A DNA stretch of 64,000 bases from Aurantiochytrium sp. KH105 (lineage: Eukaryota > Sar > Bigyra > Thraustochytrida > Thraustochytriidae). This document shows, piece after piece, positions 1 through 64,000 of this stretch. The DNA lies in the NCBI GenBank assembly GCA_003116975.1, contig BGKB01000119.1, positions 163,923-227,922 on the forward strand, in the 5' to 3' direction. Position 1 is the first letter of the stretch. The number at the start of each line of letters is the position of its first letter. The notes under the pieces are model-generated. The model made no database searches, was not told where the DNA came from, and worked only from the letters and a program-made list of their open reading frames with translations. A program made the translations under genes and the position numbers.

Positions 1-1
1 A

Positions 2-856
2 TCACGAGATGATGTCACGTACCTAACAATGCTCCGCAATCCACTTGCCCGGACGGAATCGCACTATGCGATGGCAATGACGCAGACCATGACGCATCTT
101 CGCAATCATGGCACTGTTTGGCGCTGCAAACTCGCCGAAGGCGTCCCCTCGAGTCACGAGCTGGCACAGCACGACAATGACCTTAACATTGCCTCAAGAT
201 CCCGTATCTACTTTGCGCAGACAACGCCGGACAATTGGCAGACGCGGGCAATCTGTGGTCCACCGTGCGCCCAGGTCCCCTATGGGCAGTTGACCGAGGA
301 GCATCTCGCGATTGCCAAAACGCGCTTAACGACCGTTTTCGAAGTGGTTGGAATCCTCGAACACTTTCATGAGACCATGTCTTTGATGCATGACCATTTG
401 CTTTGGAAAAAAGATGCTTCCAAAGTTTTTGAAAAGCACAAGGGCACACATCATGGAGGACTTACGGTATTGCAGCGAGTAGAGCAAGCGTCGGCGAGTC
501 AGCCGCATTTACTCGAGTTTGCCAAGTGGTTTCATGCCACCAACCAGTTTGACATTGAGCTCTACAATTTCGGTCGCACCCTCTTTAAGATGCAAGCGCA
601 AGCACGCGGCATCAGTGTTGATCTTGGTCCCGACGTTGACCTAGACTTTGTGTCTCCGAACCAGCGCCTCACCACATCTGCAGAGCTGAAGATCATGCTC
701 GCGGACTATGTACGCGAGAAAGGCTGTCATACGCAGTGCTGTGAGGATCGCTGCGGCCCTATTGGCCATTTTTGGTATCGTAGTGCTGAGACGTTTGATA
801 TGGTACCCCCTCGCAAGCGATGCAACCCGCACGAGGTGCAAACTGTCCATAACTGA
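2..856 (+). CDS. P-loop carbohydrate sulfotransferase, array copy 1 (5' cut by window edge)
   Basis: This is the C-terminal 284 residues of a Golgi-type sulfotransferase that would move sulfate from PAPS to a glycan. The reading frame is open to the window edge, so the TM anchor and the 5'-phosphosulfate P-loop lie outside. The 3'-phosphate-binding motif is visible at the start (TMLRNPLARTESHYAMAM). Family blocks shared with the four downstream copies follow: DNWQTRAICGPPCAQVPYG, KGTHHGGLTVLQRVEQ, FAKWFHATNQFDIELYN and the Cys motif CHTQCCEDRCGPIG near the end. The protein ends with a short Arg/Lys/His tail. It is closest in sequence to copy 2 and is followed 14 bp after the stop by a 21-bp tandem repeat. 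The superfamily is clear, but the acceptor sugar cannot be read from the sequence. Confidence 0.85.
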   Translation, partial: SRDDVTYLTMLRNPLARTESHYAMAMTQTMTHLRNHGTVWRCKLAEGVPSSHELAQHDNDLNIASRSRIYFAQTTPDNWQTRAICGPPCAQVPYGQLTEEHLAIAKTRLTTVFEVVGILEHFHETMSLMHDHLLWKKDASKVFEKHKGTHHGGLTVLQRVEQASASQPHLLEFAKWFHATNQFDIELYNFGRTLFKMQAQARGISVDLGPDVDLDFVSPNQRLTTSAELKIMLADYVREKGCHTQCCEDRCGPIGHFWYRSAETFDMVPPRKRCNPHEVQTVHN

Positions 857-869
857 GTCCGGCATAGCC

Positions 870-943
870 CAAGCTAGCGCAAGTTTGGTTCAAGCTAGCG
901 CAAGTTTGGCTCAAGCTAGCGCAAGTTTGGCTCAAGCTAGCTG
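870..943. repeat. 21-bp minisatellite, about 3.5 units, in the 3' flank of sulfotransferase copy 1
   Basis: The unit CAAGCTAGCGCAAGTTTGGC plus T is repeated with almost no change just after the stop codon, probably in the 3' UTR. Each unit contains the palindrome GCTAGC. Confidence 0.9.
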
Positions 944-1049
944 TTTTTGTGACTAAATTGATAGTGATCTGTCTCTTTCTTTCCCGTGCAGAACGCAACT
1001 TGAATATCTCTCCCTTTTCGTCCTTTTACCAATACCTGCTCGCGCAACA

Positions 1050-1074
1050 GCAAGCAAGCAAGCAAGCAAGCAAG
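1050..1074 (+). repeat. (AAGC)n microsatellite
   Basis: About six AAGC units lie roughly 290 bp upstream of the copy 2 start. The same tetranucleotide recurs upstream of several other genes in the window. Confidence 0.9.
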
Positions 1075-1313
1075 GCTCGCTAGCGTGCTTGGATCCGGCC
1101 CCCGCTCATTGGCAGCCAACCAATGCAGCATTTGCACGCCGCCACCGAGAGCCGCAAACGGCGGACAATCCAGCGGGCTGTGGGACCCTCCCTCCCCGAA
1201 CACACGGCAGTTGCTGGGTGGGCGCGTCAAAGGGGGGGGGCTACGAACTTGGTGAAAAGACAAGACAAACCTAGACGTAGTAGCCGCGGACGCAGTCGCG
1301 AGCGTAGCGAAAG

Positions 1314-1317
<4 letters not shown>

Positions 1318-1347
<30 letters not shown>
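1318..1347 (+). repeat. (CAG)n tract
   Basis: About ten GCA/CAG units lie just before the likely start of sulfotransferase copy 2. If translation began at an upstream in-frame Met (1123), the tract would encode poly-Ala before the TM anchor. The proposed start at 1363 leaves it in the 5' UTR. Confidence 0.85.
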
Positions 1348-1348
<1 letters not shown>

Positions 1349-1362
1349 ATACGCAACTGCGA

Positions 1363-2808
1363 ATGGACACATATAAGGAGGATATGAAGAGCCATGAGAA
1401 CCGAGGCGCCGCCAAGAGCATGGGGCCGACCCAGGTCGCTTTGGGTTCACGGCGCACATTTCTGGGCTGGGCAACCGTTTGCTTTTGGATACTTTTGATC
1501 TGTTTCAGCTGGCTCGGTGCCATAAGCAAAAGATTTTTCCAGAACCCGGATCAGATCAGCGTGCGCGGCTTCGTGCTTGAGGCCGAAGTGGAAGTGACAT
1601 TTGAAGAAAAAGCAGACGAGGACAGAATAAATGAAACCTCCCCTGGGTCTGGGGATATCGACACAAAGGAAGGAGACGCTACGCCGGAAGCTCTGTCGGA
1701 CGGGAAGCGGCACGCGCTCGTTGTCTTCCTCCATGTACACAAGGCCGGAGGGTCGAGTGCGTGCTCTGCAGCCCGATATAACGATGAAGTGTCCAACCGA
1801 GGCAACTGCAACACTGCTGGAAAAGCCGTGTCGCAAGGCAGCGCAGAGCGCTTGAGCGACCTCTACGATCAGCTGATCGCGTCACGCGGCATGACCTTTA
1901 TTGCAAGCGAGTGGATGCTCTCTGACACGCTCCCAAAACGTCCCGACGTGACCTACGCAACAATGCTGCGAAACCCTCTCGGTCGAACCGAGTCGCACTA
2001 CGCAATGGCCATGGGGCAAGCCCAGCAGCGACTGAAAAGGGATGGAGCAAAATGGCGCTGCAGGTATGCTAATGGGATACCATCGGCGAAGGAGCTCGCT
2101 TCACAAGACGAGGATCTGGAGACTGCATCACGAGCGCGCATTTACTTTGCGCAAACGACTCCTGACAATTGGCAAACGAGGGCGCTTTGTGGTCCTCCGT
2201 GCGCACCGATTCCTTTCGGCAAGCTCACCGAGGAGCATCTCAATCTTGCGAAACGGCGGCTTGCAGATGATTTTGACGTCGTCGGAATCCTTGAACACTT
2301 TAACGAGACTATGCAGCTCATGCATGAGCACCGCCACTGGAAAAAGGAGGCGGAGGAGGTTTTTGGAAGGCACAAAGGCACGCACCACGGCAGCCTTTCA
2401 GTGCTCGAGCGCGTCGAGCAAGAGGCGTCGAGTGAGCCACATTTACTTGAGTTCGCCAAGTGGTTTCATGCAACCAACCAGTTTGACATTGAGCTGTATA
2501 ATCTCGGTCTCGAACTCTTTCATGCTCAGGCAAGAGCGCGCGGCGTTGCCGTAGACCTTGGACCGGATGTAAGTCTGGACTTTGAGTCGCCTACTCATGG
2601 CATCACGACATCTACCGAGCTTCGGTCCATGCTTGCGGACTTTGTCGAGGAAAACAAGTGCGGCACGCAATGCTGCTCCGGGCGTTGCGGACCCATTGGG
2701 TTTTATTGGTACCGCACTGCAGAAAACCTCAACATGGTTCCTGCTCGAAAGGGCTGCACTTCTCGCGCGCGTCCCGCTGCCAAAAATAGCGGGGAGACCT
2801 CTTCGTGA
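1363..2808 (+). CDS. type II membrane P-loop carbohydrate sulfotransferase, array copy 2
   Basis: 481 residues. The start at 1363 gives a typical type II layout: a ~33-residue cytosolic tail, a TM helix at ~34-54, an acidic stem to ~115, then the catalytic domain. The PAPS 5'-phosphosulfate loop is VVFLHVHKAGGSS (~120-132), and the 3'-phosphate motif is MLRNPLGRTESHY (~201-213, with the conserved Arg and Ser). Also present are ASEW (~181-184), DNWQTRALCGPPCA, FAKWFHATNQFDIELYN and the C-terminal CGTQCCSGRCGPIG block. The loop and the LYN-x-G helix resemble the heparan-sulfate-sulfotransferase-like superfamily. Orientation is the same as the neighbours, in a tandem array. An upstream in-frame Met at 1123 would add 80 low-complexity residues and is less likely. 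The substrate is unknown; sulfated galactans of thraustochytrid walls are a plausible guess. Confidence 0.85.
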   Translation: MDTYKEDMKSHENRGAAKSMGPTQVALGSRRTFLGWATVCFWILLICFSWLGAISKRFFQNPDQISVRGFVLEAEVEVTFEEKADEDRINETSPGSGDIDTKEGDATPEALSDGKRHALVVFLHVHKAGGSSACSAARYNDEVSNRGNCNTAGKAVSQGSAERLSDLYDQLIASRGMTFIASEWMLSDTLPKRPDVTYATMLRNPLGRTESHYAMAMGQAQQRLKRDGAKWRCRYANGIPSAKELASQDEDLETASRARIYFAQTTPDNWQTRALCGPPCAPIPFGKLTEEHLNLAKRRLADDFDVVGILEHFNETMQLMHEHRHWKKEAEEVFGRHKGTHHGSLSVLERVEQEASSEPHLLEFAKWFHATNQFDIELYNLGLELFHAQARARGVAVDLGPDVSLDFESPTHGITTSTELRSMLADFVEENKCGTQCCSGRCGPIGFYWYRTAENLNMVPARKGCTSRARPAAKNSGETSS

Positions 2809-3660
2809 GTCAAGAGTAAGAAAAACTTTCTCTTTTTACCTTTTGTTCTCCTTTGCCCACTGCTCACAGTCGGTCAGTTAGACAGTCACTTAAACGACAA
2901 GCGAAGCTGCACGGTCAACCCAACCTCACGGAAGCTAGGCATAGATAGCTGCTAAGTAGCTTGCTGCCTCCCGCAATCTTGGGCGCAGCCTCTTTTTTTA
3001 TTCGTTTCCCAAATCCGACCAAGACTGCTCCTGAGACGCTCACAATCGTTCGCAGCTGCAAGTCCGAGTCTAAGGAGCAGTCTCGGTCGGTCGCCACAAG
3101 CTGTCTTTTCAACAATCCTCTGAACCATTGGTCCCGGTCCTCCATCCAACGACAACAGCCTGGCTTGGGCGTAAAAAGCAAGCGCGTCGACTCGTTTCTG
3201 AGGCAAATCGAACGCTGTGCCTGGGAATTGCGTCTTCTTCCACTCCTACCCAGCGAAATTCGACACTGGTACACGCACGACCCGAGCTCGAATCCAATCT
3301 CGCAGCAAGCCTTCTCCGAGTCCGAGTCACGGTCGGCCTAGGACGTAACGGCCCTATTGGATTCTCCTCTCCATCACAGTTCACAAGAGAGCCTCCGTCG
3401 CTTCGCATAATCCAGTCTCGTCTTTTACTGTTCCGCCATGCCGGGCTCGCCTCGCCGGGCAATAAAATCGCGCAGCACGCCTTTTCCCTTCCACGCTCTT
3501 CTTATGCAGCTGCAGCTGCAGCATTCCTCGCTCTCTCGCTTTTTTTTACGACTGACTGTGAGTGGGTCCAGTCCATTTTAGGTAAGCACTCTGGTCTCGT
3601 CCTCTGAATTCGTTTGGACGGCGTGCAGCATGCCGCATGGTCTCCCCAACCAAGCAACTC

Positions 3661-3683
3661 TACATCCATCCTTCCTTCCTTCT

Positions 3684-3715
<32 letters not shown>

Positions 3716-3735
3716 GTCCATCCGTTCATCCATTC
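3661..3735. repeat. (CATC)n / (CGTC) degenerate microsatellite
   Basis: Runs of ATCC/GTCC tetranucleotides span about 75 bp in the intergenic region between sulfotransferase copies 2 and 3. Confidence 0.85.
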
Positions 3736-3956
3736 TCTTTCCATCGTTCGCGTCGCCGTGGCGCGCATGTAGTAAGTAGTACGTGCATGCGTGCTTGCGC
3801 CTGGCAGCAGCCTGTCCCCGAGTCCAATTAAGCCTCCCGGAGGCGGCCAAACTCCCCTCCCCTCCTCTGCTCTGCTCTCTCGTCCAGGCCCTTGCCGAGC
3901 TTGTCCACCTTCATGTGGCCGTTCACCTCGCCCTTGCTCCGCGATCACCTTCGCGT

Positions 3957-3992
3957 GGCATGCCATGCCATGCCATGCCATGCCATGCCATG
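3957..3992. repeat. (ATGCC)n pentanucleotide repeat
   Basis: About seven near-perfect TGCCA units lie in tandem. TGGCATGCCA-type words inside it are self-complementary. Confidence 0.9.
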
Positions 3993-5544
3993 ATGCCATT
4001 CCAGTGATTTCCACTTCTTGTTCTTCTTCTTCTTCTCCATCAAGTTCTTCTGCGAGCTCGAAGTTCAAGTTCAACTTCCTGCTGCCGCTGCCGCTTGACT
4101 TGGACACGAATGTTTTCCTCGCTTCGCGTCAAGCTGCTGCTGGCCGCGCTTCCCTTTTCCGCGATTCGATCCACGAGCTCCTAGCCAGCCGCCCGCCGTA
4201 CCGTACGTACTTGATCGCGGGGTCAATCGAGAACCTCGCGACCGTGACCTCGCCGCGCCTGCGCCGCACTAATAAATAAACTCATGCCCAAGCTAAGCTG
4301 AGGTATAATAGCTGAGCCGTGCCGAAAACCTCCTGGCCGCTGTGCGGCCAGAAAAACAGCGCCATGATGTGGCTTTCACGCGATCACCTGCGCTCCGCCG
4401 CGCTGTGTTGTGTTGCAATTTCTTGTGCAGCGTTAGCCCCGGCCGCGCCTACCAACTCCTGCGCGTGACTGTGAAGGCCGGTGGCGCGCCCGGTGAACGA
4501 TTGGCCGCGCGGTCGCTTCGCCCACCCGGAGCGGACCGGATCGAACCGCACCTCGCTGATAAAATCATTACGCGCGTGCGTCGAGGCGAGCAAGCAAGAA
4601 GCAGGCATGTAGTGCAAGCAAGGCGCGCGAGCTTTGCGCTCGCCGGAAGCGGGCACTGGCAGGCTGCTGCTTGCCGCTCGAGCGGGCGAGCGACCGGAGC
4701 GGAGGCTCGCGTCGCGACTACTACGTACAATAGAGTTGAACTTGAGATCCATTGTAGTATACTCTATACTACTACTATTATAATCAAATTTTCTGAAGTG
4801 GGAAACAGTTTTTTTATTACATTACACAGTAGAGGTTTTTCCGAGAAGCGGACTGCCTGTGAGCCGGAGGCGGAAGGGAAGGAAGGAAGAAAGAACGAAG
4901 AAGGAAGGGAAGGAAGAAAGTCCGGCCGGCCACGGCAGTGCTGCTGCAGCCCGCCACGCGCCGGCCAAGACTCGCAGCCGCAGCCGTCCGCGTCGCTCCC
5001 GGACCCCTCGCTTCGCCTCGCCTCGTCCCGCAGCTCCTCCGCCGCCCGCGTCCAGTCTCCCTTCCCCGCGGGGCCTGGCCCACGTCCTGGCCGGCTGGCC
5101 GGCTGGCTGGCGCGCTGGCCTGGCCTGGCTGGAGCGGGTCCACTGCCGCGGCTCGGCGGGCCGTCGCTCTTTTCCTCCCTCGGCAAGTTTCTCCGCCCGC
5201 AGAATCCATCGCGATCGATCGGGGGCCTGCGGGGCCCCTAACCGGCGCGAGCCCGCCGCTCTTCCGCAGAAACAAGCGTGAAAAGGGCGGCCATCGATGC
5301 AGGAAAGCAAAGGAACTTCAGGCTGGTCAGCAGAGATCGAATCGAGCGATCGATCATCGATCCATCAACCAAGCGGCCGACAGACTGACTGACGGACTGT
5401 CTGCGGCCGATTGCCGAGGGGACCAGAGCGCCATCGATTTGCTTCTCCTGGCTTTCGAGGCGCCTCGCCTCGCCTTCATTACGACCGACAGCGGGTCGCC
5501 ACATAGTACGCGCGAAAAGCAGACGCCGAAGAGGCGGAGCAGAG

Positions 5545-7695
5545 CAGCAACGTCGGGCGGCCGGTCGGTCGGTCGGTCCCGCGACAGGGCGCCGCGGCTG
5601 CGCCCCCGTGGCCGGGTCGAGCGGCAGGACGCTCGGGCCAGCGCTCGAAGACACGCTCAAACGCAGCGCACACAGTAGGAGATCACTGGCATCGGCAGCC
5701 ATGGACTCGTTCGCACAAAGAACGCCGACATCGGCGACGGCGCGGCGGATGCTCACGATGACGATCGCGCTGCTGGCGTCCACACTCGTGCTCATGGCGT
5801 GCTCCTCGGCACTGGAACTGGGGACAGGCACCATCCTGCTGTACAGATTCTCCATCTCGGAGACAGACTCGGACGACCCGCGGACGGTCGTTCTTCAAGG
5901 CAAGCTCGACGAGGTCCTCGAAGGCGCCGCCAACTCGCTCCCGTACGGGAAGCAGGCGGCCCAAGAGGGAAACGGCGCAGACACAGACCCGTACAACTCG
6001 GACGCCTCCTCGATTGAAAGCGCAGACCCCGAAACCCCAGAGGAGAAGAGCGACATCGCCTTGTTCCTCGCCAATAGCAAGGTCGAACATATGGATCCGC
6101 ATCTAAGAGGCAAGACGGCCGTCTTTACACACGTGCATAAGGCCGGCGGGTCGACGTTTTGCTATCTCGCCCGATTGAACATGGAGCAGGCCCCGGGCGG
6201 AAACTGCAACCCAGCGCCTATGCCTTCTCGCCTTGCCATTTCCCGCGGAACTCCCGAAGACTTTGACCGCGTGATCGCAGAAACTCGCAGACTCAATCGC
6301 ACCTTTGTCGCGACAGAATGGACTTTGCCCGAAGTCTTGCCGCAGCGAGACGATATCGTTCATGTCACTCTCTTGCGCAACCCCCTCGGACGCATGGAAT
6401 CGCACTACGCAATGGCGATGGACAAAGCCTACAAAAAGCTCAAGGATTCCAGCAGCAACATGTGTTTCTTTGCTCCTGGCCTCCTCTCCAGGTTCGAGCT
6501 TCGTCAGGCCACAAAAGACCTGACTCTCGCCGCCAAATCACGTCTGTACTATTCCAAAACTACACCCGACAATTGGCAGACCCGGGTGTTTTGTGGACCG
6601 CTGTGCGCGCGGATTCCGTACGGCCAGCTCACACGCGAACACCTCGAGCTGGCCAAGAACCGGCTACAGAGTACGTATGCTGCCGTGGGCATTCTTGATA
6701 ACTTTCGTCAGACGGTTCTGCTCATGCACGAAACCTTGCAGTGGGAAACAGACCCCGAGGAACTCTTCGCGCAACACAAAGGAACAAACCATGGAGGTCT
6801 CACAGTATTACAGCGTGTCGAGCAAGAGTCAGCAAAGCAGCCGGAGTTGCTCGAGTTCGCAAAGTGGTTCCACGCCACCAATTTGCTCGACATTGAGCTG
6901 TACAACTTTGCGCGGGGCATTTTCAAGCGTCAGCTTCAGTATTTTGGTATCCCGGCCGAGATCGGCCCGGACGTCAGCTTGGACTTTGTCTCGCCCAACC
7001 AAAAGGTGACGACCGCGGCCGAGCTCAAGGCTATGTTCGACGAGTACGCTGTGTCATGCTCCACCCAGTGCTGCACCAAGCAGTGTGGTCCCATTGGCAA
7101 CTATTGGTACAATGTTGCCCGCCAAATCGACATGGTTCCGGTCCGCAGAAAGTGGTGTTAGAACTCTTTTGAAGACGCCTTTGCTAGAGGGCTTTGCACA
7201 TTTTCTTTGTCGCTGCCTTTCCCCCCCGAGAAATACTCGCCCACATTTATTTACCTGTCAACTGAAATTTGTAGTGTTGGTTTTCCCGTTCGAGTTGGCC
7301 TATTTTGCTTGTTGTACGCGCCCTTTTCATTCTGTCCGTCTGAATCGCAAGGCTGGCAAAACACACTGCGCAATCATTTTATTGGAAGTCTTCAGGCGAG
7401 GGTGTTGACGTCTTTCGCTGCTTTCCTAATCAGCCTGCCTGCTTGCCTGCCTGCCTGCTTGACATCAACGACGGCTTTATCGCCTTCCGCCACGATCCTC
7501 ACGAACATGGACAATAAAATCACGATTTCCATCGAGGAGCCAAGCATCCTCACTTTCAATCAAAGACGAGAACAATCGCCCTTTACCTTTTCTGCACCGC
7601 CCGTCCAAGCGTCCCGCCAGCCGCAAGCAGCCAACACAGCCTTCGTTCGGCCCTTCGGAGAGGACTTCGCGTGTCCCGGCTCCCGGCCCGGCTGG
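5545..7695 (+). repeat. segmental duplication, unit A (carries sulfotransferase copy 3)
   Basis: This ~2.15 kb block is repeated at 8795-10940. Homology begins about 155 bp before the start codon, in a CGGTCGGT-rich segment, covers the whole gene, and extends about 530 bp past the stop codon to a CGGCTCCCGGCCC segment, where the two copies abruptly part. Identity is very high in the 3' half of the gene and in the 3' flank. Exact boundaries are accurate to roughly 20 bp by eye. Confidence 0.9.
5701..7161 (+). CDS. type II membrane P-loop carbohydrate sulfotransferase, array copy 3
   Basis: 486 residues from the Met at 5701. An upstream in-frame Met at 5608 would only lengthen the cytosolic tail. 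A TM helix spans ~18-38, and an acidic stem rich in Asp/Glu/Ser spans ~52-125. The PAPS loop is AVFTHVHKAGGST (~140-152), the ATEW block follows, and the 3'-phosphate motif LLRNPLGRMESHYAMAM sits near 230. Further blocks are DNWQTRVFCGPLCARIPYG, KGTNHGGLTVLQRVEQ, FAKWFHATNLLDIELYN and CSTQCCTKQCGPIG. The protein ends in Cys. It is nearly identical to copy 4 except in the stem and in two patches (residues ~249-271 and 353-358). Membership of the superfamily is firm; the acceptor is unknown. Confidence 0.87.
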   Translation: MDSFAQRTPTSATARRMLTMTIALLASTLVLMACSSALELGTGTILLYRFSISETDSDDPRTVVLQGKLDEVLEGAANSLPYGKQAAQEGNGADTDPYNSDASSIESADPETPEEKSDIALFLANSKVEHMDPHLRGKTAVFTHVHKAGGSTFCYLARLNMEQAPGGNCNPAPMPSRLAISRGTPEDFDRVIAETRRLNRTFVATEWTLPEVLPQRDDIVHVTLLRNPLGRMESHYAMAMDKAYKKLKDSSSNMCFFAPGLLSRFELRQATKDLTLAAKSRLYYSKTTPDNWQTRVFCGPLCARIPYGQLTREHLELAKNRLQSTYAAVGILDNFRQTVLLMHETLQWETDPEELFAQHKGTNHGGLTVLQRVEQESAKQPELLEFAKWFHATNLLDIELYNFARGIFKRQLQYFGIPAEIGPDVSLDFVSPNQKVTTAAELKAMFDEYAVSCSTQCCTKQCGPIGNYWYNVARQIDMVPVRRKWC

Positions 7696-7777
7696 CCGCG
7701 GATCCTCATCGAACCGGACAACCTTTGGTTTCCCTTCTGCGCATCTGTGAAGGATACGACATCTTGTTGCCGCGTGA

Positions 7778-7813
7778 CCCCCCCCTCCCCCCTCCCCCCT
7801 CCCCCCTTCCCCC
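7778..7813. repeat. C-rich homopyrimidine tract (potential G-quadruplex on the minus strand)
   Basis: Runs of 6-7 C separated by single or double T give at least five G-runs on the minus strand, matching the usual G-quadruplex pattern. It lies between sulfotransferase copies 3 and 4, about 80 bp past the duplicated block. Confidence 0.8.
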
Positions 7814-7855
7814 ATGGTTAAGCTCTCGCGAGTACGTAGTTCTCGAAGCGTCGCC

Positions 7856-8038
7856 CTACTCACCTTTCACCAGCACCACACGCGCAAACCTTCCTTGAAT
7901 GGAACCTTTTGGGGCTTCCTTAATGACTTTCGTCGATGCATGGACGAGCCTGAACTGTTCACCCGGTTTGTCGCTCACCAAAAGACGCTGAGCTACGGCA
8001 GTCTGAAGAGCATCGGCGTCGTACTCCCTTTTTGCCAT
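7856..8038 (-). CDS. putative small exon of an unrecognised gene
   Basis: A minus-strand ORF starting at 8038 encodes 60 residues of protein-like sequence (begins MAKREYDADALQTAVAQRLL; ends RFARVVLVKGE). Its last codons overlap a strong splice donor (AAAG before GTGAGT, exon end ~7864), so the in-frame stop at 7856 would be intronic. A candidate acceptor (CGCAG) precedes position 7736. Splicing there would continue in phase as EGKPKVVRFDEDPR and run into the edge of the duplicated block. It may be a small spliced gene or a fragment cut by the duplication. No family was recognised, and codon-level support is limited by its size. Confidence 0.35.
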   Translation of the reverse strand: MAKREYDADALQTAVAQRLLVSDKPGEQFRLVHASTKVIKEAPKGSIQGRFARVVLVKGE

Positions 8039-8794
8039 TGGTTTGGCGGTCGATGAAGAGAATTCTTCATTTACAAGATTTATTTACAAGGCTAATTCTG
8101 CACTGGCAAGCATCGCAACAACAAGGCACCCTCTTCACTCGGCCTCTGGCAGCGCAGCTAGCAGTCCAAACAGCAAGTCCAAGGGTATATGTCGAGCCGC
8201 ACTTGCGTCTTGCGCTGTGCCAATGCGCCGCTCAATGGGTTGAGACAGCAATGGCTGGCTGGCTGCCAGTAAGGCGAAGGATTGCGATTCGTTACATTTA
8301 TTGCAAGCCTGGTTGACTTGGGCATTGATCGCCTCTGTAAAGAAAATACTACTTGGTTTACAGGGTGGGTAGTTTTGCATTTTTTCACTTTGTCCAAAGT
8401 TTTGTCCCAATTTTTATGTCCAATACGGGTGCAAACCAGGGCGCGCCGCAGCGTAAGTTCGAGCAATAACGTACTTTAGTAATGGTTTAACGTCCGAACG
8501 TGGCGCCGCGACCGCAGCCAATGAAGAACTCCTACCGTACAACTACTGAGTACGCCCAAAGTAATGGTCTATAAGGGAGGTGACGAAACCTTCGTGATTC
8601 GGTCCGGCCAGATCACGAAAGTGTCACTGGTCAAGCAGTACTCTTACGGTGTAGTAACTGCAGACCTGGCCCCCAAATACTTAGAATGCAGATCTCAGAG
8701 GCTCACTGATCACCGATGACCAGTGAGACCGAACAGCGGCCCGGGCTTGGCCACCTTCAAGCGCAAAGCAGACTCTAAAAAGGTTGAGCAAGAG
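8039..8794. other. intergenic stretch, nothing recognised
   Basis: This stretch lies between the possible small minus-strand exon and the second duplicated block. It has ordinary composition, no domain-bearing ORF, and no tRNA-like fold noticed. It probably contains part of the promoter of sulfotransferase copy 4. Confidence 0.5.
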
Positions 8795-8933
8795 TAGGCA
8801 ACGTCGGTCGGTCGCGCGACGTGCGGCTGCCCTCTCGTGGCCGGGTCGAGCGAGTGGCAGGACGTTCGGGCCAGCGCTCGAAGACACGCTCAAATACAGC
8901 GCACACAGCAGGAGATCACTGGCATCGGCAGCC

Positions 8934-10415
8934 ATGGACTCGTTCGCACAAAGAACACCGACATCGGCGACGACGCGGCGGATGCCCTGGATGACGTCCG
9001 CGTTGCTGGCGTCCGCACTGGTGCTCATGGCGTGTTCCTTGGCTCTAGAACTAGGGACAGGTACCGTCCTGCTGTGTAGATTCTCCGTCCTGCTGTGCAG
9101 ATTCTCCATCTCGGAGACAGAATCCAACAACCCGCGGACGGTCGGTCTTCAAGGCAAGCTCGATGAGGTCCTCAAAGGCGTCGCCAACTCGCTCCCGTAC
9201 GAAAAACAGGCGGCCCAAGAGGGAAAAGGCGCAGACACAGACCCGTACAACTCGGACGCCCCCTCGATTGAAAGCGCAGACCCCGAAACCTCAGAGGAGA
9301 AGAGCGACATCGCCTTGTTCCTCGCCAATAGCAAGGTCGAACATATAGATCCGCATCTGAGAGGCAAGACGGCCGTCTTTACACACGTGCACAAGGCCGG
9401 CGGGTCGACGTTTTGCTATCTCGCCCGATTGAACATGGAGCAGACCCCGGGCGGAAACTGCAACCCAGCGCCTATGCTTTCTCGCTTTGCCATTTCTCGC
9501 GGGACTCCCGAAGACTTTGACCGCGTGATCGCAGAAACTCGCAGACTCAATCGCACCTTTGTCGCGACAGAATGGACTTTGCCCGAAGTCTTGCCGCAGC
9601 GAGACGATATCGTTCATGTCACTCTCTTGCGCAACCCCCTCGGACGCATGGAATCGCACTACGCAATGGCGATGGACAAAGCCTACAAAAAGCTCAAGGA
9701 GTCCAGGAAGAACTCGTGTCTCTTTGCTCCTGGCCTCCTCTCCAGGTTCGAGATTCGTCGGGCCAGAAAAGACCTGACTCTCGCCGCCAAATCACGTCTG
9801 TACTATTCCAAAACTACACCCGACAATTGGCAGACCCGGGTGTTTTGTGGACCGCTGTGCGCGCGGATTCCGTACGGCCAGCTCACACGCGAACACCTCG
9901 AGCTGGCCAAGAACCGGCTACAGAGTACGTATGCTGCCGTGGGCATTCTTGATAACTTTCGTCAGACGGTTCTGCTCATGCACGAAACCTTGCAGTGGGA
10001 GACAGACCCCAAGAAACTCTTCTCGAAACACAAAGGAACAAACCATGGAGGTCTCACAGTATTACAGCGCGTCGAGCAAGAGTCAGCAAAGCAGCCGGAG
10101 TTGCTCGAGTTCGCAAAGTGGTTCCACGCCACCAATTTGCTCGACATTGAGCTGTACAACTTTGCGCGGGGCATTTTCAAGCGTCAGCTCCAGTATTTTG
10201 GTATCCCGGCCGAGATCGGCCCGGACGTCAGCTTGGACTTTGTCTCGCCCAACCAAAAGGTGACGACCGCGGCCGAGCTCAAGGCTATGGTCGACGAGTA
10301 CGCTGTGTCATGCTCCACCCAGTGCTGCACCAAGCAGTGTGGTCCCATTGGCAACTATTGGTACAATGTTGCTAGCCAAATCGACATGGTTCCGGTCCGC
10401 AGAAAGTGGTGTTAG
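8934..10415 (+). CDS. type II membrane P-loop carbohydrate sulfotransferase, array copy 4
   Basis: 493 residues from the Met at 8934, which corresponds to the start chosen for copy 3. The architecture is the same: TM helix at ~18-38, acidic stem, PAPS loop AVFTHVHKAGGST, 3'-phosphate motif LLRNPLGRMESHYAMAM, and the DNWQTR, HATNLLDIELYN and CSTQCCTKQCGPIG blocks. The extra 7 residues come from a 21-bp tandem duplication that doubles VLLCRFS just after the TM region. Compared with copy 3 the core is almost unchanged, except that residues corresponding to 249-271 and 353-358 carry twelve substitutions, mostly to Arg or Lys. Upstream in-frame Met codons exist (8784) but the 8934 start is better supported by the paralogue. 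The acceptor is unknown; the added basic charge suggests a more anionic one. Confidence 0.87.
   Translation: MDSFAQRTPTSATTRRMPWMTSALLASALVLMACSLALELGTGTVLLCRFSVLLCRFSISETESNNPRTVGLQGKLDEVLKGVANSLPYEKQAAQEGKGADTDPYNSDAPSIESADPETSEEKSDIALFLANSKVEHIDPHLRGKTAVFTHVHKAGGSTFCYLARLNMEQTPGGNCNPAPMLSRFAISRGTPEDFDRVIAETRRLNRTFVATEWTLPEVLPQRDDIVHVTLLRNPLGRMESHYAMAMDKAYKKLKESRKNSCLFAPGLLSRFEIRRARKDLTLAAKSRLYYSKTTPDNWQTRVFCGPLCARIPYGQLTREHLELAKNRLQSTYAAVGILDNFRQTVLLMHETLQWETDPKKLFSKHKGTNHGGLTVLQRVEQESAKQPELLEFAKWFHATNLLDIELYNFARGIFKRQLQYFGIPAEIGPDVSLDFVSPNQKVTTAAELKAMVDEYAVSCSTQCCTKQCGPIGNYWYNVASQIDMVPVRRKWC
9066..9107 (+). repeat. in-frame 21-bp tandem duplication inside sulfotransferase copy 4
   Basis: GTCCTGCTGTGTAGATTCTC plus C at 9066-9086 is followed by a copy differing at one base (9087-9107). 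Copy 3 has a single unit at the matching place, so the duplication happened after, or was lost in, one paralogue. It encodes VLLCRFS twice. Confidence 0.93.
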
Positions 10416-11214
10416 AACTCTTTTGAAGACGCCTTTGCCAGAGGGCTTTGCACATTTACTTTGTCGCTGCCTTTTTCCCCCGAGAAATACTCGCCCACAT
10501 TTATTTACCTGTCAACTGAATTTGTAGTGTTGGTTTTCCCGTTCGAGTTGGCCTATTTTGCTTGTTGTACGCGCCCTTTTCATTCTGTCCGTCTGAATCG
10601 CAAGGCTGGCAAAACACACTGCGCAATCATTTTGTTGGAAGTCTTCAGGCGAGGGTGTTGACGTCTTTCGCTGCTTTCCTCACCAGCCTGCCTGCCTGCC
10701 TGCTTGACATCAACGACGGCTTTATCGCCTTCCGCCACGATCCTCACGAGCATGGACAACAAAATCACGATTTCCATCGAGGAGCCAAGCATCCTCACTC
10801 TCAATCAAAGACGAGAACAATCGCCCTTTACCTTTTCTGCACCGCCCGTCCAAGCGTCCCGCCAGCCGCAAGCAGCCAACACAGCCTTCGTTCGGCCCTT
10901 CGGAGAGGCCCTCGCGAGTCCCGGCTCCCGGCCCTTCTGGCCGGCCCTGCTCTCTGCTCTGAGAGCGGCTCTTCTACGCCCGGCTAGTAGTGGATCCAGC
11001 GAGGACTCGGACTGGACTGGACTGCGCTCCCAGACCTCGCCGCAGATCATGCAGACGCGAGCTGCCGCGGCCGCAGCGAGCCCGCCTGCCCGCTCCGGCT
11101 GAGGCGGCGCGCGCGAGGGCGCTGGCGCTCGGCCCGGCGCCGCTCCGGCCGCAGCCTGCGCGAGAGGGCTGCGTCGCGGACGGGGCGCTGATTTCGGGAC
11201 CAAGTGCGCGGCCG

Positions 11215-12582
11215 ATGCGCGTGCGGAGCCCGGTCTCGGCGCGCTCAGAGAGCGACGCGTGTCGGCAGACGCAGCGAAGGCCGCTGCCGGCGCCCGCGAG
11301 GACATGGCGCCTCGCGTCTTGCGCCGCCACCGTCGCTCTCAGCGTTCTCGTGGCCGTGGCGCTTTTCACGCGATTCGTCGGGCTCGAGCACCTTGTGAGC
11401 GGCCAGAGCGCTCTTGACGCGCACGACGAAGACAACGACTTCGCGAACAACGCTGAAACGCTACTCGTTGCAAATCGTGAGCGCGACCCTGCCGAACGAG
11501 GGGTCTTCAAGCGAAAGTTCGTCGCCGTCTTTCTGCACATTCACAAGAGCGGCGGGACAACAATGTGTTATCTAGCATGCAAGCGAGAACGTGCCGTGCG
11601 TGACACAAACTGCAATATGTATGGCGGCGAGGAGCGCATTAAATTCTCCAACGGGTCTCCCGATGAGTTTGCAGGTCTAATTGACAAATATCACAAAGAC
11701 AAGCGGCGCAGGCTCACCTTTCTCGCCAGCGAGTGGTATTTGCCGGCACAGCTTCCGGCGCGAAACGACATCAAATACATGACGATGCTGCGCGATCCGC
11801 TTGCACGTATGGAGTCGCACTTTCACATGGCCTTTGAACAGGTGCTCAAACTCGTCAAGAACTCGCCTGGTACCTTTGCTTCGCGGCGACGCCGCTACAG
11901 CGATGGAATGCCCTCGTGGCAAGATCTCCGTCGTGTGAGCAAATCTACGAACTCTGCGAGTTCCATTCGTTTATACTTTGCGCTTAATGTACCCGACAAC
12001 TGGCAAACCCGGGCAGTGTGTGGACCAGCCTGCGCCAAGATCCCATTCGGGAGGCTCACAGATGAACACTATGAGATCGCGCGGCATCGTCTCGAGCATG
12101 ACTTCGCTGTCGTTGGCATCCTCGAACACTTTGAGACAAGTATCACGCTCATTCACGACTTGCTTCAGTGGAGAGGCAATAGCAGCGACGAGTTTCGAGA
12201 ACATCACGGCACGAATCACGGCGGCCTCAGCGCTCTTGCGCGTCTCGAGGAAAATACGGCTGGTGATCCTCAGCTTCTGGACTTTGCCAAGTGGTGGCAC
12301 GCCGTCAATCTCTACGACATCCGACTCTACAATGTCGGTCGTGATATTCTCCAGCGGCAAGCCGCAGCAGCTGGATTGAAGGTGGACATGGGTCCTGATG
12401 CCGCCCATGAATTTGTGTCGCCTGATGGATCCGTAATGTCTGAAGACGACCTCCGCGCTATGCTTGATGCCAATGTCGCTACCCGAAACTGTACAACACA
12501 ATGCTGTCTCGAGAAATGCGCGCCGATTGGCACCTTTTGGATGAAAACAGCTGTTGAACTCGGAATGGCGCCATCGTCTTGA
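11215..12582 (+). CDS. type II membrane P-loop carbohydrate sulfotransferase, array copy 5 (most divergent)
   Basis: 455 residues from the Met at 11215. The ORF is open upstream to a Met at 10990, but that stretch is Arg/Pro/Ala-rich and would bury the signal anchor. A TM helix spans ~33-53, the stem is short, and the PAPS loop is VAVFLHIHKSGGTT (~103-116). The ASEW block and the 3'-phosphate motif MLRDPLARMESHF follow. DNWQTRAVCGPACAKIPFG, FAKWWHAVNLYDIRLYN and CTTQCCLEKCAPIG are conserved. It differs from copies 1-4 by SHF for SHY, a shorter stem, and Arg/Lys clusters after the 3'-phosphate motif. It is the last gene of the array and is followed by its own 21-bp repeat. Identification is firm at superfamily level only. 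Confidence 0.85.
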   Translation: MRVRSPVSARSESDACRQTQRRPLPAPARTWRLASCAATVALSVLVAVALFTRFVGLEHLVSGQSALDAHDEDNDFANNAETLLVANRERDPAERGVFKRKFVAVFLHIHKSGGTTMCYLACKRERAVRDTNCNMYGGEERIKFSNGSPDEFAGLIDKYHKDKRRRLTFLASEWYLPAQLPARNDIKYMTMLRDPLARMESHFHMAFEQVLKLVKNSPGTFASRRRRYSDGMPSWQDLRRVSKSTNSASSIRLYFALNVPDNWQTRAVCGPACAKIPFGRLTDEHYEIARHRLEHDFAVVGILEHFETSITLIHDLLQWRGNSSDEFREHHGTNHGGLSALARLEENTAGDPQLLDFAKWWHAVNLYDIRLYNVGRDILQRQAAAAGLKVDMGPDAAHEFVSPDGSVMSEDDLRAMLDANVATRNCTTQCCLEKCAPIGTFWMKTAVELGMAPSS

Positions 12583-12663
12583 TTGACAGTGAACAAATCG
12601 CAGCAAGTACTGCTGACTGACCTGACAGTGGGCTATTTCCGGGTTTGCTCTCCTTCCGGTGGC

Positions 12664-12726
12664 TTAGCTCTCCTCCCGGATGGATTAGCTCTCTTCCCGG
12701 ATGGATTAGCTCTCTTCCCGGATGGA
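12664..12726. repeat. 21-bp minisatellite, 3 units, in the 3' flank of sulfotransferase copy 5
   Basis: The unit TTAGCTCTCTTCCCGGATGG plus A is repeated three times, with one T/C difference in the first unit, about 80 bp after the stop. Its sequence is unrelated to the 21-bp repeat after copy 1. Confidence 0.92.
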
Positions 12727-12887
12727 TTGGCTGGCCCATGCTCCAGCGCTAACGAGCACTTCTTATCAATAAAATGGATGGTGGTTGCTCCACAAATGTG
12801 CGATTGAGGACAATGCAATCCGTCATGCGATGGGCGTCGAAGATTCCTGCTTTCCCTCTACTTCGACCTGCTTTCTCTCCACTTCGA

Positions 12888-12908
12888 CCCCCCCTCCCCC
12901 CCCCCCCC
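12888..12908. repeat. poly-C tract followed by poly-T
   Basis: Near-uninterrupted C run with one T, then six T, comparable to the tracts at 7778 and 55221. On the minus strand it could form a G-rich structure. Confidence 0.8.
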
Positions 12909-13398
12909 CTTTTTTAACATCCTTGTTGATGAATCGCGGCGTGACCCTTTGCAGTGCGCCCGCAAAACCAACGGTCGCCTCACATCTGCTTCTTCTATTT
13001 CCTGTTTCTCCATTTCTCGCACGCCGCGGCAGCAAGTTTGCACCACCCATGGTAGTAACGATCGTGCCGTGCATGCTTGGGATCCTTCATGCGACGAGGA
13101 GCTTGATAATAAGTGCAAATCCAGTTTGCGCACGCGGCGCGCGTCGCAACGGCAGAGCGGAGAAAAGAGGAGGTGGAGGGTCGGCCGGCAAGACTAGCTA
13201 GCCTGGGAAGGGGGGACATATTTTTCTTTCCTCTTTAACTTTTTTTTGTTTGTTTTGGGACGATTTTGCGGAAAAAGACCTCGCCAAGGGTGAGCGAGAC
13301 TTACTCATCGTGTTGGGCGTTCACTGCACGTGAGATGAGCGCGGGACGCCATCTCTGCTGCAGATGCGGCACCGTGACGCGACAATGCAAGCTGGCAG

Positions 13399-13459
<61 letters not shown>
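13399..13459 (+). repeat. (AAGC)15 microsatellite
   Basis: Perfect tetranucleotide array, the longest AAGC tract in the window. Confidence 0.95.
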
Positions 13460-13969
13460 TTTGAGTCAGCGACTCAGCTGACGCATACAAGAGAAACCGA
13501 ACAATGACCAACATGTACATTCTCCATGCGCTACGCTGCGTCGGTTAGGGAGCCGCGCCATCAAGGCGGTCGTCTTACGGTCTCTGAGGTGCTGGTGTGT
13601 CAGTTTCCTCCCCTACTTTGTCAACTTTAAAAACTGAGGTTTCTCGCTTCTTTGCGTCTCAACCACCTGTCTTTGATGCCACTGATACACATGTCGCTGA
13701 TGCTCTCCACCTTGAACTCCCCATTCTCGAGAACTCCGCGGCCCCGAGGTCCATCTTTCGGCGGGCTTGTCAACCGTTTCAGTCTCCCTCATCGAGAATG
13801 AGCCGCGGCAGCTAGCCAGTCAGACTTGCAGCCAGCACACTTGTACGCACTTGCGCGCACTAGTAGTAGTAAGAGGATGGAGTGCAGGCAGGACGCTCGA
13901 ACCAACGATCACAACGGTAGTTCATTTCATGGAAGCGAAGCGAAAAGAGCCCTCCCTCGAAAAGCGAAC

Positions 13970-13971
<2 letters not shown>

Positions 13972-14003
<32 letters not shown>

Positions 14004-14006
14004 CAC
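13972..14006 (+). repeat. (GGCA)n microsatellite
   Basis: About eight perfect GGCA units roughly 165 bp upstream of the first Cys-rich gene. Confidence 0.93.
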
Positions 14007-14170
14007 GGACAGGCATCTCTCACCAGAACAATCACAACACAACGAAAGCAAATCGATAACGCGAACGCCAAGGACAATCAGCCAAATAGAAGTGAGAGCC
14101 GTCGAGCGAAGGCAAGAAGAGAGGAGAAGCATTAGCTGGAGCTGTCAGCTGCGCCACGCACTAGGCAAGA

Positions 14171-15266
14171 ATGGCGCCCCAGGCCTTCCTTTCGCTCTTC
14201 CTTGCAGCCTTGCTGCTCGTGACTGCGCAGGCGCAACACCTGCGCAACCTTCGCAGACGCAGGCGAAAGTCGAACTCGACTAGCGTTCCGGAAATTTGCG
14301 AATTCATCTACGAGCAGGACATTCTCGAGCAGTTCTCACAGTGCGCCAACGACGCTGAAGTGCTGGCCCAGGACGAGTTCGATTGCTCCGCCGATGAACT
14401 GCAAAACTACGATGCCTGCAGCTCGCGACCCGAGTGCTCTTGGTGGCACCTTCTCGGCCAAGACCTTTGCATGCCGTACGTTCTAGTGATCATTTTTGCG
14501 CAGCCGACGCTGAAGAATTTGCGCAGGTTGTCTTTTTGGCTTGCCGCTTGCATACGAATAAAACTAACCGCGCGACCTTGCTCTTCCTCTTCCTTCCTTT
14601 TCATTTCAATACGCTCCCAGAAACCCATGCTTTCGGTACGTTGAGCCAAACAAACACCAGATACACGCTTTCGCAAACAAACAAACAAACAGTATTCCAC
14701 TAACTTGCTCAAGGGTCTGCGTTCCACAGAATCAACAACGGTCTCTGCACGATCCAGAACACGGGCGGGCGCTGCGTCTGGTACACCCGCGAGCAGAACA
14801 AGGAGGTGCGCGGCATCAACGCCCCCGGATGCTACAAGTCTCCTTGCAGCAATCCTCTTGATAACACGCCTAGTGGCTGTGCTGACAAGTCGGACGCGTT
14901 CTACGGGTAAGTTGAGCGAGACGATAAATCCAGCAAGAAGATTATTGCAGTGGGTCTAACATTGTTGTCGGAAATGTATTGCTTTTTTGACCATGATCGC
15001 AATGCAGCTGCGTCTGGTGCCCAAAATACGAGGGTCAAGCCTATGGCTGCATGAACGCCAAGAGCACTTCGCAAGCGCAGTGCTGGAATGTGAACGGCCC
15101 TGGCGCTTTGCCAGGCTGCAACGACTGCAAGCAGAAAAAATTTGGCACCTGTAAAGACTCCGAGTGCAGGAAGAACTGCTGCCAGTCCCCTCTCTGTCTC
15201 TGCGATCTGTCAGAAGGAGAGAGAGGGGTTGACGAGGTGGCCATCAACATTCTCTCTGGCCGCTAA
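14171..15266 (+). CDS. secreted cysteine-rich protein, tandem copy 1 (three exons)
   Basis: Spliced as 14171-14475, 14730-14906 and 15008-15266, giving 246 residues. Donors are GTACGT and GTAAGT, acceptors CACAG and TGCAG, and both introns are phase 2. The N-terminus is a clear signal peptide (MAPQAFLSLFLAALLLVTAQ), followed by a basic run with LRRRRRK that could be a processing site. Exon 1 carries CEFIYEQ and CSWWHLL, exon 2 carries CTIQNTGGRCVWY and CYKSPCSNPLDNTPSGC, and exon 3 carries CVWCPKYEGQAYGCMNAK and CRKNCCQSPLCLCDL. The repeated C-x-W words and dense Cys suggest a disulfide-bonded extracellular protein with slight resemblance to PSI-type modules. No family was recognised. The tandem partner at 15782 has the same gene structure. 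Confidence 0.8.
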
Positions 15267-15614
15267 GGAGCGTATAGCACCACTACATCATGTAAAGAAA
15301 AATAGTGTGAGCCAGCCTAGTACCCGCTTGTCTTCGAGCCATCTTCGCGAGCCTTTCACTGGCCTCGCGTGATCCATGTGAAGAGATCAATGGCGTCCGT
15401 CGCGTCTGTTGGCTCGACCGACCCGCATATCTACTCCTACCGCCATTGTTGGTCGGTGGACCGGACGCGGACCCCGTCGTCGTGCAAGTCAAATTGCGGG
15501 CGTTGTTCACATGTCAATTGCAAAGATCGCGTACTACAAGATTAGTCTATACTATACCATGTATGTATAGCATACTCGAACCCGTGCCGCGGCGTGCAGC
15601 GATCTTTTCTTTCG

Positions 15615-15637
15615 GACAAGCAAGCAAGCAAGCAAGG
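15615..15637 (+). repeat. (AAGC)n microsatellite
   Basis: About five AAGC units, then AAGG units, ~150 bp upstream of the second Cys-rich gene start. Confidence 0.88.
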
Positions 15638-15781
15638 AAGGAAGTCAAACAAGCAGCAGATCTACAAACCGCGAAGCTAGTGACTGGCGGAGCGGCGGAC
15701 ACCGAGTGGTACACCGAGAAGAGCGCGCAAACGGAGGAGGCGAGCCCGAGCGAAGGCATAAGAAAAGGATCGACGAGCGAA

Positions 15782-16938
15782 ATGCTGGGCGCAAAGGTGT
15801 GCTTACTGCTGGCGCTGGCCTTGGTCGCGCTCACGATCTGCGTGGAGGCGGCGAGCCTGCGCCAAAATGTCCTCGAGACCCTGAACGAGCTCAACTCGCT
15901 GAGCTCGAGCGCCAGAGGGCGTCGTCGTCGTCGTCGCAGCAAGCCCAGTTCTGTGCCCCCTGTTTGCGAGGAAATCTACAACATGGAAATGGCAACAACC
16001 TTTTCGGATTGTATCAATAGCGCGGAGGTGAAAGGTCAAACTGGCGTCGACTGCTCGGCCGCAGACATGCAGAACTATGATGCATGTGCTTCTAACCTCG
16101 CTTGCGTGTGGTGGCATCTCAACGAGGACGTCCCGGATCAGTGTATGCCGTACGTTGAATTCGACTCTTGATGTCTGTACACTTTTTCTGAAGGTGATGT
16201 GTCATCTAACAAATTCTCTTTGCCCATGCGGAAAAAACAAACCTCTGCTTTGCGACTCGTACCTTATCAGAAACCCTTGTTACCGGTAGGTCTCACGTTT
16301 GCGCTCTTTCAAAAAATGGGACGTAGAAGAAGTGGCTAACCGCCTTCGCTTTGACAAATTCAATGAATGTAGCATCAACAACGGTCTCTGTACAATCCAG
16401 AACACTGGCGGACGCTGCGTCTGGTACACGCAAGAACAAAACGAACAAATCAATGGCGTCAAGTCTCCGGGCTGTTACAAGTCTCCGTGCAGCAACCCGC
16501 TTGACAACACGCCGAGTGGTTGCGAAGGAAAGAGCAATGCCTTTTACGAGTACGTTTTCTGATCCCTCTTTCATTCAATCATTCAATCATTCACCAATCA
16601 AAAACTCTCAGGAACGTAGAACACTCACCCTTTTTCTCATTAGATGCGTTTGGTGCCCCAAGTACAAGGGTCAGGCATACGGCTGCATGAACGCAAAGAC
16701 CGAGTCGAGCGCGCAGTGCTGGAATATTAATGGCGTTGGGTCCACACCGGGATGCAACAGCTGCATGCAAGAGGAGTTTGGAACTTGCGAATCGGAGAAA
16801 TGTAAGAAGAATTGCTGCCAGTCTCCCCTTTGCACTTGTGATCTCAGTGATACGTCCAAGCCCGGATCGCCTGGTACCGCGATCGATATCATCATTCCAG
16901 ATGATAGTACGACTCAAGATGTGAGTACTACCGAGTGA
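15782..16938 (+). CDS. secreted cysteine-rich protein, tandem copy 2 (three exons)
   Basis: Spliced as 15782-16149, 16373-16549 and 16644-16938, giving 279 residues. Both donors are GTACGT, the acceptors are TGTAG and ATTAG, and both introns are phase 2 at the same places as in copy 1. Exon 2 is 177 nt in both genes. A signal peptide (MLGAKVCLLLALALVALTIC) is followed by ~35 residues and a run of six Arg. Cys blocks match copy 1: CEEIYNME, CVWWHL, CTIQNTGGRCVWY, CYKSPCSNPLDNTPSGC, CVWCPKYKGQAYGCMNAK and CKKNCCQSPLCTCDL. The C-terminus is longer and rich in Ser/Thr/Asp. The stop TGA overlaps a GTGAGT word, so a further 3' exon cannot be excluded. Function unknown; probably extracellular. Confidence 0.8.
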
Positions 16939-17279
16939 GTACCACCAGCCTTCCACATTTCCTAACGAGAAATCAAAATCAGAATGTCTCCTTTCCAATT
17001 CCTCTCTTCATCCTTTCTTTCAAAAGCAAAAGCTTATAGCTCGCCGATGATCACCAACTAGCGGCGCGGGACCCCATCCCGAAGAATTGGACCCTGATCA
17101 GCACAGGTGGTATCATAGTACACACCCTTCGTTTTTGTCAAGGTGTGCACTCTCGAATTGAAGTATGGGTGGGATCCATTTGGGCTCATCACGATATGTG
17201 TTCACCGGGCGCGAACCTCCGCGGGCGTCCAGGTCTTGAGCAGGCTGGCGGGTAGGCTCCAGTCAGGCTGGGCCAGCCC

Positions 17280-18611
17280 ATGCCGCACGGCAGACCAGGA
17301 GCTCGCGGGTTTGGCAGCGAGGGCCGTCTTGTGTCTGCGCCCGGGCAGGCGGCTCTCCTTGCCATCGGCGGAGCCCGCCTTGCCACTGCAGACGCAACAG
17401 GTCCAAGACGAGCGGAGATGTTGGTGCAGCAGGACCTCGTCGTGACGAGCGCTCGCTCGACAAGGTCCCGAGAAGACACGGTTGATGCGAGCCGCAGGAT
17501 GCAGCGAGGTGCCACGTGGCCCCCGCCTGGACAATCAGGCTTCGACGGTGTCGCGGGGACCATGCAGACTGCCTTTGCAGCGTACTCGATCAAGCTAGCG
17601 CTCCCGCGCACCCCCAAATACGAGGTTCGCAAGCAAAAGGTGGTGCGACTGCAACGATCTCTTGCGCGAAAGCAAACCGTGAAAAATAGAGCGCCGCGAA
17701 AGAGTTTGAACAAAACGATAGCGAAGCGACCATCATCAGCAAAAGCCGCCGTGATTGTCAAGAACGACGGCACCGTGGCATGGCGAAGATGCGAGATTTC
17801 GAACAGCGCGTTCAAGCCCAACGCCCCAAGCACCTCAGCTACCAAACAACAGGTGGTGCTGGAGACAAAAAAGCGAGCCATCAAAATTGCTCCGCTCGAA
17901 GCAAAGGCAGTCTCCGGCACAAGTCCCTTGCCTTCCGCAACATGTACAAAGACAACCACAAATGCTAGAAGGCGCCGTGTCGAGACGATTGCGGCAGAAT
18001 CTTTTGGGGGAAAGAGCAAACACGAGACCCAGCAGGAAAAGTATACGCGCCTGCCGAGTTACCTGGGGGGTCAGAGGCAATCGACGCGCGCAAGCGAATC
18101 GAAAAGGCTCCCAGAGTCTTTGGTGAGACCCAACAAACAGCTTCAGCATCTTGAACAAGGAGGTGAGCGGCAATTGACTCCCCAGCAGCGGCAACGCGAG
18201 CAGCAACATGAGCAGCAGCAGCAGCAGCAGCAGCAGCAAAAGCAGCAAAAGCAGCCGTGCGAGCTGGAGCAAAAGCAGCAAAAGCAGTCGCGAGACAGCG
18301 AAAAAGTGACCCCGGTCAAGCAACAAGAAATCAAGCAAACCTCTGCAGATCAAGAAGCTCAGCGCAGGCGTATCCACGCCCAAATCCAACGCGCGCGTGC
18401 GCGCGTTCAAGAAGAAAAGATGCGCATCGCCGAGGCTGAGCGCGCGACACGGGTCGAGGCCGAGCGCGTCCGGGCTGCAGCTCGCGATTGCATCAAGGAG
18501 CGCATTCGCGCAAAAGACCATGCGCGCCGGCTCGTGTATGCCAAGAACAAACTCATACGTTCGTTTCTTGAAGCGCAAAACCCGGTCACAGCTGTGCCGG
18601 TTGCGCCGTAA
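17280..18611 (+). CDS. Gln/Arg/Lys-rich protein with C-terminal coiled coil, function unknown
   Basis: Up to 443 residues. The start is uncertain: Met codons at 17280, 17418 and further in are all possible. The protein is strongly basic and mostly low complexity. A Gln-rich segment (~301-343, including a CAG-encoded run at about 18208-18243) precedes a charged helix, rich in Arg, Ala, Glu and Gln with heptad-like spacing, that should form a coiled coil to ~430. No catalytic motif, TM helix or signal peptide is present. The C-terminus (KEERIRAKDHARR-like pattern, then KNKLIRSFLEAQN) is the most protein-like part. It is convergent with the SGNH gene, 125 bp away. Nuclear or cytoskeletal roles are possible but not shown. 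Confidence 0.6.
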   Translation: MPHGRPGARGFGSEGRLVSAPGQAALLAIGGARLATADATGPRRAEMLVQQDLVVTSARSTRSREDTVDASRRMQRGATWPPPGQSGFDGVAGTMQTAFAAYSIKLALPRTPKYEVRKQKVVRLQRSLARKQTVKNRAPRKSLNKTIAKRPSSAKAAVIVKNDGTVAWRRCEISNSAFKPNAPSTSATKQQVVLETKKRAIKIAPLEAKAVSGTSPLPSATCTKTTTNARRRRVETIAAESFGGKSKHETQQEKYTRLPSYLGGQRQSTRASESKRLPESLVRPNKQLQHLEQGGERQLTPQQRQREQQHEQQQQQQQQQKQQKQPCELEQKQQKQSRDSEKVTPVKQQEIKQTSADQEAQRRRIHAQIQRARARVQEEKMRIAEAERATRVEAERVRAAARDCIKERIRAKDHARRLVYAKNKLIRSFLEAQNPVTAVPVAP

Positions 18612-18736
18612 GATAAGGTACATTGATTCCTGATCAACTTGCTAAATTCCATACGATCTCCTTCGACTCCCTGTTTGCCAAAGGAAATCAGGACAGATTA
18701 CTCACAGTGGCGTGAGGAAATGATTTTGGCATTGCT

Positions 18737-21625
18737 TCAAAGAGCGATGCCAATCACTCTGGATAACTGCTCCGCAAGATCAGCACCAGCAAGCGTCTGC
18801 ACTTGAGCCAAAGCCTTTGAAAGTATACGCTCCACCTCACTCCAGGGTTCGCCCTGTGCACTCAACGCGGTCGCAAGGATGTCGTTGACGTCTGCAGGTG
18901 AAAGCACGGAGCAAATGCGGCTGAACTTGTCCACGAGCATGATCTCCATGTCGATGCGCTTGTTCATGTCATGCTTCGGGACGCCAGCGATGGTCCCTAG
19001 CTCTTCCTTGGCCGAGTACTGCTGCTTCATACTGCTTGTCGAAGGATCCGAAGGTCGCAGGGGAGGATATAATGCGTTGGTGCGCCGTTTCTTCGCCTGC
19101 GCACCTTCAAATTTCTTGTTTGTTCTCTTGCAAGGGACATTCAAATTTCCTTTTGCGCGCTGACGCGAAGCAAGGGGAATGGACGAAGACGAAACACTGA
19201 GAGAACGAGTGCCCGCGAGGTCGGTCTCGTCATGAGAAACAGAGCCAGCAGTACCAACACTCGACAACGCGTTCAAGCCTAATCCCCCCGCCCTCGCTTG
19301 GCGCTGCCGTTGCTGCTGACTCAAGGGAAGCTGCAATGATCCAGGCAGTTCGGGCAGAAGACCACTCGCCGCTGCCGCGTGCACGCGCGCCAGCTCCACC
19401 TCCTCCGGCGTGGGACCGAGTTCCCGGTGGAAAATAGACCAAACTGCGTCTGCGTACAGCTCGTTCGCTTCCTCAGTGACGTGAATACCATCAATCGAGG
19501 AGGACATGTCCACGGGCGCCTCGGCGTACAGGAAATCGTGCTCTTCGCACATTTGCTTGTAAGCTCGTGAAAAGTCCTGAGCGATATGAGCTGAAGATTC
19601 ATCGTACCCAAGCTCGCGCGCGAGTGCATTCAAATTGACTTGCGGCGGGCACACGACAATGATGCGCAGACCAGAGCGAAAAAAGGGATTCTTTGCATGA
19701 ATTTCGCGCGCAGCCAAAGGTACACGGGCGCAGCTTTTGGCAATCTGACGAGCGTCGAGACGAGTCCTCGCCTTGACGCGTTTCCGAATGGTTGTGCGCA
19801 GATCGTTGGTCCCAAGAAGCACGACTAGCCATTTGGGACACGCGCTGATGAACTCTGGAACAAAGTGATCCAGACCATTAAAGTCGTGTGGTTGCGCTCC
19901 TGTCAGCCATTCGCCGTTCCCGTCGTCGTCCAGGGCTGTTGTGCGGCTGCAGAGTGCCGACTCCACCACCTTCAAGTTGTACTGGTCCAGACGTTTCGTC
20001 AACAAACGAGGCCATGTCTTTTCGTATCGTCCCGTGTAATTGTGTGCCATGCCCCAAGTAATGGAGTCTCCATAGAAGAGCACTGAGCCGTCCGTCATGA
20101 GTTCGCTTTCCTTGTCGGCGGTCTCAGTGGGCATCTGTTTACAAAACCCCAAATGTTCCTTTGCCGCTTCTCCTTCATCGTCGCTTTCGCTCGTCTCGCT
20201 GCGGCTCTTGCTGCTACTGCTGCTGCTTTCGTCGCTACTGTGACTGTCGAGGGTTTCGCCTCCTCGATGTTTTCTCCGGGGCTTCTTGGCGGCTTCAATC
20301 TTGCTCTTCGGAGGCGAGGCCCGAACCAGAGATCGTGCAGCGGCAACCGTGATTCTGACAGGTCTCTCCTCCTCGCTCGCTTCTTCTTCTTCGTCTTCGA
20401 TGTCGTCCTCTCCTCTTTGCTCGAGCTCTTCTTCATCTTCGTGCTCGGCGCGTGACCAAGGCCTTCGCTTGCGAGGCAAGGGTGCGGCTTTGGCTCTGGC
20501 TCTTTTGGAAGTGAGCGCCCCTCGTTCCGTGCGATTAGAGATGGACCCCGCCTGGTCAACCTCGACGATGTTTTTGAGAGAATAAGTCCTGCTGGATCTG
20601 TGACGATCGTGTCGGCCGGGAGATGGTTCCTTCTTGACCCTTTGGGGGGCTCGCTGTTTGCCCAGGCCACGTGTGGCTGGCCTAACATCAAGTCCGGTGG
20701 CGCTCGACCGAAGTATCCTTCTCGTTGAGCTGATTGTTTGATCACTGCGCTGATTTCTGCCACTGCTGCAACTTTGTCGACTCGGGCTTGGCGATAGAGA
20801 TTTGGAAGACAGCCCGGAGGTATTTCTGCGACTTTGACGCGTCGCTCGAGCAATCTTACCGGACACATGGTCTACCTCACTTTCTTCGTCATCGTCGTCG
20901 TCGTCGTTGTCGTCGTTCTCACCTCCCCCGCCAGAGTCAGACCCGCCCGCGTTCACTTCGAAAAAGTCATCGTCGTCGTCATCATCATGGAGATGGTCTT
21001 CCTCCCCGTCACTTTCCTCCTCATCTTGCAAGCGCGCTCTTGCCGCTGCTGCCGCTGCCACGGCGACAGCACGTCTTGGTCTTCTCTGGGACGGCGACGC
21101 CTCGCTGTGCAAACTGGCTTGAGCGTTGCGCAAGCGCCGCCTTGATCTTGATCGCTCATTCACGTCTGCGTTGCCATGTCTGAAATTGCCCCCTTCATCG
21201 TCTGTGTCCTCGGGACTGGCTTCGTCGCTCGTGGCCTCGTCCTCGTCCCCGGTGCCGCCCTTGCCCTTCGCCGCGGCCGCGGCCAGCTTCCTTCGAGGCG
21301 ACGCTCTGTTCGCGGCGCCCCTCCCGTTCGCCCTCCTCGCCCGTTTCTGCGCTCCGCCGTCGCTCTTCGTGTCCCCGCCCTCGCCCTCGCCCTCGGCGCC
21401 GTCGCCGTCGTCGTCGTCCCCGTCCTCGTCGCGGTCCTCGTCGCCGAGCTCGTTCTCGCCGTCGCGCTTGCCCTTCCTGCCGCTCCGCAGCGCGCGGGGC
21501 GTGTCGCGGCCATCTTCCCCGCGCCCGCCGCCGCCGTCCTCCGCGAGGCCGCCGCCCGCGCCGGGCCCGCGCTGCCCGCGCCGCCGCCCGCGCCGGTGCC
21601 GCGGCGTCCCCTGCGTCTGGCCCAT
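18737..21625 (-). CDS. SGNH/GDSL-type hydrolase with a long charged N-terminal region
   Basis: 962 residues. Residues ~1-500 are disordered: Arg/Gly-rich start, then alternating acidic (DDDDDDEE-type) and basic stretches with several nuclear-localisation-like clusters. Residues ~510-745 form an SGNH hydrolase domain. Block I is FYGDSITWGM (catalytic Ser at ~521), block III is LLGTNDLRT, and block V is DGIHVTEEAN with Asp and His of the triad near 709-712. These families hydrolyse esters, including acyl and acetyl groups on lipids and sugars. The C-terminus (~800-962) has another basic cluster and a helical end (MNKRIDMEIMLVDKFSRICS) rich in hydrophobic heptads. Fusion of this domain to a nuclear-looking region is unusual. 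The ORF is continuous with no frameshift seen. Substrate and location are unknown. Confidence 0.75.
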   Translation of the reverse strand: MGQTQGTPRHRRGRRRGQRGPGAGGGLAEDGGGGRGEDGRDTPRALRSGRKGKRDGENELGDEDRDEDGDDDDGDGAEGEGEGGDTKSDGGAQKRARRANGRGAANRASPRRKLAAAAAKGKGGTGDEDEATSDEASPEDTDDEGGNFRHGNADVNERSRSRRRLRNAQASLHSEASPSQRRPRRAVAVAAAAAARARLQDEEESDGEEDHLHDDDDDDDFFEVNAGGSDSGGGGENDDNDDDDDDEESEVDHVSGKIARATRQSRRNTSGLSSKSLSPSPSRQSCSSGRNQRSDQTISSTRRILRSSATGLDVRPATRGLGKQRAPQRVKKEPSPGRHDRHRSSRTYSLKNIVEVDQAGSISNRTERGALTSKRARAKAAPLPRKRRPWSRAEHEDEEELEQRGEDDIEDEEEEASEEERPVRITVAAARSLVRASPPKSKIEAAKKPRRKHRGGETLDSHSSDESSSSSSKSRSETSESDDEGEAAKEHLGFCKQMPTETADKESELMTDGSVLFYGDSITWGMAHNYTGRYEKTWPRLLTKRLDQYNLKVVESALCSRTTALDDDGNGEWLTGAQPHDFNGLDHFVPEFISACPKWLVVLLGTNDLRTTIRKRVKARTRLDARQIAKSCARVPLAAREIHAKNPFFRSGLRIIVVCPPQVNLNALARELGYDESSAHIAQDFSRAYKQMCEEHDFLYAEAPVDMSSSIDGIHVTEEANELYADAVWSIFHRELGPTPEEVELARVHAAAASGLLPELPGSLQLPLSQQQRQRQARAGGLGLNALSSVGTAGSVSHDETDLAGTRSLSVSSSSIPLASRQRAKGNLNVPCKRTNKKFEGAQAKKRRTNALYPPLRPSDPSTSSMKQQYSAKEELGTIAGVPKHDMNKRIDMEIMLVDKFSRICSVLSPADVNDILATALSAQGEPWSEVERILSKALAQVQTLAGADLAEQLSRVIGIAL

Positions 21626-21695
21626 GCCGCGCTGCCCTGCGCCTGCGCTCGCGATGGGGCTCTGCGTGCTTGTCTCCTTCGTTTGTTTCTTTCGT

Positions 21696-21722
21696 GTTCG
21701 TTCGTTCGTGCGCTCGTTCGTG

Positions 21723-21753
<31 letters not shown>

Positions 21754-21778
21754 TTGTTTGGCTGGCTTGCTTGCTTGT
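21696..21778. repeat. (TTCG)n followed by (GCTT)n tract
   Basis: A TTCG tetranucleotide array interrupted by TGCGC gives way to GCTTGCTTGCTT. It lies 70-150 bp upstream of the SGNH gene start, so the sense strand of that gene reads AAGC then CGAA. Confidence 0.88.
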
Positions 21779-22211
21779 TTGGGTATTGCTTCATTCGAGC
21801 TGCCAGGTGTTTCTCACCTCGATCGTTGCTTCTCGAATTGCAACGAGGACAGACAGGGAGGATTTCGGAAGCAGGCCCACCGTGCATGCAGGTTTTCCCG
21901 ACCGATCGAGCACCAAGAGCCCAAGGCTCATCGGCGTCGCCGTGCCTCGCCCTGGTCGACGGATGGCTAGCTAGCCTGACAAGAAAGAAAAAAAGCGAAC
22001 TTGCGGAGAGGAAAACGTTAAAAAAAAATACACAAGTCCTGCAGGTCATGTGGGTTATGCATGAATGAGAAACGGCTGCCGCTTGTTCGCGTGGCGTTGC
22101 AGACAGCCACCAAATGCTGACGCGTGAGGGTAAGAAGACGAGACCTTATGCGAGAAGGGGAAAGAAAGACGCACGGACGTGACAAATAAGTTGGTGTTGT
22201 AAAAGCTAGAC

Positions 22212-25200
22212 CTAGTGTGAACCCTTGGAGCGCTCGGCCTCGAGCATACGCGAGAGGCGCGAGTCCGGATCAGCAGTGAGGACATCAGGCGTGTCAAATT
22301 CACCAATAAGACCATTTTCCATGACAAGGATACGCGTCGAGTCCAAGATCGTCTGCAGGCGGTGCGCAATCGTAATTGTGGTGCGCTCGCGGAAAACCTC
22401 GCGCACCATCTTTTGGATGAGATCGTCTGTACCAGCGTCCAAGTGCGCAGTGGCTTCATCGACGAGAAGAACCTTTGTCTGACGCAAAATCGCACGACCA
22501 AAGCAGATCATCTGACGCTGGCCCACGGAAATGTTCTCGCCGCCTTCTGCCACGGGTGTGTCAAGTTTGCCAACCCACTGCTCAAGCTGTACTTGACGCA
22601 AACACTCGTTGATGGCTTCGTCAGAGTGATCTTCAAAAGGGTCAAGATTGAGCCGAATCGTGCCAATGAAACACACTGGGTCCTGTGGGATAATGGCCAT
22701 GCGACTGCGCAGCTGTTCAAGCGTGATGTTTCGAATGTCAACGCCGTCGACAACAATGGTGCCTGCCCGGGGCTCGACGATGCGCAAGAGTGCCGAGAGG
22801 AGCGTGGACTTGCCCGATCCCGTCCGGCCGCAGACGCCAATTTTTTCCCCGGGTTCGATCGTCAACGAAACGCCGTGCAGCACGTCGGGTCCCTTGCGGT
22901 AGCCAATCACAAGTCCCTGCATTTCGATTCGACCTGAACTCGGCCATTGATCGTCGAGGTCGCTGGCTACACGGACATCCAAAGCGTTCCCCCCATCGAC
23001 ATCTTGTAGCGCGAGCAGCGGCGCGTCCCGAAGAATTGGATCTTCCACGACAGCGTCATCGACAAACTTTTTGATGCGTTCCACAGAGTTCATCATCACC
23101 TCCATCTCTGTGTTGACCATTGTGGTCGCATTGAGCGTCTGCGTGATGGTGATTGCGTACGTGAGCGCGAGAGCGGCCTGACCCGCCGCAATAAGGTCCG
23201 TCGTGAGGATAAAGAGCGTCGTGAAGCCAGTGATAAAGACGCCGAAAATGTTGACCGCAACCATGAGCCAACTGGGCAGCACAACGCGCACGAGGAAGAA
23301 AGCCCTCATGTTAGACTCCAGTGCATCGCGGTTGCGCAGCTTGAATCGAGTTTCTTGCTGAAAAGCGCGCACCGTTTTTAGGCCATTCAGAACCTCGCTG
23401 AACTGGCTGTAAATGGGTGATCGCGACGTCGACTCGAGTCGCTGCAGCTGAATTGCGCTCTTGCGCGTGTACCGGTACACGAGGGCGTAGGCTCCGATAC
23501 AAGGAAGAACCACAATGCCAAAGAGACCGCTCGTTCCAAGAATCAGACCCAGAAAGGCGGCAAGGGTAAATCCCAAGGTCGCCACGCCGAACATGAGCAT
23601 CTGGCTCAGATTCACATCAATCGTGGTGATGTCCTTGGAGAAGCGATTGAGGATACGACCCATGGGAACCACATCAAAGAAATCCGTAATGCCGCTCGCA
23701 AACGTTGCCCGCAAGAGATCGTCATGAATTCGCCTCGACGACGCCACGCGAGCACGAGCAATAAAAAAACCGGCAAAGATCACCATCACAATGCCGACGA
23801 CAAAGAGCATCAGGTACATGTAGTACCAGAAATAGTCGCCACGTCCTTCGCAGGGCGGGCCTGTCTGGTAGCACGCCAGAACCTCGTCAGTCCACCACTG
23901 GAGAATGTACTGCGAGAACACTGGCGTAAAGAGGTACAAAATGTACACCGAGAAAGCAAAAGTAAAGAGGAAAGAGCCCGCAGCGCGAACAAACCACACG
24001 AGGACCGAAAACTTGAGTGTGCCCACAGCCTCCTGCTCCTTGGCATACAAAGGGTTGTTGGCAGCAACGTCCGACTCATCGAACACGCGATTGTCGAGCG
24101 AGCCAGTCGTCAGCGTCGAAGCAAGCCGAAGCGTCTCCAGTTCCGCGGACTCAGCTTCCTCCTCAATCGCGGCGCGCTCCTCCTCGCTCAGTTCGGGGTG
24201 GGCCGGGTCTTCGAGCACGCTCAGCCGCTGCTCGTCCGTGCCTGGGGTCTCCCCTTGGGAGGTCGGCGGACTTGACGTCGTGAGAGCATTCGAATCATCC
24301 TGCGTGGTTTGCGCTGCCCCACTGCCGCTGCTCTCGTGATCTTCGGTGCGCAAGTACTTGCGCACTGCTGACTCAACAGCAGGGAACTTGCCTTGGGCCA
24401 CAATGCGCCCCTCGTGGAGAACAACGATGTTGTCGAGATCCTTGATCTTGTCGAGCTGGTTCGTGACCCAGATGAGGGTTTTCCCTTTTAGCAAAGGTCC
24501 GCAGATGCAATTTTTGAAGATTGCCGCGCCGACGTGGCTATCCACCGCGCTCAGAGGATTGTCCAAAAGCACGATGTCGGCGTCGGCATAGACGGCGCGC
24601 GCGAGTGAAATGCGCGCCTTTTGGCCACCGCTCAGGTTCAAGCCGCGCTCTCCAATAAAGGCCATGTCGCCCTCAGGGAAGAGTTTGAGGTCTGAACGCA
24701 AAGAGCAAGCTTTGATCACCTCCTTGTAGCGTGCGGATTCCATCTTATTGCCAAAGAGAATGTTCTCGCGAATGGTCGCGCTGATAATCCACGGCTGCTG
24801 CGGGGCATAGGCGATGCGCCCATTGGATCGCACCGAGCCAGAATCTACCTCGAGCTCACCAATCATCGCGGCAAGTAGCGAACTCTTGCCGCTCCCGACA
24901 GCACTAACCACTGCAGTCTGCGTGGCCTTCGGCACCTCAATAGAAATGTCGTGCAGGACTACAGAGTTGACTTCGCCCTGATCAGCAGCAGGTCGCTCAT
25001 CCTCGACAGCCGGAGTGTCTTGAGCTTTGCCGCGCTTCCCGCCGCGTCTGCCGCGGCGCTTCGGTGGCGCGATCTCGTCAATGGGCACGCCTTCACCCCA
25101 CTTGAAGGTGGCATTCTCGAGGCGCATTTCACCGACCTGCAGGTCCGAATCGTTCAAAGACGCGCCCTCGCGCGAGAGCTCAGGCAGTAGAAGGAAGCGC

Positions 25201-26528
25201 TTGATGCGTCGCTGTGCCACCAAGGTCTGACTCAGCTGCGTGATGGCCGACGGTAGCTGCGTAAAGCTTTGACGAAGCACCTGCAGAAGCTGGATGGCCG
25301 TGAAGATTGACCATGGAAGGAAGGCGTTGCCCAAGAGGAAGTACGTCGTAAAGGCGAAGAATTGAATAAAGTAGGGCATTTGCAGAAAGACGGCATTCAT
25401 GCCGATTGCAAAAAGATAGGCGTGTTTCATGAGGTGTTCGAGTTCCTTGCTGCGAACTGCTGCAATCTTCTTCATGAAAGGTCTCTCCCAGGCGTACATT
25501 TTGAGGACGCGGATCGCCTGAAAAGCCTCGTTACAAAGCTTAATGCGCTCGTCTGTGAGCACAATGATCTTCTGGTAGACGCGCATAAGCGAGACGAAGA
25601 CGCACACGTTGATAGGCATGATAATCACCAGACAGCCGAGACCTGCATAGGTGGATATTCCAATCTCGCGGTACAGAAGATACAAAAGGATAGCGATGAG
25701 AGGAGGCGCAATGAAAAGTGGGTAAATGAGCAAAATGGCCCGTTCCATGGCAGAGCCAGCATCCGTGGACATGAGGTTAACAATTTGGCCAGAGCTGGAC
25801 TCATTGCGTGACGCGCTGCTCAGGTGCAATGCCTTATTGAAAATGGCTTGCGTAAAGACGGCAAAGAGGTGCTGCGAGCCACGCTTCGAGATGTACATGG
25901 CTTGGGCCTGGCACAACGATGCAGCCAAGGGCAAGACAATCAGTCCTACGGCGTACCCGGCACGTGCCTTGTCCGGGGCGTCCGAGGTCTCGGCGAGGCT
26001 CTCGATGAGCCACTTGCTCATGAACGGGGTCATGACGCTGAGCACGTTTTGCAGGAGCGAGAGAAAGGCAGCGATGCCAATATTACCCCAACCGACCATG
26101 CTCATCATGATCTTGAGCATGGGAACCTCTTGCTCGAGCTTGCGCAGTGGCTTGCCGGCAGTGGCAAGAGCGGCATTTTTCGTTTTGAGCCTCGCCTCCG
26201 CCAGCGATTTCTCGTGCTCAAACAACGATACGAAGCGTTCATAGAGAAGGTTCGGATCGTCTTTCTTCTCAAGCCTCGCCAGCTCCGCGTGCTTGATTTC
26301 ACGACGGTGTCCTGTGCGCAGGACATGCCAGAACCACGAAAAGGTGGCTCGGGAAATCCACGACACGTCATCAAGAGGCCGAAATGGGTGCAGCTCCTCG
26401 GTGCTGCCCGCCTTGATCTCCTTTTGCTCATCCAGCATCTCGGACAATGGGTCCTGCACGCTCGCGAGGCTTTCGCCGGGCGCCACCACTGCATTGGTCT
26501 CCGGTTTATTGCGCTCTTGCAGCTCCAT
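22212..26528 (-). CDS. ABCC/MRP-type full ABC transporter
   Basis: 1438 residues, TMD-NBD-TMD-NBD with no extra N-terminal TMD0, as in short MRPs such as ABCC4. These export organic anions and conjugates. The N-terminal cytosolic segment (PLDDVSWISRATFSWFW) is typical of the family. NBD1 has Walker A AVGSGKSS, signature LSGGQKARISLARA and Walker B ADIVLLDNPLSAVD; the residue after the Walker B Asp is Asn, so this site is degenerate beyond the Asp usually found in ABCC NBD1. NBD2 is canonical: GRTGSGKST, ISVGQRQMICFGRA, VLLVDEATAHLD and IAHRL. An acidic linker with a Ser/Thr/Gln-rich segment joins NBD1 to TMD2 (~residues 735-830). Location is plasma membrane or vacuole by family; the cargo cannot be inferred. 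Confidence 0.93.
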   Translation of the reverse strand: MELQERNKPETNAVVAPGESLASVQDPLSEMLDEQKEIKAGSTEELHPFRPLDDVSWISRATFSWFWHVLRTGHRREIKHAELARLEKKDDPNLLYERFVSLFEHEKSLAEARLKTKNAALATAGKPLRKLEQEVPMLKIMMSMVGWGNIGIAAFLSLLQNVLSVMTPFMSKWLIESLAETSDAPDKARAGYAVGLIVLPLAASLCQAQAMYISKRGSQHLFAVFTQAIFNKALHLSSASRNESSSGQIVNLMSTDAGSAMERAILLIYPLFIAPPLIAILLYLLYREIGISTYAGLGCLVIIMPINVCVFVSLMRVYQKIIVLTDERIKLCNEAFQAIRVLKMYAWERPFMKKIAAVRSKELEHLMKHAYLFAIGMNAVFLQMPYFIQFFAFTTYFLLGNAFLPWSIFTAIQLLQVLRQSFTQLPSAITQLSQTLVAQRRIKRFLLLPELSREGASLNDSDLQVGEMRLENATFKWGEGVPIDEIAPPKRRGRRGGKRGKAQDTPAVEDERPAADQGEVNSVVLHDISIEVPKATQTAVVSAVGSGKSSLLAAMIGELEVDSGSVRSNGRIAYAPQQPWIISATIRENILFGNKMESARYKEVIKACSLRSDLKLFPEGDMAFIGERGLNLSGGQKARISLARAVYADADIVLLDNPLSAVDSHVGAAIFKNCICGPLLKGKTLIWVTNQLDKIKDLDNIVVLHEGRIVAQGKFPAVESAVRKYLRTEDHESSGSGAAQTTQDDSNALTTSSPPTSQGETPGTDEQRLSVLEDPAHPELSEEERAAIEEEAESAELETLRLASTLTTGSLDNRVFDESDVAANNPLYAKEQEAVGTLKFSVLVWFVRAAGSFLFTFAFSVYILYLFTPVFSQYILQWWTDEVLACYQTGPPCEGRGDYFWYYMYLMLFVVGIVMVIFAGFFIARARVASSRRIHDDLLRATFASGITDFFDVVPMGRILNRFSKDITTIDVNLSQMLMFGVATLGFTLAAFLGLILGTSGLFGIVVLPCIGAYALVYRYTRKSAIQLQRLESTSRSPIYSQFSEVLNGLKTVRAFQQETRFKLRNRDALESNMRAFFLVRVVLPSWLMVAVNIFGVFITGFTTLFILTTDLIAAGQAALALTYAITITQTLNATTMVNTEMEVMMNSVERIKKFVDDAVVEDPILRDAPLLALQDVDGGNALDVRVASDLDDQWPSSGRIEMQGLVIGYRKGPDVLHGVSLTIEPGEKIGVCGRTGSGKSTLLSALLRIVEPRAGTIVVDGVDIRNITLEQLRSRMAIIPQDPVCFIGTIRLNLDPFEDHSDEAINECLRQVQLEQWVGKLDTPVAEGGENISVGQRQMICFGRAILRQTKVLLVDEATAHLDAGTDDLIQKMVREVFRERTTITIAHRLQTILDSTRILVMENGLIGEFDTPDVLTADPDSRLSRMLEAERSKGSH

Positions 26529-28144
26529 TCTCGCTCACTTTGCGCAACGTTTAGTAACGAGTGTCTTCCTCTACGCACGCGCACGCACACCCAAGCTTGG
26601 ATCAAAATCAAGCCCAAGCTTGCGCGTCAACTCAAGCACAAGTCGTCCAGGCGAGCGAACAATCAAACAAACTCCCGTCCCTCCTCTGCTCTGCTCTCGC
26701 CAAGAACGTGCGGGTGCTTTCGCCCGCTGCCAATCGGCCGAGTGCTTTCGCTCTTCCTCGCTCTCCACCTCGAGCGGGACGCGACCTCGCCGCGAGGGCT
26801 GGGCTGCGCGAGCGGCTCTGCCAAGCTCGCCCGGCTGGGCCTCGGGCCAAACCTGCTCTGCTCTGCTCTTGCTCGTTGTGGCCGCGTATACTACTAGTAT
26901 GTATACCCAGCTCTCTCCGACAAGAATGGGGACTGGGCGCGAGGCGGGTCCGCTTGCGGCCTCCTCTGTCCGCCCAAACTAATGACGCCGTGCGGTGGCG
27001 GCACGGGCGACCAACAAACTGACAACAATAGCAGTAAGTACGAGCTACCACGTGCTCGAAGGCAAGGCCCAACTCAACTCAACTCAACTCAACTCAACTC
27101 ACTGTCAACTCAACTCAACTCAACTCAACTCCATTGCATTTTACTCCAGCTCAGGCTGCCGCGGCAGGCCTTTCTCGCGCGAAGGTGGCTGGAAAGGGCC
27201 GGAGCGAGCTCTATTCTTTTCGGCCTCAGTCTGCAGGTGCTGCAAGGTGATGAGCTAGCCTCGGCCTGCCGCTGCCGCCATGACCGCTGCTGCAGGCCTG
27301 CCAGAGCCACGCGTGCCGCGATGAGGTGCGATCAGTCCGTGCGCGATGCGACGGGCCGGAAATCGGGAGAGGAGATGCGACCACGACAAAGAGTTTGGAG
27401 ACACAAAGAAAAGAGAGCCCGCCACGTTGGTGGCGTTGTGGCGCGCGAATATGCGAAAAAGACGGGGTTGGGGGAACGAACGACCATGGGACGCCAAACT
27501 TTGACTTCAAGGCTGTACTACACGAGGAGAGCAAGACGGAGGGAGGCGGGAAGACAAGACAAGAATTCTTGATATTCCCACTAGCAGCACTATAACAATA
27601 AATCGCGAGACATGTTGTTCTCAGGGACGGAAGAGAACGCCAGAGTCTTGGAAAATGGAAGAGCCGCGAACAAAGAAGCGCGCGGACTCTTGTGTATGAA
27701 CATTGTAAAAGAGCGAGCCGGCCGAGCCGGTCCTGCCTGGTCTTGGTCCTAGGCCTTGTAGTGGCCACAAGCCTCACTGCCTCACTAAGCCTCACTGTCA
27801 GGGATAGTTTTCTCTCTGTGACTGGCTGATCGCGATCCTGAAAAACGACAAGCTTGGTTCTTCTATTATTATACAGAGCTTGGTCAGTGCCGATCGTTTT
27901 CCTCCAATCCAAAAGATTTATTACGCCTTCTCTCGCTTCTCTCTTTTTTTCGAAGATTTTGTCTTTGGTCTCGTCAGGTCACTATCAGACAGTTTCCGGC
28001 TGTTCCTGCGTGCACCGGACGCTGCGCCGCCCCTACCTGCAAGTGTCCCTCAAGCCTCTTCGTCACGTTCGCGTGCGCGCGCGAAAGTGCGGTGCGACGC
28101 AGTCAGATCGCCCAAGGTGAAAAAGGCAGGCACGCACAAGCGTC
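26529..28144. other. 1.6 kb divergent intergenic region
   Basis: This separates the start codons of the ABCC transporter (minus) and the tail-anchored protein (plus), so it should hold both promoters. It contains a TA-rich palindromic cluster near 26884-26906 (two GTATAC words) and a CAACT pentanucleotide array. ORFs in it have no domain and look random. Confidence 0.6.
27069..27131. repeat. (CAACT)n pentanucleotide repeat
   Basis: Two runs of six to seven and five to six CAACT units are separated by ACTGT. The complementary strand reads AGTTG. Confidence 0.93.
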
Positions 28145-28846
28145 ATGGCCCCGCTCGTAGTCTTGCACGCCGCCGAGGACGGCCCGAGCGAGGACACGTT
28201 GCCTGGGGGCTTGACGCGGGACGGCAGCACGATCGTCGCAACAGCTCCGTCAACAATGGGATCAACAAGGTTGCGCAGAGTGTGGGCCTACGTGGACGTT
28301 GACGAAAACGTCGACCTCGCGGATATCGTGCTGCTGGAAAAGAGCTCTGGCAAGCTGCTGCCGCCAACAAGCTCGCTTTCACAACATTTGGGAGAATGCG
28401 AGGACGCAGAGGTTGCCATTCTATGCGCGACTCGAATCAACGACAGCAATGCCGGAGAAGAATGGGCAGTAAGAGGATCTCTATTCATTCAAGCCGTCAC
28501 ACCCTGGGATGCGTCAGTTGCAGGAGCCACGAGAGCACTTGCAGAGGACCTCGAACGGACCGTCGCAAAGCGCAAGAGTTTCGCCCCGGAAACAAGACTG
28601 CGGGCTACAGCGCCCTTGGTGGCTCCTCGAGGCGAAAGAAAAATTCAAGACTTGGTTCAAGTGTCTCGCTATGTCCCAAGTTCTGTCTCATCATCAACCC
28701 TGCCTCCCGGTGTGCAGCTCCGAGAGCAGAGTTTACAAGACAGCGCTGGTTCTGCGCGCAAACTGAGCATGTTATCCTTTACCATCATTGCTGCTGTCAT
28801 TGCCGTTGTTCTCGCATACTTTAAAATCTTACGTCAATCCGTCTGA
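28145..28846 (+). CDS. small tail-anchored membrane protein, function unknown
   Basis: 233 residues. Cytosolic region ~1-205 with a possible beta-rich domain at 40-125 (WAYVDVDENVDLADIVLL, ending GSLFIQAVTPWD), then a Ser-rich linker. A single hydrophobic helix (~208-226, SFTIIAAVIAVVLAYF) lies close to the C-terminus and is followed by KILRQSV. This is the layout of a tail-anchored protein of ER or mitochondrial outer membrane. The arrangement of a beta-domain and tail anchor recalls VAP-type proteins, but the MSP signature is not visible, so no family is assigned. Convergent with the CENP-T gene, 66 bp apart. The start codon is the first in the frame. Confidence 0.65.
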   Translation: MAPLVVLHAAEDGPSEDTLPGGLTRDGSTIVATAPSTMGSTRLRRVWAYVDVDENVDLADIVLLEKSSGKLLPPTSSLSQHLGECEDAEVAILCATRINDSNAGEEWAVRGSLFIQAVTPWDASVAGATRALAEDLERTVAKRKSFAPETRLRATAPLVAPRGERKIQDLVQVSRYVPSSVSSSTLPPGVQLREQSLQDSAGSARKLSMLSFTIIAAVIAVVLAYFKILRQSV

Positions 28847-28912
28847 GCAAATCTTCCTAGATTACAATACATTTTTTTGCGTGCTGACCGCAAAAGGAAC
28901 CTGGAACAACTA

Positions 28913-30955
28913 TCATTCAAGAGCATCAATGACCTCGTCTGCAAATTCGCGGGGCAAGTGTTTGCGCGCAAGGTCAGCAAGAGCTTCATCGAGGTCACCT
29001 GCGATAAGGCGTTGTCTTGCAAAGAGACAACGCACATCCGACATTTCAATGGTGCGGCGGCCGCCGTGGTCCGCGTAGCTTGCAAGATCGTCGGCCGCCT
29101 GCTCAAAAAACGCCGCCGATGCACGCATCACTGCGCGTGCCGTCGCATTTCCATTTGAAGAAAAGTCACGAGCTTTGAGCAAATTTGTCCACACCTTTTT
29201 CACGAAAATGTCCGGCAAGTGCGGCACGCGTGGAACCTTAGCGGCTTCTTCGCCCCCCACGATGGCTTCTGCGGACGCGCGCGACTTCCCTCTATCTGTG
29301 CGTGGCTTGCGTTTGCGCATCTTTTTCCGTGCAGGAAAAATGTCCTCGCCTTCTTCATCCTCCTCAAAGAGTGGCGGCAGCGGCATATTGGGGCGCGCCA
29401 TGGCTCGCTTTCGCCACTCGGGCGTCACGCGCTCCTGAAGCGTCGAGCCCGCAAGCAACGTAAATTTAGGCAGCACCGACGGCGTTGCAAAGGCGCCTGT
29501 TGCCTCAGATGCCAGCGATTTGCTTTCAGATGACATGTCTCTTGCGGCAGAAAAAGACAGAGGCGCGATTGATGACGCGGGCGTTGCGCCTGGACCCGAG
29601 ACGGAAAGGATCGAAGCTGGCGAGGCGCCCGGGAACGAGCCTGCTGATGCAGGTGTTTCGCCCGGTTTTGTGCTACTCGCGCTGCCGTCCATCGGTGTGG
29701 CAATGAGTGCGTAGGGATCTTCGAGAGCTCGTTTTCCTCTTCGCGGACGTTGAAAGGCGATGACTTCTGCACTTGTATTGTTCTCTTTATCGCGGAGACT
29801 TCCGCGGGGCTTTTCTTCGGAAGGCAAATCCGGAGCAATTAGCGCTCTTCGCGCGCGTTGGCCGGCCCGAACTTCCGCGACTCCAGCTTCACGCTGCTGC
29901 TGCGCGCTTGCGTGCAGAGATCCGTCTCGTCGACTGGGCTTCTCCTCTGAGAGAAGCTCCGGCGGAATCAAAGTTCTTCTTCGCCGGCGACGACGATCAG
30001 GGCGCGGGCGTCTCTCGATGGCCAGGTCCTTTTCAGCTGCGCGGAAGGCATCTTCGTCTTCATCCTCGTCGCCGCCGCCGCCGAGACGCTCATTGCCCGT
30101 TTGCCCTTCGTCGGTGACGGCGGCATTTCCTGAACGATTCGCGAGCAAATCTTGACGTTGCGAGTCGGCAGCGCCCTGCGCGAGTTTTGAATCCTTTGGT
30201 GCTGCGGCTGACACCGCAAAAAATGCATCGTCGTCATCGTCGTCATTGTCATTGTCAGTCACACGATTTCGAGAGGACAATTTCGCGGCATCTTCCACGC
30301 TGACTGTTTGCACCTGTGTACCTGGAGTGCTCATGACTGGTTTTCTCCTTGGAGACGTGCGTCGGGTTGTGATTACCGCCTCGGCCCGGGCTTCGTCTCC
30401 GACTTGGTTTGCTGCCGCTTTTTCGGCCGCGAGGCTTTCTCGAGATCGCACCATCTCGGGCGCCTCATTAAGAAAAGCTCGAATCATCGTTCGAGGCGTT
30501 TCCCTTGGTATCCTTGACCTCATCGTTCTTTTCATCGCCGTGCTCGAGACGCTTGCAGGTGTCTCTTCCGCAGCATGTTGGGGCTCTTCGCGCACGTCTC
30601 GGCCTTCTTCAGTCCCGCTAACCTCTTGGTCATTCTCGCGAGTCGTCATCTTCTTCTCCATCTCTTCCTCCTCCTTCTTCTCGAGGTCCGCAGGCCCTTC
30701 TCTCGCGTCATTGTCCGCACCTCTCGCCTTCCCCACCGCCGCCGACGCCGTGCGCCGCGCGCTCCGCGTCCGCGCCGCGGGGCCGTCGTCTTCGTCGGCC
30801 TGCTTCTCCGGCGAGAGCGCAGTCGATGGCGACCGCGACGGCGCCAGCGGCGGCTGCTTCTTCTCCGCCGCCGTGCGCGTCCTCGGGCCGCGCTGCTCGG
30901 AGTCCGCCGCCAGCGCCCGGATCAGCGTGCGCGGCGTCTCCGCGGGGTCTGCCAT
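28913..30955 (-). CDS. CENPT: CENP-T-like kinetochore protein with histone-fold C-terminus
   Basis: 680 residues from the Met at 30955; an upstream in-frame Met at 31078 would add 41 basic residues. CENP-T links centromeric chromatin to the Ndc80 complex. The N-terminus, MADPAETPRTLIRALAADS, closely resembles the start of animal CENP-T (TPRTLL motif). A second copy, IPRETPRTMIRAFLNE, follows about 135 residues later. In animals, CDK phosphorylation of such TP sites creates Ndc80-binding sites. A long disordered middle contains two related motifs (RRTLIPPELLSEEKP and RRALIAPDLPSEEKP). The last ~100 residues form the CENP-T histone fold: ARAVMRASAAFFEQAADDLA, YADHGGRRTIEMSDVRCLFA and the terminal extension ARKHLPREFADEVIDALE. 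This terminal helix pair is a hallmark that separates CENP-T from other histone folds. Confidence 0.85.
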   Translation of the reverse strand: MADPAETPRTLIRALAADSEQRGPRTRTAAEKKQPPLAPSRSPSTALSPEKQADEDDGPAARTRSARRTASAAVGKARGADNDAREGPADLEKKEEEEMEKKMTTRENDQEVSGTEEGRDVREEPQHAAEETPASVSSTAMKRTMRSRIPRETPRTMIRAFLNEAPEMVRSRESLAAEKAAANQVGDEARAEAVITTRRTSPRRKPVMSTPGTQVQTVSVEDAAKLSSRNRVTDNDNDDDDDDAFFAVSAAAPKDSKLAQGAADSQRQDLLANRSGNAAVTDEGQTGNERLGGGGDEDEDEDAFRAAEKDLAIERRPRPDRRRRRRRTLIPPELLSEEKPSRRDGSLHASAQQQREAGVAEVRAGQRARRALIAPDLPSEEKPRGSLRDKENNTSAEVIAFQRPRRGKRALEDPYALIATPMDGSASSTKPGETPASAGSFPGASPASILSVSGPGATPASSIAPLSFSAARDMSSESKSLASEATGAFATPSVLPKFTLLAGSTLQERVTPEWRKRAMARPNMPLPPLFEEDEEGEDIFPARKKMRKRKPRTDRGKSRASAEAIVGGEEAAKVPRVPHLPDIFVKKVWTNLLKARDFSSNGNATARAVMRASAAFFEQAADDLASYADHGGRRTIEMSDVRCLFARQRLIAGDLDEALADLARKHLPREFADEVIDALE

Positions 30956-31108
30956 GCTCTCGCGCCGCGCGCGTCGGCCGTCGCGGCGTCCGGGCTCGAC
31001 GGTTTGTGCTCTGCTTCTCTCATTGTTGTGGTGCTTATTAGGGAGTTTTTTTCCCGCTGCGTGCGACTGCTTGCTCATAGTCGAGCATCATAAACAATCG
31101 AGTCCGCG

Positions 31109-32866
31109 ATGAATCCGAGGACGACGGAGGCAAATCCCGAATCCCCTTCGGAGACTCTCCAAGACGCAGACGCTCTCAAGCAGCCGGATCCTGGCAGTGC
31201 AGGCCAAGCAGCCAGGCGTCTGGCGGGAAGGAAGGAGCCCTGCGCGGATGCCGCAATGTCGGCCGGGCGCTCTGCCTCACGCGGGGAGGACCTGGACGGC
31301 CGCGTGGTGCTTCACGTTGACGTCGACGGGTTCTACTGCGCCTGCGAAGCCCGCCGCAGGCCGGAGCTTCGAGGTAAACCCGTGGCTGTGACGCAGTTCA
31401 ACAGCGGCGGCTTTGTCGCGCTCAACGGGGAAGCCTCGCGCGCAGGCCTGCGCAAAGGAGACGGCATTGGCGCGCAGGGACATCGGAATTTGCGGTTCTT
31501 CAAGGACCGCCCTGATGCCACGATGGAGGGCGTCATGCGCAAGTGCCCCGATCTCACTATACTTCCGATGGACACGGACTGGTATCGCACCTGTAGCGAA
31601 GATCTGCTCGACGCCCTTGCGTCCTTTCGTAGCACACTGGTTGTTGAAAAGTCGAGCATTGACGACTTTTTCATCGAGGCCACTGCGCACGTTGACCTGT
31701 ACTGCGACGACAACCACTCATGGGACACGAGGCTAGTCTATTTGTGGGCTCCTGGCGACCAGACAGCCGATCAACGCAATGCTGCAGCGAACATGAGTCC
31801 TCGCGCTGCTGCGGCCTGCAGTCTTGCCGCCGACCTACGCGCTCATGTACGGGAGACACTTGGCGGAATGACCATCAGCGTCGGTATCGGGCCCAACAAG
31901 CTCCTTGCGCGACTCGTGAGCAAGCGCAAGCTCACGCCTGATTCGCAGACGATAATCTTCGCCTCGATGGCGACTGATCTTGCGCAATCGACCGCTCTAA
32001 AGTCTGTGCCTGGTCTCAAGGGCAAACTCGGGAGCCAAATACAGGAAGCCTTTGGCGTCGAAAAGCTGGCCGACCTCAACAAAATTCCCGACGCCGATCT
32101 TGCTCGCTCTGTCCCCGGTAAAGTGGCTTGGTTGCGTGACCTTGCACATTGCCGTGATGATTCTCAGGTGATAGTTCGCGGACCTCGCAAGTCTATAATG
32201 ACCGAGCGCTCCTTTGTGCCCACGTCTTTACGCAGCGCGGCTTGCCAGGAAGTCATTCGCATGCTCTGCAAAGACATAACGCGTCGTCTTTTGGACGAAC
32301 GTGATCGTAGAAAGCGCGCGCCGAATGCGCTCACGGTGCTCTGGCGGATTGGCTATGGTTCGCAGACTTTAGAGTCGAGACGACTGTCGCCTTTTCCTTG
32401 TCCCTTGGATCAGTCAGAATCGGGTGTCTCGCGACTCGCCCGCATCGTGGCGTCGCAGCTCCCTGCTTCGGCAAGCTCGCTCACACGCATCGCGCTCAAT
32501 GCAACTGCCTTTGAAGACGTACAGGGCCGCAGTCTCGTAGCAATGTTTCGCGCGTCATCAAAAGCTACATTTTCATCTGCACCTTTGGCATCATTCTCGT
32601 CTTCATCATCTACGTCAACTTCTCGCCCAAGCTTGAAGTCGCCACAGCCTCGTTCTCTCAACTCCTCGTCAACTCTACCTTCCGAAGCTGTCTCTTCAGC
32701 CAAGAACTCGACACAGCGACCTGCCAAGCGACAGCGCACGCTCGACTCTTTTGTGTACCGTTCTTCCATGGCCTCCTCCAAGGCTTTAAAAAAGACGAAG
32801 GACTCATCTGTAATAGATTTGGTCGATGAAGACTCGAGCGACAACGACGCAGTGGCTATCCTGTGA
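31109..32866 (+). CDS. Y-family DNA polymerase (eta-like) with altered catalytic motifs and PIP box
   Basis: 585 residues (an alternative start at 31256 removes 49 disordered residues). Y-family translesion polymerases copy damaged DNA. The palm begins VVLHVDVDGFYCACE, with Asp71 as the first metal ligand and Tyr76 at the steric-gate position. The second carboxylate motif reads KSSIDDFFIE (Asp185-Asp186) where the family has S-I-D-E. The finger motif usually written YEAR is GEAS (107-110), and ~18 residues are inserted before KCPDL. The thumb and finger parts (TISVGIGPNKLLARLVSKRK, SVPGLKGKLG, ERSFVP) support the eta group. The C-terminus has a PCNA-binding PIP box (QRTLDSFV) and a SUMO-interaction-like motif (VIDLVDEDSSDND); no zinc finger of the UBZ type was seen. 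Divergent from CENP-T with 153 bp between starts. Confidence 0.8.
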   Translation: MNPRTTEANPESPSETLQDADALKQPDPGSAGQAARRLAGRKEPCADAAMSAGRSASRGEDLDGRVVLHVDVDGFYCACEARRRPELRGKPVAVTQFNSGGFVALNGEASRAGLRKGDGIGAQGHRNLRFFKDRPDATMEGVMRKCPDLTILPMDTDWYRTCSEDLLDALASFRSTLVVEKSSIDDFFIEATAHVDLYCDDNHSWDTRLVYLWAPGDQTADQRNAAANMSPRAAAACSLAADLRAHVRETLGGMTISVGIGPNKLLARLVSKRKLTPDSQTIIFASMATDLAQSTALKSVPGLKGKLGSQIQEAFGVEKLADLNKIPDADLARSVPGKVAWLRDLAHCRDDSQVIVRGPRKSIMTERSFVPTSLRSAACQEVIRMLCKDITRRLLDERDRRKRAPNALTVLWRIGYGSQTLESRRLSPFPCPLDQSESGVSRLARIVASQLPASASSLTRIALNATAFEDVQGRSLVAMFRASSKATFSSAPLASFSSSSSTSTSRPSLKSPQPRSLNSSSTLPSEAVSSAKNSTQRPAKRQRTLDSFVYRSSMASSKALKKTKDSSVIDLVDEDSSDNDAVAIL

Positions 32867-33338
32867 AACTAGTAGGTAGTTCTGTACTATTCATGTATTC
32901 TAAATCTGGTTGACGATGCACGCAGATTTTCCCTCAGATTTTCCGAAAAATTCTATTCATCGCAATCATACATCATCGCATTCCGACACCACCTAGGCCT
33001 CATCCTACGTTGAGCATATCTCGCTGTCGCAGTCAGCTGCGACGTGCAACAGCCACACACACGCAGAGTCAAGATAGGCCTGGCTCCGACTGTGAATGCT
33101 CATCTACGGCTGGGTGGAGACAAAGGCTTGCTTGTCTTTTTCCACAACACATCGCATCCCGCCATCGCGGAAACGAACGGCGGCCGCGAGAGAGGCTCTC
33201 ACCTCGGAGACCAACTCTCGCGCTGCGGGCGCTGCGGAGGTTACGGGCGCTGCAAAAGAAGGGCCGACGAGGCGGCAGCAAAGCTGGCAGACTTTTCTTG
33301 CACATACTCGACGCGCAAGCCAAGCAGCAGACTGAGAG
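32867..33338. other. intergenic stretch, polymerase 3' end to Elp3 promoter
   Basis: No gene recognised. AT-rich TTTTCCGAAAAATTC-type sequence near 32935-32960 precedes a GC-rich stretch directly upstream of Elp3. Confidence 0.5.
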
Positions 33339-35549
33339 ATGGGGCCGCATGATGGACGCGCGTCTCAAGACCCAGAGGACTACAAGAAGACGCCCGCTGA
33401 GCGCTTCACGTTCAACGAGGATCTTGAGGACATTTACAAGACGTGGAAACAGCTCGTCCCAGACGAGAAACGCGGCCATGCCGAAGTTTTCGTCAAAGAG
33501 CTCATTGCCTTGAACCCACAGACCAACGAAGAGCTCAACAAGGCCACCTCCAAGGTGCGACGGATGCACAAGTTTCCTTGCAGCTTTCGCAAGTCAGAGC
33601 TCTTACACGTACTGATGGCCCTCGAGGAGGAGGGCAAGCTGAGCGGGCCCGAGGTTGTCAGCATGCGCAAGTTGCTCGTCAAAAAGTCTGGCAAGAGCAA
33701 CTCTGGCGTGCTCGTCATCACTGTGCTCACGAGCCCATACCCGCACGGACAAAAGTTTTCCTGCGAGTGGAACTGCTATTATTGCCCAAACGAGCCAGAC
33801 CAGCCCCGCTCATACCTGCACGACGAGCCATCCGTCTTACGCGCCAACCGCAACCGCTTCGACCCAGTTCTTCAATTTTTTGATCGAGCTGTGACCCTTG
33901 CCATGAACGGTCACCCGGTGGACAAGATCGAGCTCCTCATTCTGGGGGGCACCTGGGCGTCGTACCCAGTAAGTTACCAGGAAGAATTCATTCGCGACCT
34001 CTTTTTTGCGGCAAACACCTTTTACACGCAAGGCACGGGACGGGACCGCAAGTCTCTGAGCGAGGAAAAGGCCCTCAACGAGCGCGCGCGCTGCAAAATC
34101 ATCGGCATCACGCTCGAAACGCGTCCAGACTGCATCAACGCGCAAGAGCTCCAACGCTTTCGCCGGTACGGCTGCACCCGCGTGCAGCTCGGCGTGCAGC
34201 ACACGGACAACGCCATCTTGAAACGCATCAATCGCGGCTGCACGAGCGAGGACGTGCGCAATGCCCTGCGTTTGCTCAAAGATGCATGCTACAAGGTCGA
34301 CATTCATTTGATGCCGAATCTGCCTGGATCGACGCCGGACGTGGATCGTAAAATGTTTGACGAGGTTCTGACAGACCCTGATTTTCAGGCCGATCAGTGG
34401 AAGATCTACCCTTGCGAGACTACCCCATGGACCGTCATTCAACGCTGGTATGAGACTGGCAAATACAAGCCTTATCCGGAGGACGAACTAATGGACGTTC
34501 TCCTCGAAACCAAGGCCAAAGTTCATCCTTGGATTCGGCTCAACCGCGTGATTCGTGACATTCCATCGCAATACATTCTTGGCGGGGTGGACAATCCAAG
34601 TTTGCGTCAGGTCCTGCAAAAGCGCCTTCTCGCCAACGGCCAACGCTGTCGCTGCATCCGTTGTCGAGAGGTGCGGAATCAGACACCGTCTCCTAATGAT
34701 GTGAGTCTCGTTGTGCGCTCGTACGAGGGGCAGGGCGCCCAAGAGTTCTTTTTGTCGTATGAGGTCAACGATGAGGCAGAGACTATTCTTGGCTTCCTTC
34801 GTCTCCGGCTTCCCGGTCGGCGCGTACTTTTGCGTGAAGGTGGCGTTGAGAGCGCTCTTCCTCCAGCTCTGAGCAGCGCCTCGGTCATGGGCTACAGCAG
34901 TGACGATGACGATGACGAGGAGGATGGCGAGGATGGCGGCAGCGGTGACAACGACAATGAAAGCGAAGCTGAAGATCGTGGCCGAAGCACAGTCAATGCG
35001 GCAACATCAGCGTCATCTTCAGGAGGGAGTTTGCGGCGTCGTAAGAGAAGCAAGACGCCAACGGTTCGGCGAAAGACTCCTGCTAAGAAATCGGCGGCTA
35101 AAGCGCCGTCGACGACTTCGTCGTCAGCCAAGCCACCGCGCGTAGATCCGTCGCAAATGTTTGTTCCATTTTCCGAGCTTGATGGCGCTGCTCTCGTTCG
35201 CGAGCTTCATGTATATGGGCAGCTCATCCCGACCGAGCAATCGAAACGCACGCACGCTCAGCACACTGGTATCGGGACGCGACTGATGGCCGAGGCCGAA
35301 AAAATTGCGCAACGGCACTGGTATCGGCGCGTGGCCGTCATTTCGGGTGTTGGCGTGCGCGACTACTATCGCAAACTGGGCTACGAGTTGCAAGGCGAAG
35401 GTGAATTCATGATGAAGGAGCTCAGCCCGGTCTCGGAGCACGTGGACAAGTTCATTCTGGCTCTCATCGCGATGATTGTTGGGTTCAACGTGTTTCTGAG
35501 CGTTCTCGTTTTGCAATCGTTGCAGTCTTCTCCTTCGCCGTCGCAGTGA
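33339..35549 (+). CDS. ELP3: Elp3-type tRNA-modifying radical SAM acetyltransferase with C-terminal TM anchor
   Basis: 736 residues. Elp3 forms the carboxymethyl precursor on wobble uridine of tRNA. The radical SAM domain carries CEWNCYYCP (Cys ligands for the 4Fe-4S cluster) with LLILGGTWASYP, GITLETRPD, GCTRVQLGVQ, DIHLMPNLPG and LNRVIRDIPS following in the family order. The GNAT part has VRELHVYGQLIP, HTGIGTRLMAEAEKIA and VAVISGVGVRDYYRKLGYEL, so it looks catalytically complete. Two departures from human Elp3 stand out. First, a ~105-residue disordered acidic-then-basic insertion (~520-625) splits the acetyltransferase region. Second, a hydrophobic segment at ~705-727 (FILALIAMIVGFNVFLSVLV) ends the protein. 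Such an anchor is known for the tail-anchored mitochondrial Elp3 of Toxoplasma. The radical SAM part is also closer to algal/apicomplexan-type Elp3 sequences than to the human one, as far as I can judge. Confidence 0.92.
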   Translation: MGPHDGRASQDPEDYKKTPAERFTFNEDLEDIYKTWKQLVPDEKRGHAEVFVKELIALNPQTNEELNKATSKVRRMHKFPCSFRKSELLHVLMALEEEGKLSGPEVVSMRKLLVKKSGKSNSGVLVITVLTSPYPHGQKFSCEWNCYYCPNEPDQPRSYLHDEPSVLRANRNRFDPVLQFFDRAVTLAMNGHPVDKIELLILGGTWASYPVSYQEEFIRDLFFAANTFYTQGTGRDRKSLSEEKALNERARCKIIGITLETRPDCINAQELQRFRRYGCTRVQLGVQHTDNAILKRINRGCTSEDVRNALRLLKDACYKVDIHLMPNLPGSTPDVDRKMFDEVLTDPDFQADQWKIYPCETTPWTVIQRWYETGKYKPYPEDELMDVLLETKAKVHPWIRLNRVIRDIPSQYILGGVDNPSLRQVLQKRLLANGQRCRCIRCREVRNQTPSPNDVSLVVRSYEGQGAQEFFLSYEVNDEAETILGFLRLRLPGRRVLLREGGVESALPPALSSASVMGYSSDDDDDEEDGEDGGSGDNDNESEAEDRGRSTVNAATSASSSGGSLRRRKRSKTPTVRRKTPAKKSAAKAPSTTSSSAKPPRVDPSQMFVPFSELDGAALVRELHVYGQLIPTEQSKRTHAQHTGIGTRLMAEAEKIAQRHWYRRVAVISGVGVRDYYRKLGYELQGEGEFMMKELSPVSEHVDKFILALIAMIVGFNVFLSVLVLQSLQSSPSPSQ

Positions 35550-35638
35550 GAAGCCACGTGCGGCACGTACTTTTGGTCAAGTTGAGAATAAGACACGATT
35601 TTTATTAGTCTATACTTTGTTTGCACCAGTCCGTAAAT

Positions 35639-35674
35639 CAAGCAAGCAAGCAAGCAAGCAAGCAGGCAAGCAAG
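35639..35674 (+). repeat. (AAGC)n microsatellite
   Basis: About eight AAGC units with one GGC interruption, in the shared 3' region of Elp3 and ATP synthase gamma. Confidence 0.93.
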
Positions 35675-35941
35675 TGTAGGAAAATAATGGAAGAAAAGAT
35701 GATGCGCTTGTCCCGGTGTCATGTATTCGTGGGAATCGGAGTGGGTAATTGTAATGAAGGTTGTCATGGGATTAAAGAGTCCAACAAGAAAAGCTATCAG
35801 GTGTGAATTGTTGATTCGTGATTCGTGATGGGGTTGTCAAAGCTAGATAGAGATCAGGCCAGCCGACGAGGCGCAGCCTGCCACATTTTGTCTGCGCAGC
35901 CTTGGCACCCTCACCCGGCATTCCTCGAATCGGCCACTCAC

Positions 35942-35973
35942 TCACGCACGCACGCACGCACGCACGCACGCAC
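35942..35973. repeat. (CACG)n microsatellite
   Basis: Eight CACG units. A 16-bp GA dinucleotide run follows at about 36128-36143, just before the 3' end of the ATP synthase gene. Confidence 0.93.
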
Positions 35974-36169
35974 GTGCGAATGTACGCCTTGCTTGGGCGT
36001 CCAGCCATCTCTAGCCTGATTTCGAGCGTGACTTAAGACCTTCCGCCTCAACCGAGTACAAAGACGTGATTGGAATCGAGACAGAAAAAAGAGAAAGGCG
36101 CGAACGAAAAGGGAGAAAGGAAAGAAGAGAGAGAGAGAGAGAGAGGCCACGTCATCAACAACCGGCACT

Positions 36170-37114
36170 TTAGCCCTCAAGAGACTCGGCACCGGAGATA
36201 ATCTCAATGAGCTCGGTGGTAATCTTGGCCTGGCGAGCGCGGTTGTAGCGGATAGTGAGCTTCTCCACCATCTCGGAGGCGTTCTTGCTGGCGTTCTCCA
36301 TGGCAGTCATACGCGAGGACTGCTCCGAGGTGGCGTTCTCAATGAAGCAGCCGTAGAGCTGGACAGCGAGACCGTACTCGGTAAGGTTGAGAAGCTGCTC
36401 CTCGGAAGACTCGAGTTCGCCCTCGTACTTGTTGAGGGGGAAGGGCTTCTCGGCGGCAGACTCGTCGTCAACGTTGCCAATGCCGGCAAAGTTGACGTTC
36501 TTGTTGACCTCGGTCTCGTAGACAATCGCGGACACAAAGCGGTTGAAGACGATGTTGTAGGAGTCGGCCTCGGGGCAGGCCTCCATGATGCGGTTGGCAA
36601 TGATGCAGGCCTTGTCAAAGTTGACGGGGGTCTTCCAGGGCTCGTTGATCTGGCCAAGAAGGTACTCGCCGTGCGTGCGAACGAGGGGGCCGGAGCCCTT
36701 GTCACCAATGATGAAGATCTTGGGGCTGAGGCCGTTGGCCACGTCACTGTCGACGGCAGCCTTGGTCACCTTGGCCACGGCCGAGTTGACACCACCGCAG
36801 AGACCGCGGTCAGAGCTCACGACGACGTAGACGGGGCTCTGGGCGGGGGGCACGGGGGTGTCGTCCTCGCCAGGGGTGGCGCTGAAGAGCTTCTCGACGG
36901 TCTTGCCGAATGGCCGGCCCAGATCGAGGCGCTCCTGGTCGCCGCGGAGCTTGGCGGCACTCACCATCTTCATCGACGCGGTAATCTTGCGGATGTTCTC
37001 GGTCGACTGGATGCGGACCTGAATCTCCTTCAGGTTCTCCGCGAAGCCGCGCGACTGCAGCTTGTTCACGGCGCCGCCGGCCGACACCCCGCGCGTCGCG
37101 ACCCTGCCGAGCAT
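36170..37114 (-). CDS. ATP3: mitochondrial F1F0-ATP synthase subunit gamma
   Basis: 314 residues. This is the rotor shaft of the mitochondrial F1 sector. A mitochondrial presequence (MLGRVATRGVSAGGAVNKLQ) is followed by the conserved N-terminal helix EIQVRIQSTENIRKITASMK and MVSAAKL. The central part has VVVSSDRGLCGGVNSAVAK, and the C-terminal helix carries MTAMENASKNASEMVEKLTI and YNRARQAKITTELIEIISGA, both hallmarks of the family. Length fits a eukaryotic mitochondrial gamma subunit. No odd features. The upstream side shares a ~950 bp divergent region with the formylglycine-generating enzyme gene. Confidence 0.97.
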   Translation of the reverse strand: MLGRVATRGVSAGGAVNKLQSRGFAENLKEIQVRIQSTENIRKITASMKMVSAAKLRGDQERLDLGRPFGKTVEKLFSATPGEDDTPVPPAQSPVYVVVSSDRGLCGGVNSAVAKVTKAAVDSDVANGLSPKIFIIGDKGSGPLVRTHGEYLLGQINEPWKTPVNFDKACIIANRIMEACPEADSYNIVFNRFVSAIVYETEVNKNVNFAGIGNVDDESAAEKPFPLNKYEGELESSEEQLLNLTEYGLAVQLYGCFIENATSEQSSRMTAMENASKNASEMVEKLTIRYNRARQAKITTELIEIISGAESLEG

Positions 37115-38069
37115 CTTAGCTTAGTTGATGAATCTACGCGTCTGCTTCGCCGCACCGGGAAAGAAGACGCCGCCGCTTCGACGACAAGCTGCTCTCGACG
37201 CTCGCGTGCGTGCGTGCCTGCCGCTGCTGCTGCTGCTGCTGCTGCTGCTGCGTGCCTGCTGCCTGCGCGAAGAGCGGTCTGTCTGCGCGCCGCCGCGGCC
37301 TCGCGCTGCGCCGCCGCCGCCACCCGCGCCGCACTTGCAGCCGCGGATAGCCCACTTGCGCGCGCCGCCGCAAGTCGCCTATCCGCGCCGCACACAGGGC
37401 CGCAAACCGCGCCCTGCGCCTGCAGCCAGGATGTGCGGCAGCAAAGCGCCGCGCCGGCGGATCTTCCTCGCCCTCACGGGTTGCCCCGTCTCTGCGCGCC
37501 GTCTCCACGCCGCTCCCCCTTACGCCCTACAGTGTGTCTTCGCGCCTTTACCCCCCCAGCACCACTGGGCGCTGTTTACCTGATCCATTCTCGGATAAAT
37601 CTACTAATTTGGTTCTCCCGAGTGGAGTCGCGGCGGTGGGTCGCTGGCATTTCCAGCACGTAGGGTTAGGCTGAAGCGCAGATTCGCCCAGTGACGGGGT
37701 TTCGTGCGATCAGTGCACCGTTCGCAGTAGCGGGGGCACCATGTGCGGGAGATTCCCCGGTGCCACGAAGGGGAGGCAGGGCACTAGAATCTTCCCCGCG
37801 CGGGATTTAGGTGCTTTCCAATCCAAAAGGGGTTGCGCACGAAGGGCGGGATTCTCGTCGTTGTCTTTGGACCTCGGACGACTCGGGCAGGCAGGCTCTG
37901 GCGGCAAACGTCGAACGCGAGCGAGACCTGGACGTCGTGCGCGGGGGCCGAGAGGAGAAGCGCGGGGCGGGCGGGCGGCAGCTGGCAGCGCCCGGGCCTC
38001 GTCTACGCGGCACGGCACGGCAAGGCAAGTCGATCTTCGTTTCGAGGAGGCTTGAAGAGGAAGAGCAGG
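37115..38069. other. divergent promoter region with (CTG)n tract
   Basis: This lies between the starts of ATP synthase gamma (minus) and FGE (plus). It contains a CTG/GCTG trinucleotide run at 37223-37251 and GC-rich sequence with many spurious ORFs. No gene supported. Confidence 0.6.
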
Positions 38070-39380
38070 ATGGGACGCTTGACGCCGACTCGACGAGCTC
38101 GGGCCCTTGCCCTCGTGCTTGTGGTGGTGCTCGCGCTCGCGCTTGCGCTTGCGGCAGTCGACGCTGCTGAGGCGACCGAGACTGAAGCAAGAGACGACGT
38201 CGAAGGCGGATGCGCGGCACGATTCGACGATGAGGAGGGAAATGCAGTCGCCGAAGGCAGCGCAGAAGCCGACGCGGAAGCCTCATGCGGATGCGCGGAT
38301 GCGCAGAACCGAGCGTCTGCCCTTGGAGACATGCTCGAACAAGACAAGCAGAAAAAAGAGCAGCAAGAGTCTTCCGTGAAAACCACCTCAGCTGAGAAAC
38401 ACGAGCTTGACTCCGCGCCTGTGTTTGACGAACTGCAAGCGTACATCGAGGCCGGCCACATGAATCCTGACCTTGTGCGCCCCATGCCCATGGTCTTCAT
38501 CCCAGCGGGTGAGTTCACCATGGGCACAGATGATCCGCAAATCCCCGGAGACGCCGAAGGGCCCGCTCGTCGTGTCCGACTCAGCGAGTTCGAGCTCGAC
38601 GAGATGGAGGTCTCCAATCGACAGTTTGCCGAGTTCGTGCTCGATACAAAGTACATTACAGAAGCCGAAAGCTTTGGTTGGTCCTTTTGCTTTCTTGGGA
38701 CACTCTCCGAAAAGCTTCGCGAGGAAATCACGGTTCAAGTTCAGGAGGTGCCGTGGTGGGCGCCGGTGAATGGCGCGAATTGGCTGCATCCCGACGGCCC
38801 TGACAGCGACGTCGTCTTGCAGGACAAGCTCGACTATCCCGTGACGCACGTCACACATAACGACGCTCGCGCGTACTGCGAGTGGGCAGGAAAGCGTTTG
38901 CCTCGCGAAGCAGAGTTCGAGCGCGCTGCCAAGGGCGATCTTGAGGGGGTGCTTTTTCCTTGGGGCGCCGAGATGACGCCAAATGGAACACACCGCGCAA
39001 ATCTCTGGCAGGGTCACTTCCCTGACAACAATACTGGAGAGGACGGCTACGTTTGGGCGAGTCCAGTTGATAGCTTTGGCGCCCAGAACAAGTTTGGGCT
39101 GAAAAATATCATTGGTAACGTGTGGGAGTGGGTTGCTGACGCATGGAACACGCGCCATCATCTCACAGCGCCAGGCGGCGGCATGTTGACCGACTTCCAG
39201 GTAGAGATTGCCGGCCGCATTGACGATCCTGCTGTCGAGCGCGTCAAAAAGGGCGGCTCGTACATGTGCCACATTTCGTACTGCTATCGCTATCGCGTCG
39301 ATGCGCGCTCGCACAATACGGCTGACAGCAGCTCTCAAAATCTGGGATTTCGCTGTGCGCGTGATGCCGACGAAGATTAA
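38070..39380 (+). CDS. SUMF1: formylglycine-generating enzyme (SUMF1-type)
   Basis: 436 residues from the Met at 38070; the frame stays open upstream, but this start gives a proper signal peptide (basic MGRLTPTRRAR, then an Ala/Leu/Val core). The enzyme oxidises a cysteine in the CxPxR motif of sulfatases to formylglycine in the ER lumen. The FGE-sulfatase domain spans ~150-432: MVFIPAGEFTMGTDDPQIPG, ELDEMEVSNRQFAEFV, WAPVNGANWLHPDGPDS, YPVTHVTHNDARAYCEWAGK, RLPREAEFERAAKG and IIGNVWEWVADAW. Both active-site Cys are present in GGSYMCHISYCYRYRVDARS (five residues apart), so it should be active; the following Cys of human FGE is Val. A disordered acidic linker (~30-145) is rich in Glu and Ala. 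Its presence implies sulfatases in this organism. Confidence 0.95.
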   Translation: MGRLTPTRRARALALVLVVVLALALALAAVDAAEATETEARDDVEGGCAARFDDEEGNAVAEGSAEADAEASCGCADAQNRASALGDMLEQDKQKKEQQESSVKTTSAEKHELDSAPVFDELQAYIEAGHMNPDLVRPMPMVFIPAGEFTMGTDDPQIPGDAEGPARRVRLSEFELDEMEVSNRQFAEFVLDTKYITEAESFGWSFCFLGTLSEKLREEITVQVQEVPWWAPVNGANWLHPDGPDSDVVLQDKLDYPVTHVTHNDARAYCEWAGKRLPREAEFERAAKGDLEGVLFPWGAEMTPNGTHRANLWQGHFPDNNTGEDGYVWASPVDSFGAQNKFGLKNIIGNVWEWVADAWNTRHHLTAPGGGMLTDFQVEIAGRIDDPAVERVKKGGSYMCHISYCYRYRVDARSHNTADSSSQNLGFRCARDADED

Positions 39381-39687
39381 GCCCCATCCATACCAGGGTT
39401 CTCAAGCCCTGCCAAGGCAGAGAGCAAGCGTTCTTCTCCGCCATATACATGTGTATTTCAGCCGACTTTTCCACCTCTCCCACTTTACTGCGTAGTACAC
39501 CCACCTATCCAGGCATTTTGCACTTCTTTTTCCCGTTCGCAAGCCCGTTGTTGAGTGGCAGTTGTGATTGGCTTTGGAAGATTGTAATGATCGACCTGAT
39601 CCAATTCAAGCCAACGAAAGAACAAAGTGAAAAGACGCAGAGCTCGCTCTGGCAGTGAAACATTAGACCAAAAAAAATGTGAATCGT

Positions 39688-41040
39688 TTAGCCGTGCACC
39701 ACGCGGCAAGTGTGGTCATCTGAGCAGGATACAAATATACCAGGGCGCATCGCAAAGTTGAGAACCATGTTCCCATGATGCGTGAGCACGCGCATCTGCT
39801 GGCCAGATCGCGCGTCCCACATTCGCGTAGTTCCGTCTGCAGAGCAGGAAATCAGAGTTGGCGAGCCCGGCACAAAGCGCACGCGAACCACTGCGTCCTC
39901 ATGACGCAAGACCTGTCTGCATGTCTGCGTATTGAGGTCCCAAATCTTGACCGTACCATCTGTTGCGCCCGACGCCACAAACGGCAGGGTGTCCGAAAAG
40001 TCAACAGACTCGACCGAGCCAACCTCTGCCTCGCCGGCGGCGCCTGCCTTGGGAGCATCGTGCTGAAACGAAGCGACAATCTTGCGCGTTTCAAGGCGCG
40101 CAAGACGCACAGTGCCATCGACGCCTCCGGCGGCGATCATCGGCTGCGACGGATGGCACACAAGGCTCACGACGCCGCCTTGATGCCACTCATGGCCAGC
40201 AAAGGTGTGTGCGCACGTCCAGGTCTTGGGATCCCAGAGACGCACCGTACCATCGAGAGACCCCGTGACGATACGCTTACCGTTTGGCGTAAAAAGTCCG
40301 CACGTTACGCTCCCTTCGTGGCCAGCCAGGACGCCGAGGCATTGTCCAAAGCTGGTCCCCTGCGTCAAGTCCCACACCCAAATTGTTGCATCCTCGGAGC
40401 CGCCCATGAGGACATTGCCAGACGGGTGCCAGCGGATCCACTCGATCTCGGTTGATGGCCCGTCAAGGGTCGTCACAAGCGCGCCAGTGTCCGAGTTCCA
40501 TACGCGCACAGCTGCATCGTAACCACTGGTGGCGCACATTGACCCATCAGCGGAAAAGCCGCAGTCTACAATCGTGTCGGTGTGGCCACTAAGTTTGACA
40601 ACAGGAGTGCCGTCCTTTGTTCCCCAGAGGTATGCTGTATCGTCGCCGCCGCCACTCAGGGCGCGGGACCCATCTGCACTCAGGGCTACACAGTATACTG
40701 AATCTGAGTGCTGCGTAAATGCAAATGCAGCACCATCTGCCGGAACTTGGGGTGGCTCTGCGCTTTGGGATTCGCCCTCTGCGTCATCGGCGCCAACCTT
40801 GACTTCGCCTTCGGTTGTTTCGGCCAATTCAACATTATCGTCATCGTCGTCATCGTCATTGGTATCTTGGCCTTGCACAAAGGGCTTGCTGTCATCCACC
40901 TCCTCAACGTCGTCTTCGTTGACGGCCCAGACGTCATCGTCCCCCTTGCTGGCACTGGCCCCCGTGCTTGTGCCTTGCTGCTGGTTCTGCTGCTGCGAAG
41001 CACCGGCGCCGTTTGTTTCGAGATCCATGCTCTCGTCCAT
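39688..41040 (-). CDS. AAMP: AAMP/Sqt1-like WD40-repeat protein
   Basis: 450 residues from the Met at 41040 (MDESMDLETNG); the frame is open further upstream but that part is Arg/Ser-rich and unlike the family. The acidic N-terminal region (~1-110, EEVDD, DDDDDDNVE) matches the layout of AAMP. About seven to eight WD repeats follow, with signatures such as AYLWGTKDG, VRVWNSDTG, IWVWDLTQG, VRLWDPKTW, VKIWDLNTQ and TRMWDARSG. Repeat 1 begins FTQHSDSVYCVALSADGSRA. The yeast relative Sqt1 is a chaperone for ribosomal protein uL16, and AAMP has been linked to cell migration in animals. The assignment rests on the overall pattern and length, so another single-copy WD40 protein is a lesser possibility. 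Confidence 0.8.
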   Translation of the reverse strand: MDESMDLETNGAGASQQQNQQQGTSTGASASKGDDDVWAVNEDDVEEVDDSKPFVQGQDTNDDDDDDDNVELAETTEGEVKVGADDAEGESQSAEPPQVPADGAAFAFTQHSDSVYCVALSADGSRALSGGGDDTAYLWGTKDGTPVVKLSGHTDTIVDCGFSADGSMCATSGYDAAVRVWNSDTGALVTTLDGPSTEIEWIRWHPSGNVLMGGSEDATIWVWDLTQGTSFGQCLGVLAGHEGSVTCGLFTPNGKRIVTGSLDGTVRLWDPKTWTCAHTFAGHEWHQGGVVSLVCHPSQPMIAAGGVDGTVRLARLETRKIVASFQHDAPKAGAAGEAEVGSVESVDFSDTLPFVASGATDGTVKIWDLNTQTCRQVLRHEDAVVRVRFVPGSPTLISCSADGTTRMWDARSGQQMRVLTHHGNMVLNFAMRPGIFVSCSDDHTCRVVHG

Positions 41041-41952
41041 CTTCCCTGTTTGTGTATGCGTTGCCTCGTTCGTACTTCGAAGAGAGTTTCCGTGCGAGGG
41101 CCGCAGCCTTGTGGTTCTGTGCGCGCACGTGCTGCGCCTCGACTCTCCAATCTCGAAGGTCTGCACTTGCCTCTTCTTCGCTGCGCTGCTTTGCGAGGCT
41201 CTACTCTGCGCTGCTCTTCGGAATATTCTTGACAAACACACGCGCACTCAAGCTCACGCCAAGCCGTCGCTGCTCCAGCGAGCGAGCCTACGTCGGCGCG
41301 AATCGATCAATCAATCGATCGGTCGGGTCCGAGTCAATCGGGGTCTGCGCCGCCAACCAGCCAGACGAAGAGCGAGTGAGCGAGCCGATAATGCTCGCTC
41401 AAGTGTCATTCAAACAAATGACACACCGTGCGCGGGCGCGAGAATCGGTCGCACGACGAGAATGATAATCGATCTCAGGAGTGGATTTGCAAAAAGAGAA
41501 CTGGAAAAAAGAGAAAAGAGAAAAGGGTAGAGTTATGTCGATCAATGGTGATAAGGTTGTTGAATTTTTTCCAATTGTCCGATGGCTGACGGTAATACGA
41601 CCGCAGCAGACAGATTGCAGTTTTTACGCGCCTGGAAAAAAGGACAGAACACATGGAGGCATGTGTACGATGAGTACACGAGACAAAGATGGGTCCGCGG
41701 CCCGCAGATCAAAAACATGTCTCTGGCCTCACACTTCAAAGTAAGTGTTCCATCGAGAGCGGCGCGGTCAATGTCCTCGAGCCGCGCAATGCTGGAAAAG
41801 TTGTGCCCAAACACTGCACGACTGATTCGCTTTCTCGCCCCTATTACCCGCTCCTCCCCTTGTACACGAACGCTCTTGTGGAATGTTGCAATGAATGGCG
41901 TCAGCAAACTGGGGAAAGAGGAGGGTGAGAAAAGAATCCTCAAGGGGACGGC
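41041..41952. other. intergenic stretch between AAMP start and Rab6 stop
   Basis: Holds the AAMP promoter (CGATCAATCAATCGATC-type words near 41290-41320) and the Rab6 3' region. An ORF pair around 41542-41956 on opposite strands has no recognisable domain. Confidence 0.55.
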
Positions 41953-43615
<1,663 letters not shown>

Positions 43616-45577
43616 TCAAAAGTCGTGATTTTGCGGCAGCTGATGAAGCTTCACAACGGGAAGCTCAACGTGCGACGGATGTTCTGCGGAAAAGTGAATC
43701 GCGTTCGTCGCACTGCGACGGTCCCAAAAGTGTTCCTCGTCAATGTCTTCATCCGAATTTGGATTGGGCTTGTAGTAAGGGGCCGAAGAGGAAGTCACCG
43801 TGATACGAATAGAGTGCTCTCGATTGAAGACATACGAAGTCGGCCAGAGGTCCAGCGAGATGTTATAAATCTTGCCTGGCTCCATGGGTTCGCTCACCCA
43901 ACGCGGGTCGTTTCGCCAGCGCATGCGCTGCATGCCAGAACGGACAAGCATGGATCGTTCTCCATCGGGATACACGTCCGTCAGCGAGACGACGAAGTCT
44001 GTGTCGCGAGCAGAGCTTGACACAAATAGATTGGCAAAAACCCGCCCAGTCACCGCCACGGAGTCTTCCAGACGGGGAGTCGTAAATACGAGGACGTCAT
44101 CGCGTTTCTCGTTCGCCGATTGGTCCTCAGAGCCGCAGCCGTGGCCCAGCATTGCAAGAATCAGATTCGTGCCGCCTCGGGTGGGCACAGGCCGACTTGG
44201 ATGATAGCGGAATCGAAGGATGCCTGGATCGCTTGCAGCTGCGGCAGGAGATGAGGAAAGAGTGTTTTCGTCTGCCAAATAGAGTCTCCAGGGCTTTGAA
44301 AGAGGCCAGTCGTCGAGTGACGTCCAATAGTTTCCGTCGTGAGGCCAGTTGCCGTCGAAATGTGTAGGCCCCTGGACGAAAAAGTTGACACGTTTTACTT
44401 TGCGTCGAAAGGGGCCCCACCGGCCTGCAAACGCCTCGGTAACGTATCCATAGGCGTTGACCCAAGCCTTGGACTCGTGCAAAGAGGTTGTAGAAATTGG
44501 ATTGAAGAGCTCACAGTGACCTGAAGGTCCCACGAAGATTGTGTGATTGCGGCGCACGGCCGGATGACTACGCGCCGACAAGGCGTCAAAGGCACGAAGG
44601 TGATGACCGCAGAAAATGTCCCACCAGCCAGAAAGGTGGACCGTTGGCCACGCGACACCATCGACAAAGTTGTCAGCCTCGACTTTACTGTACCAACTGC
44701 TGAGCGCTTCGTGCGCCTTGATCTCTGGCAACGTTTGCAAAAGGGAATGTCCGCGCGTGGATGCAGCCATGGACGCCATCCAGCCTTCAATGAGGCCCTC
44801 GCGAAATGCGCCGCCTGGATAAATGGTTTCGTGCGCATTCCCTGACGCAAGCATGAGAAACTGGCCTTTGAGCCAAGGCGGTCGCGACACTATTTGCGCA
44901 AAAGCACCGCATGCGTCGGCGCTGATGCCCGCAGTGTAAACCTCGCCATTGCTCCACGATTGCTTTGCGATCCAGGCCATAGTGTCGTAGCCATCCTCGC
45001 CGTCGTTTTTCCACATGCTGAATTTGCCCCCGCTCAAGAACGTGCCCCGCTGGTCTTGAATCACGGCCACCATGTCGTTGGATGCGACAAAGAGATCTGC
45101 GATTTGATCGGATGTTGGGCCATACGGCGATCTGGCAAGTAGCGCGGGGCGCCTTTCACCTAGTTCCAAGCTTGGACGGATGACCACTGTGTCGAGAAGC
45201 ACACCATCCCGCATGGCGATTTGGTGGCGCGACACGAAGCGTTCCGGCTCGCCCTGCTGCGTCTGGCCAGTGATCGCATCCTTTGCGCGGTGAATGAACT
45301 TGTCAAAACCCGCAAGCTTGGACCAGATGCCTTCGCCTGTAAGCAGGCTGTCGACGGTTCTTGGGCCAGGTTGCGGTTCTAGCTGGGATTCCGCTGTCCA
45401 AACTTGGCTGTGCTCTTCGGCAAGCGCGCGAGGCGTTGCAAGCGCTAGAGTGGCAAGCGCCAGCAGGCCGCCAGAGACCATGCATCTGCGAAGCGCGCGC
45501 GTCGCGGTCGCGGTCCCGGCCATCTTCATTGGATTTTGCGGAAAATTCACAAATGTGGCGAGATAGACCAGAAACAT
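43616..45577 (-). CDS. secreted CocE/S15-type alpha/beta hydrolase
   Basis: Up to 653 residues. Met codons at 45577, 45529 and 45523 are possible; the two later ones place a signal peptide (RCMVSGGLLALATLALATPR) nearer the N-terminus. CocE/NonD and X-Pro dipeptidyl-peptidase relatives cleave esters or peptides. The N-terminal hydrolase domain has MRDGVLLDTVVIRP, LLARSPYGPTSDQIAD and VIQDQRGTFLSGGKFSMW. The nucleophile elbow reads YTAGISADACGAFAQ, with Ser in a G-x-S-x-D rather than the usual G-x-S-Y-x-G setting. A likely catalytic His lies in VGPSGHCELF. The C-terminal jelly-roll typical of the family is present (SVAVTGRVFANLFVSSSARD, DFVVSLTDVYPDGE). Probably an extracellular or lysosomal enzyme; substrate unknown. 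Confidence 0.85.
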   Translation of the reverse strand: MFLVYLATFVNFPQNPMKMAGTATATRALRRCMVSGGLLALATLALATPRALAEEHSQVWTAESQLEPQPGPRTVDSLLTGEGIWSKLAGFDKFIHRAKDAITGQTQQGEPERFVSRHQIAMRDGVLLDTVVIRPSLELGERRPALLARSPYGPTSDQIADLFVASNDMVAVIQDQRGTFLSGGKFSMWKNDGEDGYDTMAWIAKQSWSNGEVYTAGISADACGAFAQIVSRPPWLKGQFLMLASGNAHETIYPGGAFREGLIEGWMASMAASTRGHSLLQTLPEIKAHEALSSWYSKVEADNFVDGVAWPTVHLSGWWDIFCGHHLRAFDALSARSHPAVRRNHTIFVGPSGHCELFNPISTTSLHESKAWVNAYGYVTEAFAGRWGPFRRKVKRVNFFVQGPTHFDGNWPHDGNYWTSLDDWPLSKPWRLYLADENTLSSSPAAAASDPGILRFRYHPSRPVPTRGGTNLILAMLGHGCGSEDQSANEKRDDVLVFTTPRLEDSVAVTGRVFANLFVSSSARDTDFVVSLTDVYPDGERSMLVRSGMQRMRWRNDPRWVSEPMEPGKIYNISLDLWPTSYVFNREHSIRITVTSSSAPYYKPNPNSDEDIDEEHFWDRRSATNAIHFSAEHPSHVELPVVKLHQLPQNHDF

Positions 45578-46165
45578 GAGACCCCCCCCAAAAGACTATG
45601 GCCCTGCTACTAGCAGCGTGGCGATACGCGTCGCAAACATCGCTTTGCATCTCTTGTGCTCTTCGCAGCTCCTTCCTTACGACAAGGGTCGGTCTCTCGC
45701 CAGTCAAGGCCTGCGCTGGGCTCGACCTCCCCGTGCTCGGACCGAGGAAGTATGTATACTATCCCACGCTTACGTCAGCGTGACCCAGTAGCCCAAAAGA
45801 TTAGCACGGCGACGGGGCGAGAGTGGTCTCTCGTCAGTCATACATCGAGAGCATCTTCGAGGCCAGGCGATGCTGCCGCTTGCAGAACCTGTTGTTTCCC
45901 GGCCCAAGCAGGCCTCCCGTGATCGCCGTACGAGCAGAAGCCGCGGGCGACGGCCTTCGGGCTGCAGCTGCTCGTCGTCTCGAGGTCGTCCGTGCGTCTC
46001 TCTCCCACGAAGGCTTCAAGCTGTACTCCGGCCGATGTGGGCCTGACCGAAGGCCGCGAGACGACGCGAGAAGACCATTCCCGCAAGCCAAACTCCGCGC
46101 GCGACCTCGCGACCTCGCGGCCTCGCGGCGGGACCGAGCGACGGGCGGGCGCGGCGGCGCGCGAG
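45578..46165. promoter_or_regulatory. divergent promoter region, hydrolase (minus) and ThrRS (plus)
   Basis: About 590 bp between the two start codons. A GTATGTATACTATCCC element near 45748-45763 resembles TA-rich palindromic words at other intergenic sites in this window. No other signal was recognised. Confidence 0.45.
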
Positions 46166-48712
46166 ATGCTCGCGCAGACGCGGCTGGCGCGGCTGGCGCG
46201 GCGGCCGCTCGCGAGCGCGAGGCTCGCGCAGGCGGCGCAGGCATGGCCATGGGCCGCGCGGCATGACGCGGCGGCGGCGGCGGCGGCGCGCGGCGGCGCG
46301 ACGCGGCTCGCGAGCGGCGGCGGCGGCGGCGGCGACAAGAAGGCGGCCGCGGAGGAGCGCAGAAGACGCAGCGAGGCGTCCAAGGCCATCGTGGACCATC
46401 GAAAGGCCGTCTGGGACGCCGAGCGCGCCAGACAAGCGGAGCGCGGGCCCGTGCTACCACCACTGGACGTCCGCGAGGTGCGCGGGCCAGGCGAACAGGA
46501 GGTCGCGCAAGGCGTTGACGCGACGACGACGGCGCCCCAGGACCTGCCCTGGATGCAGGCCAAGGACCTCGTGGTCGCCCGTGTGAGCTTTGGCAAAGAC
46601 GCAGCCACGAGCGTACTTGCAGATCTCGCGAGCCCGCTCGCCAGCGTCCTCGAAGGCCGAGAAGAGGATATCGAGGCTGGCGCCGGTGTGGTGCAGGTGG
46701 AAGGTCTTGACTTTGGGTCGCCCGAGGGACGCGCGACCTTTTGGCACTCGAGTGCGCATGTTTTAGGCCACGCCCTCGAGATCGAGCTCGGACATGGGGA
46801 AATCATGCTCGATGACGGTCCCGCGCTCGAGGCTGAGACGACCGGCGCAGACGATAGTCTCGTCGCACCTGCTCAAGGAGGCTTCTTTTACGACTTTGCC
46901 TACAAGCAGGACGCACAGAGCGCCCACGGAATCACGCCGGAAGACATCAAAAACATCAACAAGCAGGCCACCAAGGCGCTCAAGGGCAGTCCGCAATTCG
47001 AACGTTTGGAACTGCCCGCAGATGTTGCGCGTGAAATGTTTCGCTACAATGAACGCAAGCTGGAAATGATTGAGCGTCTAGGACCCGACGCCCGTCTCAC
47101 GGCGTACCGCCTAGGGGACTTTATCGACCTCTGCCGCGGACCGCACGTGCCAAGCGCTGCGACGCTCGGGCGCGCCGGACACACGGTTCTGCGCGCCGCG
47201 GGACTCAATGACGGCTATCATGCGCAGCGCGTCTACGGCATCTCGTTTCCGGAAAAGTCCTCTCTCTTGGATTGGACGGAGCGTACGAAAATGGCCTCGG
47301 AGCGCGACCATCGCGTGCTTGGCCGTAAGCAAGGTTTGTTTTCCTTTGATCCCGTCAGCCCTGGAAGCGCGTTTGTATTGCCGCATGGAACCATCATCTA
47401 CAATCGCCTCGTGGCCATGCTGCGCGACCAGTATGCCGCGCGGGGATACGAGGAGGTCATGACCCCGCTCATGTACCGAAGCTCGCTGTGGAAGCGCTCG
47501 GGCCATTTGCAAAACTACAAGGAGAACATGTTTCGTGTGACGGGACACGCTGACCCAGACGTTCCGCCCGCAAACGCTTCAGAAACAGCGGCCGATACTG
47601 TCATGGAGGACCCTGACCTTGATATTGCGCACAACCATGGTGCCTGCGCACATGGACCGGCCTCGGGCCGCGAGTCGGACGAAGACGAGCACGAAATGGG
47701 ATTGAAACCTATGAACTGTCCGGGACACTGCGTTCTTTTTGCACAGACGCACAGATCTTTCCGCGAGCTGCCTGTGCGTATTGCTGACTTTTCAGCGCTC
47801 CACCGCAACGAAGCCTCGGGGGCACTTGGCGGACTCACGCGCTTGCGTCGATTCCACCAGGATGACGCGCATATCTTTTGTCTGCCTTCGCAGATTGAGG
47901 AGGAGATTCTTTCGTGCATCGACTTTGTCAAGACCGTGTACAAGGATCTCTTTGGATTCAACTTCAAGATGGCCCTTTCAACGCGACCCCTCGATGGCAA
48001 GAGCATCGGAAGCGACGAGGAGTGGGACCGAGCCGAGGAAGCGTTAGAAAAGGTCTTGGAGGCCACAAAATTGCCGTGGATCCAGGATCCCGGCGAGGCG
48101 GCTTTTTATGGCCCGAAGATCGACATTTCTGTCACCGATGCCCTCGGACGCTCGCACCAGTGCGCCACTGTCCAGCTCGACTTTCAGCTGCCAGAGCGCT
48201 TCGATCTCGAGTACGTTGCTCCGGACGGTTCACGCCAGCGGCCGGTGATGATTCATCGCGCCGTGCTCGGGTCTGTGGAGCGGTTTCTGGCCATTCTGCT
48301 CGAGCACACGAATGGAAAGTGGCCTTTCTGGCTGAGCCCGCGACAGATTGCAATTTTGCCTGTCGACAAATGTCATGTCGAGGCTGCCGAAGCTGCTGCC
48401 AAGCAGCTTCGCGCAGGTGCTGCGCCAGAGGCTGATTTCATGACGAGTCCCAGCGCAGCAGGGCTCACCGTCACTGTTGATGCTTCGAAAAACTCGCTGG
48501 CGAAGCGCGTGCGGAACGCCCAGCAAGCGCCTTATAGTGTGATTGGTGTGATTGGGGACAAGGAAGTGGCCTCGCGTTCCATCACACTTCGCTCGAATGA
48601 CGGTGCGACAATTCTAGAGGAGTTTTCATTGGACCTTGCAGCCGAGCAGATCCGGCTCGCGCTCACGCGTCGATCCCCAACGCGATTTCCCTTTCAAGTG
48701 CCATCGTCTTGA
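46166..48712 (+). CDS. TARS: threonyl-tRNA synthetase, possibly dual-targeted
   Basis: 848 residues from the Met at 46166, which begins an Arg/Ala-rich mitochondrial presequence (MLAQTRLARLARRPLASARL). A downstream in-frame Met at 46553 could give a cytosolic form. The TGS-like region is followed by the editing domain (HSSAHVLGHALE, with the paired His, and CRGPHVPSAATLG). The class II catalytic core has GLKPMNCPGHCVLFA, FSALHRNEASGALGGLTRLR, FHQDDAHIFC, FYGPKIDISVTDALGR and VMIHRAVLGSVERFLAILLE; the zinc-binding Cys and His residues are visible. An acidic, His-containing insertion (~residues 465-510) precedes MNCPGHC. The anticodon-binding domain starts near WLSPRQIAILPV. Length is slightly above the family norm because of the presequence and insertion. 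Confidence 0.96.
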   Translation: MLAQTRLARLARRPLASARLAQAAQAWPWAARHDAAAAAAARGGATRLASGGGGGGDKKAAAEERRRRSEASKAIVDHRKAVWDAERARQAERGPVLPPLDVREVRGPGEQEVAQGVDATTTAPQDLPWMQAKDLVVARVSFGKDAATSVLADLASPLASVLEGREEDIEAGAGVVQVEGLDFGSPEGRATFWHSSAHVLGHALEIELGHGEIMLDDGPALEAETTGADDSLVAPAQGGFFYDFAYKQDAQSAHGITPEDIKNINKQATKALKGSPQFERLELPADVAREMFRYNERKLEMIERLGPDARLTAYRLGDFIDLCRGPHVPSAATLGRAGHTVLRAAGLNDGYHAQRVYGISFPEKSSLLDWTERTKMASERDHRVLGRKQGLFSFDPVSPGSAFVLPHGTIIYNRLVAMLRDQYAARGYEEVMTPLMYRSSLWKRSGHLQNYKENMFRVTGHADPDVPPANASETAADTVMEDPDLDIAHNHGACAHGPASGRESDEDEHEMGLKPMNCPGHCVLFAQTHRSFRELPVRIADFSALHRNEASGALGGLTRLRRFHQDDAHIFCLPSQIEEEILSCIDFVKTVYKDLFGFNFKMALSTRPLDGKSIGSDEEWDRAEEALEKVLEATKLPWIQDPGEAAFYGPKIDISVTDALGRSHQCATVQLDFQLPERFDLEYVAPDGSRQRPVMIHRAVLGSVERFLAILLEHTNGKWPFWLSPRQIAILPVDKCHVEAAEAAAKQLRAGAAPEADFMTSPSAAGLTVTVDASKNSLAKRVRNAQQAPYSVIGVIGDKEVASRSITLRSNDGATILEEFSLDLAAEQIRLALTRRSPTRFPFQVPSS

Positions 48713-49092
48713 TGACTTCGACCCCCAAGGATCGATCAAAGTAGGGTAGATGCTGCAGTAGCAGCAGTAGCAGCAGCAGCAGTGGCGCAAAGCATTCCTT
48801 TCACTTTTGTTCGTTTATGATTACAATGCATGAACAATTTGTGAAGGCTGTCGATTTGCACACGATTGATTGGTATGATGGATGAAAAGGAACAATTTGC
48901 GTTTTCAAATATTTCTTTTTATAATTTCCGATAATTTGATGCTTTTGATGATTGCCGGATGTATGAGATTGAAATGATGCCATCTTGAATGATGACGTCG
49001 CGTCGTGCTGAAAATCTTTCATCCTTTTGCATGCGTGTTTGAGGGGAAAGGTGATCTGACTCGGCTTCCCAGATGCCAAAGATCTACAGGAT
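48713..49092. other. convergent 3' region of ThrRS and the ABCD transporter
   Basis: About 380 bp. Contains a GCA/CAG run near 48750-48783 and then AT-rich sequence (TTTTATAATTTCCGATAATT type). No gene. Confidence 0.6.
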
Positions 49093-52000
49093 CTACTTGC
49101 TGATAGGACCAATTTCCCAGCCCTCTTCGTTGACTTCGTCTCCGAGACGAAGCTCTTCCTCGTGGTACTCGGGAAGAGCAAGGCGCTGCGAGATGGTGAT
49201 AAGCGTGATACCAGCCTTGGCGGCAATCTGATAAGCTTTAAGCTCGGCGTCCACAGAGACCGCGCTAGTCGCCTCGTCAATGACAGCAAACTTGGGTTCG
49301 TGGTAAAAGAGACGCGCCATACCAATGCGCTGTTGCTCGCCAAGAGAGAGGGTGTCCTCCCACTTGGCGACAGCGAACCAACCGCCCTCGCGGTCAACAA
49401 GGTACTCGACACCAACGAGGGAGAGCAACTCGCGAAAGTGTTTGTCGTGCTCCGGGGTAAAATCTTGCTCGGAAACCTCCTCCGGGTAGCAAATCTGCGA
49501 GGCAAGCGAGCCCTGGACAGAGTAGGGTTTCTGAGGGACAAGGAAGACCTCGGCCGGGGTGACGGTGCCGTCTTCACCGCAGGGGCGAGAGATGAAGGCC
49601 GAGCCATCCTTGGGCGGAATCGGCCAGAGACCCGCGAGAACACGCTGAAGCGAAGACTTGCCCGAAGCCGTCGGCCCAGTCACCAGGAGCGAGTGGCCAG
49701 GGTTGACCTTGAAGTTGAGATTGGAAGCGACGCAGAGGTTGCCGGGCGCGACAATGTCGACGTTGTGGAACTCGATCGAGCCGTCCTCGGAAGAACGGAG
49801 CTCTCCCTGGGTCACATGCTGCGTGGAGAGTTCCTGGAGGACATAGTAGAAATCGGTCACGTTCTCGAGGGTGCCAACAAACTGACCGAGCTGCTCCGCA
49901 AGATCGAAGGCGTCGCCAAAGGACTTGAAGGTGGCCATGACAATCTGCTGAATGTACTCACCCATGGAAGAGATGTAGGATCCATCGCCGCGGAGCACCG
50001 AGTCGTCTGAGTGAAAGCCCTGCGCAAAGAGCATCCGAAGAGCAAAGGCCACGAGATCGGGGGTCTGCTTGATGCTAAAGTTCTGGAAGAGCTGGAATCG
50101 AAAGTTGAGGATCTGCGACTGCTTAATGTGCGCGGCGAGGTCGTCGAGACGGCCATCGGCGATCTCACGCTCAACGTCGTCACCACCGAAAAAGGCGACA
50201 CTCTCGGTGTGCACGGTGAGACGGTTGTGCACGGCTCGAAAGCGGCCCTCGAGCTCGAACTCCTTGCGCTGAATGGCGCGAAAGTTGGGCACAATGAAGC
50301 GCATGACAGCAGCAGCGCCGCCCATGTAGCCAATGACGTAGGTCATGCCGCCGGCGCCAACCACGCGGTACAACATGATCGAGTTGAAGGTGATGTCGAA
50401 GGCAGGTTTGAGCAGCGAGGTCCAAAGCTCGGTGAGCGAAATTGAAAGGGTCTCGACCTGCTCGGCGATGCGCTCATCCGGATCGTCGATGCGGGTGTCG
50501 TGGTTCTGGACGTCGTAAAAGACATTGCTCTTAAAGTAAAGGTCCATGAGGGCCTTGGTGAGGCGCGAGCGCCAGGCCATGTTGAGAAACCACTTGTGCT
50601 TCATGAGAAGAGCATCAAAGACACTGAGAAAGGTCCGTGCGAGCGCGCCAGAGATCATGGCCCGCGCAAAGACGCCAAAGCTGTCCTGCGTCACCGTGGA
50701 GAGAATGTAGCCGTCGAAGCGAGCGATGGCGTCGGCCAAAAAGGTCTTGCCGACAATGAGGCTCGCGAGCAGGAGGACGCGCTTGGCCTCGGTATCACGC
50801 ATGGACAGACCCTGAGGCAAGAAAATGCGCATGAGATCGACGAGACGCTTGCGGGTCGAGACAATGGGCAGCCCGTTCTTGGTCGTCTTGGCGAGCTTGT
50901 CGGTGGTAGCCTTGAGCTTTTCAGCAGCCTCTGCATATGGAGCGGAGCGCTTACGCAGTCGCTCGCGCTCGAGAAGAGCATCTCCTTGGCCTTCCTTGAG
51001 GTAGGCGGCAGAGTAGCCGCCGACGGCGGACTCGCCCGAGTCGACGGCGGCAGCCTTTGCGGCACGCTCAATGATCTGGTCCTCGGCAACGCCCTCCTCC
51101 TTGAGCTCACGCTTCGCCTTGCCACGCTTGGTCTCGCGCCACTCCCAGCCACCCTCGCCATCGCCAAGAATGTTGAGGACCACATCGTGGTAGCGCTCAA
51201 GCACCGGGCGGTGCGAGATGGTAATGCAGGTTACGCCCTCGGCTTCGAGCTGCTCGTAAAAGCGACGCTCGAGAGAGGCCGAGACACCCGAGGAGCACTC
51301 ATCGAGAATGAGAAACTGGGGCTTGTGGAAGAAGACGCGAGCCATGGCAAGACGCTGCTTCTCGCCCATGCTGAGAATCGAGTCCCAGTTGACCTCGCGA
51401 CCACGGCGCACATCCTCGCGGTCGAGCAGGTAGCCGAGATCGACCTTGTGCATGAGCGCCTCGAGCTGCTCGTCGGGAATCTTTTCGGCCTGGTGCTCGA
51501 GAAGAGGATAGAGCATGTTGGCCTGGAGAGATCCGAGGGCAACATAGGGCTTTTGCGGAAGGTAAAAGACCTCCTTGTTGAGGCCGGGCTCGCCGCCACC
51601 GGGTTTGGTGATGGTGCCGGGCTCCGGAACGGGCCAGAGAGATCCGAGCGTGCGAAAGGTGGAGGACTTGCCGCTACCGTTGACGCCCGTGAGAAGCATG
51701 GAGGTGCCGGCGTCGATGTGGAAGTTGAGGTCCTTGATGAGGAGATGGCCAGTGGGCGTGTACACCTGGACGTCCTTGAACTCGATGCGCTTGGGGTTGT
51801 TGATAAACGTCGTGGAAGTGGCTTTTTTGCGCTCAAACTCGTCCATGGTGTTGAAGAGCTCGGTGAGGCGCTTGGCGGGGCCTTTCATGTTCATGAGCGT
51901 GCGCAGCACAGCAATGATGGTGCCCTGGGCAGACATGGCGCGGATGAAGTACTCGGTAACGAAGCGGATGTGCGAGAAGAGCTCGGCGTTGGCCGCGACC

Positions 52001-53148
52001 TTTTCCTTCTTGGTGGTGGCCTGACGCAGCGCTTCCTTGACTTCGGAGCCACCCGCCACGAACTTGCCAACAATGAGGGCCTGGGCGAAGGAGTGGCCAC
52101 CGTACTCGAAGAGCGCCGAGGTGACGAACTGAAAGAGCGCGGCGTCGCGCACAAAGACCATGACATAGTTGAGAAAATCCGACCAGGACTCTTCAATGAT
52201 GGCGCGCTCGCGGTTGCCGCCCTGGTAGGCAGCAATGGCCTCCGAATGCGAAAGGAGACGGGCGTGGTTCTTTTGGTAGATGGCACGCTTGTCGAGCATG
52301 GTGCGCCAGCGTTTGCTCCAGTTGGGCGCTAGAGAGACGGACGCCTGGAAAGCAATGTAAAAGTAGATGAGCGGGCTCACAGCGTAAAGTGGACTGGAAA
52401 TGGTCGCGAGCTTGTAGGTGAAAAAGATGCCGCTGGTGAGCGAGGCAGAGAGCTTTTCCATTTCGTCGGCAAGACCCTTGCAGAAGCGACGCGGGTCGCG
52501 CGTGATACGCTCCTCAACGTCTGCGATTTCGCCCTTGTTCATGTGGCTGATCTTGTAGTACATCATGTTGCTAAAGAACTGGCGGTGGAGCTGGCGGGTG
52601 AGCTTTTGCCGCCAGACCAGGGTGAGGCGCTCCTTGAGGAAGCGGTGCGTGGCAAAGATGACGGAGCTCAGCACACTGAGGATGACCGTCTGACGGATCA
52701 CCGAGCGGAACTGCGACTGGTCGCGCTGGTAGGTGGCCTGCATCAAGTCACGCTTGACGTACACCATGCGGTTCTGATGCCAGGTGCGCAGGACAGACAT
52801 GGCAAAGATGGCGATCAGCTCGAGCTGACCGGACTTGGCGTCCGGGTCCTTTTTCAGAGCCTTGGCGCTGTGGCCGAAAGGCCAGAGTCGCCAGAAGATT
52901 TGGGCCATCGGGTCGCCTCCGCCCTTGCCCTTCTTCTTGCCTTTGCCGGACTTTGCAGGAGCTTCGCCCCCGTTGGCGGCTGCGGCGGCGGCCTCCTTGG
53001 CCGCGCGGGCCTTCTTGCGCGCTGCATCCTGCTGCTGCTTATAGGCCACGAGGCCGCCTGCGAGCGCGGCCACGAGCGCCGCGCGTCGCAGGTTGGTCTG
53101 CGTCAGGACCGCCGCCGCGGTGCTCGTGGTGCTGGCGCTGCTGCTCAT
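49093..53148 (-). CDS. full-size (fused) ABCD peroxisomal fatty-acyl transporter, COMATOSE-like
   Basis: 1351 residues: two ABCD half-transporters in one chain, as in the plant transporter COMATOSE/PXA1, whereas animals and yeast use separate halves. The family imports acyl-CoAs into peroxisomes for beta-oxidation. An Ala/Lys-rich N-terminus precedes TMD1, which has the ABCD signature region MNKGEIADVEERITRDPRRF and SEAIAAYQGGNRERAIIEES. NBD1: TGVNGSGKSS, LSMGEKQRLAMARVFFHKPQ, FLILDECSSGVS and ISHRP. TMD2 includes the counterpart DPDERIAEQVETLSISLTEL and SVAFFGGDDVEREI. NBD2: TGPTASGKSS, LSLGEQQRIGMARLFYHEPK, FAVIDEATSAVS, then ISQRLALPEYH, where Gln replaces the H-loop His. From memory, COMATOSE NBD2 has the same SQR, which supports orthology. 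A charged linker (~640-705) joins the halves. Confidence 0.93.
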   Translation of the reverse strand: MSSSASTTSTAAAVLTQTNLRRAALVAALAGGLVAYKQQQDAARKKARAAKEAAAAAANGGEAPAKSGKGKKKGKGGGDPMAQIFWRLWPFGHSAKALKKDPDAKSGQLELIAIFAMSVLRTWHQNRMVYVKRDLMQATYQRDQSQFRSVIRQTVILSVLSSVIFATHRFLKERLTLVWRQKLTRQLHRQFFSNMMYYKISHMNKGEIADVEERITRDPRRFCKGLADEMEKLSASLTSGIFFTYKLATISSPLYAVSPLIYFYIAFQASVSLAPNWSKRWRTMLDKRAIYQKNHARLLSHSEAIAAYQGGNRERAIIEESWSDFLNYVMVFVRDAALFQFVTSALFEYGGHSFAQALIVGKFVAGGSEVKEALRQATTKKEKVAANAELFSHIRFVTEYFIRAMSAQGTIIAVLRTLMNMKGPAKRLTELFNTMDEFERKKATSTTFINNPKRIEFKDVQVYTPTGHLLIKDLNFHIDAGTSMLLTGVNGSGKSSTFRTLGSLWPVPEPGTITKPGGGEPGLNKEVFYLPQKPYVALGSLQANMLYPLLEHQAEKIPDEQLEALMHKVDLGYLLDREDVRRGREVNWDSILSMGEKQRLAMARVFFHKPQFLILDECSSGVSASLERRFYEQLEAEGVTCITISHRPVLERYHDVVLNILGDGEGGWEWRETKRGKAKRELKEEGVAEDQIIERAAKAAAVDSGESAVGGYSAAYLKEGQGDALLERERLRKRSAPYAEAAEKLKATTDKLAKTTKNGLPIVSTRKRLVDLMRIFLPQGLSMRDTEAKRVLLLASLIVGKTFLADAIARFDGYILSTVTQDSFGVFARAMISGALARTFLSVFDALLMKHKWFLNMAWRSRLTKALMDLYFKSNVFYDVQNHDTRIDDPDERIAEQVETLSISLTELWTSLLKPAFDITFNSIMLYRVVGAGGMTYVIGYMGGAAAVMRFIVPNFRAIQRKEFELEGRFRAVHNRLTVHTESVAFFGGDDVEREIADGRLDDLAAHIKQSQILNFRFQLFQNFSIKQTPDLVAFALRMLFAQGFHSDDSVLRGDGSYISSMGEYIQQIVMATFKSFGDAFDLAEQLGQFVGTLENVTDFYYVLQELSTQHVTQGELRSSEDGSIEFHNVDIVAPGNLCVASNLNFKVNPGHSLLVTGPTASGKSSLQRVLAGLWPIPPKDGSAFISRPCGEDGTVTPAEVFLVPQKPYSVQGSLASQICYPEEVSEQDFTPEHDKHFRELLSLVGVEYLVDREGGWFAVAKWEDTLSLGEQQRIGMARLFYHEPKFAVIDEATSAVSVDAELKAYQIAAKAGITLITISQRLALPEYHEEELRLGDEVNEEGWEIGPISK

Positions 53149-54446
53149 GGTCTCTCTCTACGTGCGTGCTTGCTTGCCTCGAGTCTCTGCCGCGCCCGCT
53201 CGCGCGTCGCCTCCTCCTCGTCCCCGTCCTCCTCTGCGAGTCTGCGCCGACGGACCGCGCTCGCTCGCTCGCTTACTCGCCTGCCGGCGAGGGGGCGTGC
53301 CGAGCCGACTGTCGCGGGCGGACTTGCCCGGCGAGGGCGGGCGCTTCAGCCGCTGCCGCTCGCAGAGCGGACCGGGCTTTCCTGCACTGCCGCGGTGTCG
53401 CCCTCGTTGTTTGCTTGCCTGGTTTGCTTGCTTGCCTGCTTGCCTGCTTATACCAGCCTGTGCGAGCGTGCGTGTCGCCTGGACTTGCTGGTGAGTCGCT
53501 GTCGCTTTGCTTTACTTGCAGCGCTTGTCCCGGCAGCGGGCGTGCAGTGAGTGCCACGCTCGCTCGTCGGTCGCGGCCTGGACTTCGAGGTCGAGAGATC
53601 GAGGTCGAGAGCAGAAGGGAGGCCACGGCGACGGTGATACTTCTTTCTCTCCTCCGACTTGGACTTCCTCGTGGACGAGAAGCGATGAAATGGAATGCGC
53701 AGCCAGAAGTACTCCGCTCCGTGCGCAGTGTGGAATGCGATTGATTGTTTGATTGATTGATTGAGCGCGAGGTGGCCTGGTCACCAGCCTGCCTGTCTCC
53801 TAGCCTGCGCGGCTGCGGCGCGATGCAATGTAATGCAATCCGATGCTATGCGATGTTGTTGATGCCTATTCCCAAGATCAACGCACGCACGGGTGCAAAT
53901 GAACGAATGAATGAATGAACGAACTTCAACAGATGAACGAAGGCCGACCTTCAACTTGAGAAAGCTTGCGCCTATAAGCTGCGCGCGGCGACTTGTGGGT
54001 CTGTTGCTCCCAGGTGCTGGGTGGCTTGGGTGGGAGGTGAGGTGAGGCAAGCCGCGAGTCGAGTCGAGTCGAGCCGACCGAGCTGTCCCGTGGCCTCCAC
54101 ACAAAGTCGCCACCTTGGGCGCCCCCTCGTCGGCGCAGTGCGTGCGGCGGAGAGCCTTGCGACTCTCGCCTGCCGCGGCTTCGCTTCGCGTGCGTCGTCG
54201 CGCGCGCCCCGGGCTCGCTCGAGTCTGCGCCGGATCGGGTCTGGCTGGGTCTGGGATCTCTCGAATGAATTCAAATTCAAATGCAAATTTCAAATTTCAC
54301 GCGGGTTTGCGCACGAATTTCACACATCCACCCGTCCAAACCAGGTTTGCTTTGCTCGGCGCGAAGAGGGGGACGAGGAGGAAGGAACCCACCCCCCGCC
54401 CGGAGGAAGCCGCGACGTGCTCAGCGGCCCGTATGCTGATGGCCCC

Positions 54447-54482
54447 GATCGATCGATCGATCGATCGATCGATCGATCGATC
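54447..54482. repeat. (GATC)9 microsatellite
   Basis: Perfect GATC tetranucleotide array, fully self-complementary. Shorter GATC clusters lie at about 54509-54530 and 54690-54717. Confidence 0.95.
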
Positions 54483-55220
54483 ACAGTCGAATGTCGAATG
54501 TTCAACCGATCGATCGACAGCGATCGACGATCATTCGTGAAATGAATGCATTCGAATCCAAGCAACTTCGAAAGCACCGCCTCCTCCGCCTGTCGGCTGC
54601 TCGCTCGGCCGGCGGGGAAAACCCTAACGCAGCAGACGGACTCGGGTCGCGCGAGAGGTCGCGTAGCCTCGGACGGCCGATGAGTCCCTCAATCGATCAA
54701 TCGATCGATCGATCGCGGCGAGGCGCGCAGTATGGGCTCGAAGGAATTTCGGATTTCATATTCTGTGTCGCGTACTCTCCTTATGTACCCCCTTCAGTCT
54801 ACCCCTTCTTGCTTACGTAACAAAAAGCTGCGGCGAGAGGAGGGTTACGGGGCGAGATAGAGGATCGGAATGCAGTCTTTGAGCGCGGAGTAGTAATGGG
54901 TCTATTGGAGCTGGACGATCGAGCTTTAGACCTCTTTGACGAGGTGGGGGAAAAGGATGCGAAAAGGCCCTGGTGGTGCAGGGATGAAGGGACAAAGGGC
55001 TGGCTTCGTGTCAACGGATAGGTGGAGTGGCTTGATGAGAGATGCTGGAGTTCATTTGGGTATCAAGGCGCACTCAGTCTCGACCGGTTCTGGTGAGGCG
55101 CATCGCAACTCAGATAACGAATGAAGCGGCTGCGGAGACTTCGATCCGTCTCGACCCAGTCTTAAACCTGGTCTTGTCATCTCGGTGTCGATCCGCAACG
55201 CCCTTGCCCGGCCCCCGCTC

Positions 55221-55265
55221 CCTCCTTCTCCCCCCCCCTACCCACTCCCTCCCCCCCCCTCCTCG
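55221..55265. repeat. C-rich tract with several C-runs
   Basis: Four or more runs of 4-9 C separated by T, TA or ACT. The minus strand could form a G-quadruplex. Similar tracts lie at 7778 and 12888. Confidence 0.75.
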
Positions 55266-55979
55266 CCTCCCGCAAACCCGTGCCTCGAACCTTGACCCAA
55301 ATGTTCGGGGCCAAGCTCCGCAAATCCCGGCCTGTAAGAAAAAACCGAGTCTGCTTTCCACATATCTTATGTACGTTCGAGAGCGTTGGCGCGCGTGCCA
55401 ACGGATCGGATCAAAGACCGCAGGTGAAAGTGCCGCACGCAAGGTCAAGTTTGCTGGCATAGAATCGTTTTCAATCGCACAGAAAACGGACCAGCTCCTT
55501 GGGAAGAATTTGTCGACTCGCGAGTCAGCCGGGAGGTGACCAAGTGGACAGTGGCTATCGAGTTGACCAAACGGCAACGGCTATCGGATGCTGCGCGTGC
55601 ACAACACCAATGAGGCAAAACTTGGAAGAGAAGAGCGACAGCTCAACGTCTAGTCCGGCGGGCACTGCCAAATTAGGTTGACCAGCAGGCAGACAAGCCG
55701 GCAAGCACGCACGCAAGCAAACAAGCAAGCAGCAAAGTTGGAAAACAGATCTTCAACGCACGTGGCCAGCAGCAGCAGCAGCAGCAGTAGCGGCAGCAGC
55801 AGGGCGTGTCGCCGAAGCAGACTCAACCGCATACGACACTCACGCCGAACCCCCCACCGCGACCGACCGCGTCGCCTTCCCTCGCGACGCAGCCCGCTGC
55901 TCTCCATTTGATTTCTTCGCTATTGTATTGACCTTTGGCATCTAGTCTCGCCGTCGCGAAAGCGCGCTCGAGAGATATC

Positions 55980-56621
55980 ATGGGTAACGGAGCGTCCGTG
56001 ACCGGTGCGCCGGTGGCACAGCCCACGGCCGAAGCACTGCGCGCCAAGCTCGATGCTATCAAGTTGGAGGCCAACAAAGACACGCGCGAGTTTGACACGC
56101 CGCGTGGCGTCACTGCAAAGGCCGAGGTTGACCGTCTTCGCGCCCTGCTCAAGAACACAATCGAAGATGGTGTACATCTCGAAGAGGTTCTCAAGACGAT
56201 CGAGGCCCCTCCCGCGGAGGACGACGAGGACGATGGCCCTGATGAGCGCGAGCCGTGCCCCAAATGTAACCGCAAGTTTAACCCGGATCGTATTGAAAAG
56301 CACGTTTCCGTGTGCAAGGGCGACACCAAAAAGTCTGCAGCGGACGCCAATGCCGGCGATTCCTCTTCTGACCTTGCGGCTGCCGATTCCAAGGACAGTG
56401 GCTCAGGTAGTCGTCCTGGATCCTCTTCCAAGTGGAAGGAGGACCGCGCCAAGATGAAGGAGCAGCTCAAGCGCGATCAGGAAGCCGCAAAGTCCAAGGC
56501 TTCGGAGGCTGCGGACGCAACGGACGCAGCAGGCGCAGAAGCAGCCGAGGCTACCTATGAAAATGGCGCAGAGGCGCCCGCTGCCCAGGAGGGCGAGGCT
56601 GCTGCACCAGCAGCAGAGTAA
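55980..56621 (+). CDS. C2HC zinc-finger protein (ZC2HC1-like) with N-myristoylation signal
   Basis: 213 residues from the Met at 55980; an in-frame Met 45 bp upstream is possible, but this start gives MGNGASVTG, a textbook N-myristoylation context. A helical segment (~15-65) precedes an acidic linker. A single zinc finger follows at ~95-114: PCPKCNRKFNPDRIEKHVSV plus C, with C-x2-C-x12-H-x3-C spacing as in the ZC2HC1/FAM164 family. The second half is Ser/Ala/Glu-rich, with a basic coiled-coil-like helix (KWKEDRAKMKEQLKRDQEAA). Family members are poorly characterised and often linked to flagella or cilia. The gene is preceded by imperfect AAGC repeats and followed by ~950 bp without a gene. 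Confidence 0.78.
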   Translation: MGNGASVTGAPVAQPTAEALRAKLDAIKLEANKDTREFDTPRGVTAKAEVDRLRALLKNTIEDGVHLEEVLKTIEAPPAEDDEDDGPDEREPCPKCNRKFNPDRIEKHVSVCKGDTKKSAADANAGDSSSDLAAADSKDSGSGSRPGSSSKWKEDRAKMKEQLKRDQEAAKSKASEAADATDAAGAEAAEATYENGAEAPAAQEGEAAAPAAE

Positions 56622-57572
56622 GCAGCACGTATACATACATCAAATGAATTTCACAACTCTTTTTTATGCTCAACAACAACTTAAACTTGTCTGCAAGCTC
56701 AGAAGTGAGCATTTTGGAGTGGGCGAAAGGATCCTAATCAGACGGCAGAGGAATCGCATCCACTTGAATTCGTAAGTATACCCAAAACACAAAACACAAA
56801 GCGTATGTCTTGGGCCTAGACTTAGCTAGACCAAGGCTCTGGCCATCCTTGCATTTTTTTTAAAAATAACAACCACTTACAGCTGCAAATGGCTGTACTG
56901 ACGGTTTGGTTCCATGTTCCTGACGTATCTATCGATGTACTCATGGTGAGGCGAAGATGAAAGAGTGCAAACCTTTTCAATCTTTCACCCCAGAAATGGT
57001 TTCTCAATCTTTCGCTCCAGAAAGGGCAGATTCCCCCATTCCTTTTTGTCTGCCAAAGCAGAACACCCCCCTTTCGCCGGCAATTTCCATTTCGACCTCA
57101 GCAGCAGCTGCTAGCTCAGAGAGTGAGCGCATGGTAGGGGTGTAGTAAAGCTCCATCTCATAAAAGCTTGGGCCATAGAAACTGCATCGGAAAAATTTAA
57201 AAGGTGTGTGTTTTCCCTCGCCTCGCGGGACACACGATGTAGCAATAAGGATCAAAGAGGGTCATCGAGAAACTTCGGCAAAAGGTCCCATAAATGTTTA
57301 CCCGAACGGACCCCGGCGCCGTCGCGCCGGGCCCAAGCAGAACGTGAAGCTCGCTCTTGACGTGGACCGCCCGGCCGGCCGACTTGGGGCCGCGAGGTCC
57401 GTACGCGAGCTCTCGCGAGCTCTCGCGAGGCGCCGGCCACCAAGCATCCGCGCGCGTTCGCGCCACAGCCGCTTCCTTTACTTACTTCGGAGCGTGACTG
57501 GGCCGTCAACGAGGTGTGCGGCGGCACGTGCAGTCAAGTCAGTCAATCAGTCGCTCGTTGGGGCCAACAACC
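56622..57572. other. intergenic stretch, nothing recognised
   Basis: AT-rich 3' region of the C2HC gene, then GC-rich promoter side of the multipass protein with a GAGCTCTCGCGAGCTCTCGC-type inverted repeat near 57408-57430. ORFs carry no domain. Confidence 0.55.
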
Positions 57573-58724
57573 ATGGGCGACGACGCGGCGAGCGCCGCGA
57601 CGATGGGCAGGATGCTGGCGGTAACCAGCGAGGCGGATGGCTTTATCATCAACACGACTCATGGAACGTTTGAGAGCCCGATCGACGGATCGTTGTCCGA
57701 TATGCTCTTTGCGGCTGCAGGCGCGAGCAGTCCTGCCGGCGCACTCATGTTGACCATCTTTATCGGCTCGTGGATTCTGCAGCCCATTGCGCTCGTGCAT
57801 ACTACAGTGTTTTTCCGCGTCTTTGGCGTCCGATCTGACTTTCTGGGCAATCTTCTTTTGGGCGTCCTGCTGCCCATGGGAATCGTAGCCTCGACTGTGC
57901 TCGTGGGCCGCGACGCCTTTGTGTGGATGAAGATTCTGTCTTTAATTGGCGCATCGACCATCTTTCTGCTCATCAAACACGTCTTCCCACCCCCCAACCG
58001 CATTGTGCAGCTCCCCCTTCTTGGTGAGACCCGCATGAATGTCTTGTACAGCGTACTGGGACACGGCGTTTTTATGGTCAACATGGTGGAAGAGTTCGTT
58101 TGGGAGCTGTTTTTGCTGCAAAAGAAGCCGTACAACATCATCAACGGGTGCAATGGGGTCGTCTTGACCATCATGGTGGTCATGTACGCCAAGCGCTATG
58201 GTTTCTCGGTCATGGAACGCTACGACGAGACGACGCGCGAGATTCGTGCTAACCTTTCGCCCCTCTTTATCGTTGCTTATACGTTGTGGAACATTGAGTA
58301 CAATGCCGTCTATCATCCAGAAAAGGCCATGTACTACGTGATTACATCGCTGCTTCTTCCTCTGCTTGCAGCCATGCTCGGGCTCCACGACTGGCTCGAG
58401 ATTCGCGTTATCTCGGCTCTGCATGCCTTTATCTTGCGCATTTCTCCCGTCAAGATCTCTTCGAGCGTAAATGCCACACTCTTTCTTGGATCACTCGGCT
58501 TCGAGAGCGAGATTTTCCGCTATGTTTTCTCTTCCACTGCTGCCTTTGCGACCTTGGCGGTTGTTGTGGAGGTCGTTGCGCGCATTAATCGCGGTCGCAA
58601 GCACTTTGATGGGCCTTTCAACATTACGTCTCTGATTAGTGTTGACGAAAGGCACCCCGAGAGGTACTACAGGGATGGCGATGAGCGCGGCAAGAGTGGC
58701 CGTATCATGGCTTCTGATATCTAA
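57573..58724 (+). CDS. multipass membrane protein, family not recognised
   Basis: 383 residues from the Met at 57573 (MGDDAASAATMGRML; an upstream Met at 57516 would add 19 residues). Eight or nine hydrophobic segments are visible: LMLTIFIGSWILQPIALVHT, LLLGVLLPMGIVASTVLVGR, MKILSLIGASTIFLLIK, LYSVLGHGVFMVNMV, GVVLTIMVVMYA, LFIVAYTLWNIEYNAVY, VITSLLLPLLAAMLGL, VISALHAFILRIS and FSSTAAFATLAVVVEVVARI. Acidic and aromatic residues inside segments (MVEEFVWELF, NIEYNAVYH) suggest a polar path or active site. No signal peptide. The C-terminal tail is hydrophilic (RHPERYYRDGDERGKSG). Could be a transporter or membrane enzyme; no function assigned. Convergent with the MscS gene. Confidence 0.75.
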   Translation: MGDDAASAATMGRMLAVTSEADGFIINTTHGTFESPIDGSLSDMLFAAAGASSPAGALMLTIFIGSWILQPIALVHTTVFFRVFGVRSDFLGNLLLGVLLPMGIVASTVLVGRDAFVWMKILSLIGASTIFLLIKHVFPPPNRIVQLPLLGETRMNVLYSVLGHGVFMVNMVEEFVWELFLLQKKPYNIINGCNGVVLTIMVVMYAKRYGFSVMERYDETTREIRANLSPLFIVAYTLWNIEYNAVYHPEKAMYYVITSLLLPLLAAMLGLHDWLEIRVISALHAFILRISPVKISSSVNATLFLGSLGFESEIFRYVFSSTAAFATLAVVVEVVARINRGRKHFDGPFNITSLISVDERHPERYYRDGDERGKSGRIMASDI

Positions 58725-58904
58725 TCTGGTCCATTTTTTCTGTTTTTTTTTGTTTGTTTTTTATGAAAATTGTTCGTGTGTCATAGAAAAGGGAGATTGT
58801 TAACAAAAGCTTGAGGCCCCTCGTTAGCGCCGACGCCTTATTTTGTGAATCACCGAAAACGAGACAAGGTTTAAATTTATCAAGGTCGCGAGTGACAGAC
58901 GACA

Positions 58905-58905
<1 letters not shown>

Positions 58906-58945
<40 letters not shown>
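58906..58945. repeat. (GCTT)n microsatellite
   Basis: About ten GCTT units in the convergent 3' region between the multipass protein and the MscS channel. Confidence 0.95.
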
Positions 58946-59031
58946 CAACATCTTCATTGATGCAAAGTATCCTACGCACGAAACAAGCAGCAAGGCATTC
59001 TTTCCTTTCTTTTCTTTTCTCTTCATTTCTT

Positions 59032-60669
59032 TTAGGTCGCAGCGTCCGCGAGAAGTTGATAAGCGGCCATGCTGAGGTCAAGGTCGTCGTTATTGTACTC
59101 GTCTTGCGAAAAGCTTGGGCCCGCACCCCGCTCACGAATCAAGGGCCGGCGTGAATAACGTTCAGGAGGATCGTCCCCGGCGGTATCATCATCATTGTCG
59201 TCCTCGTGTCTGTATCCTCGTCGAAATCTTGGTCGACTTGAATCACCCCCTCTTCCGCCACTGTTTGTGCTGTCGTCGTCATTGTTGTCGAGATCATCAC
59301 GACTACTGCTATCCGTACGACTCCGATCTCGCCGTCTGACACCACGGAGAGGACGGGCAAGATATTGTGCCTCGCTTTCGATGCCAAGACTGCTCATTGT
59401 GTCGGTGACTGCGAGCATGATTTCCGACTGAATGTCCGCGTGTCGTTTATCCTCCGTGTCCAAGCCACTGGTGTGCGTCCAAATGAGCACCTCGAACATT
59501 TGGTCGAGCACGACAAAGAAGTCGGTCGCATCGCCGAGCTTGCCGTGCTTTGCATTCGCTGGATGCGAGGTGAGAGCTGGATGCAAAGTCTGAAGGGTGT
59601 GCTCCAATTCGGACAAGAGCTTGCGAATTTTCGCACCAGGTGTCTCCGGGCTTAGTTTCATGCGCACCTCGAGCAAGCGGGTGGACCCGCGCGAGAAGTT
59701 TGTAACAGGCTGCTCGAGCACGCGCGAGTTAGGAACGTAGATGATAGACTTGTCCGGCCGCTGCAGCTTTGTCGTCCGCAGCGTAATGTCCAGCACTGTG
59801 CCTTCAACTCCAACGACGCGGACGTAGTTTCCCTCGGCGAATTTGTCGTCGAAAAGAACCATGAGGCCTCCGATGAGATTTCGAATCCAGGGCTGCGCTG
59901 CAAAGACTATACTTAGCGTAAAAATCGTGGCGCTCTGGAAAAACGACACGACCGGAACGTCGTTGCTCTGCAGGCCGAGCACGATGATGAGCAAAAAGAT
60001 GACGTACTTTACCACACGAAGGCCCTCTTCGATTGCATGACGTAATGATGGCTCGTTCCCACCATCAGTACCCCGCTGCTGCGAGTTACTGCCCTCTGCT
60101 TCATGATCGACGCCCTCGTCGTCAACGTACAGCATGGGCGCCAGCGGATCATCCACTGCGGTGACAGTGGTATTCGAGAGAGCGGCTCGTTTGGCATCCT
60201 TGTCCGCCTCGGCGTTGGCTTTGCTGGCTGATCTGTTGCCGCGCTCTGCCTCGAGTCGCACAATTTTGGACAGCGCAGCAAAGGCGGCATTGATGAAGAG
60301 TAGCAGGATGATGAAAAATGGAATGGACAAAAAATAGCGAAAGATGCTGTACACTCTGTCCGGCATGTGCAAGGTCACGAAGCCTGCCCATACGAGACCC
60401 CAGCGCAGCAACTGCGACATCCAAGAAGCTACATGGCGCTTCAGCGGACGGAGCCACGATCGCCGTTTGTATCTCGTGAGGATTAAGCTCAGCAGCGCAA
60501 TAAGCAAGTTTACAATGTAGTCTGCCAGCATTGCCAAGACCCATAGACATGCTGTCACAATGAGCCATTGGTACGCAACGCCCCAGAACTGGCAGTTCTT
60601 GCTCGGCTGCGCTGAGCAGCAATACGCTGCGTTATTTGTCCATGAGTCGCCGCAGTCGCTCGTGCTCAT
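59032..60669 (-). CDS. MscS-type mechanosensitive ion channel
   Basis: 545 residues from the Met at 60669 (MSTSDCGDSW). MscS-like channels open with membrane tension and release ions. Several N-terminal TM helices (~25-140) are followed by a charged cytosolic loop (~145-210) and then the conserved pore unit: a helix VVKYVIFLLIIVLGL, TIFTLSIVFAAQPWIRNLIG and GLMVLFDDKFAEGNYVRVVG, with the beta-domain VEGTVLDITLRTTKLQRPDK and IYVPNSRVLEQPVTNFSR. This matches the MscS signature closely. The C-terminus (~445-545) is disordered, with Asp-rich and Arg/Ser-rich stretches. Membrane location (plasma membrane, contractile vacuole or plastid/mitochondrion) cannot be told. Start choice follows the first good Met; 11 further in-frame residues lie upstream. 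Confidence 0.9.
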   Translation of the reverse strand: MSTSDCGDSWTNNAAYCCSAQPSKNCQFWGVAYQWLIVTACLWVLAMLADYIVNLLIALLSLILTRYKRRSWLRPLKRHVASWMSQLLRWGLVWAGFVTLHMPDRVYSIFRYFLSIPFFIILLLFINAAFAALSKIVRLEAERGNRSASKANAEADKDAKRAALSNTTVTAVDDPLAPMLYVDDEGVDHEAEGSNSQQRGTDGGNEPSLRHAIEEGLRVVKYVIFLLIIVLGLQSNDVPVVSFFQSATIFTLSIVFAAQPWIRNLIGGLMVLFDDKFAEGNYVRVVGVEGTVLDITLRTTKLQRPDKSIIYVPNSRVLEQPVTNFSRGSTRLLEVRMKLSPETPGAKIRKLLSELEHTLQTLHPALTSHPANAKHGKLGDATDFFVVLDQMFEVLIWTHTSGLDTEDKRHADIQSEIMLAVTDTMSSLGIESEAQYLARPLRGVRRRDRSRTDSSSRDDLDNNDDDSTNSGGRGGDSSRPRFRRGYRHEDDNDDDTAGDDPPERYSRRPLIRERGAGPSFSQDEYNNDDLDLSMAAYQLLADAAT

Positions 60670-61404
60670 GGTTGCACAGCGTTCTGCCTGCCTGACAAAC
60701 AAGACAAAGAGACGAACAAGTTGGCCAGCCCAGCTCGATCAGGGCGGCTGGCAGATGTGCGGAACTCGCTCTGGCGCCGGGCGCGGAGACCGCGGCGCGC
60801 GCCCGGCCCTCTCGAGCTTTTTTCTCCTCTTTTTTGCTCTTTTTCTTTTTTTATTTGCTGTGCGCGCAAGTTGAACTTCGAAGATGGACGCTGCGATCCC
60901 ACTGCGCGGTCAAGGCTCGTTCCGTGGTCAAGTCCGAGTCAAATAAACTACACAAAATGATGCTTGGGGCGTGCGTTGAGAGGCAGAAATAAGACAGAGG
61001 AGAAATTGATTGCTGCCTTTGGTACGTCACTCAAAACGAAGTTGCTCATGTGCGAGAGATGATCGATTTTGACGACTTCGAAAAGAACGCATGGTCGTCG
61101 TGATGGTGTGTCCAGAAAAGTCAAAGCAGAAGTTATTGAGCGAGAGAAACGTGAATCTCTGTTTTTGTTTTGATTATAAAAGGATCATCGACGAAAAGCC
61201 TAGTGTTTCCCGACGAGTCTCGATTGCAATCAGGTGCGAGCCGATGATGTAGACCGATGATTTAGATCGATCGCCCCCATGCTGCGACACTACAATATCT
61301 GACGCAAAGAAGTTGCAGTCCCCAAGGAAAAGGGGTGCGGGCTGGATGATTCCAAGTATGTATATCACGATCCGTACGGAAAAGAGGGCCCCCCTTTCGA
61401 CACC
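60670..61404. other. intergenic stretch between MscS start and COA5 stop
   Basis: No gene supported. It should hold the MscS promoter and the COA5 3' region; a GTATGTATAT word lies near 61354-61364. Confidence 0.55.
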
Positions 61405-61614
61405 TCATGATGCCTTGAGGCCTTGAATCCGAGAGCGCATGTTGAGCTGATTCGCCTTGCAGACCACGTAGGCATTCTTGAGCGACTCGCACTCTTGCAC
61501 GTGCTTCACGCACTCCTTCATGCTCTTCCCCTCCTTCTTCACGCAGTCGCTCTCGCGAAGGCACCGCTTCAGCGAGTCCGCGGCGTCCTGGCAGCTCCGC
61601 GACGCTCCGCCCAT
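61405..61614 (-). CDS. COA5: cytochrome c oxidase assembly factor COA5/PET191
   Basis: 69 residues from the Met at 61614 (MGGASRSCQDAADSLKRC). COA5/PET191 is a small intermembrane-space protein needed to build complex IV. Six Cys are present. Two pairs have C-x9-C spacing (8/18 and 42/52), and further Cys lie at 24 and 35, within LRESDCVKKEGKSMKECV, which closely matches the family core (LLQSDCVVQEGKSPRQCL-like). C-terminal NMRSRIQG also fits. Length agrees with the human protein (74 aa). An upstream extension to 61803 is open but not family-like. Divergent from the spliced gene at 62017. Confidence 0.9.
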   Translation of the reverse strand: MGGASRSCQDAADSLKRCLRESDCVKKEGKSMKECVKHVQECESLKNAYVVCKANQLNMRSRIQGLKAS

Positions 61615-61894
61615 CGCGTCCTTCTCCTCAATCGCTCGCTTCTCTTGCTCTCCTGCGCGAAGGAAGAGTCCTCGTCGCGTCGGCGTGCCTTGGGGGACGC
61701 GCGCCAGGCTCTCCCTCCCTCCGGCACTTCGCCTGCCTGCGCGCGGAGCGGCCTCGCGCGAGCGGCGGACGGTCTCCGGCCTTTGGCGATCTGGTCGCGG
61801 CACTTCGTTCGTTCGTGGCGGCGCTGCAGACAGACCTCGGTTTTAAATCCGATTTCAACTCCGATTTCAAATCCGCAACTCGCTCGAGCGGCAC

Positions 61895-61928
<34 letters not shown>

Positions 61929-62016
61929 GCTGCTGCCGCTGCTGCCGCCGCTGCCGCCGCTGCCGCTGCTGCTGCCGCTGCTGCGCGGACCGCGGGAGGT
62001 CTGCCCGCCCTGCGAG
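61615..62016. promoter_or_regulatory. divergent promoter region with CTG/CCG repeats
   Basis: About 400 bp between the starts of COA5 (minus) and the spliced gene (plus). A mixed CTG/CCG trinucleotide array occupies 61895-61984 and ends ~32 bp before the plus-strand start. A TTTCAA/GATTTC direct repeat lies near 61845-61873. Confidence 0.5.
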
Positions 62017-62638
62017 ATGCTGCTGTCCGCGGCGCTCTCGCGGCGCGCCGTGGGCGCATGGCGCGGATGCGGCGCCGAGATGGCCAACGCGACATGGCGT
62101 CGCGCGCTCAGCGAGGACACCGAGGCGGAGCGCAGGCGGCAGGAGCAGCAGCGCCGGCGCGAGACCGAGCGTCAGGCCGCCATTGAGCAGGAGGAGCGCA
62201 TCAAGGCGGAGAACAAGGAGATGATCAGCTCGTTTTCGCAAATGGCCGACTGGATCGACGTCAAGGAGCAGCGTCTCCCGACCCAGTTCGGCGACGGCAG
62301 CGCCGCCATCGACTTCAGGTATGTTGACAGAAAAGACCCGGCAAGAAAAAGTGGAAAAGCTATCATTACTGACGGTCAGATTTGTTCTACTCGTGTGACA
62401 TGTCTCTTTTGCTGCGCACAGCAACGCCATCAAAACGCGGCAGCGTACGGCTGAGGAGCGGAAACGCATTTCGCCATCGCAGCTCCAGGCCGCCTTTGAC
62501 AATGCGGCGAATGCGCAGGAGACGCAGCGAACGCTCGAGTCGCTTGGGATTTCCGCAGAAAAGGCACAGGCCATTGTGACACACTACAGCAAGCCAGAGC
62601 TCTTCGTTGTCAACTACGATGATGTTAGCGACAAGTAG
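62017..62638 (+). CDS. small mitochondrial-type protein, function unknown (two exons)
   Basis: Spliced as 62017-62318 and 62422-62638 (intron GTATGT...CACAG, phase 2), giving 172 residues. The N-terminus MLLSAALSRRAVGAWRGCG is an Arg/Ala-rich presequence-like helix. A charged coiled coil rich in Glu, Arg and Gln follows (~30-72). The region after the intron, LQAAFDNAANAQETQRTLES and LGISAEKAQAIVTHY, is a helical segment, and the end is KPELFVVNYDDVSDK. No family recognised. Its neighbours COA5 and the RsfS homologue are mitochondrial, in line with the presequence. The start is the first Met giving a presequence; the frame is open upstream through repeat sequence. Confidence 0.7.
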
Positions 62639-62745
62639 CCTGGTCGACCGAAAATGGCCAGGGGCGTGTGCACGCTCGCTCGTGAGTGACTCGTAAAGCT
62701 GCAGTGAGCTCAGGTCCGACTTGGTCTTGCAGACGCCGTGTCGTC

Positions 62746-63938
62746 TCACATGGCGTCCTCCTCGTCATAAGGCATGCGCTTGCGTTTTGAGCGCCTGCGT
62801 CGTTTCGCACGATCTTCCGTGTTTCGTTCAAACATGTCTTGCTTATGTTCTTCCATCTGCTCGTCGCGACGGTCAGGAAGGAGCTTATCGTCAAGCTTCA
62901 TGTAGTCTCGCCCCTCTTGAGTGAACACATGGACTAGAATACTGCCGGCGTCGAGGACGACCCAATCCTCGTCGGCATCATAAGGCTATGTCCGCGCAAC
63001 ACATACATGCACAAACATAACACCACACACGTAATGTAATTGTCAGTCAGTCAGTCAGTCAGTCAGTCAGTCATGCACGTTGTCAATCGATTCCAAAAGA
63101 GGAAAGAGAAAAACAACTTTTAAGAAAGAGACGACATGGAGGAAAAACGTACCTTGTTTTCGTGCGAAGAGCGGAGGCCGCGCTTGCGCATGGACTTGTG
63201 CAAAATCTTGGCGAGACGAAGAATGTGCTGCGAAGAACGACCCGTCACAATCACAGAGTCCTCGCGCATTCCTGATTCCTCGCCAGTGACGGACACAATG
63301 TTCTCCCCGCCATTGGCCTCAAGGCACGCCTTGACTTCCTCGAGTGTAAGGAGCTCTCCGGGAATGGCGCGAATCAGCTTGGACTCTCGCTCAACAAGGC
63401 CTGACTCCCACGTCCACGATGCCTCACGCTTACGTCGATGTCGGGCATAGTCTTCCTCGGCATTATCCTCATTCTGCGTCATCCAGACCGCAGCGTCCAT
63501 GGCCTCGTCGACTTTAATATTGAGGACATCGCGGTCCTCGAGCTCGGCGTTGGCGTCCTCGCCGTCCTCGGAAGGGTTTTCGTCCTCGGATGAGGCGCGA
63601 TTCTTGCTGGGTGGGACCCACTCCCAATCCTCTTCATCATCACCATCCTGTTCCTCCTTCATTTTCACATCGTCGTCCTCAGCGGAAGCAGCACCAGTAG
63701 CACCAGCACGAGCACCGACAGCAACGCTTTGCTGCTGCTCTTCGTCCCCCGCGCGCGACGCGGCCTTGTCGTCTGTGGCCAGCCAGCGCCTTGGTGCATG
63801 AGGCGTCCACGCACTCGCGGCCGCCGCCGGCGCCACTCGCGATCCTGCTGCGAGGTTCCAGGGCGTCTGCGAAGCGGCCGCAAGCCTGCTGCCGCGGCCC
63901 TGTCGCGCCACCGCGCGCAGACCTGCACGAAGAAGCAT
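62746..63938 (-). CDS. mitochondrial ribosome-silencing/assembly factor (RsfS/Iojap, MALSU1-like), two exons
   Basis: Spliced on the minus strand as 63938-63153 and 62985-62746 (intron GTACGT...ATAG, phase 0, 167 bp), giving 341 residues. RsfS-family proteins bind uL14 on the large ribosomal subunit; the mitochondrial form MALSU1 supports its assembly. An Arg/Ala-rich presequence (MLLRAGLRAVARQGRG) is followed by a long acidic linker (~50-200). The Iojap domain follows, with SVIVTGRSSQHILRLAKILH and, across the intron, DEDWVVLDAGSILVHVFTQE and GRDYMKLDDKLL. The C-terminus has a basic run (KRRRRSKRKR) and ends DEEDAM. The splice join restores the domain in frame, which supports both the intron and the identification. 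Confidence 0.88.
63042..63072. repeat. (CAGT)n microsatellite in the intron of the RsfS-like gene
   Basis: About seven to eight CAGT units inside the 167-bp intron at 62986-63152. Confidence 0.93.
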
Positions 63939-64000
63939 GATAGTTCAAGTTCTGTGCGCTGCGCATCAACTTGCGGCTGGGCCACAGACAGAGAGTGGTA

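Follow-up and report, generated by a model that had tools for sequence, protein, structure and literature searches.

The sulfotransferase cluster and its family

The window (the whole stretch of 64,000 nucleotides analysed here, from contig C119 of Aurantiochytrium sp. KH105) carries five members of a tandem cluster of sulfotransferase genes, all on the + strand. Copy 1 is represented by its 3' part (29..856), the gene start lying upstream of the window, and is followed by copy 2 (1123..2808), copy 3 (5701..7161), copy 4 (8934..10415) and copy 5 (10990..12582). A second, collinear cluster lies on contig C7 and includes a further copy 3 and copy 4. The two clusters are two haplotypes or subgenomes of one genome, with six tandem copies per haplotype, and the comparisons below are between these two haplotypes as represented by the assembled contigs.

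The start codons of copies 3 and 4 were placed by conservation across the four copies. The coding sequence of copy 3 is taken from the Met of MDSFAQ (the mechanical open reading frame covers 5608-7161), and that of copy 4 from the equivalent Met (mechanical open reading frame 8784-10415). Copy 4 has a 7-residue tandem insertion relative to copy 3 in the membrane/stem region. A hydrophobic N-terminal stretch, read by eye, suggests that copy 3 is a type II membrane protein.

Sixteen family members were found, that is, twelve besides the copy 3 and copy 4 genes of both haplotypes. In all 16 of them H15, H17, K18, G20 and G21 of the 5'-phosphosulfate loop FTHVHKAGGST (6124..6156 in copy 3, 9378-9410 in copy 4) are invariant, as are R97, P99, R102 and S105 of the 3'-phosphate motif LRNPLGRMES (6373..6402 and 9627-9656). 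When a family profile was searched against solved structures, these PAPS-binding motifs aligned to the heparan sulfate 6-O-sulfotransferase HS6ST3 (PDB 5t03, E 7.4e-6); besides HS6ST3 there were two chance-level matches. Overall similarity to HS6ST is marginal, and where that enzyme has its catalytic-base His this family has an invariant Ala. A single-sequence search of solved structures gave no match, and neither of these searches found a close characterised relative.

The Pfam family Galactose-3-O-sulfotransferase (PF06990) is matched by 10 of the 16 members at E up to 1, the best being 1.3e-5. All five window copies fall short of its gathering cut-off of 27 bits: the best match is that of copy 5, at 23.9, and copies 3 and 4 have none. 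A genome-wide PF06990 search returned two other loci (C39 and C217) and no cluster copy, and no relatives were confirmed in viral contigs or prokaryotic genomes. On the basis of their motifs, copies 3 and 4 are probably Golgi-type PAPS-dependent carbohydrate sulfotransferases, the activity itself being a prediction.

Patch differences between copies 3 and 4

The two copies can be compared over the core at a constant offset of 3254. The initial annotation described two patches in which every change alters the protein, and recounting gives the same result. In patch 1 (6445..6513 in copy 3, 9699..9767 in copy 4), which begins 15 residues past the Ser of the 3'-phosphate motif, eight codons are changed: D-E, S-R, S-K, M-S, F-L, L-I, Q-R and T-R. 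In patch 2 (6757..6774 and 10011..10028) four are changed: E-K, E-K, A-S and Q-K. All twelve are amino-acid-changing, with no silent change, and the stretch between the patches (6514-6756) has a single difference, at 6747, which is silent. The net charge of the patches goes from -2 in copy 3 to +7 in copy 4, matching the +9 claimed. Counted by NG86, the patches comprise 65.0 replacement and 22.0 silent sites, with 14 and 0 differences respectively; the core outside them comprises 625.2 and 223.8, with 4 and 6. The clustering in this pair exceeds chance, since a 23-codon window with equally dense replacements was found in a fraction of 0.00025 of 20,000 shuffles. The corresponding fraction is 0.049 for the C7 pair, and 0.46 and 0.71 for same-copy pairs across the contigs.

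Seven of the twelve replacements are common to both haplotypes. The remainder vary: F-L and Q-R reflect private states of copy 3 in the window, and E-K at 6757 and A-S are private to its copy 4, there being no copy difference in C7 at these four codons. C7 also has a copy difference at the D-E codon, there as V-E. The patch charge in C7 is 0 in copy 3 and +5 in copy 4, so that copy 4 is the more positive of the two in either haplotype.

Nine sites of the core (6225-7161) have one state in copy 3 and another in copy 4, the same in either haplotype. All are protein-changing and all lie in the patches, seven in patch 1 (6453, 6455, 6456, 6460, 6461, 6499 and 6512) and two in patch 2 (6760 and 6772). 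These paralogue-fixed sites form two islands, with about 60 and 13 bases between the outermost sites, and amount to 9 of the 87 patch bases vs 0 of the remaining 850 core bases.

Gene conversion and the age of the duplication

Outside the patches the core of copy 3 (6225..7161) has a different pattern. Here 13 sites, of which 4 are amino-acid-changing, are alike in both copies of one haplotype and differ from the other haplotype, which implies that conversion took place after the haplotypes split. The 22 two-by-two sites occur along the core in the order H6 P7 H5 P2 H2 (H, haplotype; P, paralogue), making 5 runs (P 0.002), and the list of sites is unchanged under three further alignment settings. 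The site patterns and the tree test mark the equivalent region of copy 4 (9479..10415) as converted as well. The 3' flank of copy 3, beyond the coding frame (7162..7698), is also homogenised within each haplotype, with 30 haplotype sites vs 1 paralogue site over about 7162-7700. Protein constraint is therefore ruled out as the source of the core identity, because homogenisation extends into this flank.

In copy 3, the stretch made up of the 5' flank and the 5' part of the coding sequence (5594..6224) has a mixed history, with 18 paralogue and 14 haplotype sites over 630 aligned columns. In the coding part (5701-6224) there are 15 paralogue sites, 4 of them silent, vs 12 haplotype sites; 5594-5700 holds 3 further paralogue-fixed sites.

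Tree tests separate these regions. The patches prefer paralogue grouping (delta lnL 25.9), the haplotype tree having an AU P of 0.001. The core prefers haplotype grouping (delta lnL 48.4), with an AU P of 8e-9 left for the paralogue tree, and the 3' flank also prefers haplotype grouping (delta lnL 80.4). A single history for patches and core is rejected. The test is not significant for patch 2 alone, which is 18 bases long, and weak for the right-hand portion of the core (6775-7161; SH P 0.14, AU P 0.02); for the 5' coding part neither tree is rejected. Together with the paralogue-fixed sites, the split histories indicate that the paralogue differences in the patches are old and have outlasted conversion.

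This bears on the description of copies 3 and 4 as recent duplicates, which is wrong in part. The paralogue-fixed sites upstream and in the patches place the duplication before the haplotype split, and the near-identity of the core is due to later conversion, not recent duplication. The suggestion that conversion has kept the rest of the pair alike holds, in that core paralogue differences are confined to the patches and the remainder is homogenised. An independent duplication in each haplotype is ruled out by the same older sites (15 in the 5' coding part, 3 in 5594-5700 and 9 in the patches). As far as polarity was readable, conversion is seen in both haplotypes: the haplotype sites derived in C119 are 6556 and 6116, the latter lying shortly before the core, and those derived in C7 are 6261 and 6612. 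In a second tandem sulfotransferase pair, C104/C113, no recent homogenisation was seen; within either contig its two genes have ~73% identity across a stretch of some 540 bases and 82% over about 94 more.

Proposed selection on the patches and acceptor recognition

We consider that these observations are probably best explained by selection for divergent acceptor recognition in the face of gene conversion, a situation of a known kind, here in an uncharacterised sulfotransferase family. The tandem duplication that produced copies 3 and 4 came ahead of the haplotype (or subgenome) split. Afterwards, the catalytic core and 3' flank were overwritten by non-allelic gene conversion or an equivalent exchange. 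Both islands have most likely been kept by selection against alleles that had lost the paralogue difference through conversion, because, on this proposal, the patch residues set which acceptor each enzyme uses. The more basic character of copy 4 in both haplotypes would contribute to that choice.

Positive selection had been put forward from the all-replacement pattern, but the counts do not establish a dN/dS above 1. The window pair gives 14:0 (one-sided P 0.017, for a window picked after the data were seen), whereas the C7 pair has 10 replacements and 3 silent differences in the patches, a ratio of 1.20 (P 0.53). The comparison of replacement to silent changes at paralogue-fixed sites (9:0) vs core haplotype sites (4:9) gives a Fisher P of 0.0017, and fixed replacements are denser in the patches (9/65) than silent fixed sites are in the 5' coding part (4/142.6), with P 0.004. 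The proposed drift of copy 4 towards basic residues is polarised only in part. With copies 1 and 2 as outgroups, 2 of the 9 shared sites could be polarised: L-I at 6499 is derived in copy 4, and the Q/K difference at 6772 is derived in copy 3.

Accumulated mismatches might themselves protect the patches, by heteroduplex rejection or patchwise repair, so that conversion skips them without any benefit to the cell. We regard such neutral retention as unlikely. The 9:0 ratio of the shared patch sites, taken alone, gives P 0.073 against neutrality, and is indistinguishable from the 11:4 of fixed differences in the 5' coding part (P 0.26). Patch divergence (9/65) is also not above that of 5501-5700 (21/179, P 0.66), although 18 of those 21 sites fall in 5501-5593, a gap-rich duplication edge where the count varies with the aligner. 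Against it, the density of 5501-5700 would predict 2.6 silent fixed sites in the patches and 0 were seen (P 0.076), the patches are denser in fixed differences than the reliably matched 5' part (18/630), and the other 850 core bases hold no paralogue-fixed site of any kind. Furthermore, both islands lie within segments that are variable in the family.

Alternatively, the patches may be surface loops that tolerate almost any residue, where replacements pile up unselected. The patch segments are indeed among the least conserved of the domain: across seven representatives, one 23-residue window of 335 is less conserved than patch 1, and 21 of 352 six-residue windows score lower than patch 2. The private F, Q and D in copy 3 of the window fit such relaxed constraint too. 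It leaves unexplained, however, why fixed differences survive only in the patches, and alleles of the same copy differ there by fewer replacements across haplotypes (3.5 for copy 3, 2 for copy 4) than the copies do from each other (14 and 10). We therefore think it improbable. Two observations count against divergent selection itself. The domain segment around residue 45 is as variable as patch 1, and has no such island. The alleles of copies 0, 1, 2 and 5 have no significant replacement excess in patch 1 (pN 0.028 vs 0.017, P 0.28), so that diversifying selection acting there on every copy is unsupported.

It is very improbable that conversion imported the patches into one copy from a third, differently specialised paralogue, the donor possibly being lost or unassembled. 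There are six tandem copies per haplotype in a family that is variable at the patches, and single patch residues do recur (for example K at 225 and 229 in copy 1, and K and I in copy 0), but in the alignment neither patch as a whole is present in any of the other 12 family members. With up to 3 mismatches allowed, a stretch of 22 bases from patch 1 of copy 4 matched only the two copy-4 genes (2 forward matches, against 1 for the reversed-pattern control). A third-paralogue donor, which the initial annotation had named as grounds for abandoning its reading, is thus disfavoured, none having been found for the stretch searched, patch 1 of copy 4. Least probable of all is a false mosaic from collapsed or mis-phased assembly: copies 3 and 4 do have identical stretches of over 200 bases, but the same patch states occur on two contigs, each linked to matching 5' paralogue sites, and the haplotype-specific sites speak against mixing across contigs.

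A location of the patches near the acceptor cleft is plausible from the sequence. In heparan sulfate 2-O-sulfotransferase (HS2ST), the acceptor carboxylate is paired with R189, and an N-sulfate with R288, R80 and K350 (PMC6081452). The patches might correspond to the acceptor-contact segments of HS2ST, to judge by their position after the 3'-phosphate motif and just before the conserved HKGTNH segment. An alignment to HS2ST (PDB 4ndz) begins at the FCG motif, takes in the patch 2 segment and is 74 columns long (pairwise E about 2e-4), with an hhalign probability of 43-45% and confident coverage that does not include patch 1.

The pattern resembles that of the opsins, where conversion homogenises tandem duplicates but a sharp divergence peak stands at a few functionally decisive amino acids, except that here there are two peaks, they lie in the catalytic domain of an enzyme, and the function of the residues is inferred. 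Two features of an Innan-type divergence peak are present, namely paralogues that are more alike within a haplotype over the core and 3' flank, and divergence peaks that are shared across haplotypes. The GOT1p1/GOT1p2 study of the copepod Tigriopus californicus describes divergence islands between paralogues amid ongoing conversion in several lineages, conversion being marked by sites common to the paralogues within, and not across, populations (PMC3728101). It gives a relatively low Ka/Ks between those paralogues (PMC3728101), whereas the fixed sites of the present islands are only replacements. The present pair is a clear two-haplotype case of divergence held against conversion.

The specificity residues of polysaccharide sulfotransferases are described as hard to predict, because large substrate-recognition regions are unconserved (PMC11625862). 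Ongoing conversion can be viewed as a natural chimera experiment, which narrows the core candidates to the seven residues common to both haplotypes. We tentatively suggest that the patches are a natural map of acceptor-specificity determinants: conversion having in effect swapped the remaining core between the two enzymes, the seven shared replacements may be, or include, the residues that must differ for two sulfation patterns. With only seven candidates, a patch-swap test would be small and decisive.

A second version of the sulfotransferase cluster

The genome around the window comprises 76 Mb in 367 contigs, the window being a piece of contig C119 (BGKB01000119.1). It carries a head-to-tail row of sulfotransferase-like genes; on C119 the cluster has six copies, five in the window, of which the first is truncated by the window start, and one further copy upstream of the window. 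A protein search identified at least 16 sulfotransferase-like loci in the genome (locus counts for large families are lower bounds). These fall into eight pairs of near-identical loci, six of them formed by the cluster copies of C119 and those of contig C7, and two by the contig pairs C78/C255 and C133/C69. Over its first 16 kb the window is collinear with C7, with approximately 87–96% identity across the main matching blocks, and an unrelated gene at 33339-35549 (radical SAM/acetyltransferase, Elp3-like) has a second copy on C7 that is 98% identical. Because silent divergence across contigs is approximately 5.5–9.8% in the eight sulfotransferase pairs (domain outside the patches described below), the assembly appears to contain a pair of haplotypes or subgenomes kept apart, and C119 and C7 are read here as two such versions.

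Haplotype and paralogue sites in copies 3 and 4

The decisive new evidence is a four-way alignment of the tandem copies 3 (5701-7161, +) and 4 (8934-10415, +) from both contigs, scored at sites split two against two. Haplotype sites are those at which copies 3 and 4 are alike within a contig, and paralogue sites those at which each copy is alike across contigs; positions are in copy 3 numbering. Within the catalytic core (6225-7161; copy 4, 9479-10415) there are 13 haplotype and no paralogue sites outside two patches, at 6445-6513 and 6757-6774 (copy 4, 9699-9767 and 10011-10028), which together have no haplotype and nine paralogue sites. The 3' flank has 30 haplotype sites and one paralogue site, the 5' coding part (5701-6224) 12 and 15, and 5594-5700 two and three. 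The gap-rich duplication edge at 5501-5593 has none and 18, the latter falling to 13 with another aligner setting. No crossed sites were found in the alignment, and the site lists for 6225-7161 were unchanged under three other alignment settings.

Around patch 1, the distance from the outermost fixed paralogue site to the nearest haplotype site is 20 bases on the left (6433 to 6453) and 28 on the right (6512 to 6540). For patch 2 the corresponding distances are 145 bases on the left (6615 to 6760) and 35 on the right (6772 to 6807). In maximum likelihood tests under HKY, the pooled patches rejected the haplotype tree, and the core, also pooled, rejected the paralogue tree. Taken separately, patch 2 gave no significant result and the right-hand section of the core was significant by AU only; neither tree was rejected for the 5' coding part.

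Given the excess of haplotype sites, the core and 3' flank carry mutations that postdate the haplotype split and are present in both copies, and non-allelic conversion or an equivalent exchange is therefore needed. Protein constraint is ruled out as the cause of this likeness, since the 3' flank is outside the coding frame. With copies 1 and 2 as outgroups, derived haplotype sites occur in C119 (6556, and 6116 upstream of the core) and in C7 (6261 and 6612); this polarity is tentative, because protein identity to the outgroups is only about 50%. Innan and co-workers describe the same pattern for opsins and in theory (PMC3924837), and it is also reported for GOT1 in Tigriopus (PMC3728101). In view of these precedents, this is a new example of a known pattern; it is mapped unusually clearly, and the sulfotransferase family concerned is uncharacterised.

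Replacements in the patches and selection

The comparison of copies 3 and 4 in the initial annotation proved exact on re-checking. On C119 they differ by 14 replacement and no silent changes in the patches, four and six in the rest of the core, and 22 and 14 in the 5' coding part. Seven of the twelve patch replacements listed there are common to both haplotypes (S-R, S-K, M-S, L-I, T-R, E-K and Q-K), while five are not common to C7. Private states are found in C119 copy 3 at 6447, 6466 and 6506, and in copy 4 at 6757 and 6769; at the codon of 6447 the C7 copies differ too, as V-E. The charge difference between the copies' patches is nine on C119 and five on C7.

All nine paralogue-fixed patch sites change the protein, compared to four of the 13 core sites that group by haplotype (P = 0.0017); against the neutral share of silent sites, 9:0 gives P = 0.073. 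The absence of silent changes, proposed as a sign of positive selection, holds for the C119 pair but not for the C7 pair, new to this analysis, whose patches differ by ten replacement and three silent changes (ratio 1.20, P = 0.53). Shared differences in the 5' coding part are 11:4 (P = 0.26 against 9:0). The density of fixed replacements in the patches (9/65) exceeds that of fixed silent differences in the 5' coding part (4/142.6, P = 0.004). It is not above that of fixed differences over 5501-5700 (21/179, P = 0.66), a figure resting mainly on the poorly aligned duplication edge. Overall, there is strong evidence that two islands have retained their paralogue differences, and moderate evidence that selection is the cause.

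The enzyme and its surroundings

Pfam matches for the five window copies are weak or lacking. At family level (E up to 1), 10 of 16 members match Gal-3-O-sulfotransferase and four Sulfotransfer_2. Against solved structures, the family profile matches heparan sulfate 6-O-sulfotransferase isoform 3 (5t03, E = 7.4e-6). The match runs through two elements that the family conserves, the 5'-phosphosulfate loop and the 3'-phosphate motif. The catalytic base of HS6ST is a His. In alignment A1 (copy 4 domain residues 75-77) this His is aligned with an Ala that is invariant in the family, and two residues beyond it lies a likewise invariant Glu, E77; the family may use a different catalytic base. By sequence reading, the proteins have a hydrophobic stretch close to the N-terminus, which suggests type II membrane proteins of the Golgi.

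A profile comparison with HS2ST aligned 74 columns, from the FCG motif to beyond the HKGTNH segment, and places patch 2 seven to 12 residues ahead of the residue facing HS2ST R288. Patch 1 sits between the 3'-phosphate Ser and the FCG motif, the interval in which HS2ST has R184 and R189. When the alignment is forced further, with no confidence, the RRRK of HS2ST comes to lie directly ahead of the start of patch 1. According to one HS2ST study (PMC6081452), the acceptor carboxylate is paired with R189, while an acceptor N-sulfate is held by R288, R80 and K350. From these positions and contacts, an acceptor role is plausible for both patches.

In both haplotypes, the N-terminal membrane/stem region of copy 4 contains VLLCRFS twice, a seven-residue tandem repeat that copy 3 does not have. 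An FGE-sulfatase gene (sulfatase-modifying factor, PF03781, E = 4.5e-67) lies at 37833-39380 (+), approximately 25 kb from the cluster, a linkage likely due to chance. There is a second local duplication, with 14728-14876 matching 16371-16519 (79% over 149 bases) and 15006-15089 matching 16642-16725 (81%); between the duplicated segments, an ORF at 15446-16171 encodes a small protein with no Pfam match. A short simple-repeat tract is common to 13395-13459 and 58905-58945, in inverted orientation.
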